64,000 nt of DNA. Source: Nitrososphaerota archaeon. Its GTDB lineage: Archaea; Thermoproteota; Nitrososphaeria; Nitrososphaerales; JACPRH01. Of this stretch, positions 1 through 64,000 are shown piece after piece. Location: NCBI GenBank assembly GCA_023379805.1, contig JAMCPI010000007.1, forward strand, positions 1-64,000, written 5' to 3'. The notes beneath the pieces were generated by a model. The model saw nothing but the letters and a program-made list of their open reading frames with translations, was not told where the DNA came from and made no database searches. Made by a program: the position numbers and the translations under genes. Position 1 is the stretch's first letter; every line of letters starts with the position of its first letter.

Positions 1-123
1 AGGTTCTTCGCATGGATCGAGAACTTCAGAAAACTAACAGTAAGATATGAAAGACTCTCAGAAACATTCTCGGCATTAATCCACATCGCCTGCATCATGA
101 TACTATGGAGAGTATTGAGATAG
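1..123 (+). mobile_element. IS5-like transposase, 3' end (partial)
   Basis: Reading frame 1 is open from the window edge to a TAG at 121-123. It encodes a tail with RFFAWIENFRKL, YERL and an LIHIAC segment, which matches the C-terminal end of DDE transposases of the IS5/IS1182 type as I know them. Only 40 residues are visible, so the catalytic residues and the left end of the element lie outside. I cannot define the terminal inverted repeat. The gene is either a complete insertion element running in from the left or a remnant. Confidence 0.75.
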
Positions 124-157
124 GTTCATTCAGGTCTCATTATGGCTGCTTTACCTA

Positions 158-178
158 GAATTAACAGTTTGTTAATTC
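158..178. terminator. Short perfect hairpin after transposase
   Basis: A 9-bp perfect inverted repeat (GAATTAACA / TGTTAATTC) with a 3-nt loop sits between the transposase end and the convergent NosY-like gene. It could be a terminator or part of an insertion-element end. It is too AT-rich and short to be sure. Confidence 0.3.
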
Positions 179-312
179 CGATGACTCTTCCAGATGTTGG
201 AATATCAATTAAAGGGGAATGCGGATAATTAAGTCTCTAAAAAAGAATACCTGCCAGCCCAGCGTGTTTTTCCCTTCGCCAAGCTGGAGTTTAGTCGGCC
301 TACCTGTTTGGT

Positions 313-1143
313 TTAGACGTCTTTTCTGATGAAGAGGACGAATGATCCGATTAGTGGTACTAGTACCCATGCTATCATTGCTGTGTAAAGGAACGGTAGG
401 ATTCCGTTTGCTCCGAATACCTTTACCATTGCGAGGCCGAGTTGACCTAGGCTGATGGGGTTTGCCATCATCTTGGGTGTCATTATTAGTGCGTATGTGG
501 AGATTTGTCTGACTAGTTCTAGAGGATTGGCTACTACAATGGGTATCATGTAGACTGGATCGAAGGCCATTGTTACGATCATGCTGAGGAAGCCCATGTC
601 GATTAGAACTGCAAAGAGGAACCAGAAGAATAGTGCGACACCAAGTGCCATGTTTCGGTCTTTGCTTACCACTGATATCAAGAAGGCTAGTCCAAGCATT
701 GCGGCTGTTAGGATGTATGCGATGCCTATGACGTAGAAGTACTGGACTGTAGGTACCTCCATGATGATTAGTGCAGCTACACCCATACCTATCAGGATGG
801 CTGTTGCGATTGCTAGAAATATTCCTGTGAACTTTCCTACGTAGATGTTGACTCTTGAGATCGGCTGTGCTAGGAGAAGCTCCATCGTGTGTCTGTCTCT
901 TTCACCTACAATCGCTGCGGAACCGATTGGCAACGCGATTAAGGGTAGGAATGGGAAGACCACTTGTGTGGTTCCTGAGATAAGTGTCTCTATTCCCGGC
1001 GCCATCATGCCGAGCGCATAAGCTACTACGAACGGTAGTCCGATGACGAGGAAGAAGGAGATGACTGTGAAAGATATTAGCCATCTACTTCGGATAGAGT
1101 CTTTAAACTCCTTTGTTATGATTGCTAGGACGCGTGGTGCCAT
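313..1143 (-). CDS. NosY-like ABC-2 type permease (copy 1)
   Basis: A 276-residue membrane protein with about six hydrophobic segments. It begins with a KEFKDSIRSRW amphipathic stretch and carries an ERDRHTMELLLAQP loop between helices 2 and 3, a pattern typical of NosY/ABC-2 permeases. It starts 3 nt after the stop of the ATPase gene at 1147-2067, so the two form one exporter. In N2O-reductase operons NosFY with NosD helps build the copper-sulfur centre. Other members export antibiotics or Na+, so the substrate here is not known. A close paralogue lies at 7131-7964. Confidence 0.85.
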   Translation of the reverse strand: MAPRVLAIITKEFKDSIRSRWLISFTVISFFLVIGLPFVVAYALGMMAPGIETLISGTTQVVFPFLPLIALPIGSAAIVGERDRHTMELLLAQPISRVNIYVGKFTGIFLAIATAILIGMGVAALIIMEVPTVQYFYVIGIAYILTAAMLGLAFLISVVSKDRNMALGVALFFWFLFAVLIDMGFLSMIVTMAFDPVYMIPIVVANPLELVRQISTYALIMTPKMMANPISLGQLGLAMVKVFGANGILPFLYTAMIAWVLVPLIGSFVLFIRKDV

Positions 1144-1146
1144 CTT

Positions 1147-2067
1147 TTATGGCGCCTCCGTTGCCTTCATGAACGCAACTTCCAGGCTAGGCTCATCAAC
1201 TCTGAAGTTGGTGGGTGTGAAACCTGCTACATCTAATGCCTTTAGCAATTCGAACTTGTCTCCATGCTCACAGGCCACAACTATTTGTCCCTTGTGGATC
1301 TCTGCATCTTTGAAGCCTGCCTTCTCAACAGCATGCAGCATGTCCTGCGCATCATATGCGCCAACATCTATGAGTAGATGTTCACGTAGATCTGCCTTGT
1401 TCATAAAATCATCTACTAGACCTGAGCCGACAAGTTTTCCTCGGTTTATCACCAGGACATTGCCCTTGAACAGCCTAATTTCATGAGCTTCTCTTAATAG
1501 GTGTGTTGATACGATGACGCTCTTGCCTCTGCCGAGCAGCTCGCCGAGCAGTTCTCTGAATCTCAGCTGTCCCTGCACATCAAGTTGTGATGTAGGTTCA
1601 TCAAGTATCAGGATAGGTGGATCTGAAAGCTGCGAAATTCCGAGCATCAGCCTTTGCTTCATACCACCTGACAAGGCTCGAGCCTTTCGATCTCTGAAGC
1701 GCACTAGTTTGATGTCCTTCAGGGTTTCAAGTACACGTTGGGGTTTGACTCCTTTTACTCCTGCATAGAACTTTAGGTTATCCTCAACGGATAGATCGTC
1801 GTAGGGTGCAGAGTGTTGGGGTAGATAACCGATGTTTTCTCTCACCCACTTACCCTCTTTTCTTGTATCTCTGCCGTCCACCAGAATGCTTCCATCAAAG
1901 TTCAGGAGACCTAAAATACATCTGAACATTGTGGTTTTACCGGCGCCGTTTGGTCCAAGGACTGCGTAGATCTTGCCTTTTCCTACGTCGAAGGTTACAT
2001 CATCGAGTGCCTTGAACTTGCCGTACTTTTTAGTAACATGTTTTACTTCTATAGATTGAGCCGACAA
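1147..2067 (-). CDS. NosF-like ABC transporter ATPase (copy 1)
   Basis: A 306-residue cytoplasmic ATPase. Walker A is GPNGAGKTT, the signature is LSGGMKQRL and Walker B is LILDEP; a C-terminal extension of about 90 residues resembles that of ABC-2 exporters. The start is TTG at 2067; the TATA box at 2093-2100 predicts transcription from about 2070, so the message is nearly leaderless. It pairs with the permease at 313-1143. Its paralogue at 7971-8912 shares the KYGKF N-terminus. Substrate unknown; NosF-type metal-centre assembly is one reading. Confidence 0.88.
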   Translation of the reverse strand: MSAQSIEVKHVTKKYGKFKALDDVTFDVGKGKIYAVLGPNGAGKTTMFRCILGLLNFDGSILVDGRDTRKEGKWVRENIGYLPQHSAPYDDLSVEDNLKFYAGVKGVKPQRVLETLKDIKLVRFRDRKARALSGGMKQRLMLGISQLSDPPILILDEPTSQLDVQGQLRFRELLGELLGRGKSVIVSTHLLREAHEIRLFKGNVLVINRGKLVGSGLVDDFMNKADLREHLLIDVGAYDAQDMLHAVEKAGFKDAEIHKGQIVVACEHGDKFELLKALDVAGFTPTNFRVDEPSLEVAFMKATEAP

Positions 2068-2092
2068 CGCAGTACGCTTACTGTAATATGAT

Positions 2093-2100
2093 TTTTATAA
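2093..2100 (-). promoter_or_regulatory. TATA box of NosF-like gene
   Basis: TTTATAAA on the minus strand, centred about 29 nt before the TTG at 2067. The spacing predicts a nearly leaderless transcript. Confidence 0.55.
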
Positions 2101-2212
2101 ACGTTTCTAAGAAGTAAGAACCCGTACATTCTTACTCTCGATAAGCTTCTAGATTAGCTTCAGCAGCGGATATCTGTTGAAAACTGAAAATGAAAAGGGG
2201 GCTTCCGTGTGT

Positions 2213-3265
2213 TTAGAAGCCTCGGTATCTCCAGATTATGATTGCTGTTACGACAACTACAATTGCGAAGATTGGGATAATGATGAGAAGTGGATCTATC
2301 TCTACTCCTTTCGGCTCTGGACCCTTTATTGCGTCAGCGAGTTCACTGTCAAGAACGAAACCGACTCCTTTGATATCTGAGCCGAGACCAGTTGTTATTG
2401 TGGCTGTTTTAACTCCTGCTCTGTCTGATTTGATGGCTGTTAGGGTTAGGGTCTTGTCTTTGGCTTCAGATACAACCATTATCTCTGCGAGATGGTCTTT
2501 CACCAAGTCTCTGTCTATCTTGACGATGGCTCCTGTCTTCTGCTCTGCTACGTATAGATCGCTAAGTGTCTGGGCGTAAAGGATCTGCTTCGGTGTACCT
2601 TCAGCGATTTGTGTTACTGTTCTCACGTTATGGGTTGTGTGTGATACTGCTAGGACTTTGCCGTCTGCAGTTGTTACGAGTATATCACCGCTAAAGTCTC
2701 CGAACTCGTCACGTGCTACCGTTACTGCTGTTGGGGCGGAGTTGGCTCCCAAATCAGCGACTTTTTCACGATCACCGTTTCTATCAATTACCCAGACTAC
2801 TCCATCTTTTGTCACTGCGGCTAATTTGTCATTCCAATATGCACGGTTATCGAAGGCAAGGCCCACTACATCAACTCCGTTTGCGGGTGTCGTGAAGACC
2901 CTTACAGTGTTTCCGTCGGCGCTAATTTCATGGATCTGGTCGCCGGAGGTGGCGTAGATGTAGCCTGCTGGGAAGTATACGCCTGAAGAGGCAGCGATAT
3001 GGGTGTTATCTCCTTTAGCCGCGAATGTGGCTCCGAAGCGGTTTATCGATCTGTCATGAGGATCTACAGCGTATAGTTTAGTGATGTTGTCTTCTGCTGA
3101 TGGGAAAATGAACAGTTTTCCTGTCCATATTAATCCTGACGGAGGGTTGTCCATAGATATGTAGTTCTCAGTTTTCACTTGTGCCTGTGCGAATGCTGGA
3201 ATTAGTTGAAACAGCATTAAGATGAGCAGCGAAGATACTGTAACCTGAGTCTTCAGGTGGTTCAT
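2213..3265 (-). CDS. Secreted beta-propeller-like protein with C-terminal membrane anchor
   Basis: A 350-residue protein with a signal peptide (LLILMLFQLIPAFAQAQ, residues 14-30). The body has repeated short strands with NG/DG turns (YAVDPHDRS, QIHEIS, VWVIDRNG, VLAVSHTTH, IVKIDRD), as in SMP-30/NHL-type propellers. A C-terminal helix (LLIIIPIFAIVVVV) is followed by WRYR. It should therefore sit on the outer face of the membrane. The gene is 145 nt upstream of the NosFY-like pair on the same strand but that pair has its own TATA box. No paired His-His copper motif is present, so it is not an N2O reductase. Function unknown; it may partner the exporter. Confidence 0.75.
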   Translation of the reverse strand: MNHLKTQVTVSSLLILMLFQLIPAFAQAQVKTENYISMDNPPSGLIWTGKLFIFPSAEDNITKLYAVDPHDRSINRFGATFAAKGDNTHIAASSGVYFPAGYIYATSGDQIHEISADGNTVRVFTTPANGVDVVGLAFDNRAYWNDKLAAVTKDGVVWVIDRNGDREKVADLGANSAPTAVTVARDEFGDFSGDILVTTADGKVLAVSHTTHNVRTVTQIAEGTPKQILYAQTLSDLYVAEQKTGAIVKIDRDLVKDHLAEIMVVSEAKDKTLTLTAIKSDRAGVKTATITTGLGSDIKGVGFVLDSELADAIKGPEPKGVEIDPLLIIIPIFAIVVVVTAIIIWRYRGF

Positions 3266-3290
3266 GGCTTTTCCAAATAGACACTTATCA

Positions 3291-3297
3291 ATATAAG
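3291..3297 (-). promoter_or_regulatory. TATA box of beta-propeller gene
   Basis: CTTATAT on the minus strand is centred about 29 nt upstream of the ATG at 3265, predicting transcription from about 3267, i.e. a leaderless message. Confidence 0.55.
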
Positions 3298-3331
3298 CTT
3301 TTAATTCTGCCGCTTGATCCAGCGAAATTAT

Positions 3332-4207
3332 CTATTGAGCAGAGCCTAATGTGAAGCCGCGCACAAGGTACCGTCGGATCACCAGTACCAGGGCAACTGC
3401 AGGGAGAAAAGCTAATACTCCTCCTGTATTGATTTGATCCCATTCTACAATTTTGAAGCCGCTGGACTCTCCCATTCCATACCAGACACCTTTGGTCACG
3501 GTCTTTGTTAGGGGTCCGGTCAGCAGTGATGAGTAGAGGAATTCGTTCCAAGTGAGTACGAACGCGAATATGATTGTGGCGATTAGTCCAGGGATTACAA
3601 GTGGAAGAGCTATTCTTCTGAAGACTGTGGTTTCGGAGGCACCATAGAGAGAAGCCGCCTCCCAGATGTCTCTAGGAATATCTTGGAAGAAACCGCGCAT
3701 CATCCATACAACTACAGGCAGGTTTAGCACCCAGTAAACCACCATCATGCCTTGGTAGGTGTCCCAGAGACCGATCTGTGCGTAAATCGCGTAGAATGGG
3801 ACGATCACCGCGAAGGGTGAGATTGTCCTCAGTATCAGTATCAGGAACTCGAATAGGCTCTTGCCTCGGAAGCGATGCCTAGCCAAGGTGAATGCTGCCG
3901 GAGTTCCTATTGCGATACTTGTCAGAACGCTTGAAAGCGCGATTATCACTGTATTAAGGACCAATATTGGAAACGCGTCATAGGCAAAGGCGTTAAAGTA
4001 ATTGATTGTACTAGGGCGAAATCCACCGCTGAAAAATGGAACGCCCCCTATCCAGCCTATTCCTTTTCCAGCTAGGAGCGGGCTGAGATCTATGCGGAAG
4101 CTTTCCAAAATCATGATTGTAATTGGCCAAATGATCCATAGGCAGATCAAGACGTAAATTAGTATGCGTCGAGCCTGTCGTAGCTTACGTTTAGTGTCTT
4201 CATTCAT
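3332..4207 (-). CDS. MalG-type ABC transporter permease
   Basis: A 291-residue inner-membrane permease with six predicted helices. The EAA loop reads EAASLYGASETTVFRRIALP, the contact site for a MalK-type ATPase. The first helix follows a basic cytoplasmic start (MNEDTKRKLRQARR). It lies 3 nt downstream of the MalF-like partner at 4211-5128. This class imports sugars, polyols or similar solutes. No solute-binding protein and no ATPase of this type lies in the window, so the substrate cannot be assigned. Confidence 0.88.
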   Translation of the reverse strand: MNEDTKRKLRQARRILIYVLICLWIIWPITIMILESFRIDLSPLLAGKGIGWIGGVPFFSGGFRPSTINYFNAFAYDAFPILVLNTVIIALSSVLTSIAIGTPAAFTLARHRFRGKSLFEFLILILRTISPFAVIVPFYAIYAQIGLWDTYQGMMVVYWVLNLPVVVWMMRGFFQDIPRDIWEAASLYGASETTVFRRIALPLVIPGLIATIIFAFVLTWNEFLYSSLLTGPLTKTVTKGVWYGMGESSGFKIVEWDQINTGGVLAFLPAVALVLVIRRYLVRGFTLGSAQ

Positions 4208-4210
4208 AGT

Positions 4211-5128
4211 TTAACGTGCCTCCCAAGTTCGTCGTCCAACTCTCAGGATGATGATTGTCACGACTAAGCTTATGAGCAGTAGTGTAAGCGCAATTGTTGC
4301 GATGTAAGAGTAAGGTGAGCCGTAGACTGGGAAGCTCAGCATCTTATACATCATCAGGCTCAACGTATCTATTGGTGTCCCGATGTTTTCTTGACCGATC
4401 CATCCTGCCCATGTAAAAGGGATCTCAAAGGATCGAAATGCGTCGATCGAGCGTATTGCGATAACTATGTAGATGACTGGGCTTCGCATCAACATCGGCA
4501 AAGTAACTCGTCTGAAGCTCTGCCATGGTGAGGCGCCATGAAGATCCGCGGCTTCGAAGATTCCTTTAGGTATTGTCTGAAGTACACTCAGTATGACTAA
4601 CATAAAGAGAGGTGTCCAGAGCCACGCATCTGAAACTACGATGAACGTAAAGGCGAGGTTCGGATCGAATACGTTGACCATCGGTAGCCCAAGATCGTAT
4701 TTTAGAACAACATTGAGATCATCCCATATCGCTGGGGGTGCAAAGAAGATTCCAGCTACGAGGGGTGAAACAGCAACAGGCAGAATCAAGATAGTCTGTA
4801 GATGCCTGAAGCCTTTGTCTCGAAAAATGAGCATGGCGAATGTTAAGCCAAGCAGGAAGGACAGAGTTACTGTTCCGAAGACGTAGAGTAAGGTGACTCT
4901 GACCGATGTCCAGAAGCTAACATCAGTTATCATCTTCAGGTAGTTGGCTGCGCCGATGTAAATCGGCTCTGGGGTGTTGGGGTTGAACTCGGTTACGCTC
5001 AAGTAAATGGAGTAAGCGATGGGGTACCCCTCCACTAGCAGCAGCACCAGGATTGCTGGAACGATGAAAAGGTATGGTAACGTATTCCTCAACCGCTCTG
5101 CATCCCAATTAGGTGGGAGTCGCTGCAT
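4211..5128 (-). CDS. MalF-type ABC transporter permease
   Basis: A permease of about 305 residues with six helices, starting MQRLPPNWDAERLRN before helix 1. The EAA loop is EAADLHGASPWQSFRRVTLP. The frame stays open upstream to 5392, but that stretch overlaps cooT and looks non-coding (Ser/Thr/Arg-rich), so I start at the ATG at 5128. The AT box at 5131-5140 lies too close to this ATG; a TTG at 5092 (codon 13) is an alternative start. It pairs with the MalG-like gene at 3332-4207. Confidence 0.83.
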   Translation of the reverse strand: MQRLPPNWDAERLRNTLPYLFIVPAILVLLLVEGYPIAYSIYLSVTEFNPNTPEPIYIGAANYLKMITDVSFWTSVRVTLLYVFGTVTLSFLLGLTFAMLIFRDKGFRHLQTILILPVAVSPLVAGIFFAPPAIWDDLNVVLKYDLGLPMVNVFDPNLAFTFIVVSDAWLWTPLFMLVILSVLQTIPKGIFEAADLHGASPWQSFRRVTLPMLMRSPVIYIVIAIRSIDAFRSFEIPFTWAGWIGQENIGTPIDTLSLMMYKMLSFPVYGSPYSYIATIALTLLLISLVVTIIILRVGRRTWEAR

Positions 5129-5130
5129 AT

Positions 5131-5140
5131 CTATAAATAT
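5131..5140. promoter_or_regulatory. Shared TATA-like box between malF-like gene and cooT
   Basis: CTATAAATAT on the plus strand reads as ATATTTATAG on the minus strand. On the plus strand it predicts transcription near 5162, 16 nt before the cooT ATG. On the minus strand it would favour the TTG at 5092 for the permease. Confidence 0.45.
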
Positions 5141-5177
5141 TTCAAGTTTATCGAATCTGTTTGTAGGTGTATTTGTA

Positions 5178-5405
5178 ATGTGTGAGTTCAAGGTCTTCGT
5201 TAAGCGGGGCGGCCGAGAAGAGGCTGTGGCAGAGGACATCGTGTACGCCAAAGATGAGGGCAGTTCAATTGTTCTCAAAGATGTGCTGGGTAACTCTGTT
5301 AAAGTTGGGAATGCCTCTATTCTTGAGGTCGACGTTGAGGCTGAGCGGTTGATTCTCGCAGAGAACACTACGCCGCGTGAGCGTGTTGACAAAGGTATTA
5401 GGTGA
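5178..5405 (+). CDS. cooT: CooT-family nickel-binding protein
   Basis: A 75-residue protein beginning MCEFKVFVKRGG, followed by AEDIVYAKDE, VLKDVLG and DVEAERLILAE. This is the small beta-barrel pattern of CooT proteins, where the Cys next to the initiator Met binds Ni(II). In Rhodospirillum CooT takes part in nickel insertion into CO dehydrogenase. I chose the ATG at 5178 because it places the conserved MC at the N-terminus; earlier in-frame Mets would bury it. Two CooC-type ATPases follow, which strongly supports the assignment. The C-terminal tail (PRERVDKGIR) is slightly longer than usual. Confidence 0.8.
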   Translation: MCEFKVFVKRGGREEAVAEDIVYAKDEGSSIVLKDVLGNSVKVGNASILEVDVEAERLILAENTTPRERVDKGIR

Positions 5406-5454
5406 CCGGTGGTTAACTGACCTTAGTGTTCCGCTGGAGGGAAATTAGAAAGGT

Positions 5455-6234
5455 TTGACATTCAGCATTGCTGTTTCAGGCAAAGGAGGTACGGGTAAGA
5501 CCACTATCTCTGCGCTACTGGTTTCTCTTCTCAAAAACCCTAACAGTGATCCAATACTAGCAGTAGACGCGGATCCTAATTCGAATCTGAACGAGGCCTT
5601 AGGAGTCAAGGCTGAGCTCTCAGTAGGGCGGGCACGCGAGCTGCTTCTGGAGAACAAGGATAAGCTAGGTCCGAATCAGACTAAGGAGGATTACTTCAAC
5701 TACCTGTTCCAGAGTGCTGTTGAGGAGTTCGACGGCTTCGACCTGCTAGTTATGGGTAGGGCAGAGGGCCCCGGGTGCTACTGCTACGTTAACAATTTGC
5801 TCAGGAAAATTATGGATGAGCTCGCCGGGCGATATCAGCTAATGATTGTGGATACCGAGGCCGGGCTGGAGCACTTCAGTCGAAGGACGACCCGAGACAT
5901 CGACATACTTCTGGTTGTGACCGATCCTACCGCTAAGGGTGTAATGACCGCGAAACGAGTTAGCGATCTTATTAAGTCACTTAACGTGGGTATACACAAA
6001 GCGTTCCTAATCATAAACCGGGTTCCCCCGCAGTTCATGAATAAGGTCAAGGATCTGGAGAAGGCTTCAGGACTCAAATGCATCGCAGTTATTCCTGAAG
6101 ACTCTTCGGTTCAGGAGTATGATTTGGCTGGAAAACCCATTCCAGATCTACCTGACAACTCCCCAGCTTTGAATGCGGTTAAAGAACTCGTGGAGAAGCT
6201 AGGGATTCCTCAGCTTGAAAAGGTGAAGCCTTAA
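5455..6234 (+). CDS. cooC: CooC-type nickel-insertion ATPase 1
   Basis: A 259-residue MinD/SIMIBI-class ATPase. The deviant Walker A is GKGGTGKTT (residues 9-17), and a Cys-x-Cys pair lies at 108 and 110 (GCYC), the metal site of CooC at the dimer interface. DTEAGLEHFSRR matches the switch II region. Start is TTG at 5455. In known systems CooC dimerises on nickel and ATP and helps load nickel into CO dehydrogenase or acetyl-CoA synthase. A second CooC begins 1 nt after its stop. No CO dehydrogenase gene lies in the window. Confidence 0.87.
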   Translation: MTFSIAVSGKGGTGKTTISALLVSLLKNPNSDPILAVDADPNSNLNEALGVKAELSVGRARELLLENKDKLGPNQTKEDYFNYLFQSAVEEFDGFDLLVMGRAEGPGCYCYVNNLLRKIMDELAGRYQLMIVDTEAGLEHFSRRTTRDIDILLVVTDPTAKGVMTAKRVSDLIKSLNVGIHKAFLIINRVPPQFMNKVKDLEKASGLKCIAVIPEDSSVQEYDLAGKPIPDLPDNSPALNAVKELVEKLGIPQLEKVKP

Positions 6235-6235
6235 C

Positions 6236-7030
6236 GTGAAGCTAGCTGTCGTAGGCAAAGGGGGGGTAGGTAAAACCCTGATATCAGGAACCCTCGCCCG
6301 ACTTTTGGCCCGAGATGGCTACAAGGTCTTGGCGATAGATGTGGATCCTTCTATGAACTTAGCCTATTCTATCGGGGTGCCAGTTGATGTTGCCGCTAAA
6401 ATTGTTCCTCTCTCAGAGGATCATGACTTGATTGAGGAGCGGACGGGTGCGAGGCCGGGCTCTTCAGGATCGGTTTTCAGCTTGACCCCGACTGTTTTCG
6501 ACATCGCTGAGAAGTACGGTGTACCAGGCCCTGATGGTATTCGGTTACTTGTGATGGGTACTGTTCGTTCAGGTGGTTCAGGCTGCATGTGCCCAACGAA
6601 TGCGTTGGCGAAGGCCTTGATGCGGCATCTTCTGGTCTCGGTGAAGGAGGCGGTTGTGATGGATATGGAGGCTGGGCTTGAGCATCTTGGTCGTGGAACT
6701 GTCAGAGGTGTTGATGCGATGCTGTGTGTGGTTGAGCCTCGGATGCAGTCGATTGAAACTGCTAAGCGTATCGAGGATCTCTCTAAGGATCTGGGTGTTA
6801 AGACTGTTCTCGTTGTGGCTAACAAGGTTAAGCGTGATGAGGATTTGGCTCTAATTGAGCGGGCTCTTGCTGGTTCCGATATGCGTATAATCGCATCAAT
6901 CCCGTACGATGAGTCAATGGAGCAGGCCGATATGTCGCGGACAGCTCCGTTAGATTTCGCGCCCGACTCCACAGTTGTCAAAGCTGTGGATCTCCTCAAA
7001 CACAGTATTATCTCTCGCTACAGCCGGTAA
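6236..7030 (+). CDS. cooC: CooC-type nickel-insertion ATPase 2
   Basis: A 264-residue paralogue of the preceding gene. Walker A is GKGGVGKTL, the Cys-x-Cys pair is at 117 and 119 (GCMC) and DMEAGLEHLGRGT forms the switch region. Start is GTG at 6236, immediately after the previous stop, so the pair is co-translated. The two copies differ around the metal site (GPGCYC versus GSGCMC), which suggests either a heterodimer or separate clients. Role as in CooC1; the client enzyme is not in the window. Confidence 0.87.
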   Translation: MKLAVVGKGGVGKTLISGTLARLLARDGYKVLAIDVDPSMNLAYSIGVPVDVAAKIVPLSEDHDLIEERTGARPGSSGSVFSLTPTVFDIAEKYGVPGPDGIRLLVMGTVRSGGSGCMCPTNALAKALMRHLLVSVKEAVVMDMEAGLEHLGRGTVRGVDAMLCVVEPRMQSIETAKRIEDLSKDLGVKTVLVVANKVKRDEDLALIERALAGSDMRIIASIPYDESMEQADMSRTAPLDFAPDSTVVKAVDLLKHSIISRYSR

Positions 7031-7130
7031 TTAGTTAGTCGTTTAGCTAGCTAGATGGCTGGATAGTCACCTAACAACTAGTTGCTTGTCGCTAGTTTAG
7101 TCAGTCTATTAGGCCTTAGCTAGTTGCTGG
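7031..7130. repeat. TAG/CTAG-rich low-complexity spacer
   Basis: The 100-nt spacer between two convergent genes is built of imperfect copies of TTAGTTAG, CTAGCTAG and CTAGTTGCT. It contains no gene. A hairpin-forming terminator region for both genes is possible, but no single clean stem stands out. Confidence 0.4.
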
Positions 7131-7964
7131 TTAGTTGTCTCTTAGGTAGAACTCTATTGTCGAGAACACCATTGCTGCAGCGAACCATGCTCCCATTGAT
7201 ATTGTGAGCGGCACTAGGGATCCGTTGAAGCCGAAGTAGCGTATCATGAACTGTTCAGAGACGCTTGGCGAGAATTCTGGTCGTATCAGTATGAATGCGA
7301 TGATGCGGGTGGTCTCTATCGGGTTGAAAAGTATGAAGTACAGGAAGGATTGGCTTTCGCCTGATGCTATAAAAGTCACGCCTAGCAGCCCGATGTCGTA
7401 GATCACTGTCATGAAGAGCCAAATGAAGAGAGCTATTGATATTGCCATTGCTCGGCTGGCTGATATTACTGATATAGCGAAGGATACCGCAAGCATGACC
7501 GCTGACATTCCTACAAGTATCATGACTCCGTAGAAGAAGTCGTGTAATCCCACCTCAGCTACGTTCGTGCTTCCGAATGAAGGTAGCAGTGCGAGTCCGA
7601 CTCCGACGACCATTATCACCGAGATCGTCAGAAATAATCCGATGTATTTGCCTATGAGCACATCGATGCGTCTAATAGGTTGTGATAGCAGGTACGCGAT
7701 TGTTCTTTGCTCCTTTTCGGCGGAGACGCTTAGAGCACCGATGCTGATAGTGATTAAAGCGCCAAGCGAGGTTGCGACACTTAGGAATGTCCCTATCTTA
7801 CCAGGTATATTCGAGTAAGGGAAGAGTCCCAGCAAAACTAGGGATAAGTAGGGTATCTGAAGAACCAAAAGAAAGAAGAGCGCTGAGAGTACAAGAAACC
7901 ATCGGTTGGTGATGGAGTCCTTGAACTCCTTCTTTGCGATGATTATAATCGGTGGGAACTTCAT
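7131..7964 (-). CDS. NosY-like ABC-2 type permease (copy 2)
   Basis: A 277-residue membrane protein with about six helices. It opens with KKEFKDSITNRW, nearly the same as copy 1, and has the EKEQRTIAYLLSQPI loop seen in this family. It ends 100 nt from CooC2 in convergent orientation and follows its ATPase gene by 6 nt. Substrate unknown. Copy 1 and copy 2 enclose the cooT-cooC-cooC genes, so duplication followed by divergence is likely. Confidence 0.85.
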   Translation of the reverse strand: MKFPPIIIIAKKEFKDSITNRWFLVLSALFFLLVLQIPYLSLVLLGLFPYSNIPGKIGTFLSVATSLGALITISIGALSVSAEKEQRTIAYLLSQPIRRIDVLIGKYIGLFLTISVIMVVGVGLALLPSFGSTNVAEVGLHDFFYGVMILVGMSAVMLAVSFAISVISASRAMAISIALFIWLFMTVIYDIGLLGVTFIASGESQSFLYFILFNPIETTRIIAFILIRPEFSPSVSEQFMIRYFGFNGSLVPLTISMGAWFAAAMVFSTIEFYLRDN

Positions 7965-7970
7965 CTTTAC

Positions 7971-8912
7971 TTACACCTCGTTTTTTACTTCGCTTCGCTT
8001 AGGCTCGTCACCAGTGATCCTGAGGAAGGCGTCCTCCAAGCTTGGATCATAGACTCTGAAGTCTTTAATGACCAAGCCCGATTCATCTAACGCTCTAAGC
8101 ACCGGTATCTTATCGGGTGCTTCAACTGAGACTATGATGCGGTCGGCTTCGATGGAGACAGTTTTGGCTCCAGCTTTCCTCAGCATCTCCTCAACGTCGT
8201 TTACTGCCTGTTCGTCAATCTTTTCGACGAGAGTTATGAGTATACGGGTGTTTAGCTCAACCTCTCTCATAATCTCGTTGATGGAGCCCTCCGTGACCAG
8301 TTTTCCTTGATTCATCACAATAATCCGGTTTGCGATTTCGTTAATATCGCTGAGGAGGTGTGTGGACAAAATTATCGTCTTTCCTTTGCGTGAAAGTGAA
8401 TCAACCACTTCCTTGAAGGCGAGTACGCCTCTGATATCGAGGTTAGCTGATGGCTCGTCGAAGAGAATAATGGGGCTGTCCCCTAGGAGAGTCGTGGCGA
8501 GCATTAGCCTCTGCTTCAAACCTTCAGAGAGCTCTGAAACCTTTTTGCTCGCATGCTCTTTCAATCCATTTTCCTCAAGGCTTCTGCTAATCGTATCATT
8601 ATCGAGCCGTTTGACCCCTGCGAAAAACTTTAAGTTGTCTGCCACACTCATATGGTTGTAGAGCGAGACTTGCTGTGGATGATAGGCTACTCGTCTCCTA
8701 ACATCAACACCGCTCTTCTTCACATCTAACCCGTCAACTTTGATGCTTCCATTGAAGGTGACTAGGCCAATAATGCATTTCAAAACAGTGGTTTTTCCTG
8801 CGCCGTTAGGGCCTAGGAGCGCAATTAGCTCGTTTTTGTCAACCTTGAAGCTTACATCATCGACTGCGTTGAACTTTCCGTATTTTTTGGTCACTCCGTT
8901 CAGTTCAATCAT
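7971..8912 (-). CDS. NosF-like ABC transporter ATPase (copy 2)
   Basis: A 313-residue ATPase. Walker A is GPNGAGKTT, the signature is LSEGLKQRL (the usual Gly-Gly is Glu-Gly here), and Walker B is IILFDEP. A C-terminal extension ends in PSLEDAFLRITGDE, matching PSLEVAFMKATEAP of copy 1. An AT box near 8949-8958 (TTTATTAAA on the minus strand) could drive it with a short leader. It forms an exporter with the permease at 7131-7964. Confidence 0.87.
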   Translation of the reverse strand: MIELNGVTKKYGKFNAVDDVSFKVDKNELIALLGPNGAGKTTVLKCIIGLVTFNGSIKVDGLDVKKSGVDVRRRVAYHPQQVSLYNHMSVADNLKFFAGVKRLDNDTISRSLEENGLKEHASKKVSELSEGLKQRLMLATTLLGDSPIILFDEPSANLDIRGVLAFKEVVDSLSRKGKTIILSTHLLSDINEIANRIIVMNQGKLVTEGSINEIMREVELNTRILITLVEKIDEQAVNDVEEMLRKAGAKTVSIEADRIIVSVEAPDKIPVLRALDESGLVIKDFRVYDPSLEDAFLRITGDEPKRSEVKNEV

Positions 8913-8993
8913 AAGTCGAAGTTACCTGTCTATACAGTCACTTCGTCTTTAATAAAATGAACATCGTTGAAGCGACTTTTTAATCTGTGAACG

Positions 8994-9461
8994 CTATTTC
9001 TTGACGTATGGTTTATGACAGTCGCCGCAGATGCTTTGCGTAGTTTCTTTTGGAATGCCTAGCTCAAACTTATGCTGAAGGTGACAGGTTGTGCATCTAG
9101 CAGGAATATGCGCTATGTGTGAGTGGGCGTCAACAATTCGTACCTCGACTACCCAGAGCCAAGGAAACTTTGTTTTATTTGAGCGGTCGTAATCTTGGTG
9201 GCAGGTCAAGCAGTTAGCGTCGCTTATCGGCTTCGGGTACTTGTGACAGTCCATGCAGGTGACGTTTGCCTTCCCGTGAGGGGAGACGACGTAGCCCTTA
9301 ACATAGGGTTCTTCATTGTGGCATGATGCGCAGCTCTTAGGATCGTTGCTATAGGTTGATCCACCTACGGATGTTGATGTCGCCAAAGAGAGCGTGACGG
9401 CGGCTAATGCAATGATGAGTACAACTGCGAAAATGACTGTTACGACTACGTTGCGCGCCAT
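8994..9461 (-). CDS. Membrane-anchored pentaheme cytochrome c (NapC/NirT/NrfH-like)
   Basis: A 155-residue protein with one N-terminal helix (VVVTVIFAVVLIIALAAV) and five CxxCH heme motifs: CASCH, CMDCH, CLTCH, CTTCH and CGDCH. Size and layout resemble small quinol-oxidising NapC/NrfH-type cytochromes, which pass electrons from quinol to outside reductases; NrfH has four hemes, so five is slightly unusual. It stands 81 nt upstream of the NosF-like gene on the same strand. No cytochrome c assembly genes are seen nearby. Confidence 0.87.
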   Translation of the reverse strand: MARNVVVTVIFAVVLIIALAAVTLSLATSTSVGGSTYSNDPKSCASCHNEEPYVKGYVVSPHGKANVTCMDCHKYPKPISDANCLTCHQDYDRSNKTKFPWLWVVEVRIVDAHSHIAHIPARCTTCHLQHKFELGIPKETTQSICGDCHKPYVKK

Positions 9462-9484
9462 CTTCTGTATTGGCGAAATCGGAT

Positions 9485-9492
9485 CTATATAT
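9485..9492 (-). promoter_or_regulatory. TATA box of pentaheme cytochrome gene
   Basis: ATATATAG on the minus strand is centred about 27 nt before the ATG at 9461, consistent with a leaderless message. Confidence 0.6.
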
Positions 9493-9641
9493 CCACTTCT
9501 AGTGCTGACCTTCTTCTGTCAGTGTGGCGGCCGTGTAGTTAGGCTACCGATTTGTTGTTTGTTCTTGTGGAAGTCAAGGTTATAGTGTATGTTGAGGTTA
9601 TTAGTTATTGGTTCCTCTACATGATTGAACCTGAGTAGTGT

Positions 9642-10526
9642 ATGTTGAATACGAAGTCGAGTTTTCCTAAGGGTGCTGCTGCGTCGAAGACTTCTGTCGC
9701 GATCTTCTTAGCCACTGGCCTAATCGAGATTGTGGTAGGGGTGTTTTCGGGGAGTGCAGCGATATTTGCTGATGGAGCGCACACAATTTCTGATGCTTTG
9801 ATATCCACAATAGTTTGGCTTGGATTGAAGGTTTCTGGACGAGCGCCTGACGGTAAGTTTCACTACGGATATTTTCGGGTTGAGACCTTTTCCGCTGTCA
9901 TAGCCGCCTTTGTTCTAGTTGGGGTCGGTATTGTTATTCTAGTTAGATCGTATTTTGCTCTTTTGAGACCTGTTGAGATTTCGAATCCTGTGCTACCGCT
10001 GGTTACTGCTGCTGCAGCATCTGGTGTAGACTGGGGTATGGGTTTGGTTAAGCGGCGGATTGCTAAAGAGGAGATGAGTGAGGCGTTGCGGCTTGACTCT
10101 TATAATACGATGAAGAGCGGGCTTTCCTCGCTGTTCGCCTTCTTAGGTATCTTTTCGGCAACATATTTTGCAGAGGCTGATGCGCTGGCCGGAATCGGTA
10201 TCTCTTTCTTCGTCTTTGTAGTGGCGTATACTACAGTGCGTGAGTCAGCACTTGTTTTAATGGATGCCTGTGAATGCTTCGATGTTACCGATGCTATCAA
10301 ATCGACAGCAGAGGGGATAAATGGGGTGAAGCGCGTAGATTCAGTTCGGCTTAGACATTCTGGTCCATACATTTTCGGCGACTTACATATTCAGGTTAAC
10401 GGCAAGACGACTGTAAACGAGTCCGATAAGATAATCCGTAGAATTAAATCGGCGATTAAAGAAATTGTTCCGACTCTTGAACAGCTAACGGTCGAGATTA
10501 GCTCTGGGGAGGAGGAAGAGGAGTGA
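9642..10526 (+). CDS. Cation diffusion facilitator (CDF) metal exporter
   Basis: A 294-residue transporter with six helices and a cytoplasmic C-terminal ferredoxin-like domain. Helix 2 has the metal-binding ADGAHTISD motif (HxxxD), followed by the basic loop GKFHYGYFRVET typical of CDF proteins. The C-terminal domain contains VRLRHSGPYIFGDLHIQV. The protein ends in a run of Glu. These exporters remove Zn, Fe, Mn, Co or Ni from the cytoplasm in exchange for protons. Given the CooC genes nearby nickel is possible, but the sequence does not decide this. Confidence 0.9.
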   Translation: MLNTKSSFPKGAAASKTSVAIFLATGLIEIVVGVFSGSAAIFADGAHTISDALISTIVWLGLKVSGRAPDGKFHYGYFRVETFSAVIAAFVLVGVGIVILVRSYFALLRPVEISNPVLPLVTAAAASGVDWGMGLVKRRIAKEEMSEALRLDSYNTMKSGLSSLFAFLGIFSATYFAEADALAGIGISFFVFVVAYTTVRESALVLMDACECFDVTDAIKSTAEGINGVKRVDSVRLRHSGPYIFGDLHIQVNGKTTVNESDKIIRRIKSAIKEIVPTLEQLTVEISSGEEEEE

Positions 10527-10556
10527 ATGACGCCGCCACCGCTTTTTAACTTTCTT

Positions 10557-10564
10557 CTTATAAG
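10557..10564 (+). promoter_or_regulatory. TATA box of ilvD
   Basis: CTTATAAG predicts transcription from about 10587, giving a leader of about 19 nt before the ilvD ATG. Confidence 0.45.
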
Positions 10565-10605
10565 CTAGAAAACATAATTACTAAGCAGCTGAAAGGCAGA
10601 AGACG

Positions 10606-12273
10606 ATGCGCAGCGATACAATCAAGAAAGGAGTTGAGAAGGCACCGCACCGCAGCCTATTGAGAGCTGTTGGTCTCACTGAGAAGGATTTCGACAAACC
10701 CTTCATCGGCGTAGCTAACTCGTTCGTCGAGATAATCCCGGGCCATGTCCATCTGCAAGAGTTCGGTAAAATTGTGAAGCAGGCTATCCGTGAAGCGGGT
10801 GGTGTCCCCTTCGAATTCAACACTATCGGTGTGGACGATGGCATCACGATGGGTCACTCGGGAATGCGCTACTCTCTCCCCAGCCGCGAGATCATCGCAG
10901 ACTCCGTTGAAACGATGATGCGCGCTCATAATCTTGACGGTTTAGTGTGTATACCCAACTGCGACAAGATTGTTCCGGGAATGATTATGGGTGCGCTGCG
11001 CGTTAACGTTCCGACGATTTTTGTCAGCGGCGGCGCAATGCGGGCTGGAAAAACACCTCGTGGCCGAACAATCGATTTCATCTCGGTCTACGAGGGAGTT
11101 GGTGCCTACCGCTCCGGAAATATCAGTAAAGAAGATCTTGAAGAGCTGGAGCAGTACGGCTGCCCCGACTGCGGATCCTGCGCCGGACTCTTCACGGCCA
11201 ATTCAATGAACTGCCTCTGTGAAGCACTAGGTATCGCTCTCCCAAGAAACGGCACCGCGCTCGCTAAAACGCCTGAGCGTGAAGAACTGGCTCGACAGGC
11301 TGGGCGGCAGATAATGCAGCTGATAGAAAAAGATCTGAAACCCCGCGAGATAATTACGTCGGCTGCGCTGGATAACGCGATGGTGCTGGATCTAGCGATG
11401 GGCGGCTCTACCAATACTATACTCCACCTGCTCGCAATTGCGTCAGAGGCTGGAGTAAACTACTCCGTATCAACGATAAACGAGTTGGCTGAGAATGTGC
11501 CTCATCTCTGCAAGGTCAGCCCCGCCTCGAAGTGGCATATGGAGGATGTTGATCGCGCAGGAGGTGTCTCGGCTATTTTGAAGGAGATTAGTCGGCGACC
11601 CGGAGCGCTCAATCTCGCTTCGAAGACCGTGACTCTCCGCAGCCTAGGGGAGAACATTAAGGACAGTCGTATACAGGATGAAGAGGTGATCAAGCGGCTG
11701 GAGAATCCTTACAGTCAACACGGTGGTCTGATGGTGCTTTACGGTAACCTCGCGCCTGATGGAGCACTTCTGAAGATTGGTGCAGTAGACCCTGACATAC
11801 GTAACCATGAAGGCCCTGCTAAGATATTCGAATCGCAGGAGGAGGCTGGTGAAAAGATTCTTAGAGGTGCAGTGAAATCTGGTGATGTCACTGTAATTCG
11901 CTACGAAGGGCCAAGGGGTGGCCCGGGGATGCCTGAGATGCTGGCTCCAACAGCGGCTCTCGTAGGTATGGGGCTCGGTAGAACAGTTGCGTTAATCACT
12001 GACGGAAGATTCTCAGGGGGCACAAGAGGCATCGCAATCGGGCACGTCTCACCTGAAGCTGCGGACGGCGGCCCAATATGTTTGCTCAAAGAGGGCGACA
12101 TCATCCAGATAGATCTTGAGAAGCACACTTTGAATGTTAAGCTCACAGAGAAGGAGCTGAAGGCGCGCCGCGCAAAGTGGACCCCCCCAGAACCGAAGAT
12201 CAAAACAGGCTACTTGGCCAGATATGCAAAGATGGTGTCATCAGCAAACTCTGGAGCAGTCCTCAAAATATAA
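10606..12273 (+). CDS. ilvD: Dihydroxy-acid dehydratase
   Basis: A full-length 555-residue enzyme that dehydrates 2,3-dihydroxy-isovalerate and -methylvalerate to the 2-oxo acids of valine and isoleucine synthesis. Visible motifs are [48 protein letters not shown] and GGRGPGMPEM-like (RGGPGMPEM). At the position where 2Fe-2S type enzymes carry a third Cys the sequence reads ANSFVE, like the oxygen-sensitive 4Fe-4S type of E. coli; this is from memory of alignments. It stands apart from the ilvB-leuD cluster at 24.9-30.5 kb. ilvC and leuB are not in the window. Confidence 0.95.
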
Positions 12274-12948
12274 ATTGCTAAAACCGCAAGATTGAAAATA
12301 ACTGGTTGACGAAACCAATCGCTCTGTTATCCTCCTGTTTGAGATTGAACGCTTAGCAATACTTGCAATCTTAAGGCAATTATGTAGAGAGAACAGGTTA
12401 GAAGCAGTTAGAAGCTGTTTGATTAGTTATTAGATGCGCACCCTCTCATGCAGATCTACTTTGAAACCATGAACATACCATGAATATTTGTATTCGAAAA
12501 CAAGTAACAGTGCAGATATGGTTATGTCTCACTTCTTTTCTATAATTGCATTATCGCTCTTTGTGCACGCACGCGTGCTGCGGATACTAGGGGGAGGATC
12601 TAAATACTGTTGAAATGTGCGTAAGAATTCAGTCATTGTTCTAATGGAGTTGCTTGGAAGGAATCTCTAGATTTGCAACGCTTGTTAAAAACATTGATTC
12701 TGGCTGCAAGATTATCCTCAGTGATATTTGGCTAAGAAGTATGTAAAATTGCATGCGCTGTAAGCTGAATTACTGTTTCCCTTATGGAGTTTGTTGGGCT
12801 AATGTAAGGCTGGACAGAGAGCTTTAGCTATGCGTGGTAAGGGCGGTGGCGTGTTTTTTTGTGTATGTGGTATGTTTGAGTTCCGTTAAGGTAATGAGCT
12901 GATTGGGCGGCTTAAGGTATTTATGGTACGGTGTCATGACGAGGCTAT
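12274..12948. other. 675-bp intergenic region
   Basis: I see no gene here on either strand. The sequence is AT-rich and holds a small tandem repeat (GTTAGAAGC at 12398-12406 and 12408-12416) and a GTGTTTTTTTGTG T-tract near 12850-12862. The right end carries the promoter of the DUF362 gene. Confidence 0.5.
12917..12924 (+). promoter_or_regulatory. TATA box of DUF362 gene
   Basis: GTATTTAT is centred about 28 nt before the ATG at 12949, consistent with a nearly leaderless message. Confidence 0.5.
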
Positions 12949-14124
12949 ATGCCTGTTTCACGTCGTAGACTGATCTATTTGGCTGTAACGGCGGGCGGAG
13001 CTGTGATTGTTCTTTCCGCCACAGGTGGATTGCTGTATTTGGGTGGGAAGCCTGGTGCGGTTGAAAATGGTACCCGCACCACTACTGCCAACGCGGTGAC
13101 TAAACAGCTTAACATCACGAGTACCACAACCACGACTAGTACTCAGGCTAAGATGAGATTCAGTAATCCTTACACTGAGAACGGGAAGAGTCTCGTTAGT
13201 GTAGTTCAGGGGAGTGGAAGGCCTGAGGATGTGCCAGAGATGGTGAAGAACAGTGTAGCTGTGATAGGAGGGATTGAGAAGATTGATGTTAAGGGCAAAA
13301 AGGTGTTTGTGAAACCGAACACCAATAGTAACCATCCGCCACCGGCTGTTACTAGTCCGCTTATCGTTGGCACTGTTGTGAAGATGCTTATGGATGCAGG
13401 GGCAGCTGAGGTAAAGGTGGGGGACTGCTCCAACATCAATAATCAGACTAGTCAGGTTATGATGGATCAAGGAATCCAGAGGGCGGTTGAGGATGCAGGT
13501 GGTGAAGTGGTTTTTCTGGACCAGCAGGAGTATGTCACGGTGTCGATGCCTTGGGGAAAATGGTTGACCGAGACGCGTATCTCAAAACCGGTTTACGAAG
13601 CTGAGCGGCTGATTGATCTCCCTGTTATTAAGAGTCACAATGTCGCGGGATTCACGATGAGCATGAAGAACTTCGTCGGGGCAATTCACAAGTCAAGCCG
13701 CCTTGATCCTTCTTGGCTTCCCAGCACCACGGTCTTTCACAGCTGCGGAAACCCGTCGGAAGCAGTTGCTGAGCTGAATGTGTTGGTGAAGCCTGATCTC
13801 ATCGTAATGGATGGGACGAAGAGTCTCGTATCCTACGGAGAAGGTGATGACGCTGGCGAGGTTCGGGATACAAACTTGGTTGTGGCCAGTGGAGACAGGG
13901 TGGCTAATGACATTGTTGGGTTAAGCGTTATCAAGAGTTTCGGACTTTGGCCTATGGTTACCGACAAGGATGTTTGGGCTCAGGGTACAATTCAACGTGC
14001 GCTGGAGCTTTCGCTTGGTCAGCGTAGCGACAAAATAAAGATAATCAGCAAATCTCTAGTTGGACAAGAGAAACTTGATCCTCTTCTCCAAAAAATTCAT
14101 AGTATTTCGGGAATACCTGCCTGA
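12949..14124 (+). CDS. Tat-exported DUF362 protein
   Basis: A 391-residue protein. The N-terminus has a twin-arginine signal (SRRRLIYLAVTAGG) followed by a hydrophobic stretch and a Thr/Ser-rich linker (residues 45-65). The body matches DUF362: VFVKPNTNSNHPPPA, a KMLMDAGAAEVKVGDC segment and LPVIKSHNVAGFTMSMKNFVG. DUF362 proteins often travel with ferredoxins and redox enzymes, but their reaction is not settled. Tat export implies a fold completed in the cytoplasm, perhaps with a cofactor. No ferredoxin domain is fused here. aIF1A follows 89 nt downstream but is unlikely to be functionally linked. Confidence 0.82.
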   Translation: MPVSRRRLIYLAVTAGGAVIVLSATGGLLYLGGKPGAVENGTRTTTANAVTKQLNITSTTTTTSTQAKMRFSNPYTENGKSLVSVVQGSGRPEDVPEMVKNSVAVIGGIEKIDVKGKKVFVKPNTNSNHPPPAVTSPLIVGTVVKMLMDAGAAEVKVGDCSNINNQTSQVMMDQGIQRAVEDAGGEVVFLDQQEYVTVSMPWGKWLTETRISKPVYEAERLIDLPVIKSHNVAGFTMSMKNFVGAIHKSSRLDPSWLPSTTVFHSCGNPSEAVAELNVLVKPDLIVMDGTKSLVSYGEGDDAGEVRDTNLVVASGDRVANDIVGLSVIKSFGLWPMVTDKDVWAQGTIQRALELSLGQRSDKIKIISKSLVGQEKLDPLLQKIHSISGIPA

Positions 14125-14213
14125 GAAGTTTTCAAAAGTAGGCTATCAAAAAAGTTAAATCTGTAAAGCGTCCGGAGACTACTGAGGGCTCGAAAATCGG
14201 CAAACGTAAAGTC

Positions 14214-14504
14214 TTGAATGAAGCGGATCTGAAGAAGCTCACTCTACCCGAAGAGGGAGAGCTGATCGGCCGGGTTTTGAAGATGTCCGGCGGAGAGCAT
14301 GTCATAGTCAAGTGTACTGATGGAAAGACTCGTATGGCGAGAATCCGAGGTAAAATGAAGCGGCGCATGTGGGTTCGCGAAAACGACATGGTGCTTGTGG
14401 CGCCTTGGGACTTCAAAGACGATCGAGCCGATATTGTATGGCGATACACAGTCTCACAGGTCGAGTGGCTAAGAAACAACAGCTACATTCCAGACGGGCT
14501 GTAA
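14214..14504 (+). CDS. Translation initiation factor aIF1A
   Basis: A protein of about 96 residues with the OB-fold core GELIGRVLKMSGGEHVIVKC, RIRGKMKRRMWVRENDMVLVAPWDF and DIVWRYTVSQVEWL. aIF1A binds the A site of the small subunit and promotes scanning-free start selection in archaea. The first usual start codon in frame is TTG at 14214. The frame is open upstream to 14142 and encodes a basic stretch (VKRPETTEGSKIGKRKV) resembling the N-terminal tails of this family, but no ATG, GTG or TTG lies there. The true start may therefore be atypical. Confidence 0.9.
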   Translation: MNEADLKKLTLPEEGELIGRVLKMSGGEHVIVKCTDGKTRMARIRGKMKRRMWVRENDMVLVAPWDFKDDRADIVWRYTVSQVEWLRNNSYIPDGL

Positions 14505-14844
14505 AAGAAGTATTCTTCACAAAGCATTCAGATTCCTCTAGACATACTAAGTCACTCATCCCATTTACACAGCATGTCAATTGAATGAAATTGATTATCG
14601 GCTGTTTTGGATAACAGCTACCAGATCTCGTTCTCCAAGCTGATAAAAATCGGTTTTGGGGCCGAAAAGTTAAGGTGATAGAAGACGCAACGTAACTTAT
14701 CTATAAAATCGCCTGTTTATCAACATCTATTTCTAGAAAGATGTGATTCAAGCTAAGTTATTACCAGCAATTCATCTGATGAAAAACTGTTCATTCGAAA
14801 AGGTTTTTTAACACAACATATTCTATACCGAACAGGCGGAGCAT
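14505..14844. other. Intergenic region before the AOR operon
   Basis: No gene is seen. It holds an AT box CTATAAAA at about 14700-14707 and a TTTTTTAA box at about 14804-14811. The latter would start transcription near 14834, just before the small membrane-protein gene at 14845, and is the best promoter candidate for the downstream AOR operon. Confidence 0.4.
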
Positions 14845-15003
14845 GTGCTTCGGACATTAATCAACGCGTTGTATACCCCGAATATATGGCAGAATAGGCT
14901 TGACGATAACATTGGGATAATCGTTGTCGTAGCAGCCTTCACTATAGTAGCCATTCACTTCATAATCAGGCATGTCAACCCTCCTCTCAGGGGAGATCAT
15001 TGA
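14845..15003 (+). CDS. Small one-helix membrane protein heading the AOR operon
   Basis: A 52-residue frame from GTG at 14845 to TGA at 15001-15003. It starts VLRTLINALYTPN, has a single helix (IGIIVVVAAFTIVAIHFII) and a short basic/proline tail. A purine-rich GGCGGAG lies 4 nt before the GTG. Its stop is separated from the cytochrome b ATG by one base, and the Shine-Dalgarno of the cytochrome gene lies inside its last codons. This coupling suggests it is a small subunit of the membrane complex. No family recognised. Confidence 0.55.
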   Translation: MLRTLINALYTPNIWQNRLDDNIGIIVVVAAFTIVAIHFIIRHVNPPLRGDH

Positions 15004-15004
15004 A

Positions 15005-15718
15005 ATGACTGACGAAAAAGTTAGACGGCATGATATTGCCCAGAGAGTGTATCATTGGGTAAATCTATCAAGCTTGCTTATACTCCTCTGGACTGGGTTA
15101 ACAATTTACGATCTGAACCTATTCGGTCTTCAACCTTTATCAGCATTCGCGAAGACAGTTATAGGTACTACCTACACTCCGCTAATTTACGATCTACATC
15201 GATATGCGGCATTCACACTCCTAGGTTCATTGATTTTCCACATTACATATGATACCGGAATAAGGGGTATCTTTTGGAGCGAGTTACCCTCTAGAGCTGA
15301 CTTTAAAGCTCAGAACGTTATGGCCAAGAACTTCTTGGGTCGATCAAGAGAATACGTAAAGTTCCACAAGTACAACCCTGGTCAGAAGATGCTTCACATC
15401 GGTATCGCTATAGTCGTCCTTCTGATCGGTGCAACCGGCTTAATGTTGAGTGCCAATTACCGTTGGCTTGTTCCAATCTGGTTCTTAAATGTCAACTTTG
15501 ATTTTCTGCTCTACTGGACTAGAGTTCTCCATGATGTGCTCACCTTTGCGCTTGTCGCGATGGTGGTAATGCACTTCTACTTCTCTGTAAGGTTAGAGAA
15601 CCTGCCGACATTCAAGAGCATGATAACCGGTTGGGTGCCACGGCACTATCAGGAGAAACACTTCTCTTCCACAGAGGAGCCTGAGCTAATCCCAGCATCG
15701 CACGAAAAGGAGAGATAA
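15005..15718 (+). CDS. FdhI-like cytochrome b subunit
   Basis: A 237-residue protein with four transmembrane helices. Heme-ligand candidates are the His in RVYHWVNL (helix 1), LHRYAAF and LIFHITYD (helix 2) and LHDVLTF and VVMHFYF (helix 4), the layout of formate dehydrogenase gamma/cytochrome b561-like subunits. It would pass electrons between a ferredoxin-type subunit and the quinone pool. The ATG at 15005 has GGGGAG upstream; an earlier in-frame start at 14972 overlaps the preceding small gene and is less likely. The next gene encodes the iron-sulfur subunit. A paralogue is at 23186-24013. Confidence 0.88.
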   Translation: MTDEKVRRHDIAQRVYHWVNLSSLLILLWTGLTIYDLNLFGLQPLSAFAKTVIGTTYTPLIYDLHRYAAFTLLGSLIFHITYDTGIRGIFWSELPSRADFKAQNVMAKNFLGRSREYVKFHKYNPGQKMLHIGIAIVVLLIGATGLMLSANYRWLVPIWFLNVNFDFLLYWTRVLHDVLTFALVAMVVMHFYFSVRLENLPTFKSMITGWVPRHYQEKHFSSTEEPELIPASHEKER

Positions 15719-15730
15719 AGGTGATAATAA

Positions 15731-16480
15731 ATGGGTGAAGAATCGGGTATGCCAAAAACTTCGCGTCGAAAATTTATAGCCGGCGCCGCCATAGTTGGCG
15801 CAGTAGTAACCGTCGAGGCCGCTTCAACAGTCGGATACTTCAATCACCAATATGAGCCGAGGACACCTCCAAAGCCTAAGGGTGTTGTCGTAACCGATAT
15901 GGAAGTATGTGGCGGCTGCAGAAGCTGTCAAGCGGCTTGCACCGCATATAATGAGGGTGAAGTTCAGCCGGATCTATCTAGAATCCAGATACTGAAAGAT
16001 TACTTTTCAGGCGACTATCTTCCAAACCCCTGTTCTCAATGTGTATGGCCTGGTTGCCTCTACTCCTGTCCAACAGGTGCGCTGCAGGTTGATACTGGTA
16101 CGGAGGGCGGTTTACCTCAGCTTGAGGTGAGGCTTACATCGTTGCTATCGGGCAAGCTAACCCCCGATACTACACCAGGAACTAACGCGAGAGTCGTCAA
16201 TACGAGAGAGTGCATCGGGTGCCAGCAGTGTGTCGAGGGCTGCGCGAAGATATTTGACATCTCAAGGGTTAGGTTCAACACGAAGAAACAGGTTGTAACC
16301 AAGTGTCACCTCTGCGGCGGAAAACCTCAATGTGTCAGGTTCTGTCCTGTAGGCGCCATTATGTATGCCAGCTCAGATCAAGGTGTTTCCAACGGCTACG
16401 ACGGCCAAGGTAACATCATCTGGAGGCCTCCTGAGGCTAAAGCGAAGCGCGAGGACGAGCTCAGAGGAATCTTGTGGTAA
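15731..16480 (+). CDS. Tat-exported four-cluster ferredoxin subunit of the AOR complex
   Basis: A 249-residue protein with a twin-arginine signal (TSRRKFIAGAAIVGAVVTVEA). Four cysteine groups follow: CGGCRSCQAAC, CSQCVWPGCLYSC, CIGCQQCVEGC and CHLCGGKPQCVRFC. That is the four [4Fe-4S] arrangement of HybA/DmsB/FdnH-type electron-transfer subunits. A GGTGA ribosome site lies 7 nt before the ATG. It sits between the cytochrome b gene and the AOR gene, so it should link the two. The Tat signal implies an extracytoplasmic position, or an uncleaved anchor. Confidence 0.9.
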   Translation: MGEESGMPKTSRRKFIAGAAIVGAVVTVEAASTVGYFNHQYEPRTPPKPKGVVVTDMEVCGGCRSCQAACTAYNEGEVQPDLSRIQILKDYFSGDYLPNPCSQCVWPGCLYSCPTGALQVDTGTEGGLPQLEVRLTSLLSGKLTPDTTPGTNARVVNTRECIGCQQCVEGCAKIFDISRVRFNTKKQVVTKCHLCGGKPQCVRFCPVGAIMYASSDQGVSNGYDGQGNIIWRPPEAKAKREDELRGILW

Positions 16481-16502
16481 AAGGAGAATAGGTGAATAGA
16501 AA

Positions 16503-18494
16503 ATGTTCGGTTGGAAAGGTCAAGTCTTAAGAGTAGATCTAACATCTGAAACAATCACGAAGGAGAAGACTAAAAACTACGTTCCGAAATTCATCGGTGG
16601 ACGAGGCATAATTGCCAAAGTCCTGTGGGACGAGGTTCCACCTGAAGTGAAGGCATTCGATCCTGAGAACAGAATCATCTTTGCGACAGGACCACTCACA
16701 GGCACAAACACACCCTCTAACGGACGGTGGCGTATCGGCTCTCTCGCACCTCAGCATCCGAAAGAGTACCCATCGCATTCAGGAATCGGTGGACACTGGG
16801 GAGCAGAGCTAAAGTTCGCGGGATACGATGCGGTCATTGTTCAAGGCAAAGCGAAGAAACCTAGCTACATATTCATCTATGACGATAAAGTAGAGATTAG
16901 AAGTGCGAGCAAGATCTGGGGCGTAGACGCCATCAAGAGCCAGAAGATGATCCAAGAGGATCTCGCAAACGATAAATCGCTAACAGGTCAAGAAAAGCCT
17001 CAGGCAGGACGTTACAATCCTCAACTAGTCAGAACTGTCCTAATAGGACAAGCCGGTGAAAATCAAACTAGGGTCTCCTCGATCCTCCACGACTCCGGTG
17101 ACGCTGCAGGCCAATGCGGCTTCGGCGGAGTAATGGGCTCAAAGAACCTCAAAGCCATCGCTGTGAGAGGAACAGGAAGCGTACCCGTTGCGAAACCTAA
17201 GGATCTGGTTGAATCGGTGTTCAAGGCTCGAAAGATGCTCAGGGCTCAGGCAAAACCTGTTGTGCCAGCGTACGGTGGCCCCGGCGGCATCTACGGCGGA
17301 GACCCGAAGATCTTGACGAGCCACATGAAGAGGCTTGACGGTTGCTTCGGCTGCCAAGTCATATGCAGAGCATACATTGCACCGCCCGGAATCACCGCGG
17401 GTCAAGCTCAGTGTGTCCAACTCCAGATGTACTATAACTGGGAAGGTGTAGGACCTGTCTGTCCACCACACCCAGACTTCTTGAATAGGCCACAGGATGA
17501 GACAACTTGGTACGGAGTAAAGCTCGCTGACGAGTATACTATCAACTCCTTCGAACTAACGGGATTCCTATCATACCTATGGGCAGCCTACAAAGCAGGC
17601 ATTCTTAACGAGGAGAACACCGGCGGTATTCCGTTCAAAGATTTCGGTAGCAAAGAGTTTGCTGACAAGCTCTTCAGCATGATAGCTAAGCGTGAAGGGT
17701 TCAGGAACGAGTTCGGAGACCTCTTAGCTGAAGGAATGCACCGTGCGGCTCTTCAGTTGAAAGAAAAGTATGGTGACAAGGCGTGGCAGCTCTACGAGGA
17801 AAGATACACAGCTCACGGTATGAGGCAGCACTGGTTCTACATAGGAAGCGCTAAAGGCCCCGGAGACCAAACAGGTTACCCGAACCCGATCGGACAACTT
17901 CTCTGGGCTACAGATACACGTGACCCATACTCGAACACTAGCCGGAACAGAGAAACTTACGGAAGTCAGGATCTCTGCCAATACCTATACGGCACTAAAG
18001 ACGCGGCAAACCCCTTCAGCTATGCGGGTAAAGCACAGGCTGCTGTGGTCAGCCAGCACCGCGCAGTCTTGATAGACTCAGTTAGCGCTTGTGACTGGTT
18101 CTTCCCAATTCAAACCAATAACCCACTGTTCAAGGAAGAGGCAGGTATCAAGGCTGAAGGCACTGGTTGGAAGGAGGCTGAAGCTGAGTTCTACTCACTC
18201 GTCACAGGCATAAACACGACACTCGACGGTCTCTTCACCGACTCAGAACGCATCTTCAATATTGAACGCGCAGCCCAAGTGATAAGGGGTAGAACACGTG
18301 AAGAAGACACCTTCAACGAGTACTACTTTACACACAAAGACCGACGAAATAACGCAATCGACCGCTCTGCCTGGGAGAAAGCGAAGGACGACTACTACCA
18401 GTTGCGCGGCTGGGACCTAAAGACTGGTATACCCACCAGAGAGCGGCTGGAGAGCCTCGACCTCAAAGACGTCGCGAACAAGCTCAACGTATAG
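16503..18494 (+). CDS. Aldehyde:ferredoxin oxidoreductase family tungsten enzyme
   Basis: A 663-residue enzyme starting MFGWKGQVLRVDLTSE, typical for the family. The [4Fe-4S] ligands are Cys281, Cys284 and Cys288 (CFGCQVIC) with the fourth at Cys530 (SVSACDWF). The N-terminal domain has GRGIIAKVLWDEVP and the GRWRIGSLAP region that contacts the pterin. Family members oxidise aldehydes to acids with a tungsto-bispterin. The substrate here is not known; length exceeds the roughly 605 residues of the Pyrococcus enzyme. No signal peptide. GGTGA lies 8 nt before the ATG. The operon context recalls E. coli ydhYVWXUT, where an AOR-like protein is joined to ferredoxin and cytochrome b subunits. Confidence 0.93.
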   Translation: MFGWKGQVLRVDLTSETITKEKTKNYVPKFIGGRGIIAKVLWDEVPPEVKAFDPENRIIFATGPLTGTNTPSNGRWRIGSLAPQHPKEYPSHSGIGGHWGAELKFAGYDAVIVQGKAKKPSYIFIYDDKVEIRSASKIWGVDAIKSQKMIQEDLANDKSLTGQEKPQAGRYNPQLVRTVLIGQAGENQTRVSSILHDSGDAAGQCGFGGVMGSKNLKAIAVRGTGSVPVAKPKDLVESVFKARKMLRAQAKPVVPAYGGPGGIYGGDPKILTSHMKRLDGCFGCQVICRAYIAPPGITAGQAQCVQLQMYYNWEGVGPVCPPHPDFLNRPQDETTWYGVKLADEYTINSFELTGFLSYLWAAYKAGILNEENTGGIPFKDFGSKEFADKLFSMIAKREGFRNEFGDLLAEGMHRAALQLKEKYGDKAWQLYEERYTAHGMRQHWFYIGSAKGPGDQTGYPNPIGQLLWATDTRDPYSNTSRNRETYGSQDLCQYLYGTKDAANPFSYAGKAQAAVVSQHRAVLIDSVSACDWFFPIQTNNPLFKEEAGIKAEGTGWKEAEAEFYSLVTGINTTLDGLFTDSERIFNIERAAQVIRGRTREEDTFNEYYFTHKDRRNNAIDRSAWEKAKDDYYQLRGWDLKTGIPTRERLESLDLKDVANKLNV

Positions 18495-18543
18495 ATCTGA
18501 CATCCAGCAAACAAGTCGGCTAATGCGTTAAGGGTCCATTGAT

Positions 18544-18568
18544 TAGGGTAGCCTATGCGGCTACTCTA
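18544..18568 (+). terminator. Hairpin terminator after AOR gene
   Basis: A 10-bp stem (18544-18553 with 18559-18568, one G-T pair) with a 5-nt loop, followed by a T-rich stretch (TATCTTTCTTT). It lies between the convergent AOR and DsbA-like genes. Confidence 0.5.
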
Positions 18569-18639
18569 AGTATCTTTCTTTGATAGAATCTAAAGCAAGC
18601 AGCGTAGAAGAAAGTTGGTGACTAGTTAATTCCTAGTTT

Positions 18640-19335
18640 TTACTGTCGCTTAAGTTCAGAGTCGATGGTATCTTTAAAGACGCTGTAGGGCTGCGCCCCC
18701 ACTACTCTTATTCCGTTGATGAAGAAGGTTGGGGTTCCAGATACTTGTGCCTTCTGTCCGTCTTGGAGGTCTTTTGAGATTTCACCGGAGTATTTGTTGG
18801 TGTTGAGGCAGCTGCTGAACTGGGTTATGTTTAATTTGAGTGTTGAAGCGTATTTTTCGAATGTGGTTGTAGCGTTTTCGGATATCCAAGCCTGCTGGTT
18901 TCCGAAGAGTAGGTCGTGGTATTCCCAGAACTTTCCTTGTTCTTTAGCGCATTCTGCTGCTTCGGCGGCTTTTTCCGCGTAGGGGTGGATCTTTGTGATG
19001 GGGAAGTTTTTGTAGACGAGTCTGATTCTTCCTGTGTCTATGTAGTCTTTTTGTATTTGTGGTAATGTTTCGTTGAAGAAACTTGCGCAGAAGGGGCATT
19101 GGAAGTCGCTGAACTCTACTATTGTAACTGGAGCGTTCAAATCTCCTAGTGACGGAGCGTTGCCTATTGGGATGTTTTGCCGTTGTGGAGGTTGATTGCC
19201 GGTTGACGGTTGAGCTGACAGCAGTGAGGGTAAGTAAATTCCTATCAGGATTCCTCCGAGGAGTCCGATTGTCAGCATCGCTGCTCCGAACATCTTCGGA
19301 TGGGCTAGTAAACCGCTTGAAGGCTGGTTTTCCAT
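18640..19335 (-). CDS. DsbA-like secreted thioredoxin-fold oxidoreductase
   Basis: A protein of about 231 residues with an N-terminal membrane anchor (MFGAAMLTIGLLGGILIGIYL) and a thioredoxin-4 domain. The active site is CPFC in SDFQCPFCASFF; GTPTFFING contains the cis-proline. It would form or isomerise disulfides outside the cell, or recycle copper-site cysteines. The frame is open to 19392, but the TATA box at 19393-19400 predicts transcription from about 19370, so I start at the ATG at 19335 (MENQPSSG). It neighbours the CuA proteins, whose paired cysteines would need to be kept reduced for copper loading. Confidence 0.87.
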   Translation of the reverse strand: MENQPSSGLLAHPKMFGAAMLTIGLLGGILIGIYLPSLLSAQPSTGNQPPQRQNIPIGNAPSLGDLNAPVTIVEFSDFQCPFCASFFNETLPQIQKDYIDTGRIRLVYKNFPITKIHPYAEKAAEAAECAKEQGKFWEYHDLLFGNQQAWISENATTTFEKYASTLKLNITQFSSCLNTNKYSGEISKDLQDGQKAQVSGTPTFFINGIRVVGAQPYSVFKDTIDSELKRQ

Positions 19336-19392
19336 AATGTATAGAACACTCAACACTACAATAAACTTATTTTCTGACGTGAAGCTTTCCAT

Positions 19393-19400
19393 ATTTATAG
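19393..19400 (-). promoter_or_regulatory. TATA box of DsbA-like gene
   Basis: CTATAAAT on the minus strand predicts transcription near 19370. This excludes the in-frame ATG at 19392 and supports the start at 19335. Confidence 0.5.
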
Positions 19401-19515
19401 ATTCAGTGTATTTAGTTTTTCATGTGGTAATCAATGAAGTTATTTTTAGTTCTTAATGTTTAAGTCAAATGTATTTATCAACGGCTAATGCGGGGTTATA
19501 CTGACGGTTCACCAA

Positions 19516-20031
19516 GTGACGAAGCACCCTTTAAACCGCAGACGTTTGCTTCTCGTTATGCTAGTGCTTGGACTGCTAATTGGCACAACCTCTGCAGGGC
19601 TTGTAATGGCTCAGTCAACGTCAGATAGTTATGTGAAAAAGTTTAATGTGAAGGCCTTTCGCTTCGGGTACAGCCCAGAGGTCTTGGTGGTCAACCAAGG
19701 CGATATAGTTGTTATTACTGTGGAGTCGCAGGATGCTGTACACGGCTTCTACATTGAAGAGTACGAAGTTAGGCAGGATGCTATTCTACCCGGTACACCG
19801 CAGACAGTCTCATTCGTAGCCGATAAGATAGGGATGTTCAGGATTCACTGCTCATCAATATGCGGCTCGCTGCATCCGTTCATGATGGGGCAGCTAATTG
19901 TTCAGCCAAGCATTCGCTTCATCGGGAGCGCCCTCGGCATCTCAGGCATAACTGTCGCATTCTTCGCATATGTCTGGATGCGATCAGAGCCTAAAGAAGA
20001 AAGTAAGAAAGAGGAGGATAACAAAAATTGA
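19516..20031 (+). CDS. CuA-domain membrane protein 1 (COX2/NosZ-C-like)
   Basis: A 171-residue protein with an N-terminal signal or anchor (LLLVMLVLGLLIGTTSAGLVMA), a cupredoxin domain and a C-terminal helix (ISGITVAFFAYVWM). All CuA ligands are visible: His76, Cys112, Cys116, His120 and Met123 (HGFY and CSSICGSLHPFM). Such sites pass electrons in cytochrome oxidase subunit II and N2O reductase. The gene overlaps the NapH-like gene by 4 nt. No oxidase subunit I is nearby, so its electron acceptor is unknown. Confidence 0.9.
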   Translation: MTKHPLNRRRLLLVMLVLGLLIGTTSAGLVMAQSTSDSYVKKFNVKAFRFGYSPEVLVVNQGDIVVITVESQDAVHGFYIEEYEVRQDAILPGTPQTVSFVADKIGMFRIHCSSICGSLHPFMMGQLIVQPSIRFIGSALGISGITVAFFAYVWMRSEPKEESKKEEDNKN

Positions 20032-21491
20032 CAGACGAGAAGATGCCGCCGCAACAACCGGAGCAACAACAAGATCTGCAGCAACCGCAGTCCTACCGGA
20101 GAAAGGATTTGCTTCAGTACCCGTTTGTGAAAAAGGCGATTTTGGGCCGGAATTTACAGCCTTTAGCGCAACTCATCAACTTTGCTCTCTTCACCTTTGT
20201 CATAGCAACCGGTTTCATAGGAATCAGTCTTGGAGCCAAGAACCTTGCCGTCGTATTCACTTGGATACTTTGGTCTGTGCTTCTTGCTCTAGTTTTGACT
20301 CCGCTGATGGGTAGGTCTTGGTGCTTCATGTGCCCGGTCGTGTGGCCTGGCGAAATAATCCAAAGGAGGCTATGGAGTCGCTTCGGAACATCGTCACTTC
20401 GGAATCGACGTTGGCCTAAGCTGCTACAGAACGTTTGGCTTCAGGACTTTATCTTCCTCACCTTCGCGAGCTGGATGGTTGTCCTAGTCACGCAACCGTT
20501 CGTAACTGCGGTGGCGGTGATATTCCTAATGTCTGTTGCAGTGGTTGTGTTTTCTCTCTTTTCGCGTAGAAGGTTCTGTCGCAATCTGTGTCCAATGGGT
20601 CTTTTCATTGGGATATACTCATCTTTCTCGCCTGTAGAGGTTAGAGTCAAAGATCGAGACATCTGCCTAATTCCGCCTGAGAAGGGAGGATGCCACAAAG
20701 AGTGTTATGTGGGAAGCGAGAAGGGTTACGGCTGCCCATGGTACGAGTTTCCTCAGAACATGGTTTCGGATGTTGACTGCGGCTTATGCACTGAGTGCTA
20801 CAAGACCTGCCCTAAGGACAACATTGCACTCAACGTAAGGCCTTTCGGCGTCGAGCTTGAGTCTGAGAAGGTGAAGCGAAAGCCCGATGAAGCTTGGAGA
20901 TCCATGATTTTGCTCGCGCTCCCAATTGTATACACTGCTGTGCTCTTTGGTCCGTGGAGCTGGATTAAGAACTGGGGCGATCTGCTACTCTACAACAGCT
21001 CAGTAGGTCTCCCACAACACCTATTCTACGTCCTCCTAGTTGCCGATGTCGCGCTCGGCTTAGTGCCTGGGCTTCACTATCTCGCCGCACTAGGCGCGAA
21101 GTTCCTAGCGGAGCCGAAGGGAGTCTCCGCAAGAACACTTTTCGTGAACTACGCTTACGCATATATCCCGCTTGGGCTGATGCTCTGGGTAGGCTTCAAC
21201 TTCTCACTGATTATGATGGAGTGGTCATACATTCCAGTCGTAGCTTCAGATCCGCTTGGTGCGGGATGGAACCTGCTGGGAACTACTCACCTGCCTTGGA
21301 TGCCTTTTGCACTCCCTATTCCTATCGCGGAGATCGCGTTTGCGATTCTAGGAGTGTTCTTCTCACTAAAAGTCGGATACACTACGCTCAGACGAATATT
21401 TCCAGATAAGATGCAGGCAATTATGGCGCTGATCCCATTCGCCGTCCTAACAGCTACTTTGGCGATAATCTTCCTATGGTTCTATGTATGA
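20028..21491 (+). CDS. NapH/NosR-like membrane iron-sulfur protein
   Basis: A 487-residue protein with about ten helices in two blocks. The first block (residues 50-180) ends in two CxxxCP-type motifs: CFMCP at 99-103 and CRNLCP at 184-189, hallmarks of NapH/NosR/CcoG-like proteins. A cytoplasmic ferredoxin region follows (CHKEC, GYGCPW and CGLCTECYKTCP). A second block of helices fills the C-terminal half and does not resemble NapH. It starts with TTG at 20028 inside the previous gene. In N2O and nitrate respiration such proteins carry electrons across the membrane. Flanking CuA proteins make them its likely partners. Confidence 0.87.
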   Translation: MTDEKMPPQQPEQQQDLQQPQSYRRKDLLQYPFVKKAILGRNLQPLAQLINFALFTFVIATGFIGISLGAKNLAVVFTWILWSVLLALVLTPLMGRSWCFMCPVVWPGEIIQRRLWSRFGTSSLRNRRWPKLLQNVWLQDFIFLTFASWMVVLVTQPFVTAVAVIFLMSVAVVVFSLFSRRRFCRNLCPMGLFIGIYSSFSPVEVRVKDRDICLIPPEKGGCHKECYVGSEKGYGCPWYEFPQNMVSDVDCGLCTECYKTCPKDNIALNVRPFGVELESEKVKRKPDEAWRSMILLALPIVYTAVLFGPWSWIKNWGDLLLYNSSVGLPQHLFYVLLVADVALGLVPGLHYLAALGAKFLAEPKGVSARTLFVNYAYAYIPLGLMLWVGFNFSLIMMEWSYIPVVASDPLGAGWNLLGTTHLPWMPFALPIPIAEIAFAILGVFFSLKVGYTTLRRIFPDKMQAIMALIPFAVLTATLAIIFLWFYV

Positions 21492-21500
21492 TCTAGGTGG

Positions 21501-21941
21501 ATGAGAGGGTTGGAGCGAAAAAACATCCGTGTTAAGAAGAGCGGGTTCGAAAGAACCCTCGCTGTGCTACTGATAATCATCACCGCGTTACCCACCTATG
21601 GTGCCCTCTACTGGTATGAAACCAACAGATACCCGGTCATAGGTGGCGACGGCGGCACAAAAGAGTTCTACGTAACCGCGATGATGTGGCAGTTCTACCC
21701 TCAGAACATCACCGTAAATAAAGGCGACCACGTCATCATTCACCTAACAAGCATGGATGTTCAACACGGATTCTACAATGTGCAATGGAACCTAACCGCC
21801 AAAGTATTCCAAAATCAGACGGCGACTATTGAGTTCACTGCAGATAAAGCCGGCGTCTTTGAGTACTACTGCACATACTACTGCGGAATCGGTCATTTCG
21901 ACATGAAAGGCTACATCAAGGTCGAAGACAGGAAATCATAG
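21501..21941 (+). CDS. CuA-domain membrane protein 2 (COX2-like)
   Basis: A 146-residue protein with one N-terminal helix (TLAVLLIIITALPTYGALYWY) and a cupredoxin domain. The CuA ligands are His89, Cys124, Cys128, His132 and Met135 (HGFYNVQW and CTYYCGIGHFDM). It lacks the C-terminal helix of the first CuA protein. It lies 9 nt after the NapH-like gene and ends the operon. The two CuA proteins probably act in series or with different partners; the reason for two is not visible in the sequence. Confidence 0.9.
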   Translation: MRGLERKNIRVKKSGFERTLAVLLIIITALPTYGALYWYETNRYPVIGGDGGTKEFYVTAMMWQFYPQNITVNKGDHVIIHLTSMDVQHGFYNVQWNLTAKVFQNQTATIEFTADKAGVFEYYCTYYCGIGHFDMKGYIKVEDRKS

Positions 21942-22064
21942 ATCCAAACAGATAGTTTAATCTTGATGAGGATCTAAAACTGCTCCCAACCTTCTACCTA
22001 TTCAGCTCGATGCAGAGATGTGGTGTAGCTTGCCTGAGGGCTAGCTGAATATGTAATAGTTTAG

Positions 22065-22721
22065 CTAGTCTACGACTTTGACTTGAGCAATCATCTGCGG
22101 ATGCGGTATGCAGTAATACTGGTATGTTCCTAATTTGTCGAATTTGAAGGTGTACTCTTGATTCTGCTGTAGTAGCTTTGAGTCCCATGTTCTGTCGTTA
22201 GCTGTAGAGGTGTGTCCTGTAGGATCCTTGTTTATCCATGTGACCTCGGTTCCTTTTCGTATTGTTAGGTTGGTTGGATAGAACCAGAAGTTTACGATGT
22301 TGACGACTACGCGTCCGGTTCCTACTACGTTTATCTTACCTGTGATTTTATGAACTAGTCCTCCGCCGTTCGCTTCTACAATAATGTCATTGAGTCCGGC
22401 TGGCGCGTCTTTAGATACTTTGAAACTCATTTTTAACGATGTGTTTTCGCGGCTGGCTAGCTGGGTGACATTGTTATCGAAATACGCATTTACTCCTTCG
22501 GGTGCTTGAGTAACCCGGAGACGAATTTGGGATGAGAAGCCGCGCAGCGATGATAGATCGATGCTGTACGTGCCAGAGTCGCCCTGATAGACCTGCTGAG
22601 TACCGGGTGCAATATTGATCGAGTAGTCCGGCGGCTCGCTAAAAGCCATGTAACCTACAGCGATGTTCAGCCCCAGCATAGCTGCGACTGTGACTATGAT
22701 GAGGGTGTTTGAGACATGCAT
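22065..22721 (-). CDS. Membrane-anchored type-1 cupredoxin (plastocyanin-like)
   Basis: A protein of about 218 residues: an N-terminal helix (TLIIVTVAAMLGLNIAVGY), a beta-sandwich domain of about 100 residues (YSIDLSSLRGFSSQIRLRV...) resembling COG1470-type sugar/membrane modules, and a C-terminal plastocyanin domain. Type-1 copper ligands are the His in DPTGHTS and Cys, His and Met in CIPHPQM. The TATA box at 22749-22756 places transcription near 22726, so I prefer the ATG at 22721 over the one at 22742. It could carry electrons to or from the CuA proteins. Confidence 0.87.
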   Translation of the reverse strand: MHVSNTLIIVTVAAMLGLNIAVGYMAFSEPPDYSINIAPGTQQVYQGDSGTYSIDLSSLRGFSSQIRLRVTQAPEGVNAYFDNNVTQLASRENTSLKMSFKVSKDAPAGLNDIIVEANGGGLVHKITGKINVVGTGRVVVNIVNFWFYPTNLTIRKGTEVTWINKDPTGHTSTANDRTWDSKLLQQNQEYTFKFDKLGTYQYYCIPHPQMIAQVKVVD

Positions 22722-22748
22722 CTTGTGTTGCGTAGCGTTCATCTAACG

Positions 22749-22756
22749 ATATATAG
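22749..22756 (-). promoter_or_regulatory. TATA box of cupredoxin gene
   Basis: CTATATAT on the minus strand predicts transcription near 22726 and supports the internal start at 22721. Confidence 0.5.
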
Positions 22757-22927
22757 ATTCTCCTGTCTATTTGCGCTACAGTGGTCTTAACAGATTTTAG
22801 CAGGCGTAAAATCAGGTTATGTACTTTTACTATGCAGACAAGTTTAGGTAAGGATAAACGACTTGAAAGCAGTAAATTTCCTTCGCAACGAATGTTAACT
22901 CAACGTCGGATGAAGTGTTGTTCTTAG

Positions 22928-23101
22928 ATGAGGTGCGGGATCTTCCTCCAACGACTCCGCTGTTACCCCACATCTACTCCGGTGGTACCGACCATAACAA
23001 CCATCGTGCAGAGCGATGGTACGTTCACCTATGTAGCTATTGGTGTAACGATGGTGGCCACCATAGTTATGGTCGCAGTAATTCGTTCCAAACAAATGTA
23101 G
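22928..23101 (+). pseudogene. Remnant or small gene: Thr/Pro linker plus C-terminal helix
   Basis: The stretch 22743-23185 holds no full gene. Within it a frame from ATG 22928 to TAG 23099-23101 encodes 57 residues: an odd basic start, then PTSTPVVPTITTIVQSDG and a helix (YVAIGVTMVATIVMVAVI) ending RSKQM. This looks like the C-terminal stalk and anchor of a surface protein. In the next frame just upstream the sequence reads NSTSDEVLFLDEV, as if a frameshift had split a longer gene. I favour a decayed surface-protein gene, but a genuine small protein is possible. Confidence 0.4.
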
Positions 23102-23185
23102 TTTAGTGAACGGGCTCGTTTCATCTTCATAGGTTGAGTGGAGTCTAATTGTGATGGTTGAATCAGGCATTAGTGTATGTTGCGG

Positions 23186-24013
23186 TTACTGCTGTTTAGA
23201 TGTTTGTTCTGCTTGCTTCTTCTGTTCTGCTTCTTCTTCAATCTTCAGTCTACCGTAGATGATGCCTCGGAATACTTTCCAGTTTGTCGGAATTAAGGTG
23301 CTGAAGTAGAAGTGTCCTATTATGAGGCCTACCAGTGTGAAGGTGAGTATGTCATGTAGGAATCTGCTCTTGAAGATGTAGAGCCAGTCGTTGAACGCGT
23401 CCAAACCTGATGCTTGGATGAATCCTTGGAAGGGCTCCCAGATTGTGAGTCCCGTGAAGCCTAGGAGAAAGATGTCAACAAATATGGCCCAGTGGAACAT
23501 TTTCTGCATCGGATGAAGCTTCTCCAGCCGCGGATACTCTTTTGTGCGTGCAGTGAAGTTTTGGATAATGGCCTTCATGTTCGCGATATCGAGCCGTGAG
23601 ACCCATGCCTCCCTGAATTTGCGGATGATTAAGGAGTCGTAGACAATGTGAAAGATGCCTAGATTGATCACGGCGATAGAGAAGTACCAGTGATAAGCAA
23701 CCCAATTTCTAAGACCCACCGACGCGATCTGCGGGCTAACATTGGAAAAGTAGTCCATCTTGTATATGAATACCCCCGTGATGAACAGACCTAGGAGCAG
23801 GGCGAGGAAGAGCCAGTGAATCACTATCTGAATCTTATCATACCGCTCAATCTGCTCAAAGACCATGTTCCACCGCTGACCTCTTCTACCATAGATAATT
23901 TCACGGAAGAAATGCGCTACACAGCCGAAAATAGATACAGCTATAATCGTTAGTGCGAGCGAATCATCTAGCCGGAATGGAACACCAGATATCTGGAGCA
24001 GGCTCGAGAACAT
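23186..24013 (-). CDS. FdhI-like cytochrome b protein (copy 2)
   Basis: A 275-residue membrane protein. An extra N-terminal helix (ALTIIAVSIFGCVAHFF) precedes the four-helix cytochrome b core. Heme-ligand candidates are in IQIVIHWLF, VAYHWYF and LGIFHIVYD, MFHWAIF, and RFLHDILTF with IIGHFYF. The core aligns by eye with the AOR-linked cytochrome b at 15005-15718 (HD-LTF-LV and HFYFS are shared). The tail is acidic/Gln-rich and cytoplasmic. No ferredoxin subunit is adjacent; the NapH-like protein across the divergent cupredoxin gene is a possible partner. Confidence 0.85.
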   Translation of the reverse strand: MFSSLLQISGVPFRLDDSLALTIIAVSIFGCVAHFFREIIYGRRGQRWNMVFEQIERYDKIQIVIHWLFLALLLGLFITGVFIYKMDYFSNVSPQIASVGLRNWVAYHWYFSIAVINLGIFHIVYDSLIIRKFREAWVSRLDIANMKAIIQNFTARTKEYPRLEKLHPMQKMFHWAIFVDIFLLGFTGLTIWEPFQGFIQASGLDAFNDWLYIFKSRFLHDILTFTLVGLIIGHFYFSTLIPTNWKVFRGIIYGRLKIEEEAEQKKQAEQTSKQQ

Positions 24014-24039
24014 CCGAGCAGTTATTGTAATCCAATTTG

Positions 24040-24047
24040 GTTATAAC
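24040..24047 (-). promoter_or_regulatory. TATA box of cytochrome b (copy 2) gene
   Basis: GTTATAAC on either strand; on the minus strand it predicts transcription near 24017, 4 nt before the ATG at 24013. Confidence 0.45.
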
Positions 24048-24295
24048 TCTTTTTATTTGGTGGTGTTCTTCCGATGGTAACTTTCTGAACTACTATTGCT
24101 GCTGTTAAAAAAAAGTTAATGTCTTATTTTGGGTCTGCTTCATTATCAATTGTTACGCGATGTGGATACTATATGTAGTCGCAGAAGAAACAGTGCTTGT
24201 TGAGTATTGGCTCTAAATTATGCGCGTTATGATAACGCCGCTCAAGGTTTTCGCCAAAATTAATATTAAATAGTGCTGACACGATATCTATTCGT

Positions 24296-24667
24296 ATGTC
24301 GAAAGAGGATCAGATGCTGGACGAGCTGCGCCGGATTAGGGAATTGCTGGAGCCGAAGCCTGCGCCACCTGCACCACCTCCACGTGGGATGATGAACGAG
24401 TTCAGAGACTTCATTGTGAAGTACAAGGTTTTAGGGCTGGCTGTCGCCTTCATTCTTGGTCTTTACTTGGGTACTTTAGTACAGGCGCTTGTGAACGATT
24501 TGATTATGCCTATAATCTCACTATTTCTACCGGGAACTGCTTGGGATGCGCTTATGGTCGGGCCTTTCCGGGTTGGGCATTTCTTCGGTGCGCTGCTGAC
24601 ATTTCTTATTGTGGCTCTGGTAATATTCATCTTAGTTAGGCAAACTGCGAAAATGGGAATAGAGTAG
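24296..24667 (+). CDS. mscL: MscL-type mechanosensitive channel
   Basis: A 123-residue protein with an N-terminal charged and proline-rich tail, then FRDFIVKYKVLGLAVAFILGLYLGTLVQALVNDLIMP split over helix 1 and its extension, and a second helix (ALLTFLIVALVIFILV). The NDLIMP motif and two-helix plan match MscL. It would release solutes under osmotic down-shock. The N-terminal 35 residues are longer than in E. coli MscL and may sit in the cytoplasm; the usual C-terminal bundle is short. An AT box (ATATTAAA, about 24262-24269) is well placed for a near-leaderless message. Confidence 0.78.
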   Translation: MSKEDQMLDELRRIRELLEPKPAPPAPPPRGMMNEFRDFIVKYKVLGLAVAFILGLYLGTLVQALVNDLIMPIISLFLPGTAWDALMVGPFRVGHFFGALLTFLIVALVIFILVRQTAKMGIE

Positions 24668-24869
24668 TCCTAACAGGTTTAGATTAAATTATCGTGGCTT
24701 TAAGAAAGCGTACAGAATATCTCACCGTTTCGACAGAATCCGACTGCACAAAGCTTATTAACGCGCTGAGGCGTGACTGTCCTTGAAATGAGAGGCGACG
24801 CCGCAATCGGCCGAAGACAATCGGTACAAGTAGTACTTCTAATCCTCACTGTGTTGCCTCTAGTGGTGC

Positions 24870-24877
24870 TTTTATAA
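24870..24877 (+). promoter_or_regulatory. TATA box and small inverted repeat before ilvB
   Basis: TTTTATAA predicts transcription near 24900. A 6-bp inverted repeat CCCACA (24879-24884) / TGTGGG (24907-24912) brackets the predicted start site and could be an operator for the branched-chain operon. The repeat is short, so this is tentative. Confidence 0.35.
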
Positions 24878-24946
24878 GCCCACACGCGCCGCCAACAAAA
24901 GACGTATGTGGGTGTAATAATCCGAGTGAGAGGTTAGAATAGTAAT

Positions 24947-26638
24947 ATGGTAAAAATGTCTGGAAGCCAAGCCCTTATTCAGGGCCTTTGGAGCGAAGGG
25001 GTGCGCGCGATTTTCGGCATCCCCGGAGGGCAGATTATGCCTGTTTACGACGCGCTTTACGATAGTGAAATCAGACATATTCTCGCAAGACATGAGCAGT
25101 GCGCAGCCCACATGGCTGACGGCTATGCGCGAGCAAGTGGTCACCCAGGTGTTTGCATGGCAACCTCAGGCCCTGGTGCCACAAATCTCGTAACCGGGAT
25201 AGCGACGGCTTACGCTGACTCCTCACCGATTGTAGCAATCACTGGACAGGTTGCAAAACCCTTCATCGGTAAAGATGCGTTTCAAGAGTGCGATACCATC
25301 GGTATCGTCACCCCGATCACTAAGTACACTTTACAGCCAATGGAAGCTAATGAGATTCCTGAGGCGATTAAGAAGGCGTTTCTAATCGCATCTACCGGCA
25401 GACCGGGACCGGTGCTAGTCGATATTCCTAGGGATGTTCAGACCGGTGTTTCCGACATCAGCATCCCCGACAAAGTAGAGGTTAGAGGCTACAAACCGCA
25501 CGTAAAGCCTCATCCGCTCCAGATTGAGCGAGCAGCCGATCTACTGCTTAACGCTGACAAACCGATGATATGGTCAGGCGGAGGTGTTATCATAGCGAAC
25601 GCAGCTCCCCAGCTACGAGCAATCGCCGAGCTTCTTCTAGCGCCAGTGGTAACCAGCCTCATCGGGAAAGGAAGTTTTCCCGAAAACCATCCGCTCTCAC
25701 TCGGCCCAATCGGCATGCACGGTCGACCTGAGGCCAATAAGATGGTCTGCGAGACCGACTGCCTCCTAGCGGTAGGCGTCAGATTCTCTGACCGCTCAAC
25801 CGGACGGTTCGAAGAGTTCTGCCAAGACGCAAGCATCATCCACATCGACATAGATCCAGCCGAGCTCGGGAAGAACAAAAAACCCAATCTGCCAATAGTA
25901 GCTGATGTAGGCATTGCCTTAAACGAGCTGCTAGCAGCTATCAAGCGGAAACTCGCTAAGCGCGAGGAGACCGCTTGGTCTAAACGGGTAGAAGAGATTA
26001 AGGAGCAGTTCCAAAACAGTAGCTTCGGTGAATCAAAAGGCTACCAGCCGCAGATAGTTGAGAAGATCCGAGAGATACTACCATCTAATGGTATCCTCAC
26101 CACCGAAGTAGGTAAGAATCAGATGTGGGGTGAGCTCTACTACAAGGTCATTGAGCCGCGCACCTGGATCACCTCAACGGGGCTGGGTACTATGGGTTTC
26201 GGCTTCCCAGCTGCTGTTGGAGCAAAGGTAGCGAAGCCTGATGTCCCGGTTGTAGATCTAGCTGGCGATGGTAGTTTCAGAATGACGGAGAACTCTCTAG
26301 CGGTCTGCGTTGACGAGCATATTCCCGTAACGGTTGTCATACTGAACAACTCTTCACTAGGAATGGTTGAGCAATGGCAGCGACTCTTCCATGACCGGAG
26401 ATACTCCGCGGTCAAGCTAAGCGGCTCACCTGACTTCGTTAAGTTAGCTGAAGCCTACGGTGCACAAGGCTTCCGAGCCCAGTCAATCGAGGAGTTCGAG
26501 AAGGTCTTCAAAGAGGCCATTAAGAGCGATGTAGCAACAGTCATCGACTGCCCAGTTGCTCCTGAAGAGGATGTCTTCCCATTCGTTCCACCAGGACGCG
26601 GGCTTAAAGACATACTCTACGGTGCGGAGAGTGCTTGA
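24947..26638 (+). CDS. ilvB: Acetolactate synthase large subunit
   Basis: A full-length 563-residue thiamine-diphosphate enzyme joining two pyruvates, or pyruvate and 2-oxobutyrate, in valine/leucine and isoleucine synthesis. Key points: RHEQCAAHMADGYARASG with the catalytic Glu, ATSGPGATN, the FAD/quinone-like middle domain, and the thiamine motif GDGSFRMTE...LNNSSLGMV. The stop overlaps the start of ilvH, so the two subunits are coupled. The presence of leuA-leuC-leuD downstream gives a full pathway block. Confidence 0.95.
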   Translation: MVKMSGSQALIQGLWSEGVRAIFGIPGGQIMPVYDALYDSEIRHILARHEQCAAHMADGYARASGHPGVCMATSGPGATNLVTGIATAYADSSPIVAITGQVAKPFIGKDAFQECDTIGIVTPITKYTLQPMEANEIPEAIKKAFLIASTGRPGPVLVDIPRDVQTGVSDISIPDKVEVRGYKPHVKPHPLQIERAADLLLNADKPMIWSGGGVIIANAAPQLRAIAELLLAPVVTSLIGKGSFPENHPLSLGPIGMHGRPEANKMVCETDCLLAVGVRFSDRSTGRFEEFCQDASIIHIDIDPAELGKNKKPNLPIVADVGIALNELLAAIKRKLAKREETAWSKRVEEIKEQFQNSSFGESKGYQPQIVEKIREILPSNGILTTEVGKNQMWGELYYKVIEPRTWITSTGLGTMGFGFPAAVGAKVAKPDVPVVDLAGDGSFRMTENSLAVCVDEHIPVTVVILNNSSLGMVEQWQRLFHDRRYSAVKLSGSPDFVKLAEAYGAQGFRAQSIEEFEKVFKEAIKSDVATVIDCPVAPEEDVFPFVPPGRGLKDILYGAESA

Positions 26639-27138
26639 TGAAGTTGAACGAGAAGCTCTACACCCTCGCAACAATAGTGGAGAACAAGCCGGGGGTCCTC
26701 TTCAGAACCGCAAACATGTTTAGACGACGCGGCTTCAACATCGAGAGCATCAGCGTCGGCACTATCGAGCAGGACGGCCTATCCAGAATGACAATCACTG
26801 TCTATGCTGATGAAGATACTGCAGAGCAGATAATCAAACAGCTAAGCAAGCTAATCGACGTAATCAAGGTAAACGTCCTAGACGAAGCGGAGATCGTTAA
26901 GCGAGAGTTAGCGTTAATCAAGATTCAGATACAGGACAGCCGAGCACTGACAGAGCTGACAAACTACTGCAACATCTTCAGAAACCGCATCATAGACGTA
27001 TCCCCAGACTCAATGATCATTGAGGTTACAGGTACGCCTGACAAGGTTGATGCCTTCGTCCAACTCGTCCAAGGTTACGGAATAAGAGAAATGGCCCGAA
27101 CCGGTATAACGGCGCTTCAACGAGGCTCAAAGAAATGA
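26638..27138 (+). CDS. ilvH: Acetolactate synthase regulatory subunit
   Basis: A 166-residue small subunit. The N-terminal ACT domain reads LYTLATIVENKPGVLFRTANMFRRRGFNIES in pieces, with the NKPGVL valine-binding loop; the C-terminal domain contains VDVSPDSMIIEVTG-like sequence and ends near ITALQRG. It activates the catalytic subunit and gives valine feedback. The ATG at 26638 shares its A with the ilvB stop; TTG at 26635 is an alternative. Its own stop overlaps the next start by 4 nt. Confidence 0.94.
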   Translation: MKLNEKLYTLATIVENKPGVLFRTANMFRRRGFNIESISVGTIEQDGLSRMTITVYADEDTAEQIIKQLSKLIDVIKVNVLDEAEIVKRELALIKIQIQDSRALTELTNYCNIFRNRIIDVSPDSMIIEVTGTPDKVDAFVQLVQGYGIREMARTGITALQRGSKK

Positions 27139-28706
27139 GCGGTAGTAGCAGCAGCAACGAAAAGAAGAGAAAACGCAGCGGTAGTACCAAAGACGAGCGT
27201 ATCCTGATTTTCGACACCACCCTGCGCGACGGTGAACAGACCCCCGGTGTCTCCCTGACTCCTGAAAATAAGCTCCAGATAGCGAAGCAGCTCGACCGCC
27301 TAGGTGTAGACATCATCGAAGCCGGTTTCCCAATAACTTCTAAAGGTGAAATTGAGGCTATGAAGTCAATAGCAAAAGCCGGTCTCAACGCCGAGATTTG
27401 CGGCTTAGCGCGTACCAGCCGAAAAGACATCGATGCCGCCCTAGAGTGCGGAGTAGACTCTATCCATACCTTCATTGCCACATCAGACATTCACCTGAAA
27501 CATAAGCTGAAGATGACACGAGAACAGGCTTTAGAGAAGGCGATCGACGCAGTAGAATACTGCAAATCTCACGGCGTAACTGTGGAATTCTCAGCTGAAG
27601 ACGCGACCAGAACAGACCCATCTTATCTGAAGAAGGTATTTGGAGCGGTGTGTGATGCAGGCGCCAACCGCATAGACATCCCGGATACAGTTGGAGTCAT
27701 TACCCCCGACAAAATGTTTCAACTCGTCACCGACGTAAAAACTGTGGTGGATGTCCCTATCAGCCTGCACTGCCACAACGACTTTGGACTAGCTGTGGCT
27801 AATACTCTTGCAGGCATTAACGCAGGAGCACGTACAGCTCACGTTGCAGTGAACGGTCTCGGTGAGCGGGCGGGCAACGCTTCGCTTGAGGAGCTGGTTA
27901 TGGCGCTTTACTGTCTACAGAGGCGAAAAACAGGTATACATACTGAGCTGATATATGAAACATCCCGGCTTGTATCGAGAATCGCCGGAATAGTGATACA
28001 GCCGAATAAAGCGATTGTCGGAGAAAACGCCTTCGGCCACGAATCAGGCATCCATACTCACGGAGTTTTAGAGATGCCGCTAACCTATGAGCCGATGGCG
28101 CCGGAGCTAGTCGGCCGCAAACGATGGATCCAGGCCGGTAAACATGCTGGAGGACACGGTATTGATGCGCAGCTGAAGGAGCTCGGTATTGACGTTAACC
28201 AGAATCAGTTAAAGGAGATTGTTGAACGCGTAAAAGATCTAGGTGATAAAGGAAAGCGGCTCAGCGAAACCGATCTCTCAGCTCTTGCCCGCGCCGTCCT
28301 CGGACAAACTGCTCCTGACGAAAAGATGGTTACCCTACAGGACTTCTCAGTAATGACCGGTGTCAGAGTGGTACCGACCGCCTCCGTACGGGTAGTCATA
28401 GGCGACAAGAGCTTCGTGGCATCCGAAACCGGCGTCGGTCCAGTTGACTCTGCGATGAAAGCAATACAGAAAGCGACTGACAGCTTCGGCGAAATCCGGC
28501 TTAAGGAGTACAGGCTCGAAGCTATCACCGGCGGCTCAGATGCGCTTGCCGAGGTGCGGATCAAGGTTGAAGACGCTAACGGAATCACCTCGTCAGCTAG
28601 CTCTGCAGGCGAAGACATAGTGGTTGCAAGCGTAGAGGCGATGCTTGACGGAATCAACAAGGTTCTGCTCAAACGCAGAAAGATGGCTCACCAAGTGCAG
28701 AGTTAA
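27135..28706 (+). CDS. leuA: 2-Isopropylmalate synthase (HMGL-like family)
   Basis: A 523-residue enzyme. A Ser/Lys-rich tail (residues 1-20) precedes the TIM barrel: FDTTLRDGEQTPGV, EAGFPITSKGE, LHCHNDFGLAVANTLA and the GNASLEE signature. The C-terminal regulatory domain (from about 390) contains GVGPVDSAMKAI. Condenses 2-oxoisovalerate with acetyl-CoA in leucine synthesis. The overlap with ilvH and the leuCD genes downstream favour LeuA over citramalate or homocitrate synthase. A second family member at 35904-37535 probably makes citramalate. Confidence 0.9.
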   Translation: MSGSSSSNEKKRKRSGSTKDERILIFDTTLRDGEQTPGVSLTPENKLQIAKQLDRLGVDIIEAGFPITSKGEIEAMKSIAKAGLNAEICGLARTSRKDIDAALECGVDSIHTFIATSDIHLKHKLKMTREQALEKAIDAVEYCKSHGVTVEFSAEDATRTDPSYLKKVFGAVCDAGANRIDIPDTVGVITPDKMFQLVTDVKTVVDVPISLHCHNDFGLAVANTLAGINAGARTAHVAVNGLGERAGNASLEELVMALYCLQRRKTGIHTELIYETSRLVSRIAGIVIQPNKAIVGENAFGHESGIHTHGVLEMPLTYEPMAPELVGRKRWIQAGKHAGGHGIDAQLKELGIDVNQNQLKEIVERVKDLGDKGKRLSETDLSALARAVLGQTAPDEKMVTLQDFSVMTGVRVVPTASVRVVIGDKSFVASETGVGPVDSAMKAIQKATDSFGEIRLKEYRLEAITGGSDALAEVRIKVEDANGITSSASSAGEDIVVASVEAMLDGINKVLLKRRKMAHQVQS

Positions 28707-28768
28707 AATACAACTGGTCAGAGGGTTCGGATAACCATTACAGAAAGAAGAGTGGTTGATGAAGAGAA

Positions 28769-30021
<1,253 letters not shown>

Positions 30022-30025
<4 letters not shown>

Positions 30026-30537
30026 TTGTTGAGTTGAAGATAAACTCTAAAGCACTAAAATTCGGTGACAACATCAACACCGACATAATTATCCCGGGAA
30101 AATACTTGACCATTACTGATGAGAAGGAGCTGGGGAAACATGCGATGGATGGCATTGACCCCAAATTCGCCGAGAAGAGTCGTGGCGGTGCAGTTCTTGT
30201 GGTCGGAGAGAACTTCGGCTCAGGATCAAGTCGTGAGCAGGCCCCGATTGCTCTGAAGAATGCTGATGTGAAATGCGTGGTCGCAAAATCCTTTGCCAGA
30301 ATCTTCTACAGGAACGCAATAAACATCGGCCTCCCAGTACTGGAGTGCAGCGAACTATGGCCAGATGTTCAAGACGGTGACCTCCTATCAGTTACACTAG
30401 AGGAAGGAACAATAAAGAACAGCAGATCAGGTAAGGTCTTCAAGGCTCAGCCGTTACCACTGTTTATACTAGAGATAATTCAGTCCGGTGGACTGCTGAA
30501 TCAGCTTAGGCAGAAACAAACAAAGAAAGACAAGTAA
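30022..30537 (+). CDS. leuD: 3-Isopropylmalate dehydratase small subunit
   Basis: A 171-residue swivel-domain protein. Motifs: KFGDNINTDIIIPGKYL and GENFGSGSSREQAPIAL, the substrate-binding loop, then VVAKSFARIFYRNAINIGLPVLEC. Start is GTG at 30022. It completes the dehydratase with LeuC and ends the five-gene block; leuB (dehydrogenase) is not adjacent. Confidence 0.93.
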
Positions 30538-30540
30538 ATT

Positions 30541-30565
30541 AGCCTGATAACATTATTCTCAGGCT
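30541..30565. terminator. Hairpin between convergent leuD and thioredoxin genes
   Basis: Perfect 7-bp stem AGCCTGA / TCAGGCT with an 11-nt AT-rich loop, 3 nt after the leuD stop. It could end transcription from either side. Confidence 0.45.
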
Positions 30566-30594
30566 ACCTTCATATTCTTCGCTGGCTGCGCTAC

Positions 30595-31002
30595 TTACTG
30601 GCTGGTGTTTTTCTCAATCATCTTCCGGAGGCCGTTTTCTCCAACGGCTCCGATTACCATGTCTACTGGTCTACCAGTTTTAAAGACCATGAAGGTCGGG
30701 ATAGACATTACACGGTATTTGGCTGCGAGCTCACCGTTTTCGTCGACGTTTAGTCGTGCAAACACCATTTTTCCACCATACTCTGATGCCAGCTTCTCGA
30801 AGACTGGGTGCATGATTCGGCAGGGGCCGCACCACTCAGCCCAGAAGTCGACTAGTACTGGTTTAGGGTCACTCATTATTATGTTGAAGTTTGAGTTGTT
30901 CAGTTCAACTAGTTGTCCCATCTTTAGTTTTCCACTCTCTGCTCTATGTTGAATATCAAGCATTCTTTGCTTAAGTATCTTTTCAAGCTCCGGATCTACC
31001 AC
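30595..31002 (-). CDS. Thioredoxin
   Basis: A 135-residue thioredoxin with WAEWCGPC active site, the cis-proline in SIPTFMVF, and a 30-residue N-terminal extension (PELEKILKQRMLDIQHRAE) that looks helical. It has no signal peptide and should be cytoplasmic. Start is GTG at 31002. It is the only gene of its class here apart from the secreted DsbA-like protein, so it may be the general disulfide reductant. Confidence 0.92.
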   Translation of the reverse strand: MVDPELEKILKQRMLDIQHRAESGKLKMGQLVELNNSNFNIIMSDPKPVLVDFWAEWCGPCRIMHPVFEKLASEYGGKMVFARLNVDENGELAAKYRVMSIPTFMVFKTGRPVDMVIGAVGENGLRKMIEKNTSQ

Positions 31003-31037
31003 GTTAAAGGATCGGTTTTACATGTATATTTTAATGT

Positions 31038-31463
31038 TTAGAGGTCGAGCAGAAACTGTAGAGTTACATGCCTGTTTGTCCGCTCGATTTTCATCAGATG
31101 GTAGGTGGCTGCTTTAACCTCAGTCTTAGGCCTGTGTCTCTCAAGGTTGAGTTCTTCACCGCGACCTATGCCGGTGAGTTCATAGCCCTCCTTAATCCTC
31201 CGAATCTTTAGTTTGAATGTTGAGAAGACTATGTTTTCAGTGGTCACCTTGATGAGCAGAGTTTCAAGCCAGTTGTAAAGCAGGTTTTCAAGGTCACTGC
31301 CCTGAACTGTGAACTGCTCCTCGGTCTTCTCCTCTACCGTCTCTATGTGCACCATAGTGTCGGTGAGGCCGCGGGCTGCGTTAGCAAAGGACTCCTCAAG
31401 ACTGTCCCCTTCAGCTCTGATCAAGGCGTCAGTAGTATGTTCAAGGAAAGTATACCCAGTCAA
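31038..31463 (-). CDS. Archease
   Basis: A 141-residue protein matching archease: FLEHTTDALIRAEGDSLEESFANAARGL at the start, YNWLETLLIKV in the middle and EVKAATYHLMKIE near the end. Archease activates the RtcB tRNA ligase and affects tRNA methylation. The acidic residues near the N-terminus are those expected to bind metal. Start is TTG at 31463. rtcB is not in the window. Confidence 0.92.
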   Translation of the reverse strand: MTGYTFLEHTTDALIRAEGDSLEESFANAARGLTDTMVHIETVEEKTEEQFTVQGSDLENLLYNWLETLLIKVTTENIVFSTFKLKIRRIKEGYELTGIGRGEELNLERHRPKTEVKAATYHLMKIERTNRHVTLQFLLDL

Positions 31464-31571
31464 ATTCGAGTCTCTTCTATCAATACCGCTGGATATCTCT
31501 GGCAGAATATAGCCTTACCTTGCGCGTGGTGTTGTAGTCTGGTTCGTCCTCAGATTATCGTTTCTGTTAGG

Positions 31572-31808
31572 CTAGATGTCGGTTTCGTATACATAGAGAC
31601 CTGTTTCCCTTTCTCGGAAGCAAAGGGAGACGTAGCCGAGGTAGCAGAAGAAGCCGCCGAACATAACTCCTGCCGTCATTACATATTTTGATGCTGGCAG
31701 ATGTCCATAGTAGTGTGCTAGAAAATAGGCTACGACCACTGCCCCGAACAGCAGCCCTATCGCACCGACGGTCTTCACGATGACCTCGCGACGCGAAAGT
31801 CTAGTCAC
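31572..31808 (-). CDS. Small two-helix membrane protein
   Basis: A 78-residue protein with basic N-terminus (MTRLSRREVIVK), helix 1 (TVGAIGLLFGAVVVAYFLA) and helix 2 (YVMTAGVMFGGFFCYLGYVSL), then a charged tail. Start is GTG at 31808; the TATA box at 31829-31836 is spaced for a leaderless message, which supports that this gene is real. No family recognised. Confidence 0.65.
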   Translation of the reverse strand: MTRLSRREVIVKTVGAIGLLFGAVVVAYFLAHYYGHLPASKYVMTAGVMFGGFFCYLGYVSLCFRERETGLYVYETDI

Positions 31809-31828
31809 AATATCAGCAGTTAAAGGGA

Positions 31829-31836
31829 GATAAATC
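31829..31836 (-). promoter_or_regulatory. TATA box of small membrane protein gene
   Basis: GATTTATC on the minus strand is centred about 25 nt before the GTG at 31808. Confidence 0.45.
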
Positions 31837-31925
31837 TCTCAAATATATCTGTATAGTCTCGCATCCTAAGCAATAGTGGGGCTGACTTTTGCGCTGGATC
31901 CCTTTTTTCTTGAGGAGGCTGTGGT

Positions 31926-32582
31926 TCATCTCGTCTTCCTTGACAGGTATTTACTGAACCAATCAGTGGCTAATCGTGATACCTCCTCCAGTGCACCGGG
32001 TTCTTCGAAGAGATGAGTTGCATTAGCCACCACAGCCAGCTCCTTTTCGCACTTCAAGCGTTGGAGAACCTCTCGATTGAGCTCCAGCACAATCGGATCT
32101 CTTCCACCTACAATCAGTAAAGTCGGCGCCTGAACCCGTGTGAGAAAGGCTTGCGCCAAATCGGGTCTGCCGCCTCGAGAAACAACAGCTCCGATTAAAT
32201 CTGAGTTCACTTCAACCGAAGCTTGAAGCGCGGCTGCTGCGCCTGTACTTGCACCAAAATACCCTATCCTCATGTCGGTTGTTTCAGGATTATCTATGAT
32301 CCACTGAGTTACAAGCATCAATCTCTCCGCAAGCAACGTGATATTGAAACGGTTGTTGTAAATCATATCCTCATTCTCGGTGAGTAGATCAAACAGCAGT
32401 GTAGCGAGACGCTTCTGACGGAGTACCCTCGCGACATAGTTATTTCTGGGGCTAAATCTGCTACTTCCACTTCCATGAGCAAACAGCACAACCGCCTCAG
32501 CCCCATCTGGAACAACTAGCTCGCCTTCAATGGACACCGAGTCGATTCGTAGACTAACCGGTGTCCTGTCCTCTTTCAGCAT
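31926..32582 (-). CDS. Alpha/beta hydrolase (dienelactone hydrolase-like)
   Basis: A hydrolase of about 218 residues. The oxyanion region is LFAHGSGSSRFSPRNNYVA, the nucleophile elbow is GASTG, the acid is in GGRDPIV and the catalytic His in ANATHLFEEP. This sub-type is often found fused to or beside phosphoribosyltransferases in other genomes. I place the start at the ATG at 32582 because family members begin shortly before the EGELVVPDGA strand; the frame also has an ATG at 32669 that would add 29 residues. Substrate unknown. Confidence 0.85.
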   Translation of the reverse strand: MLKEDRTPVSLRIDSVSIEGELVVPDGAEAVVLFAHGSGSSRFSPRNNYVARVLRQKRLATLLFDLLTENEDMIYNNRFNITLLAERLMLVTQWIIDNPETTDMRIGYFGASTGAAAALQASVEVNSDLIGAVVSRGGRPDLAQAFLTRVQAPTLLIVGGRDPIVLELNREVLQRLKCEKELAVVANATHLFEEPGALEEVSRLATDWFSKYLSRKTR

Positions 32583-32738
32583 TCTCAACACCTCGCGATT
32601 AATCGATTTACCCGTCCATGATGGCGACCCGGGTATTTCAAAGAATCGAAGTTTAACGGAGTGAAGCAACCTACAGGTGTGCTTGGCAATTCAGTTATCG
32701 GTTGTTGCTTCTTCACCTGCTCATCAGTTTTAGCTAAG

Positions 32739-32746
32739 GATATAAT
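32739..32746 (+). promoter_or_regulatory. TATA box of tRNA-Ser
   Basis: GATATAAT is centred 26-27 nt before the first base of the tRNA, exactly the archaeal TATA spacing. Confidence 0.65.
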
Positions 32747-32768
32747 CCCTTAACACCGGGTTGAAGAC

Positions 32769-32854
32769 GCCGGGGTGGCAGAGTGGTCTATTGCGCAGGC
32801 CTTGAGAGCCTGTGACCCTTCGGGGTCTCGTGGGTTCAAATCCCACCCCTGGCG
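32769..32854 (+). tRNA. tRNA-Ser(UGA)
   Basis: An 86-nt cloverleaf. The acceptor stem GCCGGGG pairs with CCCTGGC (one G-T pair); the discriminator base is G, as expected for serine. The anticodon stem CAGGC/GCCTG closes loop CTTGAGA, giving anticodon TGA. A long variable arm (GACCC-TTCG-GGGTC) marks a class II tRNA. The T arm is GTGGG-TTCAAAT-CCCAC. No intron is visible and CCA is not encoded. Confidence 0.95.
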
Positions 32855-33160
32855 CTTTCTAATACACAATTAGTTCTGCATTCGCTATATCTTTGCGCGG
32901 TGTCCTCTATTTGTTTTTGTAGGTTTTCAGTCTTTTATGTGGTTTATTCGGGTCTTCAATAGCCCGCCAGCTGTGATTAATAATTAAATGTTGTATAATA
33001 GTGTTTTCTAGGGAATGAGATTATGTAGCAGAACCTCAAATTTCGGTTCTGTTCGATTAAGGTTCAGAAGCGTATTCTTGAGTGGTCTCAGACTCTGTAT
33101 GCTCGGAAGATTTAACTGCGCATAGGCTTGATACGGCTTCAACGGGACTGAATAACTGGT
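32855..33160. other. 306-bp intergenic region
   Basis: No gene, repeat or clear promoter is seen. The sequence is AT-rich around 32970-33000 (TAATAATTAAATG). A minus-strand frame crosses the right half into the dehydrogenase gene but looks non-coding. Confidence 0.5.
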
Positions 33161-34177
33161 ATGAAGGCAGTCGTCTTTCACGAATATGGTGGCGTTGATA
33201 AGCTTCGGTATGAGGATGCTCCTGATCCGGCTCCGCACCCTGGAGAAGTGCTCGTCAGAGTCAAGGCTGTTGCGCTGAATCATCTCGATATCTGGGAACG
33301 GCTGAGCGGCTCTCCTCTTCCACATATCTCGGGAAGCGACATCTCAGGCGAGATTGCTCAGTTGGGCGACTGGGTCACCGGACTGAAGAAAGGTGAGAAG
33401 GTAGTAGTTTTTCCTTCGACCAGATGTGGTCGCTGCGAGGCCTGTCTACTAGGTCACCCCACGCAATGTGCGCATCGCCAAATCATCGGTAACCAGACTA
33501 ACGGCGGCTACGCCGAATATGTTACAGTTCCAGCTGAGAACATCTTTCCTCTTCCTGAAAATCTCAGCTTCGAGGAGGCTGCCGCGCTGCCCCTCGCAGG
33601 CTCAACCGCTTGGCATATGCTTGTTAGCAAAGGCCACGTAGATGCTACCTCAACTGTACTAATACACGGCGCAGGAAGCGGGGTCAGCGTTTACGCAGTC
33701 CAGCTGGGCAAAATTTTCGGTGCAAAGGTGATTGTGACAACCAGCACTGAAGAGAAAGCTGAAAAGGCTAGGGAACTGGGCGCGGATCACGTGATCAACT
33801 ACCGTAAAGAGAACGTGGTTGAAGCTGTGAAGCGGTTGACGAATGAGCGGGGTGTTGATGTCGTTGTGGATCACGTGGGCGCAACGACATTCAACGACAG
33901 CTTGCGGGCGTTGCGGGTGGGCGGCAAGCTTGTCTCGGCGGGTGTTACAACTGGCAAGAAGATTGAGTTCGATATTTCGTTTCTTTATCGTAACGAGCTG
34001 ATCATCGAAGGCTCGTACATCTATACGATAGGTGAGTTTTATCAGGTTTTGAAGATGGCGAGAGATGGTAGGTTGAAACCGGTTGTTTCACAGATTTTTC
34101 CATTGAGTAAGGCCGCTGAAGCGCAACGTGCGATGGAAGAAGGTAGACAGTTCGGTAAACTCATTCTCAAGGTCTAA
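33161..34177 (+). CDS. Zinc-binding medium-chain alcohol dehydrogenase/quinone reductase
   Basis: A 338-residue MDR enzyme. The GroES-like half has the structural zinc cysteines in CGRCEACLLGHPTQC and the HISGSDISGEI region; the Rossmann half has LIHGAGSGVSVYAVQLGK for NAD(P). The usual catalytic-zinc Cys is missing: the segment reads NHLDIWERL. That places it nearer the NADPH:quinone reductase branch than true alcohol dehydrogenases. It stands alone after the tRNA and is convergent with the methyltransferase gene. Substrate unknown. Confidence 0.88.
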   Translation: MKAVVFHEYGGVDKLRYEDAPDPAPHPGEVLVRVKAVALNHLDIWERLSGSPLPHISGSDISGEIAQLGDWVTGLKKGEKVVVFPSTRCGRCEACLLGHPTQCAHRQIIGNQTNGGYAEYVTVPAENIFPLPENLSFEEAAALPLAGSTAWHMLVSKGHVDATSTVLIHGAGSGVSVYAVQLGKIFGAKVIVTTSTEEKAEKARELGADHVINYRKENVVEAVKRLTNERGVDVVVDHVGATTFNDSLRALRVGGKLVSAGVTTGKKIEFDISFLYRNELIIEGSYIYTIGEFYQVLKMARDGRLKPVVSQIFPLSKAAEAQRAMEEGRQFGKLILKV

Positions 34178-34195
34178 CTCTATGTCCTTAGTTAG

Positions 34196-34852
34196 TCACC
34201 GGGTCTGCATCAGAACCCCGTAGAGATAGACGCGTTGACCGTAGGTGTTCTCCACATGGGTGTACTCGTTTATCGCAATTATCTTGAATAGAGGTGAGAA
34301 GTAGTTTCTGATTTCTTTCTCTGTAAAGCTGTTCACCCAGCTGCCGTTTCTTGAGCTGAAGCACTTCAAGTAGTATTTGCCGTCATCTTTCAATACGCGG
34401 CGGATTCCCCGGATATACTTCTCTCGACGTTCAGGGTTCATGCTGTGAAAACATCCTCGGTCAAAAACGAATGTGAAGAACCCGTCTGGATACTTTAGGT
34501 CCGACGCGTCTCCTTGAGTCAGATGGCAGGCCACTCCCTCCTCTGAGCATCTTTCCTGCGCCATCTTTACCGCGGTGGAAGAAATATCGATGCCGTAAAC
34601 CTCGAAGCCCTTCTTAGCCAAGTATATGGACTGTGTTCCTAGTCCGCAGCAGATGTCAAGCACTCTTCCCTCCTCAACTACTCCCTGCTTGATGAGCTCA
34701 GCAAGATCCGGCTCAGCCCTACCTGTTTCCCAGGGTAGCTGGTCGGGTGCATTCATCTTGTAGAATGAATCCCATTTCTCTCGTTCTTCGAAACTGACGC
34801 TCAAAACCGTAGTCACCATATAATTGGCTTCGGCTTCTAATAGAGTTTTCAT
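34196..34852 (-). CDS. Class I SAM-dependent methyltransferase
   Basis: A 218-residue enzyme. Motif I is VLDICCGLGTQSIYLAKKG, followed by YGIDISSTAVKMAQ and FDRGCFHSMNPERR, similar to thiopurine/TehB-like methyltransferases. The first 30 residues include WDSFYK and LPWETGRAEPDL, usual for this group. The ATG at 34852 is 12 nt after the predicted transcript start from the shared AT box; ATG at 34819 is possible. Substrate unknown. Confidence 0.85.
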   Translation of the reverse strand: MKTLLEAEANYMVTTVLSVSFEEREKWDSFYKMNAPDQLPWETGRAEPDLAELIKQGVVEEGRVLDICCGLGTQSIYLAKKGFEVYGIDISSTAVKMAQERCSEEGVACHLTQGDASDLKYPDGFFTFVFDRGCFHSMNPERREKYIRGIRRVLKDDGKYYLKCFSSRNGSWVNSFTEKEIRNYFSPLFKIIAINEYTHVENTYGQRVYLYGVLMQTR

Positions 34853-34885
34853 GGAGTGAAATCAAACATTTCTTTTTCAAAACAA

Positions 34886-34896
34886 TTTTAAGTTTA
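34886..34896. promoter_or_regulatory. Divergent AT box between methyltransferase and RHH genes
   Basis: An ATTTTAAGTTT box lies about midway between the two divergent starts, with about 27-40 nt to each. It could serve both directions. Confidence 0.4.
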
Positions 34897-34922
34897 GAAG
34901 GGGTCTATTATCTCAGGTTGTC

Positions 34923-35447
34923 TTGAAGAGATCTACTCGAACTATCACACTCCGGATTGATGCTTCTTTAGAAGAGGCGTTGAGTCGGGATGCGAAGGCA
35001 AAGGGTCTGACGATTAACTCATTGACTAACCAAGTTTTCAAACGGTACGTCGAGTGGGATCGTTTTTCGGAGGGTCTATGTATGCTGCCGATCAGCCGAG
35101 ATATTCTAAAGGGGGTCTTCGACAAGTTATCTGAGGATGAGTCTCGTACTGCAGGTGAGAACACAGGCAGCTTTGTTCCTCGTGAGTTATCATCCCTTCT
35201 ATTCGGCAGCTTTGACTCTGAAAGTCTTACGCGTCTTCTCGAACTCTGGTTCAGCCGCTTCACCAGCTATGAGCACAAAACCGAAGATTCCTCTCATCTC
35301 TTCGTAGTGCACCATGATATTAACCTGAACTTCTCAATTTACTGGGCCTCTTTCCTCCAAGCCGCCTTGAAGGGTGCTGGTTGTAGCGACATCAAAGCTC
35401 ATCCCTCGCAAAACATGTTAACTTTCTCATTCACTACACCTAGGTAG
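34923..35447 (+). CDS. Ribbon-helix-helix protein with conserved C-terminal domain (paralogue 1)
   Basis: A 174-residue protein. Residues 1-45 (RSTRTITLRIDASLEEALSRDAKAKGLTINSLTNQ) fit a ribbon-helix-helix DNA-binding domain. The C-terminal part has SHLFVVHHDIN, YWASFLQAALK and QNMLTFSF, which line up by eye with the protein at 50843-51424. It is therefore one of two copies of a two-domain family. The C-terminal domain may sense a ligand or dimerise; I do not recognise it. Start is TTG at 34923, near-leaderless behind the divergent AT box. Confidence 0.72.
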   Translation: MKRSTRTITLRIDASLEEALSRDAKAKGLTINSLTNQVFKRYVEWDRFSEGLCMLPISRDILKGVFDKLSEDESRTAGENTGSFVPRELSSLLFGSFDSESLTRLLELWFSRFTSYEHKTEDSSHLFVVHHDINLNFSIYWASFLQAALKGAGCSDIKAHPSQNMLTFSFTTPR

Positions 35448-35549
35448 ATGCTCAACGCCTCAGGCTTCTTGCAGACGAATACAGACCTTTGCTGAAGAAA
35501 CTAACGAAATATCTGTTCCTACAATGCTAGTTAAATACGTGAGTAAAGT

Positions 35550-35807
35550 ATGACATACATCGACTTTCACACAAGCGGTGTAAAGGGGTTATCTGAGAAG
35601 CAGTTCAAGGATGCGGTCAAAAGAATTGAGCCGGAGTTCCGCGCCCGCGGCGTCAAACCTTCTGAGGTTCTCTACAACCTTAGTGAAGGAAGATCATTCT
35701 GCATCACTGAAGCATCAAGCTCAGCACTCATCAAAGAAGCACATTTGCGCGCAGGTCTACCGGTCGACGACATTCTACCTGTAGATAAAATCAGTGGAGC
35801 ATTCTAA
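35550..35807 (+). CDS. Small DUF4242-like protein
   Basis: An 85-residue protein starting MTYIDFHTSGVKGLSEKQFK and ending with SSALIKEAHLRAGLPVDDILPVDK. The last segment matches the EAH-RAGLP pattern of DUF4242 (SCO4226-type ferredoxin-like proteins, one of which was reported to bind nickel). The central FCITEA strand fits too. The match is by eye and short. It stands alone between the RHH gene and the citramalate synthase-like gene. Confidence 0.6.
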   Translation: MTYIDFHTSGVKGLSEKQFKDAVKRIEPEFRARGVKPSEVLYNLSEGRSFCITEASSSALIKEAHLRAGLPVDDILPVDKISGAF

Positions 35808-35903
35808 GAATCTCAGCTAACTCCTCTTTTTTCCTCTTAACAAGAAATTCCTCTTCGTTGATCATCAGCATCGCTAGATAATCCTTATATACGAACAGGG
35901 AAC

Positions 35904-37535
35904 CGTGAAATCGCTTAACGAGGGGGCTAACGAATCGATTCGACAGTTGAGGTCTTGGATACCACTCTGCGCGACGGCGCACAAGCACTAGGAGTAACCT
36001 TCTCCCTCCAAGATAAAATCAGCATAGCCGAAAGGCTTGATCGCCTCGGTTTCGACTACATCGAGGGAGGCTACCCCGGGTCCAACCCTAAGGATCACGA
36101 ATTCTTTAATGTAGCCGCAAAACTGAAGATAACCAACTCACAGATAGTTCCCTTCGGAAGCACGAGACGAAAAGATCTATCTGCAGAGAACGATCGTGTC
36201 CTAAACGTGTTGCTGGACACAGGGGCCAAAACAATAGTGCTCTTCGGTAAATCATGGTTGCTGCACGTAAAAAATGTTCTAGGCACCAGCTCAGAAGAAA
36301 ACTTGAGAATGATATATGATTCGGTGCGTTATCTGCGCGAGGCTGGGTGCGAAGTGATATTCGATGCCGAACATTACTTCGACGGCTTCAAGGCAGATCC
36401 AAAATATGCTCTCCAGACAGTTAAGGCTGCTGAAGCGGCGGGTGCACGTGTCGTAGTGCTTTGCGACACGAACGGAGGCACCTTAACGTCAAACGTTGAA
36501 GACATAGTGTCCAAGACTGTGTCTAGTCTCGGTGTAAAGGTCGGTATTCACTGCCACAACGACTCGGGTTTGGCGGTAGCCAATACATTAATAGCTGTGA
36601 AGGCCGGCGCGACACATATTCACGGCACCATAAACGGCTTCGGAGAGCGTTGCGGAAACGCTGATCTCTGCCAAGTCATTCCTGCACTTAAATTCAAGAT
36701 GGGACTGGATGTGCTTGGCACCGGAGACACCTCTAAGCTGAGAGTAAAGGAGCTAACTTCACTTTCACGCTACGTCTATGCACTGACGAATATGGCTCCA
36801 AGTCCGCATCAACCCTACGTGGGACCTGGCGCCTTCTCGCACAAGGCCGGCATGCATGTGGATGCAATTTTGAAGAGCCCCGGCGCGTATGAGCATTTAG
36901 ATCCGGCGCTGGTAGGGAACGAGAGGCATCTTCTCATCTCGGAGCTCTCAGGCAGATCCGGTATTGTTCAGATAGCCTCTAGACTAGGACTTCAGATAGA
37001 TGGATCCAAGGACAAGGTTGAACGGGTTCTGCAGCGGGTAAAGCAGCTTGAGTCTGAAGGATATCATTTAGAGAACGCTGATGCTACACTTTACCTGATA
37101 TTCTTGAAGGAGCTCGGAAGAATGATTGAGCCCTTCAAAGTGAAGCGATGGCAGATCTTGACGGTAAAGGACACTGAAGCTAAAGTGAATGCTAAGGTCA
37201 CTGTCGAGGTGAACGGGAAGGAGTATGAAGAGTCTGGAGAAGGGGTGGGGCCTGTCCACTCAATAGATGTAGCGCTCAGAAAATCTCTGCTGAGAAGCTT
37301 CCCGCAGCTCGAGAAGGTAAGGCTGATCAACTACAAGGTCAGCGTCGTGGACAGCGTCACAGGAACCGCCTCCTCAGTTCGCGTCCTAATCGAGTTCCGA
37401 GATAACGGTCACTCCTGGGCAACCACATCAGTATCCCAGAACATCACCGTGGCAAGCGAGACCGCTTTAACTGAAGGATACATATACTGGCTACTCACCC
37501 AGCCGGTCTCAGCGCAAACTGCTAACAAGAAGTGA
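35904..37535 (+). CDS. cimA: Citramalate synthase-like enzyme (CimA type)
   Basis: An enzyme of about 543 residues. The barrel begins VEVLDTTLRDGAQALGVTFS and continues with GGYPGSNPKDHEFF, HCHNDSGLAVAN and FGERCGNADL; the C-terminal regulatory domain contains GVGPVHSIDVALRK. YPGSNPKD and GAQALGVTFS are typical of CimA (pyruvate plus acetyl-CoA to citramalate, the threonine-independent route to isoleucine). I use GTG at 35904 so that the first barrel strand is included; TTG at 35955 would cut it. A TATA-like box at 35884-35891 would start transcription slightly after the GTG, so the start stays uncertain. Confidence 0.85.
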
Positions 37536-37547
37536 TGTGAGAAACCG

Positions 37548-38822
37548 ATGCCGTCAAAGACAGGTCGAAAACCCGGATCTCAAGAGCCTAAACGTTTCAC
37601 TAGGCAAATCGAGGTCAAAGGCCATTTAATCGACTCAATGATTCTCACAAGAATCTTCGACAGAATAATGGATCTCAAAGGCGAGTTCGAGGTTGAAGAG
37701 TTCCGCATCGGTAGAAGGAAGAAAGATTACAGCTACGCTCGATTGCTGGTGAAAGGTGAGAGCCAAGCCCACCTTGAACGTATGCTCGAAGAGATTTACC
37801 GCGACGGCGCTATCCCTGTTGAACTTGAGACCGTCGATTACGAGCCTTCTCCGAAGGATAAAGTTCTGCCGGATAACTTCTACAGCACAACTAATCATCA
37901 GACCTTCGTCTATCTTAACAGCGGCTGGGTTGAGGTGGAGAATCAAATGATGGACAAGGCAATTGTGCTGAACCTTAAGGAGAACCGCGCAGCATGCAGG
38001 CTCATCCGCGACATCAAGAAGGGCGATCTCGTAGTTGTAGGTGAAGCCGGAATCAGGGTAGTCCCGCCTGAACGCCCCCGAGAAGGTGTAGGTGTGTTCC
38101 AGTTCATGAGCAGCCAAAGCTCCATCGAGAAGCCGACGCAGACTATCACTCGGAGAATTGCTGAGGATATCTTCAGAACCAAGAATGAAGGTGGAAAGGT
38201 CGCGATCGTTGCAGGCCCCGCGGTGGTGCACACGGGCGCAGCAACCTCACTGGCGAAGATGATACGAGACGGCTACGTCGATGCTCTACTAGCTGGAAAT
38301 GCCTTAGCAGTCCATGACGTCGAATACTCAATATTCAAAACATCCCTCGGCATGTATCTAGACGAAGGTACCGCAGCATTTCACGGCCACCGCCATCACA
38401 TGGCTGCGATAAACGAGGTGTTCAAAGCCGGCTCGCTCGAAGAAGCTGTGAAGAAAGGTGTGTTGAAGAGCGGAATAATCTATGAGTGCGTGAAGAAGGG
38501 GGTGCCGTTTGTCTTGGCTGGCAGTATTCGAGATGATGGTCCTCTACCCGATGTTGTGACTGACAGCGTGGAGGCGCAGCGTAGATACCGGGAGGTTTTG
38601 AAGGATGTCAACGTCGTGCTGATGATTTCCACGGTGCTTCACTCCATTGCAGTGGGGAACATGTTGCCCTCAAGCGTGAAAGTTGTGGCGGTAGACATCA
38701 ATCCCTCTTCAGTCACCAAGCTCCTCGACCGTGGCTCAGGTCAAGCCGTTGGGTTAGTATCCGACATCGGCACATTCCTTCCTGTACTTGTGCGATATCT
38801 TGAGGAATTGAAGAACTCCTGA
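37548..38822 (+). CDS. TIGR00300 (LOR/SDH, archaeal ornithine cyclodeaminase-type) protein
   Basis: A 424-residue protein. The N-terminal domain (QIEVKGHLIDSMILTRIFDRIMD; RIGRRKKDYSYARLLV) and the C-terminal Rossmann-like domain (VAIVAGPAVVHTGA; LLAGNALAVHDVEYSIFKTSLG; HGHRHHMAAINEVFKAG; LAGSIRDDGPLPDV) match TIGR00300 proteins. Relatives include cyanobacterial AgrE/ArgZ C-terminal parts and methanogen proteins reported as ornithine cyclodeaminases making proline. It begins 12 nt after the cimA stop and may be co-transcribed with it. Function assigned by family only. Confidence 0.8.
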   Translation: MPSKTGRKPGSQEPKRFTRQIEVKGHLIDSMILTRIFDRIMDLKGEFEVEEFRIGRRKKDYSYARLLVKGESQAHLERMLEEIYRDGAIPVELETVDYEPSPKDKVLPDNFYSTTNHQTFVYLNSGWVEVENQMMDKAIVLNLKENRAACRLIRDIKKGDLVVVGEAGIRVVPPERPREGVGVFQFMSSQSSIEKPTQTITRRIAEDIFRTKNEGGKVAIVAGPAVVHTGAATSLAKMIRDGYVDALLAGNALAVHDVEYSIFKTSLGMYLDEGTAAFHGHRHHMAAINEVFKAGSLEEAVKKGVLKSGIIYECVKKGVPFVLAGSIRDDGPLPDVVTDSVEAQRRYREVLKDVNVVLMISTVLHSIAVGNMLPSSVKVVAVDINPSSVTKLLDRGSGQAVGLVSDIGTFLPVLVRYLEELKNS

Positions 38823-38882
38823 GCAGCTCAGCTGAATAATCTGGTCAATTGATAAAGTGAAAGTTTTTTAAGTAATATAATC

Positions 38883-38892
38883 CTTATATATA
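38883..38892 (+). promoter_or_regulatory. TATA box of RNA polymerase operon
   Basis: CTTATATATA predicts transcription near 38914, giving a leader of about 55 nt that contains GGTGA at 38960-38964 just before the rpoH start. Confidence 0.55.
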
Positions 38893-38969
38893 CTACAGCT
38901 AGGTAGCTTGCGGAGTGTTATACTTGCGCAGTTTAGTTAGACTACCTACTCTAATTAAAGGTGACGATA

Positions 38970-39230
38970 TTGCCAAAGAAAACTGAAAAGAAATCAACTT
39001 TCAATCCGACTGAACATGTGTATGTCCCCAAACATGAGATTGTTGGTGAAAAGGAGAAGGACGAGGTCGTTCAGAAGTACAACGCGTCCCCAGATCAATT
39101 TCCTCAGATACTTGTCTCTGATCCAGTTGTTAGAGAAATTGGAGCCAAGCCGGGAGACCTAATCAAGGTAACCCGCGTAAGCCAGACCGCGGGCGAGTCG
39201 GTGTTTTACAGGTTTGTGGTGGTAGATTAG
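38970..39230 (+). CDS. rpoH: DNA-directed RNA polymerase subunit H (Rpb5-like)
   Basis: An 86-residue subunit: a Lys-rich tail (PKKTEKKSTFN) then HVYVPKHEIVGEKEKDEVVQKYN, ILVSDPVVREIGAKPGDLIKVTR and FYRFVVVD, the Rpb5 C-terminal domain. It sits at the downstream jaw of the polymerase. I use TTG at 38970 because GGTGA lies 5 nt before it; GTG at 38961 is within that Shine-Dalgarno. It leads the rpoB-rpoA operon, 3 nt before rpoB. Confidence 0.93.
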   Translation: MPKKTEKKSTFNPTEHVYVPKHEIVGEKEKDEVVQKYNASPDQFPQILVSDPVVREIGAKPGDLIKVTRVSQTAGESVFYRFVVVD

Positions 39231-39233
39231 AAG

Positions 39234-42200
39234 ATGGAAACAACAGTATCAAAATACGATCCGTGGCCAGTCCTCAAGAGTATTCTTGAAAGTGAAGGAG
39301 TGGCTCGACAGCACCTTAACTCATACAATGAGTTCATCGAAACCGGCCTACAAAGCATCATTGACGAGGTCGGTGGAATGGAGATTGAGGCGCTTGGAAA
39401 CCCGTACCGTGTAAAGTTCGGTCAACTCACTCTAGGCCAACCTAGGGTAGTCGAAATAGACGGTTCAATCAGCAACATCCTCCCAGTAGAGGCTAGACTG
39501 AGAAACCTCACCTACGCCGCCCCTATTTATCTGGACATGGTGATTGAGGAGCGAGGTGTCCCACGTGAATCGCAGAGACAGCATATCGGCGATTTACCAG
39601 TAATGATAAAGTCGAACAAATGCACCTTAAGCCGCCTCTCACCGGAACAGTTGATAGAGGTGGGTGAGGATGCTAACGATCCAGGAGGCTACTTCATCAT
39701 CAACGGCTCAGAGAGAGTCATAGTCGGACTCGAAGATCTCTCTCCCAACAAGGTTCTTGTCGATAAGGAGACAACCGGTGTCAACCTCGTCTACAAGGCG
39801 AAAATCTACTCTTCAATAGTCGGTTACCGTGCAAAGCTCGAAATCTCTTTGAAGAGCGACGGTGGAATAAACATTAAGCTTCCAAGTTCTCCAGTTGATC
39901 TGCCATTCGTCACAGTGCTGCGGGCTCTCGGCTTAGAAACTGACAAGGAAATCGCTGATGCTATTTCGCTCCTACCTGAGATGCAGGATGAGCTTGAAGT
40001 CTCATTCGAAAAGGCGAGTGAAGCACCGACTCCTCAGGATGCCTTGACCTATATTGGGAACCGTGTCGCCCACGGTATGCCTGATGAGTTTAGGATCCGT
40101 AAAGCTGAGTCCGTCCTTGACTGGGGTCTGCTACCTCATATCGGTAAGCGCGCCGAAGACCGGTTCGACAAAGCAATGTTCATCGGAGATGCAATAAACA
40201 AGCTCATCGAGTTGAAACTAGGCTGGATCAAGCCTGACGACAAAGACCACTACGGCAACAAGATGATCAAGTTTGCCGGCCAAATGATCGCGGATCTGTT
40301 CAGAACTGCCTTCAGAAACATGGTACGCGACATGAAGTATCAGCTTGAGCGGACAGGTCAACGCAGAGGCGTAAATGTAGTAGGTGCGGCAATCCGACCA
40401 GGCATCATTACCGACAAGCTGAACAACGCTATTGCAACCGGTAACTGGGGACGCGGCAAAGTAGGTGTCACCCAGCTTCTCGACAGAACCAACTTCCTGT
40501 CAACCACAAGCCATCTACGCAGAATCCAGTCACCGCTTAGCAGAAGCCAACCTAACTTCGAGGCACGTGACCTTCACGCTACCCATTTTGGACGAATATG
40601 CCCCACAGAGACCCCTGAAGGATCTAACTGTGGACTGGTGAAGAACCTCGCCCTCTCAGCCCTGATATCAGTAAGCGTCCCGAAAGAGGAGGTCATTGGA
40701 CAGCTCACTGAGCTAGGCGTAGTCAGCACCCGAGAACATCGAGAAGACCAAACGGCTGAAGAATGCAAAGTATTCGTCGACGGCTGGTTCATAGGTTACC
40801 ACAAGGATGGAGCCAAGCTCGCCTCAGACTTCAGAGAGCGCAGAAGAAGCGCCAGAATCCACCCGCACGTAGGCATCTCATATGTGGCACCGGAGGTGGC
40901 AAGCGCCTCAAGCCGAGCATACGTATACACTAGCTCAGGCAGAGTTCTCAGACCACTCATCATCGTAAGAGAAGGCAAGCCACTACTCACCCAAGAAATG
41001 ATCCGAAAGGTCATCTCAGGCGAGAAACGGTGGCACGAACTTCTCCTCGAAGGCGCAATTGAACTCATCGACGCGAACGAGGAGGAGAACGCGTACGTCG
41101 CAATCTCTCTCGACTCGCTAACAGCAGATCACACTCACCTAGAAATCTTCACACCAGCAATTCTCGGAGTCGCAGGCTCAGTAATACCCTACCCAGAGCA
41201 CAACCAATCACCAAGAAACACATACGAGTCAGCTATGGCGAAGCAGTCACTCGGCTTCTCATCACCCACTTTCCCACTCGACACATTCGTCCGAGAACAC
41301 CTACTAGTATACCCACAGGCGCCGTTGGTAACTACAAGAATGACAAACCTGCTAAAGCTAGACGAACGCCCAACAGGCCAGAACTGCGTAATAGCAGTAA
41401 TGTCCTTCGAAGGATACAACATCGAAGACGCAATCGTAATGAACAGATCCTCAATAGAACGCGGACTATCCCGCTCATTCTTCTACAGACTCTACGAAAG
41501 CGTAGCGAAGCAGTACCTCGGCGGTATGAAGGACACCTTCGAAATCCCGTCTGCAGAGGACAACGTCAGAGGATACCGCGGTGAAAAGTACTACAGGCTG
41601 CTTGAGCCAGACGGAGTAATCATGCACGAAGCTGTAGTAGGCGGCGGTGACGTCATCATAGGAAAAACCAGCCCTCCACGTTTCATGGAGGAGTACCGTG
41701 AATTCGAGGTTAAAGGACCATATAGACGAGACACCTCAAGCACAGTTAGACCATCAGAATCAGGAGTCGTTGACTCCGTCTTCGTAACCGAAAGCGTCGA
41801 AGGCGGACGAATGTACAAGGTTCGTGTCCGCGATATGCGTATCCCGGAGATCGGCGACAAATTCGCTTCACGCCACGGACAGAAAGGAGTCATCGGCCTA
41901 GTAGTAAACCAGGAAGATATGCCCTACACCGAAGCAGGCATCATTCCAGATCTAATCATCAACCCACATGCATTCCCGTCAAGAATGACGGCCGGACAGT
42001 TCATCGAATCATTGGCTGGCAAAGCAGCCGCGCTTAGAGGTAGCCAAGTGGACGGAACAGTATTCAAAGGCGAAACACCAGAGGCTCTGAGAGAGGTACT
42101 CGTTAAACACGGCTTTAGACCAACCGGCCGCGAAGTAATGTATGACGGTATGACTGGGCGAAAATACGCAGTCGACGTCTACATCGGAGTAGTCTACTAC

Positions 42201-42590
42201 CAGAAGCTGCACCACATGGTTGTCGATAAGATGCACGCCCGTGCACGCGGTCAAGTCCAGATGCTCACAAAGCAGCCTACTGAAGGTCGAGCCAGAGGCG
42301 GAGGTCTGAGGTTCGGTGAAATGGAGCGTGACTGCCTTATTGCATACGGTGCTTCAATGGTGTTGAAGGACCGTCTGCTCGACGAGGCTGACCGCACAGA
42401 GCTACACATCTGCGAAAACTGCGGACTGATAGCCTACTACGACGCAAAGCAGCACAGATACATCTGCAGAGTCTGCGGAGACCCCTCCAAAGTCTCCACA
42501 GTAGTGGTAGCATATGCCTTCAAGCTGCTTCTACAGGAAATGACAAGCCTCAACATCGCACCTAGAGTGCTGGTGAAAGCGAAGGTATAG
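39234..42590 (+). CDS. rpoB: DNA-directed RNA polymerase subunit B (unsplit)
   Basis: A complete 1118-residue second-largest subunit in one piece (many euryarchaea split it into B' and B''). Motifs: GYFIINGSERVIVGLED, HATHFGRICPTETPEGSNCGLVKNL, EGYNIEDAIVMNRSS, GDKFASRHGQKGVIG with the active-site contacts, and a C-terminal zinc site CENC...CRVC. It forms the cleft with RpoA. Confidence 0.97.
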   Translation: METTVSKYDPWPVLKSILESEGVARQHLNSYNEFIETGLQSIIDEVGGMEIEALGNPYRVKFGQLTLGQPRVVEIDGSISNILPVEARLRNLTYAAPIYLDMVIEERGVPRESQRQHIGDLPVMIKSNKCTLSRLSPEQLIEVGEDANDPGGYFIINGSERVIVGLEDLSPNKVLVDKETTGVNLVYKAKIYSSIVGYRAKLEISLKSDGGINIKLPSSPVDLPFVTVLRALGLETDKEIADAISLLPEMQDELEVSFEKASEAPTPQDALTYIGNRVAHGMPDEFRIRKAESVLDWGLLPHIGKRAEDRFDKAMFIGDAINKLIELKLGWIKPDDKDHYGNKMIKFAGQMIADLFRTAFRNMVRDMKYQLERTGQRRGVNVVGAAIRPGIITDKLNNAIATGNWGRGKVGVTQLLDRTNFLSTTSHLRRIQSPLSRSQPNFEARDLHATHFGRICPTETPEGSNCGLVKNLALSALISVSVPKEEVIGQLTELGVVSTREHREDQTAEECKVFVDGWFIGYHKDGAKLASDFRERRRSARIHPHVGISYVAPEVASASSRAYVYTSSGRVLRPLIIVREGKPLLTQEMIRKVISGEKRWHELLLEGAIELIDANEEENAYVAISLDSLTADHTHLEIFTPAILGVAGSVIPYPEHNQSPRNTYESAMAKQSLGFSSPTFPLDTFVREHLLVYPQAPLVTTRMTNLLKLDERPTGQNCVIAVMSFEGYNIEDAIVMNRSSIERGLSRSFFYRLYESVAKQYLGGMKDTFEIPSAEDNVRGYRGEKYYRLLEPDGVIMHEAVVGGGDVIIGKTSPPRFMEEYREFEVKGPYRRDTSSTVRPSESGVVDSVFVTESVEGGRMYKVRVRDMRIPEIGDKFASRHGQKGVIGLVVNQEDMPYTEAGIIPDLIINPHAFPSRMTAGQFIESLAGKAAALRGSQVDGTVFKGETPEALREVLVKHGFRPTGREVMYDGMTGRKYAVDVYIGVVYYQKLHHMVVDKMHARARGQVQMLTKQPTEGRARGGGLRFGEMERDCLIAYGASMVLKDRLLDEADRTELHICENCGLIAYYDAKQHRYICRVCGDPSKVSTVVVAYAFKLLLQEMTSLNIAPRVLVKAKV

Positions 42591-42613
42591 TATAGGAGAA
42601 GGTGAATAGATAG

Positions 42614-45600
42614 ATGGCGTTCGAAGAATCAGTTAAAGCTGTTGGCGGCATCGAATTCGCGGTTTTCTCACCCAGTGAAGTACGTAAGTACTCTGTAGTT
42701 GAGATAACCGCCCCTGAAACCTACGACGAAGACGGTATGCCTGTTCAAGGCGGGCTAATGGACAACCGGCTAGGAACACTCGAACCTGGACAGAAGTGTG
42801 GTACCTGTGGGAATACAGCTGCTAGATGCCCAGGCCACTTTGGGCACGTAGAACTAGCTGAATCGGTGCTCCACATCGCCTTCGTCAACAATGTCTACAA
42901 GCTTCTTCTCGCAACCTGCCGCGCCTGCGGTCGGCTCACCCTGTCAGAGGAGGAGCTGGATAAGTACCGAGCAAAGTTGAAGGAGCAGAACGTCTTCACT
43001 CCAAACTTGGCTGAAGACATTGCGAAGGAGATTATCGCCAAGGCTAAGAAGGTCAAGACATGCCCTCACTGCGACAAAGTTCAGTACACAATTGAGCTGA
43101 CAAAACCAACAATATTCCACGAGATCACCGAAGATGGTGGTGCTACTCGTCTACTTCCAGTCGCTATCAGAGAGCGTCTTGAGAGAATCTCAGATGAAGA
43201 TCTCAAGCTTCTACGCTACGACCCCGAGTCCGCTCGACCTGAGTGGTTCGTACTTCAGGTGCTTCCAGTTCCACCTGTAGCTGTAAGACCCTCCATCACG
43301 CTGGAGTCAGGTATCCGCTCAGAAGACGATTTGACCCACAAGATCGTGGACATCCTCAGGGTTAACCAGCGCGTAAGAGAGAGCAAGGAGTCAGGAACCC
43401 CGCCGCTGATTGTCCAAGACCTTGTAGACCTGCTACAGTACCACGTTACAACATACTTCGACAATGAGGTCTCCGGTATTCCTCAGGCTCACCACAGATC
43501 CGGAAGACCACTGAAGACACTCAGCCAGCGTCTCAAGGGCAAGGAAGGTAGGTTCAGAGGAAGCCTCTCAGGAAAACGTGTCGACTTTTCAAGCCGAACC
43601 GTCATCTCACCGGATCCAAGCCTAGACATCGCTGAGGTCGGTATCCCAGTCGAAGTAGCTAAGAAACTAACTGTCTCAGAAAAGGTCTCACCTTGGAACA
43701 TGGACAAGTTGAAGCAGATGATTGTCAACGGACCTGGTGAGCATCCCGGCGCTAACTACATCGTCAGACCTGACGGCGTCAAAATCAGGCTTGACTATGT
43801 AAGCGACCGTAAAGCTGTAGCTGACTCACTAACACCCGGCTTCGTCGTAGAGCGACACCTGATAGACGGCGACATCGCGATCTTCAACAGACAGCCTTCG
43901 CTTCACCGAATGTCTGTTATGGCTCATTATATCAGAGTGCTGCCGTACAGAACATTCAGGCTTCACCCAGCGGTCTGTCCCCCATACAACGCGGACTTTG
44001 ATGGAGACGAAATGAATCTCCACATCCCGCAGAGCGAGGAAGCAAGAGCCGAAGCCCTAACATTGATGAGGGTGCAGGATCAGATACTCTCACCCAGATA
44101 CGGTGGACCAATTATAGGTGCTATACGAGACTTTCTAACCTCGGCCTACCTCCTGACTAAGGAAGATACTCTCCTGACGAAAGCAATGTTCACAGACCTA
44201 GCCCTATCCGCTGGCTACAAGGGTCCACTTCCTGAACCGGCAGTCAAGGCGCCTGAAGAGCTTTACAGTGGACGCCAACTCTTCTCACTATGCATACCTA
44301 AAGACTTCAACTACATCATGACATCAAAATGGATCCAGAGCCAAAGACGCAGCGAGAAGGATGTTGTAATCAAGAACGGCGAGCTAATTAGCGGCGTCAT
44401 CGACAGAGCCGCTATCGGTGCAGAGGAAGCGGACAGTATCCTTCACCGCATCGCCAAAGACTATGGTCACGAACAGGCTAGGCAGTTCCTTAACTCAACC
44501 CTATCTATGTTAAAGGTCTACATCACTCGGAAGGGCTTCTCATACGGTTTCGATGAGCTTGAGCTAAGCGACAAGGCACGAACCGCAATAACTGAGGAGC
44601 TGGACAACGCTTACGCGCAGGTAAAGGATCTAATCACCCAATACGAGGCTGGCACACTTCCTCTAACAAGAGGTCTCTCACCTGAAGAAGTCTTGGAGTC
44701 ACTAATCGTCGCAGAGCTCTCAAAAGCCCGTGATAGAGCAGGCCGCATCGCAGACAGAAACTTCCCATTAACCAACGCAGGCGTCATTATGGCCAGAACC
44801 GGTGCCAGAGGCTCAAGCCTAAACATCGGTCAGATGACCGCAGCCCTAGGACAACAATCTGTCAGAGGTGAAAGAATCCACAAGGGCTACCATAACCGCG
44901 CCCTCTCACACTACAAGCCAGACGACAAGAGCCCAGCTTCAAAGGGTTTTGTCAGATCAAACTACCGCGACGGACTCTCACCTACCGAGTTCTTCTTCCA
45001 CGCAATGGGTGGTCGTGAAGGACTGGTAGACACCGCAGTTAGGACTCAGCAAAGCGGATACATGCAGCGTCGTCTCGTCAACGCACTGGAACACATCAAA
45101 GTAGAGTACGATCTAACTGTCAGAGATCCGGATGGAAACATCATTCAGTTCCTATACGGTGAAGACGGAGTTGACCCAGCTAAGAGCGACCACGGTAAAG
45201 CGGTGAACGTGCAACGACTCGTAGACACAGCGGCCATATTCGGAACCGAAACAAAGGAGAAGGCTGACGCTGAAGCTGTGCTGAAGAAGTACAAGGGCGA
45301 GCTCCCACCCAAGCTATATGAGAGCCTGAAGGAGTCATTCGACGCCAGTTCCCTACCGAAGGAATCGGTCGCTAAAGTAGTCGAGAATACTATTGACCTC
45401 CTAGTAAAAGCCACTGTTGAGCCCGGAGAGGCAAGCGGTATCGTAGCGGCACAGTCAATAGGTGAACCAGGTACCCAGATGACCCTCAGAACATTCCACT
45501 TCGCAGGTGTCAAGGAGCAGGACGTTACACTAGGTCTACCACGTCTAATCGAGCTTGTGGATGCTAGAAAACAACCCGCGACACCTACAATGAACGTCTA

Positions 45601-46390
45601 CCTTGACAAAGAGCACCGTGCCTCGAAGGAGAGCGCACTTGAAGTAGCCCGCGAAATCCTCTTCACAAAGGTTGGTAACGTAGTCGACTACACAACAGTT
45701 GAATACGGCACCGGCATCAATATCGTCCTAAGTAAGGCTAAACTTGATGAGCGGAAAACCACCGTCGAAGAGATCGCTGCGATAGTAAAATCTGGTAAGC
45801 GCACCGTTGAGGTCACAGGAGAAAACACGATAACCGTGAACCTGGAGGGTGCAGATCTTTCAGCGCTCTTCGCCTTGAGAAACAAGCTGCTAAACATGCG
45901 CGTCAAAGGTATCCCCGGCATAACAAGAATCACTGTGACAAAGGAGGATGAGGAATGGTTCATCCAAACCTCAGGCTCCAACCTAGCCAAGATCATCCAG
46001 ATACCCGGAGTCGACACAACACGCATAACCACCAACAACCTCTTCGAAATCGCCACCACCCTAGGCATCGAGGCGGCTAGACAAGCGCTCGTAAACGAAA
46101 TCATGGGCACACTGGAGGAGCAGGGTCTCGAAGTTGATATCCGCCACGTCTTCCTAGTCGCAGACCTTATGACCTCAAGAGGCTACATACAGCAGATTGG
46201 ACGCCACGGTATCGCCGGAAGCAAAGCCAGCGTACTGGCTAGAGCCGCGTTCGAAATCACTGTGCCAACACTCGCAGACGCTGCGATACGAGGCGAGATA
46301 GAGGCGTTGAAAGGTGTCACAGAAAACGTAATCGTGGGTCTACCTATCCCACTAGGCACAGGAATGATCGATGTCTTTATGGAGGGATAA
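42614..46390 (+). CDS. rpoA: DNA-directed RNA polymerase subunit A, A' and A'' fused
   Basis: A 1258-residue largest subunit. N-terminal zinc motif [17 protein letters not shown]; catalytic Mg site [12 protein letters not shown] with Asp461, Asp463 and Asp465; bridge-helix region [28 protein letters not shown]; and, without a break, the A'' part from about residue 880, with [27 protein letters not shown] (trigger-loop region, about residue 940). Most archaea encode A' and A'' as two genes; the single gene is a marker of Nitrososphaerota-like lineages and eukaryotes. A GGTGA ribosome site lies 8 nt before the ATG. Confidence 0.97.
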   Translation: [1258 protein letters not shown]

Positions 46391-46394
46391 ACAT

Positions 46395-46706
46395 ATGGCT
46401 CCCGTGGATGAAAAGATGATTGAGAAAACGCTGCAAAACATCCTGAAGACCGGAAAATACACCTTCGGACTGAAAGAGTCAGCCAAGTCACTCAAGAGCG
46501 TCAAACTGATGATATACGCCAACACACTCGACGCAAAAACAGTAGCAGATCTGGAGAGCTCCTGCGCAGCAGCTTCAGTGCCCACCCTAGCGTTCCCAGG
46601 CTCATCAATGGCTTTAGGAAAGCTCTGCAACAGACCGTTCAAGATCTCAGCAATATCAGTTAAATCGGCTGGAGAGGCCGATTTAACACCCCTCCTGAAG
46701 AAGTAG
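46395..46706 (+). CDS. rpl30e: Ribosomal protein eL30
   Basis: A 103-residue L7Ae-fold protein: KTLQNILKTGKYTFGLKESAKSLKS, KLMIYANTL, PTLAFPGSSMALGKLCNRPFKISAISV. This position between rpoA and nusA is conserved in archaea. The ATG at 46395 follows GGAGGG at the end of rpoA; an earlier in-frame TTG/ATG would overlap rpoA. Confidence 0.93.
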   Translation: MAPVDEKMIEKTLQNILKTGKYTFGLKESAKSLKSVKLMIYANTLDAKTVADLESSCAAASVPTLAFPGSSMALGKLCNRPFKISAISVKSAGEADLTPLLKK

Positions 46707-46718
46707 GTAGGTAGGTAG
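46703..46718 (+). repeat. Four tandem GTAG units
   Basis: Four perfect copies of GTAG start within the eL30 stop codon. Too short to be more than a local microsatellite, though length changes would alter the eL30-nusA spacing. Confidence 0.5.
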
Positions 46719-46751
46719 GCAGACTTAAATTCGAGCGCACGGATACACTAG

Positions 46752-47231
46752 ATGCGTTATAATTTAGATGTGGAGAATACTGTTATGCCTGAACGAATCA
46801 AATTAACTTCAGACGAGCTTGGTCTCATCTCTCTGTTCCAGAATGTCAGTGGAGCAACACCACGTGACTGCGTCATCGACGAAAAAATGGATAGAGTAAT
46901 CTTCGTCGTAAACAAGGGCGAAATGGGCTTAGCCATCGGAAAAGGCGGTGCAGCCATCAAGAATGTGCAGACCCGCATAGGAAAGCAGGTGGAACTGGTC
47001 GAATACTCAGCAACTCCAAAGGATCTCATTATGAACGCCCTAAACTCAAAGTATGTCTCAGACATACGGTTAACTGAGAAGGTCGATGGAAGCAAAATCG
47101 CAGTCGTAGTCGTGGATCAGAAGAGGAAAGGCGCTGTCGTAGGCCGCAACGGAAAGAACGCTGAGAAGGCCAGGCTGCTGGCGCGACGCTACTTCGAGAT
47201 TACTAACATCCACATAGTTGCTCCCACATAG
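46752..47231 (+). CDS. nusA: Archaeal NusA-like transcription factor
   Basis: A 159-residue protein with two KH domains and no S1 or N-terminal domain, as usual in archaea. KH motifs: GEMGLAIGKGGAAIKNVQ and RKGAVVGRNGKNAEKAR. It binds RNA during transcription; its detailed role in archaea is still open. The ATG at 46752 is used; the ATG at 46785 (MPERIKLTSDE) is an alternative and matches the usual N-terminus better. Confidence 0.92.
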   Translation: MRYNLDVENTVMPERIKLTSDELGLISLFQNVSGATPRDCVIDEKMDRVIFVVNKGEMGLAIGKGGAAIKNVQTRIGKQVELVEYSATPKDLIMNALNSKYVSDIRLTEKVDGSKIAVVVVDQKRKGAVVGRNGKNAEKARLLARRYFEITNIHIVAPT

Positions 47232-47283
47232 AGAAAGTAACATATCGCAACCATGAACCTTTTAAAGCCTGATTCTGCGTGAG

Positions 47284-47739
47284 GTGTTGGACAAGTTGGC
47301 ACGATCAAAATCACCGATTGGCGAGTTCGCCGCTAGACAAATCAAGCGCAAACGATTGACCAGACGATGGTCTGACAAATACTTCAAACGCAGGCTTCTT
47401 ATGCTTGACAAGAAGGCCGATCCTCTAGAAGGCTCTCCGCAAGCTAAAGGTATTGTTCTTGAGAAGGTAGGTATCGAGGCGAAGCAGCCTAACTCTGCAG
47501 TTCGAAAATGCGTCAGGATTCAACTCGTCAAAAACGGTAAGCAGGTTACATCATTCCTGCCTCTGGACGGTGCTCTGAACTTTGTCGATGAGCACGACGA
47601 GGTTGTTGTTGAAGGTATAGGTGGCTCAATGGGCAGAGCTATGGGTGACATCCCCGGTATCAGGTGGAAGGTCTCCAAGGTCAACGGCGTATCGTTGAAA
47701 GAGCTTGTCTACGGAAAGAAGGAGAAGCCGAGACGATGA
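47284..47739 (+). CDS. rps12: Ribosomal protein uS12
   Basis: A decoding-centre protein of up to 151 residues. Motifs: [57 protein letters not shown] and [11 protein letters not shown]. Starts possible: GTG 47284, TTG 47287, or TTG 47296 ([13 protein letters not shown]); the last is close to the family N-terminus and to the position predicted by the TTTAAAGC box at 47261-47268. The stop overlaps the uS7 ATG. Confidence 0.95.
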
Positions 47740-48344
47740 CCCCATCACTTGAGCAGCCTGAAATGCTCCTCTTCCGGAAATGGAATCTGGCAGAGGTTGA
47801 AGTAGCCGATCAAGGCCTGAAGAACGTAATCTCGCTAAAGCCGATGGTTATGCCCATTTCAATGGGACGGCATGAGCATCAAAAGTTCCAGAAGGCTCAG
47901 GTAAACATTGTTGAGCGGCTAGCAAACAACATGATGCACTTCGGCAAAAAATACGCGAAGAACACGGGGCGGATGGGTGGAAAGAAGGCTAGAATAATCA
48001 ACATCGTAGATACATCACTAGACATCATACACCTAAAGACTGGTGAGAACCCGGTCAAAATCTTGGTAAAAGCTATCGAGAACGCTTCACCCAACGAAGA
48101 TACAACAAGAATCGCTTACGGTGGAGTAGTCTACCACGTATCGGTCGATATTGCTCCTCTACGCAGAGTAGATCTGGCGTTGCGCTTCATCTCAGAAGGT
48201 GTCCGTGAAGCATCATTCTCAAGCCAACGCAGCATCGAAGAAGTCCTCGCTGAAGAACTAATTCTAGCTGCGGGCAACGACACGAACAGCTACTCTGTGA
48301 AGAAGAAGAATGAGCAAGAACGTGTCGCAATGGCTTCACGTTAA
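47736..48344 (+). CDS. rps7: Ribosomal protein uS7
   Basis: A 202-residue small-subunit head protein: [83 protein letters not shown] in pieces. The ATG at 47736 overlaps the uS12 stop (ATGA), so the two are coupled; earlier in-frame starts lie inside rps12 and are rejected. Confidence 0.95.
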
Positions 48345-48473
48345 GCTAGGAAAGCAGATCAGAACAAGTAGAAGCGGAACAAATTAGCCACGTATACTAG
48401 CATAGTTGCTGGTTGTCTAGCTAATCAACTATAATAAGCCGCATATTGACATAGTGACTAGGGGTTGATCTGA

Positions 48474-48617
48474 TTGGGAAATGACGAAAAGCCTGAGACT
48501 CAGTTTGTCTGTCCATATTGCGGCTCCGCTTTCAAGACCAAAGCTCTTCTGTCGAAGCACATCGACAGGATTCACACCGGTAGCGGGTTGTTAGAAGGTG
48601 ATACCCGTCAGTGGTAA
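48474..48617 (+). CDS. Small C2H2 zinc-finger protein
   Basis: A 47-residue protein from TTG at 48474 to TAA at 48615-48617. It holds one classical C2H2 finger (CPYCGSAF, then SKHIDRIH; spacing Cx2C-x12-Hx4H) after an acidic start (GNDEKPETQ). It lies between uS7 and EF-1alpha and is too short for usual gene finders. Single-finger proteins of this kind are seen in several archaea. DNA or protein binding is likely; target unknown. Confidence 0.75.
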   Translation: MGNDEKPETQFVCPYCGSAFKTKALLSKHIDRIHTGSGLLEGDTRQW

Positions 48618-48693
48618 TCAGAATACTCTGTATGGAAACGAATTACTTAAATAAGGAACTCTCCGCTTTTCGATGCGCAAAAGGTGAATATTG

Positions 48694-50007
48694 ATGGCTG
48701 ATAAGCCTCATTTGAACGTAATAGTAATTGGACACGTGGACCACGGGAAATCAACCAGCATGGGGCATTTCCTATACGATCTCGGCGTTGTAGACATGCG
48801 AGCAATCGACGAGTTCGCTAAAGAGTCTGAGAAGACCGGTAAAGGTGATTCATTCAAGTACGCTTGGGTTCTAGACAACCTAAAGGATGAGCGTGAACGC
48901 GGTGTCACCATCGATCTCGCCTTCCAGAGATTCGAGACTGACAAATACTTCTACACACTCATCGATGCACCTGGTCACCGTGACTTCGTCAAGAACATGA
49001 TTACCGGTGCCTCTGAAGCGGACTGCGCAGTCCTAGTCGTGTCCGCTAAGAAGGGTGAAGCAGAAGTAGCCCTTGGAGCCGGAGGTCAAGCAAGAGAACA
49101 CGCATTTTTGGCAAAGACCCTCGGTGTCAACCAACTAGCAGTTTTAATCAACAAGATGGATGACAACACGGTTAACTGGAGCAAGGATAGATACGACATC
49201 GTAAAGGCGATGATTGAGAACCTGCTCAAAACCGTGGGATACAACACCAGCAAAATCAACTTCATCCCCGGATCAGGCTGGCTAGGTGACAATCTGGTCA
49301 AAAAGTCTGAGCACATGCCCTGGTACACTGGACCAACCCTCTATGAAGCTATGGATCAGTTTACTGAACCAGCATTACCTCTAGACAAGCCACTCAGACT
49401 ACCAATTCAAGATGTCTTCACAATCACCGGTGTAGGCACCGTTCCAGTAGGAAGAGTCGAGACTGGTAGAATGAAGGCTAACGACACTGTCATCGTTATG
49501 CCAAGCGGTGTTACTGCTGAAGTCAAATCAATCGAGACCCATCACACTCCAATGCCTGAGGCAAAGGCTGGTGACAACATCGGCTTCAACCTAAGAGGCA
49601 TCTCAAAGACCGATATTAGACGCGGAGACGTTATCGGCAAGCCTGATAACCCACCTGCAATAGCTAAAGAGTTCATCGCTCAAATCATCGTAGTCTACCA
49701 CCCAACAGCATTAGCTGCCGGATACACTCCTGTCCTCCACGCACACACCGCGCAAGTAGCAGGAACAATCACAGAAATCGTCGCAAAAATCGATCCAAGA
49801 ACAGGCCAACCGACAGAGGAGAAACCCAAGTCAATCAAAACCGGTGATGCTGCACTCGTACGCATCCAGCCGCTAAGACCACTCTGCCTTGAAACCTTCA
49901 AGGACTTCCCTGAGCTCGGCCGCTTCGCAATGCGCGATATGGGTACAACCGTGGCTGCAGGCGTAGTCAGAGAAATCACCCAGAAAGGCACACCCGGCCG
50001 CACCTAG
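48694..50007 (+). CDS. tuf: Translation elongation factor EF-1alpha
   Basis: A 437-residue GTPase that brings aminoacyl-tRNA to the ribosome. G1 GHVDHGKST, G3 DAPGHRDF, G4 NKMD and the GITIDLAF-like RGVTIDLAFQRF (switch I) are present. The ATG at 48694 has GGTGA 6 nt upstream; TTG at 48691 is too close to it. uS10, which often follows, is absent here; a structured spacer and a DUF454 gene come next. Confidence 0.96.
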   Translation: MADKPHLNVIVIGHVDHGKSTSMGHFLYDLGVVDMRAIDEFAKESEKTGKGDSFKYAWVLDNLKDERERGVTIDLAFQRFETDKYFYTLIDAPGHRDFVKNMITGASEADCAVLVVSAKKGEAEVALGAGGQAREHAFLAKTLGVNQLAVLINKMDDNTVNWSKDRYDIVKAMIENLLKTVGYNTSKINFIPGSGWLGDNLVKKSEHMPWYTGPTLYEAMDQFTEPALPLDKPLRLPIQDVFTITGVGTVPVGRVETGRMKANDTVIVMPSGVTAEVKSIETHHTPMPEAKAGDNIGFNLRGISKTDIRRGDVIGKPDNPPAIAKEFIAQIIVVYHPTALAAGYTPVLHAHTAQVAGTITEIVAKIDPRTGQPTEEKPKSIKTGDAALVRIQPLRPLCLETFKDFPELGRFAMRDMGTTVAAGVVREITQKGTPGRT

Positions 50008-50071
50008 ACTGCCAAAATAGACAGTCTACCGTGTCCTGCAATCGTTCGCTGGTTTATTCAAAGGTCAGTCA

Positions 50072-50137
50072 GCGGGGCTAAAGGGCTAGATGACGCCAAG
50101 TCCTTATCTAGCCTAACAATACTGAGACAGGCCCCGC
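50072..50137. other. Nested inverted repeats after EF-1alpha gene
   Basis: An outer 7-bp stem (GCGGGGC 50072-50078 / GCCCCGC 50131-50137) encloses a perfect 8-bp stem (GGCTAGAT 50084-50091 / ATCTAGCC 50106-50113) with a 14-nt loop. The two stems are separated by an asymmetric internal loop (5 and 17 nt). ACA follows at 50140-50142. It could be a structured 3' end, an H/ACA-like RNA, or a terminator without T-tract. Confidence 0.45.
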
Positions 50138-50263
50138 CAACAATTTCCAAGCTAATTTATTCATCCTAAGAATACCAAATGCGCGCATCTACTATCAAAC
50201 GAGCTTACCTTGCATTTTAGGTCATGACAAATAACGTAGCCGCGTCCTTGACTAGAAAGGTTT

Positions 50264-50271
50264 TTTATAAA
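50264..50271 (+). promoter_or_regulatory. TATA box of DUF454 gene
   Basis: TTTATAAA is centred about 28 nt before the ATG at 50296; a leaderless message is predicted. Confidence 0.6.
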
Positions 50272-50295
50272 GCCTGAAAGAAATGGGATCATCCT

Positions 50296-50685
50296 ATGGT
50301 CGCTAAGGAACCGAGTAAAATTATTCGGGTTGGGTTAATAATTTCGGGAACCTTCTTTTTGGGGCTCGGACTTCTCGGGTTAGTTCTGCCTATTTTGCCG
50401 ACCACGCCTTTTCTCTTGCTGGCTGCCTTTTGCTACTCAAGAAGTTCAAAGAGGATGAATGATTGGCTCATGTCCAATCGATTGTTCGGGAGCTACCTGA
50501 AAAATTACAAGGAAGGCCGAGGGATGCCGGTAAAAGCAAAGCTGTTCACCATTTCATTCCTATGGGTGACAATAACATTCTCGGCCTTCACGGTAGTAAC
50601 TATCCTTGCAGTCCAGATAATCCTAATCTTAGTGGCAATTGGAGTCACAGTCCACCTCCTAAAAATCAAGAACCTGAAACAGTAA
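50296..50685 (+). CDS. DUF454 (YbaN-type) membrane protein
   Basis: A 129-residue protein with three helices. The family pattern GLGLLGLVLPILPTTPFLLLAAFCYSRSS is clear, followed by NDWLMSNRLFGSYLKNY and two helices near the C-terminus. YbaN proteins are common in bacteria with no known activity. It may have come from bacteria; nothing around it tells its job. Confidence 0.88.
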   Translation: MVAKEPSKIIRVGLIISGTFFLGLGLLGLVLPILPTTPFLLLAAFCYSRSSKRMNDWLMSNRLFGSYLKNYKEGRGMPVKAKLFTISFLWVTITFSAFTVVTILAVQIILILVAIGVTVHLLKIKNLKQ

Positions 50686-50768
50686 GCCAGCTATCATCAA
50701 CAGACGCCCGTAAAAGGAAATGCTAGATCTCTACCAAACTGGGGAAGATGAGTTAGTTATACGGTATA

Positions 50769-50791
50769 GCAAGTGGTAGCCTCTACTGAGC
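50769..50791 (+). repeat. 23-bp repeat, left copy
   Basis: GCAAGTGGTAG, then a variable base, CT, a variable base, TACTGAGC. It matches 54246-54268 at 21 of 23 positions. The GCAAGTGGTAG half has a near copy (GCAAATGGTAG) at 51541-51551. Confidence 0.5.
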
Positions 50792-50820
50792 AAGGGCACC
50801 AGTTCAAGCATTTTGTTTGC

Positions 50821-50831
50821 TACGGTACCGA
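50821..50831. repeat. TACGGTACCGA palindromic site, copy 1
   Basis: CGGTACCG palindrome, repeated as the same 11-mer at 51564-51574. The two copies flank the RHH gene at 50843-51424, so they are candidate binding sites. Confidence 0.4.
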
Positions 50832-50842
50832 TATTGAGAAGT

Positions 50843-51424
50843 TCAGATCTTGCTTTGTTGTTGTATTATTCCTGTGAACACTTTGCTTTTCTCATCTATT
50901 TTGAACTCCAGCATATCGCTTGTCGCGTTAACCTTGGGTTCAATATTGAGTAGCGTTTCCAGCATAACTGTGATATAGCCTTTGAGATAGGCAGTCCATT
51001 TACTGCCTCTTTTATGCATGAATATCAGGTAATGTACGCCTCTTTCGTCAATGTTGTGTTTGAACTCGAACCAGTTACACAACCGGCTGTAAACCTGGCT
51101 GAATGACCAAATCACGTTACCTAAATTCGGTTCGGTGCTGTAGACTGTGAAGAGCTTCTTTGCATTGGTGCTGCCTAATTTTTGTCCCAGTTTCTCCAGA
51201 TATTCTTCACTCAAATTTTCCATCAGCTCCAACACAACATTCATGCTAATTACACCGGCGTCAGCAAACTCTTTCAACGCATCAAGAATAGGGCCCTGCA
51301 TCAGATATTGGTTCAGAAGATTGTTCACTGATGTGCTTGTCTCCTCAGCTCTCTTGCACAATGCCTCCAGCACATCTTTCCTGATCCTGCTGTTCTTAGG
51401 AACCTTCTGATACGACGCCATCAT
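50843..51424 (-). CDS. Ribbon-helix-helix protein with conserved C-terminal domain (paralogue 2)
   Basis: A 193-residue protein. The N-terminal 45 residues (SRIRKDVLEALCKRAEETSTSVNNLLNQ) fit a ribbon-helix-helix domain; the middle part is helical and Leu-rich; the C-terminal domain (HYLIFMHKRGSKW, AYLKGYITVMLETLLN, DMLEFKIDEK) aligns by eye with the protein at 34923-35447. The TATA box at 51452-51459 predicts a leaderless message. Probably a transcription factor acting on the GGTACC-type sites beside it; the ligand is unknown. Confidence 0.75.
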   Translation of the reverse strand: MMASYQKVPKNSRIRKDVLEALCKRAEETSTSVNNLLNQYLMQGPILDALKEFADAGVISMNVVLELMENLSEEYLEKLGQKLGSTNAKKLFTVYSTEPNLGNVIWSFSQVYSRLCNWFEFKHNIDERGVHYLIFMHKRGSKWTAYLKGYITVMLETLLNIEPKVNATSDMLEFKIDEKSKVFTGIIQQQSKI

Positions 51425-51451
51425 AATGTTCCCTTAGTATGGGAAAGTCAC

Positions 51452-51459
51452 TAATAAAT
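51452..51459 (-). promoter_or_regulatory. TATA box of RHH paralogue 2
   Basis: ATTTATTA on the minus strand is centred about 31 nt before the ATG, predicting transcription from about 51429. Confidence 0.5.
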
Positions 51460-51563
51460 TGCTGTACTCAACAAAAATACAGTACAAGTAACAAGCAAGT
51501 GACACTAGGCTCATGAGGTATCATCAAGCTACATTCGGTAGCAAATGGTAGCATGTAGTAGCA

Positions 51564-51574
51564 TACGGTACCGA
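51564..51574. repeat. TACGGTACCGA palindromic site, copy 2
   Basis: Second copy of the 11-mer, in a run of GGTAGCA-like units (51535-51560), about 140 nt upstream of the RHH gene. The 51460-51717 stretch otherwise holds no gene. Confidence 0.4.
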
Positions 51575-51717
51575 ACAGTAGGGATTAACTACAAAATTTA
51601 CATGATAGTGCCGAATAATTTCAATAAGATACATATGGTAAAGGTAAGTCGCGGATGAGATACACTGTGTTCATCGATGATATATACAAGAATTCTATAT
51701 CAAGGCTCAGGTGAAAT

Positions 51718-51795
51718 ATGACGAAAGTCAGAATCAAACCAAAAAATGGAAAAGGGTTCTGCCTCGAAACGGCAGAAAGAAAAGGAGAAGGGTAG
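51718..51795 (+). CDS. Possible 25-residue leader peptide
   Basis: An ATG at 51718 opens a frame of 25 residues (MTKVRIKPKNGKGF...) ending with TAG at 51793-51795, 3 nt before the next gene. A TATATA box at about 51681-51687 predicts transcription from about 51712, making this the first frame on the message. Its last codons contain the GGAGAAGGG ribosome site of the downstream gene. Expression is unproven. Confidence 0.3.
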   Translation: MTKVRIKPKNGKGFCLETAERKGEG

Positions 51796-51798
51796 AAG

Positions 51799-52584
51799 AT
51801 GATGATGAGCAGTAAACCTAGGCGAAACGAGATTCTCAAAACAGCTTCGCTCTACGCAGTACTGTTCCTCATGGCTTCTATGAGCACTTCGGTGCTAATG
51901 ACGCCACCGGCCGCAGCAGATACTTGTGGAAATCGTTGGGCCTACACCGCAAAGGGGGACAACACGGAGGTGTGGAGCAAAGCTGGTAATATGGCAAAGT
52001 CGCTAATCACAGACCTGAAGCAATGCGTGGCTGATGATGGCTCTGAAAATGCAGTCGGGAGCTTAGTGTGGATGATTAATCCAGACTATACTTTCGTAGA
52101 GACAGGATTCTTTCAGGGATATCGTCAGAATCTGAATTCGCCCAACGCTGAACACTACTTTATAGGCTATAGAATTGGCCTCGGCTCTATAACATACATT
52201 GATGTATCCGATAGTACTGGGATAAACCCGGTTCAAGGCGACTGGATATACTTCTCGGTATTTGGAAACGCTGATACCAGTGATTACTATTGGCACTCAA
52301 GAATCGAAAAGGTAGGCTCCTACACGATCAATACCAATAATATCCTCGTAAACACTGGTCGTTTTGATACGTCAGATCTGGTCCTTGAATCTCGTAACCA
52401 AGTCCCGGATTTAGCCACTGCACACTTCAAAGAAGCAGCGAATGCATACTTTTCAGGCAGTACTCTAACATGGACCCCTTGGATCAATAGCCAAGCTATA
52501 CCAACTAGTGGTAATGGACTTATCGCGCAGAAGCTAGGTGTTAACGAGTACTGCATGTATAAATCAGGGGGATCTTGCCAATGA
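51799..52584 (+). CDS. Secreted protein of unknown function
   Basis: A 261-residue protein. Residues 16-40 (SLYAVLFLMASMSTSVLMTPPAAA) are a signal peptide. The mature part starts DTCGNRWAY and is rich in aromatic residues and short beta-strand segments (GFFQGYRQN, YFIGYRIGLG, GDWIYFSVFG, TWTPWINS), suggesting a beta-sandwich or lectin-like fold. Cys residues at the start and end (TCGN, YCMY, SCQ) could form disulfides. The stop overlaps the next start (ATGA), so the two are made together. Family not recognised. Confidence 0.7.
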   Translation: MMMSSKPRRNEILKTASLYAVLFLMASMSTSVLMTPPAAADTCGNRWAYTAKGDNTEVWSKAGNMAKSLITDLKQCVADDGSENAVGSLVWMINPDYTFVETGFFQGYRQNLNSPNAEHYFIGYRIGLGSITYIDVSDSTGINPVQGDWIYFSVFGNADTSDYYWHSRIEKVGSYTINTNNILVNTGRFDTSDLVLESRNQVPDLATAHFKEAANAYFSGSTLTWTPWINSQAIPTSGNGLIAQKLGVNEYCMYKSGGSCQ

Positions 52585-53228
52585 TCAAATCAAACCTAAA
52601 GATTATTGGAGCAATCATTACCATCACCCTCGCTATCTCAATAGGCTTCGTCGCAAGCCACCAATCGTATGGGTTCACGCGGGGAAACGGTGAGCTTACC
52701 CTCCAAGCTATCTACGACTTGAACCGAATCGGTAAAAATGTCACGACATCCGAACTGCAGGTCTCAACGGGTTTAAGACAACCTACATACCTGCCCCTTG
52801 GAACCTCATCACCTCAGATAAAGCTGCGTGATGACAATTCAATCGCTGTAATAATCTATACTAACCCACGCATCAACAGAATAGTAGGCTATCAGCAAGA
52901 GGTCCAGATACTGATACTCGCAATGAAAGACGGAACATCCTTCGAGACCTTCCAGACAACCGTGCCCAAACCAACTATGACCGTGATTAAAGACGGAAAA
53001 GAAACTATCGTGGAGCCTAAAGTATACGTGTTAGGAGCGAACCGCACAAGACTGGTTTCCATAGCAGGCACTCCCGGGTACGGTTACGACCCAGTGCATA
53101 CAGCAGAGTTCAATGACTTTGGTCGAGTCCAGTGGTGGAGCAAAACAAGCGGTATACACTATGAGATCCTCGCTGACCTACCCCTTCAAGAGCTAGTTAG
53201 GATAGCCGCATCGATACAATATGTCTAA
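52581..53228 (+). CDS. Secreted or lipid-anchored protein of unknown function
   Basis: A 215-residue protein with a signal peptide or anchor (IIGAIITITLAISIGFVAS). The mature part contains YLPLGTSSPQIKLRD, a QEVQILILAMKDGTSF strand and WWSKTSGIHYEILADLPLQELVRIAASIQ at the end; the last motif resembles the C-termini of DUF4367-type extracellular domains, where a helix follows TDLPLDELLKIAESI-like sequence. It is coupled to the preceding gene and ends before a strong terminator. Probable function at the cell surface. Confidence 0.68.
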   Translation: MIKSNLKIIGAIITITLAISIGFVASHQSYGFTRGNGELTLQAIYDLNRIGKNVTTSELQVSTGLRQPTYLPLGTSSPQIKLRDDNSIAVIIYTNPRINRIVGYQQEVQILILAMKDGTSFETFQTTVPKPTMTVIKDGKETIVEPKVYVLGANRTRLVSIAGTPGYGYDPVHTAEFNDFGRVQWWSKTSGIHYEILADLPLQELVRIAASIQYV

Positions 53229-53238
53229 GGAACAGCAA

Positions 53239-53276
53239 GGAACCGATATAACTATCGGTTCCACCCAAACTTTTTT
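53239..53276 (+). terminator. Hairpin plus T-tract terminator
   Basis: A perfect 10-bp stem (GGAACCGATA / TATCGGTTCC) with a TAAC loop, followed by TTTTTT at 53271-53276, 10 nt after the stem's 3' side. The form is that of a bacterial intrinsic terminator and is a clean end to the two-gene operon. Confidence 0.65.
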
Positions 53277-53311
53277 CACATCACTTGATTTCAGGCGGTT
53301 TAGGAAGGCTT

Positions 53312-54052
53312 ATGTATAGGTTTCTACGCAACACTTTAGGTAGGTTGTTACTGAAAAAAAATATGCTGGTGCTTGCTCTTGCACTCGTTCTAACAACCCA
53401 GTTATTAGTGTCCAGTGAACTTAACAGCGCCGATGCTATAACCGGGGGGGCGTATCCGAGTATCCGTGTCGATCTAAAGACGGACAGAGATAACGCTAAA
53501 GGTTTCGAGAGCATTGGAGGCACGTTCGATACTCCGGTGTTCGTCTTAAAACGCGGCAACACAGGAACAATCAACATAACCTTGTCGTCTAGAGAGAACG
53601 AAACAGTCCATGTTGCGTTAAAATATGGTGGGGATGCAAGTATCAACTACCGTTACTGGGGTTCGCCCAAAAATATTCCTGATGGCATCACCTACAGTTT
53701 TGAGCCGTCTGTCAACTTTACTCTTGCACCATATTCCTCGGTAACTAAAACATTGCGCATATCAGCCTCGAAAGACACAGCGATAAGAAACTACAATCTT
53801 ACGCTCGACCTCATATTAGAAAAAGTCAACCCTATATTGGAAACAGGAGTCCAAGAGGAGGACCATGGTCACAGCACCTCGTTAACAATTATTGATATTA
53901 CCCCGACAACTACTCTTACGAGCACAACAACTACGACAATTGCGACAAGATTAACAGAGGGAGCTGTAGAACCTCTAGTTTACGCTTGGGCAATAGGCGC
54001 TACAGCGATTGCGGCAATCTTAGCGGTAGTTGTTCTGAGAAGAAGTAGATAA
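53312..54052 (+). CDS. Surface-anchored protein of unknown function
   Basis: A 246-residue protein: basic start, signal helix (NMLVLALALVLTTQLLVSS), a beta-rich extracellular domain of about 150 residues (TGTINITLSSRENETVHVALKY; SSVTKTLRISASKDTAIRNYNLTLDL in parts) with several N-glycosylation-type NxT/NxS sites, a Thr-rich stalk (TPTTTLTSTTTTTIATR) and a C-terminal helix ending VVLRRSR. This is a typical archaeal cell-surface stalk protein. I start at ATG 53312; a TTG at 53285 would add 9 residues. Function unknown. Confidence 0.72.
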   Translation: MYRFLRNTLGRLLLKKNMLVLALALVLTTQLLVSSELNSADAITGGAYPSIRVDLKTDRDNAKGFESIGGTFDTPVFVLKRGNTGTINITLSSRENETVHVALKYGGDASINYRYWGSPKNIPDGITYSFEPSVNFTLAPYSSVTKTLRISASKDTAIRNYNLTLDLILEKVNPILETGVQEEDHGHSTSLTIIDITPTTTLTSTTTTTIATRLTEGAVEPLVYAWAIGATAIAAILAVVVLRRSR

Positions 54053-54146
54053 AAATAATCGTCGTATTACGACGAAAAACATGCATCTTATCAAACTCCT
54101 CAATATCGCGTTAATTGTAGTTAATAGTTAATCACCCACGTTTTTA

Positions 54147-54171
54147 GCGGGTTCAAGTCCCATCGTCCCCC
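54147..54171 (+). pseudogene. tRNA 3'-end remnant
   Basis: GCGGG-TTCAAGT-CCCAT resembles a T arm (3 G-C pairs, one wobble, one mismatch) and is followed by acceptor-like CGTCCCC. No anticodon or D arm lies upstream. Such 3' fragments are left when an element integrates into a tRNA gene or when a tRNA decays. The stretch 54053-54325 holds no gene besides this and the right copy of the 23-bp repeat. Confidence 0.4.
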
Positions 54172-54245
54172 TGAATAATTTACCAAAAATAACGATTGGT
54201 CATTGTCCTCGGCCAAGTAGGGGAAGAGGGTCAGTATAAGGCGTC

Positions 54246-54268
54246 GCAAGTGGTAGACTGTACTGAGC
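54246..54268 (+). repeat. 23-bp repeat, right copy
   Basis: Matches 50769-50791 at 21 of 23 positions in the same orientation; GGGGAAGA also lies 18-30 nt upstream of both copies. The pair encloses a 3.5-kb patch of accessory genes. Confidence 0.5.
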
Positions 54269-54325
54269 CACGGCTACGCAATCGGATGAAACATGCTGTA
54301 ATCGGGTTAGTTCAGTTGGCTTTAG

Positions 54326-55093
54326 TTAGTCTTCGGTTTCCTCTCCGCCTCTCAGTATTCTTGCTAAAGTTGCGGAGAGCTCTATGATTCCTTCTTGTGT
54401 GACTGATGAGAACGGTATTAATTCGTAGTTGAAACCGGCTTTGGATAGGTCTCGGATAATGCTACTGCTTAGGATGTAGTCGATGCCGCTGGTTCCGCTC
54501 TTCTCTTTAGCTAGTGCGTCTTCTAGTGCTGCGCGGTTTGATGACCATTTCATTGCTTTTTTCCAAGCGTCTCCGGATAGATCTTTCTTTGAAAGCACAG
54601 GTATTTGCGGTGCTTTTAGCCGTAGTTGCATTGATGCAGCTAATAGTGCGATTGAGACGTAATTTGTGGGTGTAGCGACGAGCGAGGCGTCGAAGAGAAA
54701 GATGATGCACCGGTTTTCACAGGTGAAGTTCTCGACGAAGTAGGGTCCGCTCTGCCTGTAGGCGAAGAGCTCCACTTGACCTGGTGTATCAAAGATCACG
54801 TAGTCGGGATTCAGCTCATCCACCTGTTCCTGTATCTGAGGCAAACGCGTTGCGATCATATCAGAAGCAAAAATAAGCGCTCCATTCGGGCCGAGCTGGT
54901 AAGATTCCATCACGGACTCAATATCGATATGGTCTCGAACGTCCACATCAGGTGAGTAGGGGAGACTGAAAGCTCCCGGATCAAGATTAACCACTACGGC
55001 CGTCGCCCCCTTATCAGCATACCACGGCTTCAGAATCGATGTTAGCCGAGACTTACCTGAGCCAGCTGTTCCAGTAACAAAAATCGCGTGCAT
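54326..55093 (-). CDS. GPN-loop GTPase
   Basis: A 255-residue GTPase of the XAB1/GPN family. G1 is GTAGSGKS, the signature Gly-Pro-Asn loop is in LGPNGALIF, G3 is DTPGQVELF and the G4-like motif SKKDL. GPN proteins are dimers; eukaryotic ones help assemble RNA polymerase II, and the archaeal role is presumed similar. It stands alone on its strand, next to the zinc-ribbon gene. Confidence 0.93.
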   Translation of the reverse strand: MHAIFVTGTAGSGKSRLTSILKPWYADKGATAVVVNLDPGAFSLPYSPDVDVRDHIDIESVMESYQLGPNGALIFASDMIATRLPQIQEQVDELNPDYVIFDTPGQVELFAYRQSGPYFVENFTCENRCIIFLFDASLVATPTNYVSIALLAASMQLRLKAPQIPVLSKKDLSGDAWKKAMKWSSNRAALEDALAKEKSGTSGIDYILSSSIIRDLSKAGFNYELIPFSSVTQEGIIELSATLARILRGGEETED

Positions 55094-55166
55094 CCTCTAC
55101 GTTTTGCATTAGTGACCAATTAAAGGTATAGTGACGGCGGGGTCTTCTGGCTTCGATCTGTTCTTT

Positions 55167-55340
55167 CTACTTCTTGGCTAGCCATTCGCTGAGAGTTACG
55201 TCAGGCGGATGCTCTTTTACCGCGGTGAACCCGCAGTTCTTGCATCTGATTGTTGATTGAATGGCGTTGCGGACAGGGTTTCTCTTAGATGCGACTGTGG
55301 CTTCGGAACCACATTTCGGACAGGCTATCTTCTCGCTCAC
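55167..55340 (-). CDS. Small zinc-ribbon protein
   Basis: A 57-residue protein from GTG at 55340 to TAG at 55167-55169. Two CxxC knuckles (ACPKCGSEA and RCKNCGFTA) lie 24 residues apart, then EHPPDVTLSEWLAKK. This is a typical archaeal zinc ribbon. A 12-bp palindrome CCACATATGTGG lies 2 nt upstream of the start (55342-55353) and may be an operator. Partner unknown; close to the GPN GTPase gene and on the same strand. Confidence 0.78.
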   Translation of the reverse strand: MSEKIACPKCGSEATVASKRNPVRNAIQSTIRCKNCGFTAVKEHPPDVTLSEWLAKK

Positions 55341-55466
55341 ACCACATATGTGGCAGAATCAGGTTAATGAGTCTAACGAAAAAAATATCAAAACCGAGTT
55401 ACTTTTGCTCATAGAAGACTTGGAACCAGGTGCATGTTTGTGGTGGGCGGTTCTACTGCTTCTTTG

Positions 55467-56684
55467 CTAGCGTTCTTCGGATTCGCCTATTATCTTCTCA
55501 GCGTATCTTAACGCTTTTGTTCTTACCCGCTCATCTATGTCTAGCTGTTCTAGCTGCTCCTTGATCAGATTCTGGATGCTGCGGGCATCTCTTCGGAATG
55601 CGATTTCAGGCTCCATCTCCCAATCGGTCTGAATGACATGGTAGAGTATGCCCTTCTTCTGCAGCTCACTTTCCAAGTCCCCGATATTGAGGACTACTCT
55701 ACGTGGAATCTTGACGAGCATCCTGAGCAATGCGCCTCTCGGAATGTTCGCTGTCTCAATTATCTTCTTTAAACCGGCCGTAGGATCTGTTGTTGGAAGG
55801 TTAGCTGCCTTTATGCTCATCATGGGTCTGCTCGGTAAAGGCTGGTAGCTCGGCTTCAACTCACCCTTTTCCTCCTCCAACACTAGATACGCCTTCTCCT
55901 GACCTTCCTCGCCGAAGCTCATTCGCTCGATGGAGCCGGGGTAGTAGACGGGGCCGCCGAGGATGGCCTGAGGCATATGTATATGCCCCATAGCTATGTA
56001 ATCCACCTTTCCCTGAAGCAGAGTCTCAGCCCAAATTGGGATTTCAAAGGATACGAAGCTTCTCTCTGAGCCGTAGGTGGCTCCTGAAACAGTTCCGTGC
56101 GCCATAACTATAAGGTGCTCCACCTCCTTGAGCCGTTGATCCTCAAGCAGCCGGCTGATCAAATTTCTTAGAAACAGGTTGTACCGTTCCTTTAGATCCT
56201 GATTGCTCTCAATCTCTTCAAGATGAACTGCGGATTGAGGCGCCAAGTACGGAATAGGGATGAACCCCACTTTTCTGTTGTCTCTCGCCTGAAGTATCAA
56301 TGGCTTCTCCGGTAAATCCGACTGCAGGTAGAAGCGGGGTGCACGCGCCTCCGCCAAGCCCCGTGTCATACTGAGCGATGGTGCCGCCTTCGGAACATCG
56401 TGGTTACCGGGGATCGCGATTACCTGAACCCCTGCATCTGAAAGTCTCCCGATACGTGTTGAGAAGTCGACGAAGGTTCGGCCGCCGGGATTGGTGCTGT
56501 GAAAGATATCTCCGCACATGAGGAAGAAGTCGTACTTCTCGCGGATAGCGCGGTCAACCATTAGATCGAAGTTCGATAGAAGATCTAGCCGCCGCTCCTC
56601 CGAAGCCCTGTGCCCCATTACTGCATCGATGAATGTGAGGCCTAGATGCATATCCGCTGTGTGAAGAATCTTCAAAGTACCCAT
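55467..56684 (-). CDS. Mre11/SbcD-like DNA repair nuclease
   Basis: A 405-residue metallophosphoesterase. All metal motifs are present: HTADMHLG, CGDIFHS, PGNHDVP, MAHGTVSG and MGHIHMP. The C-terminal part (residues 280-405) is helical and charged. No Rad50/SbcC ATPase, HerA or NurA gene is adjacent, which differs from the usual archaeal mre11-rad50 operon. It may be a YhaO/SbcD-like member acting with an unlinked partner. Confidence 0.88.
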   Translation of the reverse strand: MGTLKILHTADMHLGLTFIDAVMGHRASEERRLDLLSNFDLMVDRAIREKYDFFLMCGDIFHSTNPGGRTFVDFSTRIGRLSDAGVQVIAIPGNHDVPKAAPSLSMTRGLAEARAPRFYLQSDLPEKPLILQARDNRKVGFIPIPYLAPQSAVHLEEIESNQDLKERYNLFLRNLISRLLEDQRLKEVEHLIVMAHGTVSGATYGSERSFVSFEIPIWAETLLQGKVDYIAMGHIHMPQAILGGPVYYPGSIERMSFGEEGQEKAYLVLEEEKGELKPSYQPLPSRPMMSIKAANLPTTDPTAGLKKIIETANIPRGALLRMLVKIPRRVVLNIGDLESELQKKGILYHVIQTDWEMEPEIAFRRDARSIQNLIKEQLEQLDIDERVRTKALRYAEKIIGESEER

Positions 56685-56700
56685 CTCAACCTACTGCCCG

Positions 56701-57924
56701 CTACCTCCATCTCAACGTGGTCTCTGCTAAGGTCAACGACTTAACCTTTCGAAGCGTTTCATCCCTTATCTGCTCAACTCTTTTGAAGCTGCGGACAATA
56801 TCTCCATCAACAATCAAGTCGGTTAGCAGAGGCTCGAACCCATCGGGCGCCGGCTCATCCGCTTCAGTAACGATATCTTCGAAGCCCTTTAGACTCCGGT
56901 ACACCTGTTTTCTTCCAGCAAGATCACCTCTCTTCGCTAATGGAACAAAGGTGTCGCCACGCTTCACCTCCACAATTTTCGCGTTGAAGTCAACGGCCTT
57001 TGCGCTGCTCACAGAGGTACCTACTCCGAAGCCGTCAGCGATATCTGCGAGTTCAGCCACCGTGTCCTCGTCAAGTCCGCCTGAGAGAAAGATCTTCACC
57101 TTCTCTCCTCCTCGAATGTTGAGTTCCCATCGGACCTCTTCAACGATTTTTCTCCAATTTCCTCTTCGGGAACTTGGTGTATCAAGCCTGACTGCACTCA
57201 ACCGTTCACCCAATGCTTCAAAGGCCGCAATAGCCTCGGTCTTCTCATCTGCGAAGGTGTCTATCAACGCTATTCTAGAGACATCCGGAGGCATCACTTC
57301 ATCAAAGGCCTTCCACGCCAAAACCTGATCTCCGAAGCAAAGAATCAATGAGTGAGGCATTGTTCCCTGCGCCTTCATCCCCAGCAGCTCACCTGAGAGT
57401 ATGTTCGAAACCCCATCCATCCCACCTATGAACGCTGCTCGATCTATCATCGGCGCCAAGGCCGGATGAGCCCTCCTCGATCCGAAGCTAAGCAGAATCT
57501 TCTCACCCGCAGCTATTCTAATCCTAGCCGACTTCGTAGAGATGCCACTTGAACTGCATAGAAAGCCGAGTAGAGGCGTCTCATACTTGGCGAACTCGCT
57601 ATATCTTCCATGGATCTGCATAACCGGTTCAACTATCGCTGAGCCGGGTCTTGACAGGAAGACCTCGCCCTCCTCCATCGCCTTAACATCCACTCGACAT
57701 CCTTCAAGGAGCTTCGCTACCTCATAAATTCCCGTAACCACCCCCCATTCCGCATCCTCTGGGAGGTGCCGCGTGTAAACCTCCATTACAACCTCAGGAT
57801 CAACATGCTTCTCCCGGAGAACCTCAACAGCGTGTTCAAAATAGATATCAGTAGTCTCGGCGCTCTTAACCTCCTCTTCAAGAGCCAGCCAGAAAAGCCG
57901 ATCAGCCAGATCCTTACTACTCAA
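56701..57924 (-). CDS. Nicotinate phosphoribosyltransferase
   Basis: A protein of about 407 residues of the archaeal NAPRTase type: EEEVKSAETTDIYFEHAVEVL, GRYSEFAKYETPLLGFL, FGSRRAHPALAPMIDRAAFIGGMDGVSN, FLSGGLDEDTVAELAD. It joins nicotinate to PRPP in NAD salvage. The frame is open to 58065, overlapping the fdhD gene, but the first 47 residues look non-family. A TTTATTAT box near 57958-57966 supports the TTG at 57924; TTG at 57957 is the other choice. Confidence 0.9.
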   Translation of the reverse strand: MSSKDLADRLFWLALEEEVKSAETTDIYFEHAVEVLREKHVDPEVVMEVYTRHLPEDAEWGVVTGIYEVAKLLEGCRVDVKAMEEGEVFLSRPGSAIVEPVMQIHGRYSEFAKYETPLLGFLCSSSGISTKSARIRIAAGEKILLSFGSRRAHPALAPMIDRAAFIGGMDGVSNILSGELLGMKAQGTMPHSLILCFGDQVLAWKAFDEVMPPDVSRIALIDTFADEKTEAIAAFEALGERLSAVRLDTPSSRRGNWRKIVEEVRWELNIRGGEKVKIFLSGGLDEDTVAELADIADGFGVGTSVSSAKAVDFNAKIVEVKRGDTFVPLAKRGDLAGRKQVYRSLKGFEDIVTEADEPAPDGFEPLLTDLIVDGDIVRSFKRVEQIRDETLRKVKSLTLAETTLRWR

Positions 57925-57998
57925 GATTACGTCCTGAGTAATATTGGTCTTGATCAAATAATAAATTTGATCATTCTGTAGAAGCGGCCGTTTCCTTA

Positions 57999-59069
57999 CT
58001 ATTGGGACAGCCGGATTCGATCTGTTCCTGAGTAGATGTCGAATCTGTTTGCGGTTGCATAGCAAATTAAGGTGATGCCTGTTCTCTGAGCAGCTAGGAC
58101 TCCTGAGTATATCGGTCCCCGCATTGAGGCGGAGATCGGGATGTTCATACGCGCCGCCTTCAGAACCATGCTGGCAGGTTGGCGTCCGGAGGTTATAATG
58201 ATGCTTCGGGAGAAATCTACCTGATCACGGGCGCCTGCTCCGAGAACCTTGTCAACGGCGCTGTGTCTGCTGACGTCGAGAACATAGTGCTTCAAGACGC
58301 CTTTTTCAAAAAGAGCTGCTGAATGTATTCCACCGGGATGCTTGTCCGTCTTACCCTGCGTGTTGAACTCCAGCACAAGCCTGCTAAGATCCTCTGCATC
58401 AACTTGGTAGGCTGCCTGTACCTTTGGAAGATGCTCGGTCGCGGTTGCCTGCAGATAATGTTCAAGTGAAAGGCATTCGCTTGTGATTAACTGAATCTTT
58501 TCTGCTTCTTTAACTCTGTTAGACACATCCTTATCTGTCTCAACCTCTACATTATTCCCTCGAACCTTCAGCCGCCGAATTTGGTTCATCTCATCTACAA
58601 TTCCTTCGTCAAGCAGGTAGCCCACAGCTAAATCGTCAAGACGGTTAGGGGTTGCCATTATAGCCGCCACCTCTCGCCCATTCACCTTCAAATATACGGG
58701 GATCTCCAGCGTCACATCGCTTTCCATACTCTTCAAGCCTCCGTCTCTAAGCTGCAGCCTGTAATGCTTCACTCGTTTACTGGACATCTCCACATCCTCC
58801 TCCTGCTCAGAAACAGCTTTAGCAACACCCTTTCGGACATAGAATACTATCCGACCACCAGCCTCCTCCTCTTCAACCCTGAGAACCTCGTTGCCCACAC
58901 GGTTAGCCCAAACTGGAATATCGGTCTTGGTAGCCGGGTCTCGCGTGATAATCTTCAATACCTGTCCTGGCTCCAGACCTTTCAACGCCTCCCGAGTCAA
59001 CAGAATCGGCAGTGGACAGACCGCATCTTCAGTATCCAAAACCTCGCTAGGTCTGGGTGTCTCAGACAT
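57999..59069 (-). CDS. TusA-FdhD fusion: sulfur carrier plus formate dehydrogenase sulfurtransferase
   Basis: A 356-residue two-domain protein. Residues 9-80 are a TusA/SirA sulfur carrier: DAVCPLPILLTREALKGLEPGQVL with the sulfur-accepting Cys18. After a charged linker, residues 115-356 are FdhD: LEIPVYLKVNGREV, TPNRLDDLAVGYLLDEGIV, HPGGIHSAALF, DVSRHSAVDKVLGAG, TSGRQPASMVLKAARMNIP. FdhD moves sulfur from a desulfurase to the Mo/W cofactor. The usual CxxC loop is reduced to one Cys199 (TSECLSLEHY). A fusion would hand sulfur on directly. The likely client here is a tungsten/molybdenum enzyme. Confidence 0.88.
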   Translation of the reverse strand: MSETPRPSEVLDTEDAVCPLPILLTREALKGLEPGQVLKIITRDPATKTDIPVWANRVGNEVLRVEEEEAGGRIVFYVRKGVAKAVSEQEEDVEMSSKRVKHYRLQLRDGGLKSMESDVTLEIPVYLKVNGREVAAIMATPNRLDDLAVGYLLDEGIVDEMNQIRRLKVRGNNVEVETDKDVSNRVKEAEKIQLITSECLSLEHYLQATATEHLPKVQAAYQVDAEDLSRLVLEFNTQGKTDKHPGGIHSAALFEKGVLKHYVLDVSRHSAVDKVLGAGARDQVDFSRSIIITSGRQPASMVLKAARMNIPISASMRGPIYSGVLAAQRTGITLICYATANRFDIYSGTDRIRLSQ

Positions 59070-59194
59070 CTAGCTGTATCCACGCGCATCAAGTTATAAT
59101 AGTTACGCCTAGATGGTGTTCCACTATTCAATTAGCCGTGGGGGTCATTAACTTAGCCTATGGCTATCCAGTGCTGTTGCGTTGTCTGTCGCCG

Positions 59195-59605
59195 TTAGCG
59201 GATTGGTGAACGTGCACCGCAGGCTTCGCAGACGAGGAATGCTAGGCGCTTCTCTTTCTCTGTGTGGGTGTCTGGTCTTCCGCATATGGGGCAAACAACC
59301 CTTTCCTTCATGTATCGGTTGAGCAGTGCGCTGAATGACCCTTTATCTTTTCGACCAATGAATATGGCTCTTTCACCGTCTAGTGAGGCCGCTGTTGCGA
59401 GCTCTTTAGCCAAGTACATAAGGACCTTATCTGGATCACGCCGCAAAATTCTTGGATACTCCATGAAGTTCTTGAAGATGGTCTTACGTCCCTGCCAGTA
59501 AATCTCCGGCTCAGGCAGCTCAATTCTCTCAACCGGCCCCTTCACATAGGATGCGCCTAATCCTTCTCTAAGTCGCTTCAAAAGCTGCTCGTAATTCGAA
59601 TCCAT
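59195..59605 (-). CDS. Translation initiation factor aIF2 beta subunit
   Basis: A 136-residue protein: YEQLLKRLREGLG at the start, ELPEPEIYWQGRKTIFKNFMEYPRILRRDPDKVLMYLAKEL in the middle and a C-terminal zinc finger (VCPICGRPDTHTEKEKRLAFLVCEACGARSPIR in parts). It is part of the initiator tRNA-binding aIF2 complex. Standard length; no odd feature. Confidence 0.94.
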   Translation of the reverse strand: MDSNYEQLLKRLREGLGASYVKGPVERIELPEPEIYWQGRKTIFKNFMEYPRILRRDPDKVLMYLAKELATAASLDGERAIFIGRKDKGSFSALLNRYMKERVVCPICGRPDTHTEKEKRLAFLVCEACGARSPIR

Positions 59606-59795
59606 CTTTTAACTCACTGCACTCCTTTTTCCTCTTCACTCAGCTTCACCAAGATTGAGCCTAAAAGCATTATGCTAACCACTTAGCCGCTACAGAATAA
59701 TGTCGCCTAACTATCTTAGCTTCACAATAATGCACCTGCTCAATTGAATTGGCTACAGAGAAAACTAGTAATACCTACTCCCCAAATTCATCTTT

Positions 59796-60233
59796 ATGAC
59801 ATCTAAAGGCTGCATTTTCTGTCGAATAGTCCTAGGTGAGATACCTAGCCGCAAGGTCTTTGAGGATGACTCCACGTTAGCGGTACTGGATGTCTCTCCT
59901 CTAGCACCAGGACACACTCTCGTTATTCCAAAGACGCATATTGAGAGAGTTGAAGACCTGAGTCCTGAGATCAGCAACGCCTTATTCTCAACCGTCCAGC
60001 ATCTTACAGGCCCTATTCGTCGCTCTGTCAACGCGCAGGCTCTCACGATTGGTATTAATGATGGGCGAGAAGCTGGACAGGTAGTTCCACACGTTCACGT
60101 TCACCTCATCCCACGCACCCGGAGCGACGGAGGAGGAACAATACACTCCATTATGAGCCGAAGACCACAGTTAAGCGATGATGAAATGACCAGGATCGCT
60201 GTAACGATACTGGAAGAGGAATCATCCAGGTGA
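59796..60233 (+). CDS. HIT-family nucleotide hydrolase
   Basis: A 145-residue protein: CIFCRIVLGEIPSRKVFEDD at the start, GHTLVIPKTHIE, and the histidine triad HVHVHLIPR. HIT proteins cleave nucleotide conjugates such as AMP-lysine or AMP-NH2. Nearby genes give no further hint of the substrate. The two Cys near the N-terminus plus His may bind zinc as in Hint proteins. Confidence 0.92.
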   Translation: MTSKGCIFCRIVLGEIPSRKVFEDDSTLAVLDVSPLAPGHTLVIPKTHIERVEDLSPEISNALFSTVQHLTGPIRRSVNAQALTIGINDGREAGQVVPHVHVHLIPRTRSDGGGTIHSIMSRRPQLSDDEMTRIAVTILEEESSR

Positions 60234-60241
60234 GATGTCAC

Positions 60242-60249
60242 ATAAATAC
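60242..60249 (+). promoter_or_regulatory. TATA box of coiled-coil gene
   Basis: ATAAATAC is centred about 28 nt before the ATG at 60274; a near-leaderless transcript is predicted. Confidence 0.5.
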
Positions 60250-60273
60250 TTCTTCACCTAATTATCACTAGGC

Positions 60274-61920
60274 ATGCTTAAGACCGCCAGCATTCCATTC
60301 TTCCATTACGACAACAACTACCGCAATAATCGCGGTGATAAGTCACCATCTGATGTTTTCAGCCGGGCAGCTGAATTGGCAGTTATCACCGGTTTTTCAG
60401 AGGCCGGTCGCCGACGAAGAAGCCTCATTCTAGGAGAAGAAGAGCGACTGAACTACATCGCGCCCTTCTCCTATATTATCCACGCCTATCCATGGCGCGG
60501 GATGGTGCTTCTCATGAAACCTTTCAAATCATCAGGAGCAGATTTGAATCTTGGCGCGGTTACTGATTTCCACGACTTTAGTGTCAGGCTGAAGTGGGCT
60601 TCAGGCAATCACCGAAGATACACTCGGTTCTTAAAGGATAATGCGCGTCTCCTAGAGAAGACTACTACGCGTGACGTTGTTGAGCTCGGAGGATTCATCC
60701 CAGACTGTGAAACCGCTTCTATGATTGTAGCAGAGGCAAAGCCTGTTGCAGGGTTTCCCTTCGGAGGAATCCTCCCATACCCTCTGGACAGCGAGGAGGC
60801 GAAGCGGCGGGCCGCTAGATTTGATGAAGTATGGCGCTCGGTAGGGCTTGACCTAGAAAATCTCTCAAACATCTCATCGATGTTGAAGCAGCAGCTGGAT
60901 ATGCAGAATGAATGCGTCAAAGTTGAGATTAACCTAATTGAGGAGAAGGCGAAGCGCGAAGCAGAACGGGCTACACCGTCAATCCATAGGGCTTCGAAGA
61001 AACTTGAGAGGAAGCTAGGTTCAGAGACGCAGCTGTTGGAGCGAGGTTACAGGAAGGACTTTTCCGCCTATTCTAAGACAACTCGGAAACTAGAGAGCGA
61101 GCTTAAGCATCGCAGACAGCAAGAGACTAGGTTCAAACTTGAGAAGGAGAAGAGGGAGAAGCAAGGCGATAAATTCGGCAAAGCGTTCTGGGCGAGAGAG
61201 ATAAGAGCCTGCAGACGCAAAATAGCTATTATTGAGAAACGACTGAGCCAAGAAGGCGAGAAAGCAAACTACCTGAGATCTCAGCTTGTTAAGAACATCG
61301 AAGAAATTAGAGCAGGCTACGCTGAGAAAATTAGCTTTGAACGGCAAGCCATAAACAGGATTGAGAAGCAATGTAATCAAAGCATAGATGTGTTGAAAGA
61401 AGAGATGCAACTGCTAGAGAAGTACACCACCAAGATTACGGACAATGCCAGCAAATTAGTCGAGCTGAAGCAGCAAGAAATGCGTCGGCTAGGTGACTTT
61501 GTGGTTCCTTGGAAGATTAAGGAACCCGTCGCGATATCTATTCCGTTTTACCTCACAAGATACTCTTCGCGGGCTGAAACTCGTTACAGCATCATTCCAC
61601 CAGTTAAGGTTGAGACCGACTCATCACGGTTAAACCGAGCTGCATTTAGGCTGGTCGGGCTTGAAGGCAGGATGACCGCCATACTAAAACCGCTAGATAC
61701 AACGCTTTCAGATATGATTGTTAATGATATGTCTGGGAACTTAGCGGATGTTCTCTTCGCTCTCAAGGCTGATGAGGAGGCCACCCGACTCAATCTTTTC
61801 TTCTCAGCGCGTTTTCAACAGATGGTTAAGAAAGGGTTAGACGAGATAGTTGAGAAGAAGCTGCTCAGCCGAAATGAGGCGTCGAGAATCGAGGAGCAAA
61901 AGATGCATTGGCGAATATAG
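60274..61920 (+). CDS. Large coiled-coil protein of unknown function
   Basis: A 548-residue protein. The first 200 residues are globular (FFHYDNNYRNN; NYIAPFSYIIHAYPWRGMVLLMKPF; GGILPYPLDSEEAKRRAA). Residues 210-400 form a long charged coiled coil full of Lys, Glu and Arg. A C-terminal globular part follows (WKIKEPVAISIPFYLTRY; YSIIPPVKVETD). No transmembrane segment and no nucleotide-binding motif is seen. Globular-coil-globular layout recalls tethering or scaffold proteins. Another coiled-coil gene lies at 62531-63808 on the other strand. Confidence 0.75.
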   Translation: MLKTASIPFFHYDNNYRNNRGDKSPSDVFSRAAELAVITGFSEAGRRRRSLILGEEERLNYIAPFSYIIHAYPWRGMVLLMKPFKSSGADLNLGAVTDFHDFSVRLKWASGNHRRYTRFLKDNARLLEKTTTRDVVELGGFIPDCETASMIVAEAKPVAGFPFGGILPYPLDSEEAKRRAARFDEVWRSVGLDLENLSNISSMLKQQLDMQNECVKVEINLIEEKAKREAERATPSIHRASKKLERKLGSETQLLERGYRKDFSAYSKTTRKLESELKHRRQQETRFKLEKEKREKQGDKFGKAFWAREIRACRRKIAIIEKRLSQEGEKANYLRSQLVKNIEEIRAGYAEKISFERQAINRIEKQCNQSIDVLKEEMQLLEKYTTKITDNASKLVELKQQEMRRLGDFVVPWKIKEPVAISIPFYLTRYSSRAETRYSIIPPVKVETDSSRLNRAAFRLVGLEGRMTAILKPLDTTLSDMIVNDMSGNLADVLFALKADEEATRLNLFFSARFQQMVKKGLDEIVEKKLLSRNEASRIEEQKMHWRI

Positions 61921-62031
61921 GCGAGTGACCCGCTAACTGTTCCTAAAACTGCGCAGCAACCCAGTAAAGTAAGTGAGATTACCTGTATTGTTGCGCAGAA
62001 TCCCCGCTCTATTTGTCTTTGAGCTGTTCGT

Positions 62032-62316
62032 TTATTGTTTCGGGGGAGCGGTGGCAGCGGTAGTGATACGTGCTCTGCGTTCCGCCAGTAGCAGGCATAG
62101 CTCGCAGCCCTTGAGGGTGGTGGAGATATTGTTGGTTAAATGTCCTATGGGACACTTTACATTAGATAGCCAAACGCATTTCTGAAGAACGCTGCTTTGG
62201 TTAATCTGGTTTTCAGCCAAGAATTTGTCGAAGGCCTCTGGTTGACTTAGCCCCTGATTCATCAGGGGTTTGACCTTTTCATAGAACGAGTCGGAGACCC
62301 TAACAACAGGGGTCAT
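62032..62316 (-). CDS. Small protein with RHH-like start and Cys/His cluster
   Basis: A 94-residue protein: VVRVSDSFYEKVKPLMNQGLSQPEAFDKFL at the start looks like a strand-helix-helix unit; then KCPIGHLTNN and GCELCLL could bind zinc (C, H, C, C). A TATA box CTATAAAG lies near 62333-62340, close to the expected distance. The tail RARITTAATAPPKQ is basic. Family not recognised. The plus-strand frame in the same place is its shadow. Confidence 0.6.
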   Translation of the reverse strand: MTPVVRVSDSFYEKVKPLMNQGLSQPEAFDKFLAENQINQSSVLQKCVWLSNVKCPIGHLTNNISTTLKGCELCLLLAERRARITTAATAPPKQ

Positions 62317-62530
62317 AAACTACAGGTGCTCCCTTTATAGAAGAATTTAAGCGTTTTTATATAAAATTATTGCAACGTCAAGCGTCGTAGGCTCGGCAAT
62401 TCTTGAAGCATCTCTACTGATGTGACACGTTTTGTTACGTTATTTCGCACACGCTTCAACGTCCTCAAGCATTGCTTTCCTCTTAGCACTAACCTATTGA
62501 GTGATGCCGTCGACTAATACTTCTATTCTT

Positions 62531-63808
62531 TCACGAAACGGCTCTCTGTATCTTCATCTTGACCTTGAAGGCTTCTTCGATCTCGGTCTCAATTTTGGCT
62601 GCAAGATTATCCATTCTTTTACTGGTTTCGCTAATCTCATTTCGCTTCTTCTCCATGAGCATTTTCTGCTCCTCTTTTGAGTGCTGCTTCTCCTCTAGCG
62701 TGCTCTGCAAATTCTCCGCTTTTCGTAACAGTGAATCCTTGAGTGACTCCCGAAGCCTAGATAACTCCTCCTTCGTCCTCACTATTTTCTCTCTACGTTT
62801 CTTTAGCTCAGGCAGCAACTCATCTATTCTCTGCATAATCTTGTCGGGAGTCTTAACCGCCACCTTCCCGCTGCTGATGAGAGTCTTCATCTCAGCGAGG
62901 AAACCCTCCAAAACAAGATCGCTGTCCTCAACAAGTGCAATTGAAGGCGTATCAACATAGAGCATAAGCAACCGGCTCCTACATTTGTCCAATTTAACAG
63001 AATAGCCGTACTTCTCCAGCGGCTTCCTCAGCTTAGAGAAGGCAGTATCAAAATCAGCCTCCATCTTCTTCAGATCTAGACTGAGCTGCTTCTCATCCTC
63101 AGCGGCCTGCTTCGAGGTCGCGTAGTCTTTAGACCTCACAATCTCTTCAAGACTACTCTTCACGCCTTTAGCGCTCTCCTCAGCCTTTACCTCACCTTTC
63201 TCAGCATCCTCAACTATGCTGCGGGCAGTAGATATTTCTGAACCCATCTTGGAGAGCTGAGCGGCATCATCAGCAATCTTTCTGCCCTGTGCGGCCTTCT
63301 CATTATGCTGCTCTACTAACCTTGAGAGGCTGGCTACCTCACGCTGCATCTGCTTCAACTGAGACAATAACGGACGAATTTCTTTATCTAAAGTAGCGTA
63401 AACTACTCGCCCATGAGTTCTAAGCGTCTGATCCATTTGAGCCAACGCCTGCAAGGCGTTTCGATTGGTCTCAACTAGGCTTTCAAATCCTTGCACGCGT
63501 GGAATCTCAATTTTGCCGACTGTGTTCAGCGCTTTACCTGCAATACTTTCCTTTGAGCTGCGGATCAGCGGAATTAGTGGTTGATTCAGTTCTCCGGTTC
63601 TTATCTCGGATTTCGAGAAGTCCTCCGCTGCCTCCTTTACAGCCGAGCGTGCCGCCTCTAAGTGCCGGAGGATATCTTCACCCTCTCGGCAAACCTCCTT
63701 GAACTCAGCGTCGATACGTCTCCTTAACCACTCCTCAAGATCGGAAAGATTCACCTTTTCCTCAGGTGCCCCTTTGCTCCGGCCTAGAATATCGAAGAAC
63801 CGCGGCAT
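62531..63808 (-). CDS. Coiled-coil protein of unknown function
   Basis: A 425-residue soluble protein made mostly of coiled coil (residues 30-225 and 315-425, rich in Glu, Lys, Gln and Leu). Between them a short mixed region (GYSVKLDKCRSRLLMLYVDTPSIALVEDSDL) may be globular. No transmembrane helix or catalytic motif. The first residues are PRFFDILGRSKGAPEEKV. It ends 27 nt before the end of ubiX on the same strand. Possibly a scaffold or cytoskeletal partner of the coiled-coil protein at 60274-61920. Confidence 0.75.
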   Translation of the reverse strand: MPRFFDILGRSKGAPEEKVNLSDLEEWLRRRIDAEFKEVCREGEDILRHLEAARSAVKEAAEDFSKSEIRTGELNQPLIPLIRSSKESIAGKALNTVGKIEIPRVQGFESLVETNRNALQALAQMDQTLRTHGRVVYATLDKEIRPLLSQLKQMQREVASLSRLVEQHNEKAAQGRKIADDAAQLSKMGSEISTARSIVEDAEKGEVKAEESAKGVKSSLEEIVRSKDYATSKQAAEDEKQLSLDLKKMEADFDTAFSKLRKPLEKYGYSVKLDKCRSRLLMLYVDTPSIALVEDSDLVLEGFLAEMKTLISSGKVAVKTPDKIMQRIDELLPELKKRREKIVRTKEELSRLRESLKDSLLRKAENLQSTLEEKQHSKEEQKMLMEKKRNEISETSKRMDNLAAKIETEIEEAFKVKMKIQRAVS

Positions 63809-63835
63809 AGATATGGTAGTCTTTGGGAAACTCGC

Positions 63836-64000
63836 CTAATAATGCTTCTGATCCGCCAGATGTCTTTGGTCTCTCATGGGCTGCCAACGTCTGTAGAGAT
63901 TGTGCTCGATGTTGAACTGATCCAGAACCTTACCTACTATATGGTCGACTAGGTCCCTCATTGATTCGGGTCTGTGGTAGAAGCCTGGCATCGCCGGTAG
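63836..64000 (-). CDS. ubiX: Flavin prenyltransferase UbiX, 3' end (partial)
   Basis: The last 54 codons of a minus-strand gene that enters from the right edge. The tail reads [28 protein letters not shown] then IEHNLYRRW in pieces, which is the C-terminal signature of UbiX/Pad1 proteins. They make prenylated FMN for UbiD decarboxylases. The remainder and any ubiD neighbour lie outside the window. The stop is TAG at 63836-63838. Confidence 0.85.

Follow-up and report, generated by a model that had tools for sequence, protein, structure and literature searches.

A CuA–NapH–CuA gene triplet as an orphan module, probably for quinol-to-CuA electron transfer, in a non-ammonia-oxidising thaumarchaeon

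To which acceptor might two CuA proteins that flank a NapH-like membrane protein pass their electrons, in an archaeon whose genome has no detectable denitrification reductase? The question is raised by a gene cluster in a 64,000-nucleotide stretch of DNA (the window) from a member of the Nitrososphaerota that is related to the ammonia-oxidising archaea but does not itself oxidise ammonia. At 19516–21941, the genes for CuA1, a NapH-like membrane Fe-S protein and CuA2 follow one another on the plus strand and are read as one operon, with a 4-base overlap between the CuA1 and NapH-like open reading frames; the cupredoxin and cytochrome b561 genes lie convergent to this triplet (22065–24013, minus strand; Table 1). 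Open reading frames and family matches concur with the initial annotation, which had described two CuA proteins around a NapH-like protein, accompanied by a cupredoxin and a cytochrome b.

Table 1. Features of the CuA–NapH–CuA locus and its surroundings, with positions in the window
Feature	Position	Strand	Length (aa)	Family match
Neighbouring cytochrome b561	14972–15718	+		PF01292
TAT-signal Fe-S protein	15731–16480	+		Fer4_7
Aldehyde ferredoxin oxidoreductase (AOR)	16503–18494	+		AFOR_N/C
DsbA-like secreted thiol-disulfide protein, divergent neighbour	18640–19392	-		PF13462 9.1e-38
CuA1	19516–20031	+	171	COX2 PF00116 6.4e-10
NapH-like	20028–21491	+	487	Fer4_5, NapH subfamily; TIGR02163 5.4e-11, under cut-off
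CuA2	21501–21941	+	146	NosZ CuA domain TIGR04246 1.7e-21, over 481–577/578
Type-1 (amicyanin-like) cupredoxin	22065–22742	-	225	Copper-bind PF00127 3.8e-10; TIGR02657 6.4e-12
Cytochrome b561 / FdhI-like membrane protein	23186–24013	-	275	PF01292 (Ni_hydr_CYTB) 4.5e-20

Both CuA proteins possess the complete His, two Cys, His and Met set that defines the CuA-centre class, arranged as H-(C-x3-C-x3-H-x2-M) (CSSICGSLHPFM and CTYYCGIGHFDM), as had been annotated. All 19 CuA domains in an alignment keep the two His and the two Cys, and the Met is nearly invariant, its sole exception being a row truncated by a contig end; the loss of ligands among homologues that had been named as a possible objection was not observed. 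CuA1 consists of a signal or N-terminal helix, a CuA cupredoxin domain and a C-terminal membrane helix (hydropathy helices at residues 12–30 and 135–153), and CuA2 of a single N-terminal membrane helix followed by the CuA domain. By family they match COX2 and Cupredoxin_1, and their best sequence matches in the PDB are Thermus ba3 subunit II and NosZ. They share the CuA cupredoxin fold and ligands with cytochrome c oxidase subunit II and the NosZ CuA domain, but differ from both in having no adjoining subunit I or NosZ catalytic domain. Their scores of 58.0 and 44.5 bits lie below the 147.7-bit cut-off for CoxB (TIGR02866), and an oxidase operon context is absent around them, the genome's oxidase being located on another contig.

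The NapH-like protein has nine predicted helices (4 + 5), in keeping with the extra C-terminal membrane block proposed for it, together with two Cys-Pro motifs and a cysteine-rich ferredoxin loop. The motifs had been annotated as CxxxCP, which is correct for the second (C184-C188-P189) but not for the first, a CxxCP (C99-C102-P103). None of their four Cys varies among 44 homologues, and the paired motifs and ferredoxin Cys set as a whole are invariant or nearly so. Like the NapGH and NosGH quinol dehydrogenases (NapH/MauN, TIGR02163), the protein has an N-terminal block of four helices, Cys-Pro motifs and a Cys loop of ferredoxin type, but it falls far short of the cut-off for that family (42.5 versus 213.05 bits), carries the added five-helix block and has CuA proteins instead of NapG among its operon neighbours. 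Its NosR score is likewise below the cut-off (17.7 versus 1000 bits), with a match that spans 64 residues only. A fold search of the PDB with its AlphaFold2 model (pLDDT 86, pTM 0.88) gave no match at E ≤ 0.001, and a search of PDB sequences using the NapH profile returned nothing useful, so that by both searches the NapH-like part is without a solved structural relative.

The suggestion that CuA sites are known only from oxidases and NosZ has to be amended, as ‘Candidatus Methanoperedens’ has an HCO II–NapH–HCO II set within its ‘non-canonical nitrate reductase’ (Arshad et al. 2015, PMC4683180; also PMC13079737). The nar operon there encodes a NapH with nine helices, together with two HCO II proteins of one helix each (PMC4683180). 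Compared by this published description, the two units have in common an adjacent CuA–NapH–CuA order on one strand, a nine-helix NapH in which five helices form the extra C-terminal block, a first CuA protein with a signal and one helix, and a second that has one helix but lacks a signal. They differ in that NarG, NarH, NarJ and the heme-b protein Orf7 are missing from our window and genome, and in that cupredoxin and cytochrome b561 genes accompany the module. A literature search for the CuA–NapH set outside Methanoperedens found no description, and in the papers searched the triplet appears solely as a peculiarity of a single nitrate reductase. The triplet itself is thus already published; what is new here is the orphan module, in a genome without detectable NarG, NosZ, NirK or d1. 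A further group of NapH homologues (L038–L044), which are probably Sulfolobaceae-like and may resemble the ‘fox’ iron-oxidation cluster, shows 30–33% identity to the NapH-like protein and in one case (L043) an adjoining CuA protein, but has oxidase-type genes and a CBS/polyferredoxin protein as neighbours, without the CuA–NapH–CuA triplet.

The triplet occurs in archaea and several bacterial phyla. Our set comprises 77 named loci, with flank counts made frame by frame; in 56 of the 63 loci with enough flank to judge, NapH lies between two CuA genes, about 25 relatives have CuA1 and NapH as a single fused protein, and four of the five genomes of the source archaeon's family keep the cluster. 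The order noted in the initial annotation recurs in relatives, and the opposite outcome, an unconserved cluster in a genome whose oxidase or nosZ operon elsewhere already has dedicated subunits, was not found. The neighbours in these loci point to the acceptors. A NarG-type nitrate reductase is encoded nearby in 17/77 loci (15/52 of those having 6 kb or more on one side), in most cases alongside NarH, NarJ and a heme-b gamma subunit. Beside the Geothermarchaeum module (L076) lie NosZ (802.7 bits, above cut-off), NosL and NosD, and a second NosZ is found in Chloroflexi (L075). In L084 CuA2 is fused to the copper nitrite reductase NirK, which scores above cut-off, and in Chloroflexi (L074) its fusion partner is cytochrome c; another CuA domain is fused to a cytochrome d1 propeller domain in L035 (E 4.5e-99). 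Within one fully supported NapH clade the partner is swapped, being NosZ in L076, NarG in L079 and neither in L034. The end acceptor, which the initial annotation could not name, is thus typically NarG, NosZ, NirK, d1 or cytochrome c in relatives, but these denitrification reductases were not found in the source genome. A long stem (1.55 changes per column in the NapH tree) leads to the NapH clade of the window, so that the function of this clade may have shifted.

Direct fusion of CuA to enzymes in relatives also bears on whether the CuA proteins could deliver copper or assist assembly instead of carrying electrons. We regard this as highly improbable, since both proteins conserve full CuA ligand sets, although a DsbA-like gene is adjacent and NosF/NosY-like ABC genes come after the module in L063. 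The DsbA-like gene adjoins the module in L060 and L065 but is not beside it in L064, and is possibly part of the unit. NosF/NosY-like ABC genes at 313–2067 and 7131–8912 of the window were set aside as evidence of a Nos system, being only 28–33% like the L076 nos set, with no curated family so naming them.

The cupredoxin, which has an N-terminal membrane helix and the ligands H177, C211, H214 and M217, is found linked to the module in every family member sampled and also in L111; the FdhI-like cytochrome b561 is linked to it in L060, L064 and L065. The cytochrome b561, Fe-S and AOR genes at 14972–18494 form a YdhU/X/V-like set that is probably a separate input enzyme, their best NCBIfam matches (PRK09898 and PRK09849) both being under cut-off. 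As this set adjoins the module in the window, as a PQQ-dehydrogenase-like gene adjoins the module in L065, in place of that for the AOR, and as Hdr-like genes precede the module in L034, electrons might instead run in reverse, from an extracytoplasmic dehydrogenase (a PQQ enzyme or other) through cupredoxin and CuA into the module and on to the quinone pool or cytoplasmic Fe-S proteins. This seems improbable to us: the potential of CuA sites normally lies far above that of menaquinone, and the fused or adjacent partners in relatives are reductases.

In the source genome, a draft that is 95% complete, so that a missing reductase is possible, we detected no NarG, NosZ, L-NosZ, NirK or d1. Only the CuA parts match NosZ or L-NosZ in window and genome, the catalytic propeller being absent; the single PF00384 match looks FmdB/FwdB-like (formylmethanofuran dehydrogenase B) as judged by eye; and the only PF07732 match is a single-domain cupredoxin near cox genes. 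The initial statement that there is no terminal oxidase holds for the cluster but not for the genome, which has a complete aa3-type operon on another contig. It is therefore conceivable, if doubtful, that the module serves as an aerobic bypass of complex III, from menaquinol through NapH, CuA1, CuA2 and cupredoxin to the aa3 oxidase and oxygen. An aa3-type oxidase is also present in a same-genus relative, and in the source family the cupredoxin is linked to the module wherever the module occurs; however, the oxidase operon already encodes a CuA subunit and has a cupredoxin close by, and two genomes that carry the module, both incomplete (G399 and G401), have no detectable COX1. The presence of a cytochrome b/Rieske pair in the source genome likewise speaks against such a bypass, and excludes the module as a replacement for an absent complex III.

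Electrons might equally leave the module through at least one multiheme cytochrome c and end on an acceptor outside the cell, a route that we put forward tentatively. The source genome contains 25 open reading frames with at least three CXXCH motifs (136 motifs), among them a decaheme protein that resembles MtrC/MtrF and has a collagen-like stalk; a pentaheme NrfH-like cytochrome adjoins the module in L065 and lies about 10 kb off in the window, and the CuA2–cytochrome c fusion of Chloroflexi also speaks for this route. Nevertheless, no direct link joins the module to the large cytochromes, and two multiheme cytochrome, Fe-S and NrfD-like sets elsewhere in the genome could serve equally well.

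Taken together, the gene content, the conserved metal ligands, the conservation of the triplet, its partners in relatives and the absence of those partner reductases from the source genome make it likely that the triplet is a membrane quinol-to-CuA electron-transfer module with a separately encoded extracytoplasmic acceptor, either the aa3 oxidase via cupredoxin or multiheme cytochromes. By analogy, it would work as the HCO II–NapH–HCO II part of Methanoperedens does, yet uncoupled from any reductase gene. The NapH-like protein would oxidise quinol, the putative donor, and its Fe-S clusters would reduce CuA1, held by its helix outside the membrane; CuA1 would then presumably pass electrons to CuA2, and CuA2 to an exchangeable extracytoplasmic acceptor, with the cupredoxin as the likely mobile carrier to the acceptor encoded elsewhere. 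The direction of flow is argued from NapH and the usual redox potentials. The quinol-to-copper chain of the initial annotation is in this way partly supported: it fits all the findings, and it is its direction and acceptor that we infer. With the cytochrome b/Rieske pair present, a second quinol oxidase is not obviously needed, which counts against this explanation.

In a broader version, CuA–NapH–CuA would be a general plug-in quinol:CuA oxidoreductase for several extracytoplasmic reductases of archaea and bacteria, detached from denitrification in the source family, where it would drive electron export via multiheme cytochromes. We think this rather unlikely as a whole; for Nitrososphaerales, we found no report of such export through a module of this kind. 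Across the loci, the conserved module lies next to or is fused with NarG, NosZ, NirK, d1 and cytochrome c, and such attachment predicts one common electron-entry mechanism for several denitrification steps in poorly known lineages. The orphan version, in turn, poses a question that can be put to the test: which respiration runs through this module in a thaumarchaeon that does not oxidise ammonia?

The copper module in the window is a real, conserved, orphan version of a little-known but published module. All five gene positions claimed for the cluster in the initial annotation are borne out by open reading frames, and the families named there agree with the family matches; the CxxxCP motifs ascribed to the NapH-like protein also stand, save that the first is actually CxxCP. 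The intervals separating CuA1, the NapH-like gene and CuA2 are -4 and +9 bases, and the three are therefore read as one operon, to which the cupredoxin and cytochrome b561 genes are convergent. Hydropathy indicates nine helices (4 + 5) in the NapH-like protein, a C-terminal anchor in CuA1 and an N-terminal one in CuA2; the Cys-bearing NapH loops are K/R-rich and therefore probably cytoplasmic. The AlphaFold2 model of the NapH-like protein is confident (pLDDT 86, pTM 0.88); its fold gave no PDB matches at E<=0.001, nor did its sequence profile match the PDB. Genes for a cytochrome b561, a TAT-signal Fe-S protein and an aldehyde ferredoxin oxidoreductase, a set similar to YdhU/X/V, lie 5' of the module, as does a DsbA-like gene. 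Separately, homologues of a trio near the start of the window (81%, 76% and 48%) lie directly 3' of the CuA module at another NapH locus, L063.

Coordinates of the features discussed (G000, the window's own genome, with contigs C3 and C10; L numbers, NapH loci in other genomes)
Feature	Location	Remark
CuA1	window 19516-20031 (+)	
NapH-like	window 20028-21491 (+)	
CuA2	window 21501-21941 (+)	
Cupredoxin	window 22065-22742 (-)	
Cytochrome b561	window 23186-24013 (-)	
ABC-2 permease, ATPase, membrane-anchored propeller protein	window 313-3265	
Two CooC-like P-loop ATPase genes	window 5455-7030	side by side; translation judged by eye
Pentaheme NapC/NrfH-like cytochrome c	window 8994-9461	
Multiheme cytochromes, collagen-like stalks, MtrC/MtrF-like domains	G000:C3:60565-62802, C10:212570-214993, C3:47186-49480	8-10 CXXCH; outside window
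Multiheme cytochrome, TAT Fe-S protein, apparently NrfD-like membrane protein	G000:C10:9510-12302 and 18451-21245	two sets
Further CuA-motif ORF	G000:C3:23110-23649	
CuA2 domain fused to copper nitrite reductase	L084:7532-8971	one protein; reductase scores above cut-off
Additional CuA fused to cytochrome d1 propeller	L035:1442-3211	adjoins CuA1::NapH fusion
Small protein	L061:11891-12304	mostly 122-153 aa
NapH homologue adjoining CuA protein	L043:8175-10937	Sulfolobaceae-like genome; oxidase-type genes close by

The CuA-NapH-CuA order is kept within the family and well beyond it. NapH occurs in 4 of the 5 family genomes (orthologues 69-93% identical), with CuA1, CuA2 and cupredoxin arranged alike around it wherever the contig permits, and cytochrome b561 accompanies the module in L060, L064 and L065; the closest named relative by NapH is a 'Thaumarchaeota archaeon' from groundwater (95%). 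Only 15 of 398 genomes in a phylum-wide sample, the own genome counted, gave a NapH match. A scan of named genomes returned 77 archaeal and bacterial loci, among whose phyla are Chloroflexota, Planctomycetota, Acidobacteriota and Omnitrophota. CuA lies on both NapH flanks in 56 of the 63 loci with room on both sides, 52 of these 56 having the full ligand pattern, an association far above chance; CuA1 is fused to NapH in ~25 loci. The small protein of L061 and its relatives in nine loci, which matched no Pfam or NCBIfam family, repeatedly stand just 5' of such fusions.

This kind of module is already known from descriptions of Methanoperedens, in which NarG, NarH, NarJ, Orf7, HCO II, NapH (9 helices) and HCO II were proposed to form an unusual nitrate-reducing complex (Arshad et al. 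2015, PMC4683180), also termed a non-canonical nitrate reductase (PMC13079737). Heterotrophic marine thaumarchaea reportedly employ PQQ dehydrogenases and blue copper carriers (PMC7300363), and the module is not mentioned in the searched passages. Added here are the orphan setting and the range of partners. Of the 77 loci, 17 have NarG-type genes close to the module, and 15 of these are among the 52 loci that extend at least 6 kb to one side; roughly one case would be expected by chance if genomes hold one or two such genes. In L133, from the window's genus, a second, fused module precedes a set from the type II DMSO reductase family: NarG, NarH, a heme-b gamma subunit and NarJ. In the Geothermarchaeum L076 the module is divergent from NosZ with NosL, NosD and an ABC pair; NosZ is also present in Chloroflexi L075, and in two other Chloroflexi loci the fusion partner of CuA2 is cytochrome c (L074, tested; L077, by motif). 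Since L076 (NosZ), L079 (NarG) and L034 form one clade (support 100/100), partners are swapped while the module stays constant, and we infer a common electron-delivery unit for extracytoplasmic acceptors.

The own genome, assembled in draft form as 17 contigs totalling 2.34 Mb, is from an order that also holds many small genomes (1.4-1.8 Mb). NosZ, L-NosZ, NarG, d1 and NirK were undetectable in it, but it has a complete aa3-type oxidase; a cytochrome b/Rieske pair is also present. Only four of its ORFs carry a CuA motif: CuA1, CuA2, CoxB and one whose product resembles the CuA portion of the d1 fusion protein in L035. COX1 was undetected in two relatives carrying the module, G399 and G401, both incomplete genomes, which argues weakly against oxidase as the only output. 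The pentaheme cytochrome of the window has two further paralogues in the genome, and in L065 its 54% homologue directly adjoins the module's cytochrome b561 gene. Both Fe-S/NrfD-like sets lie near cytochrome b/Rieske and ccm-like genes.

Across the whole own genome, 25 ORFs contain at least three CXXCH motifs, some encoding MtrC/MtrF-like cytochromes on collagen-like stalks, which suggests extracellular electron transfer in this archaeon of the AOA order. Given this inventory, G399 and G401, and L065 with the pentaheme cytochrome of the window, the module likely takes electrons from quinol and would pass them on to CuA and cupredoxin, and the putative end acceptor is, with about equal probability, the aa3 oxidase or the multiheme cytochromes.
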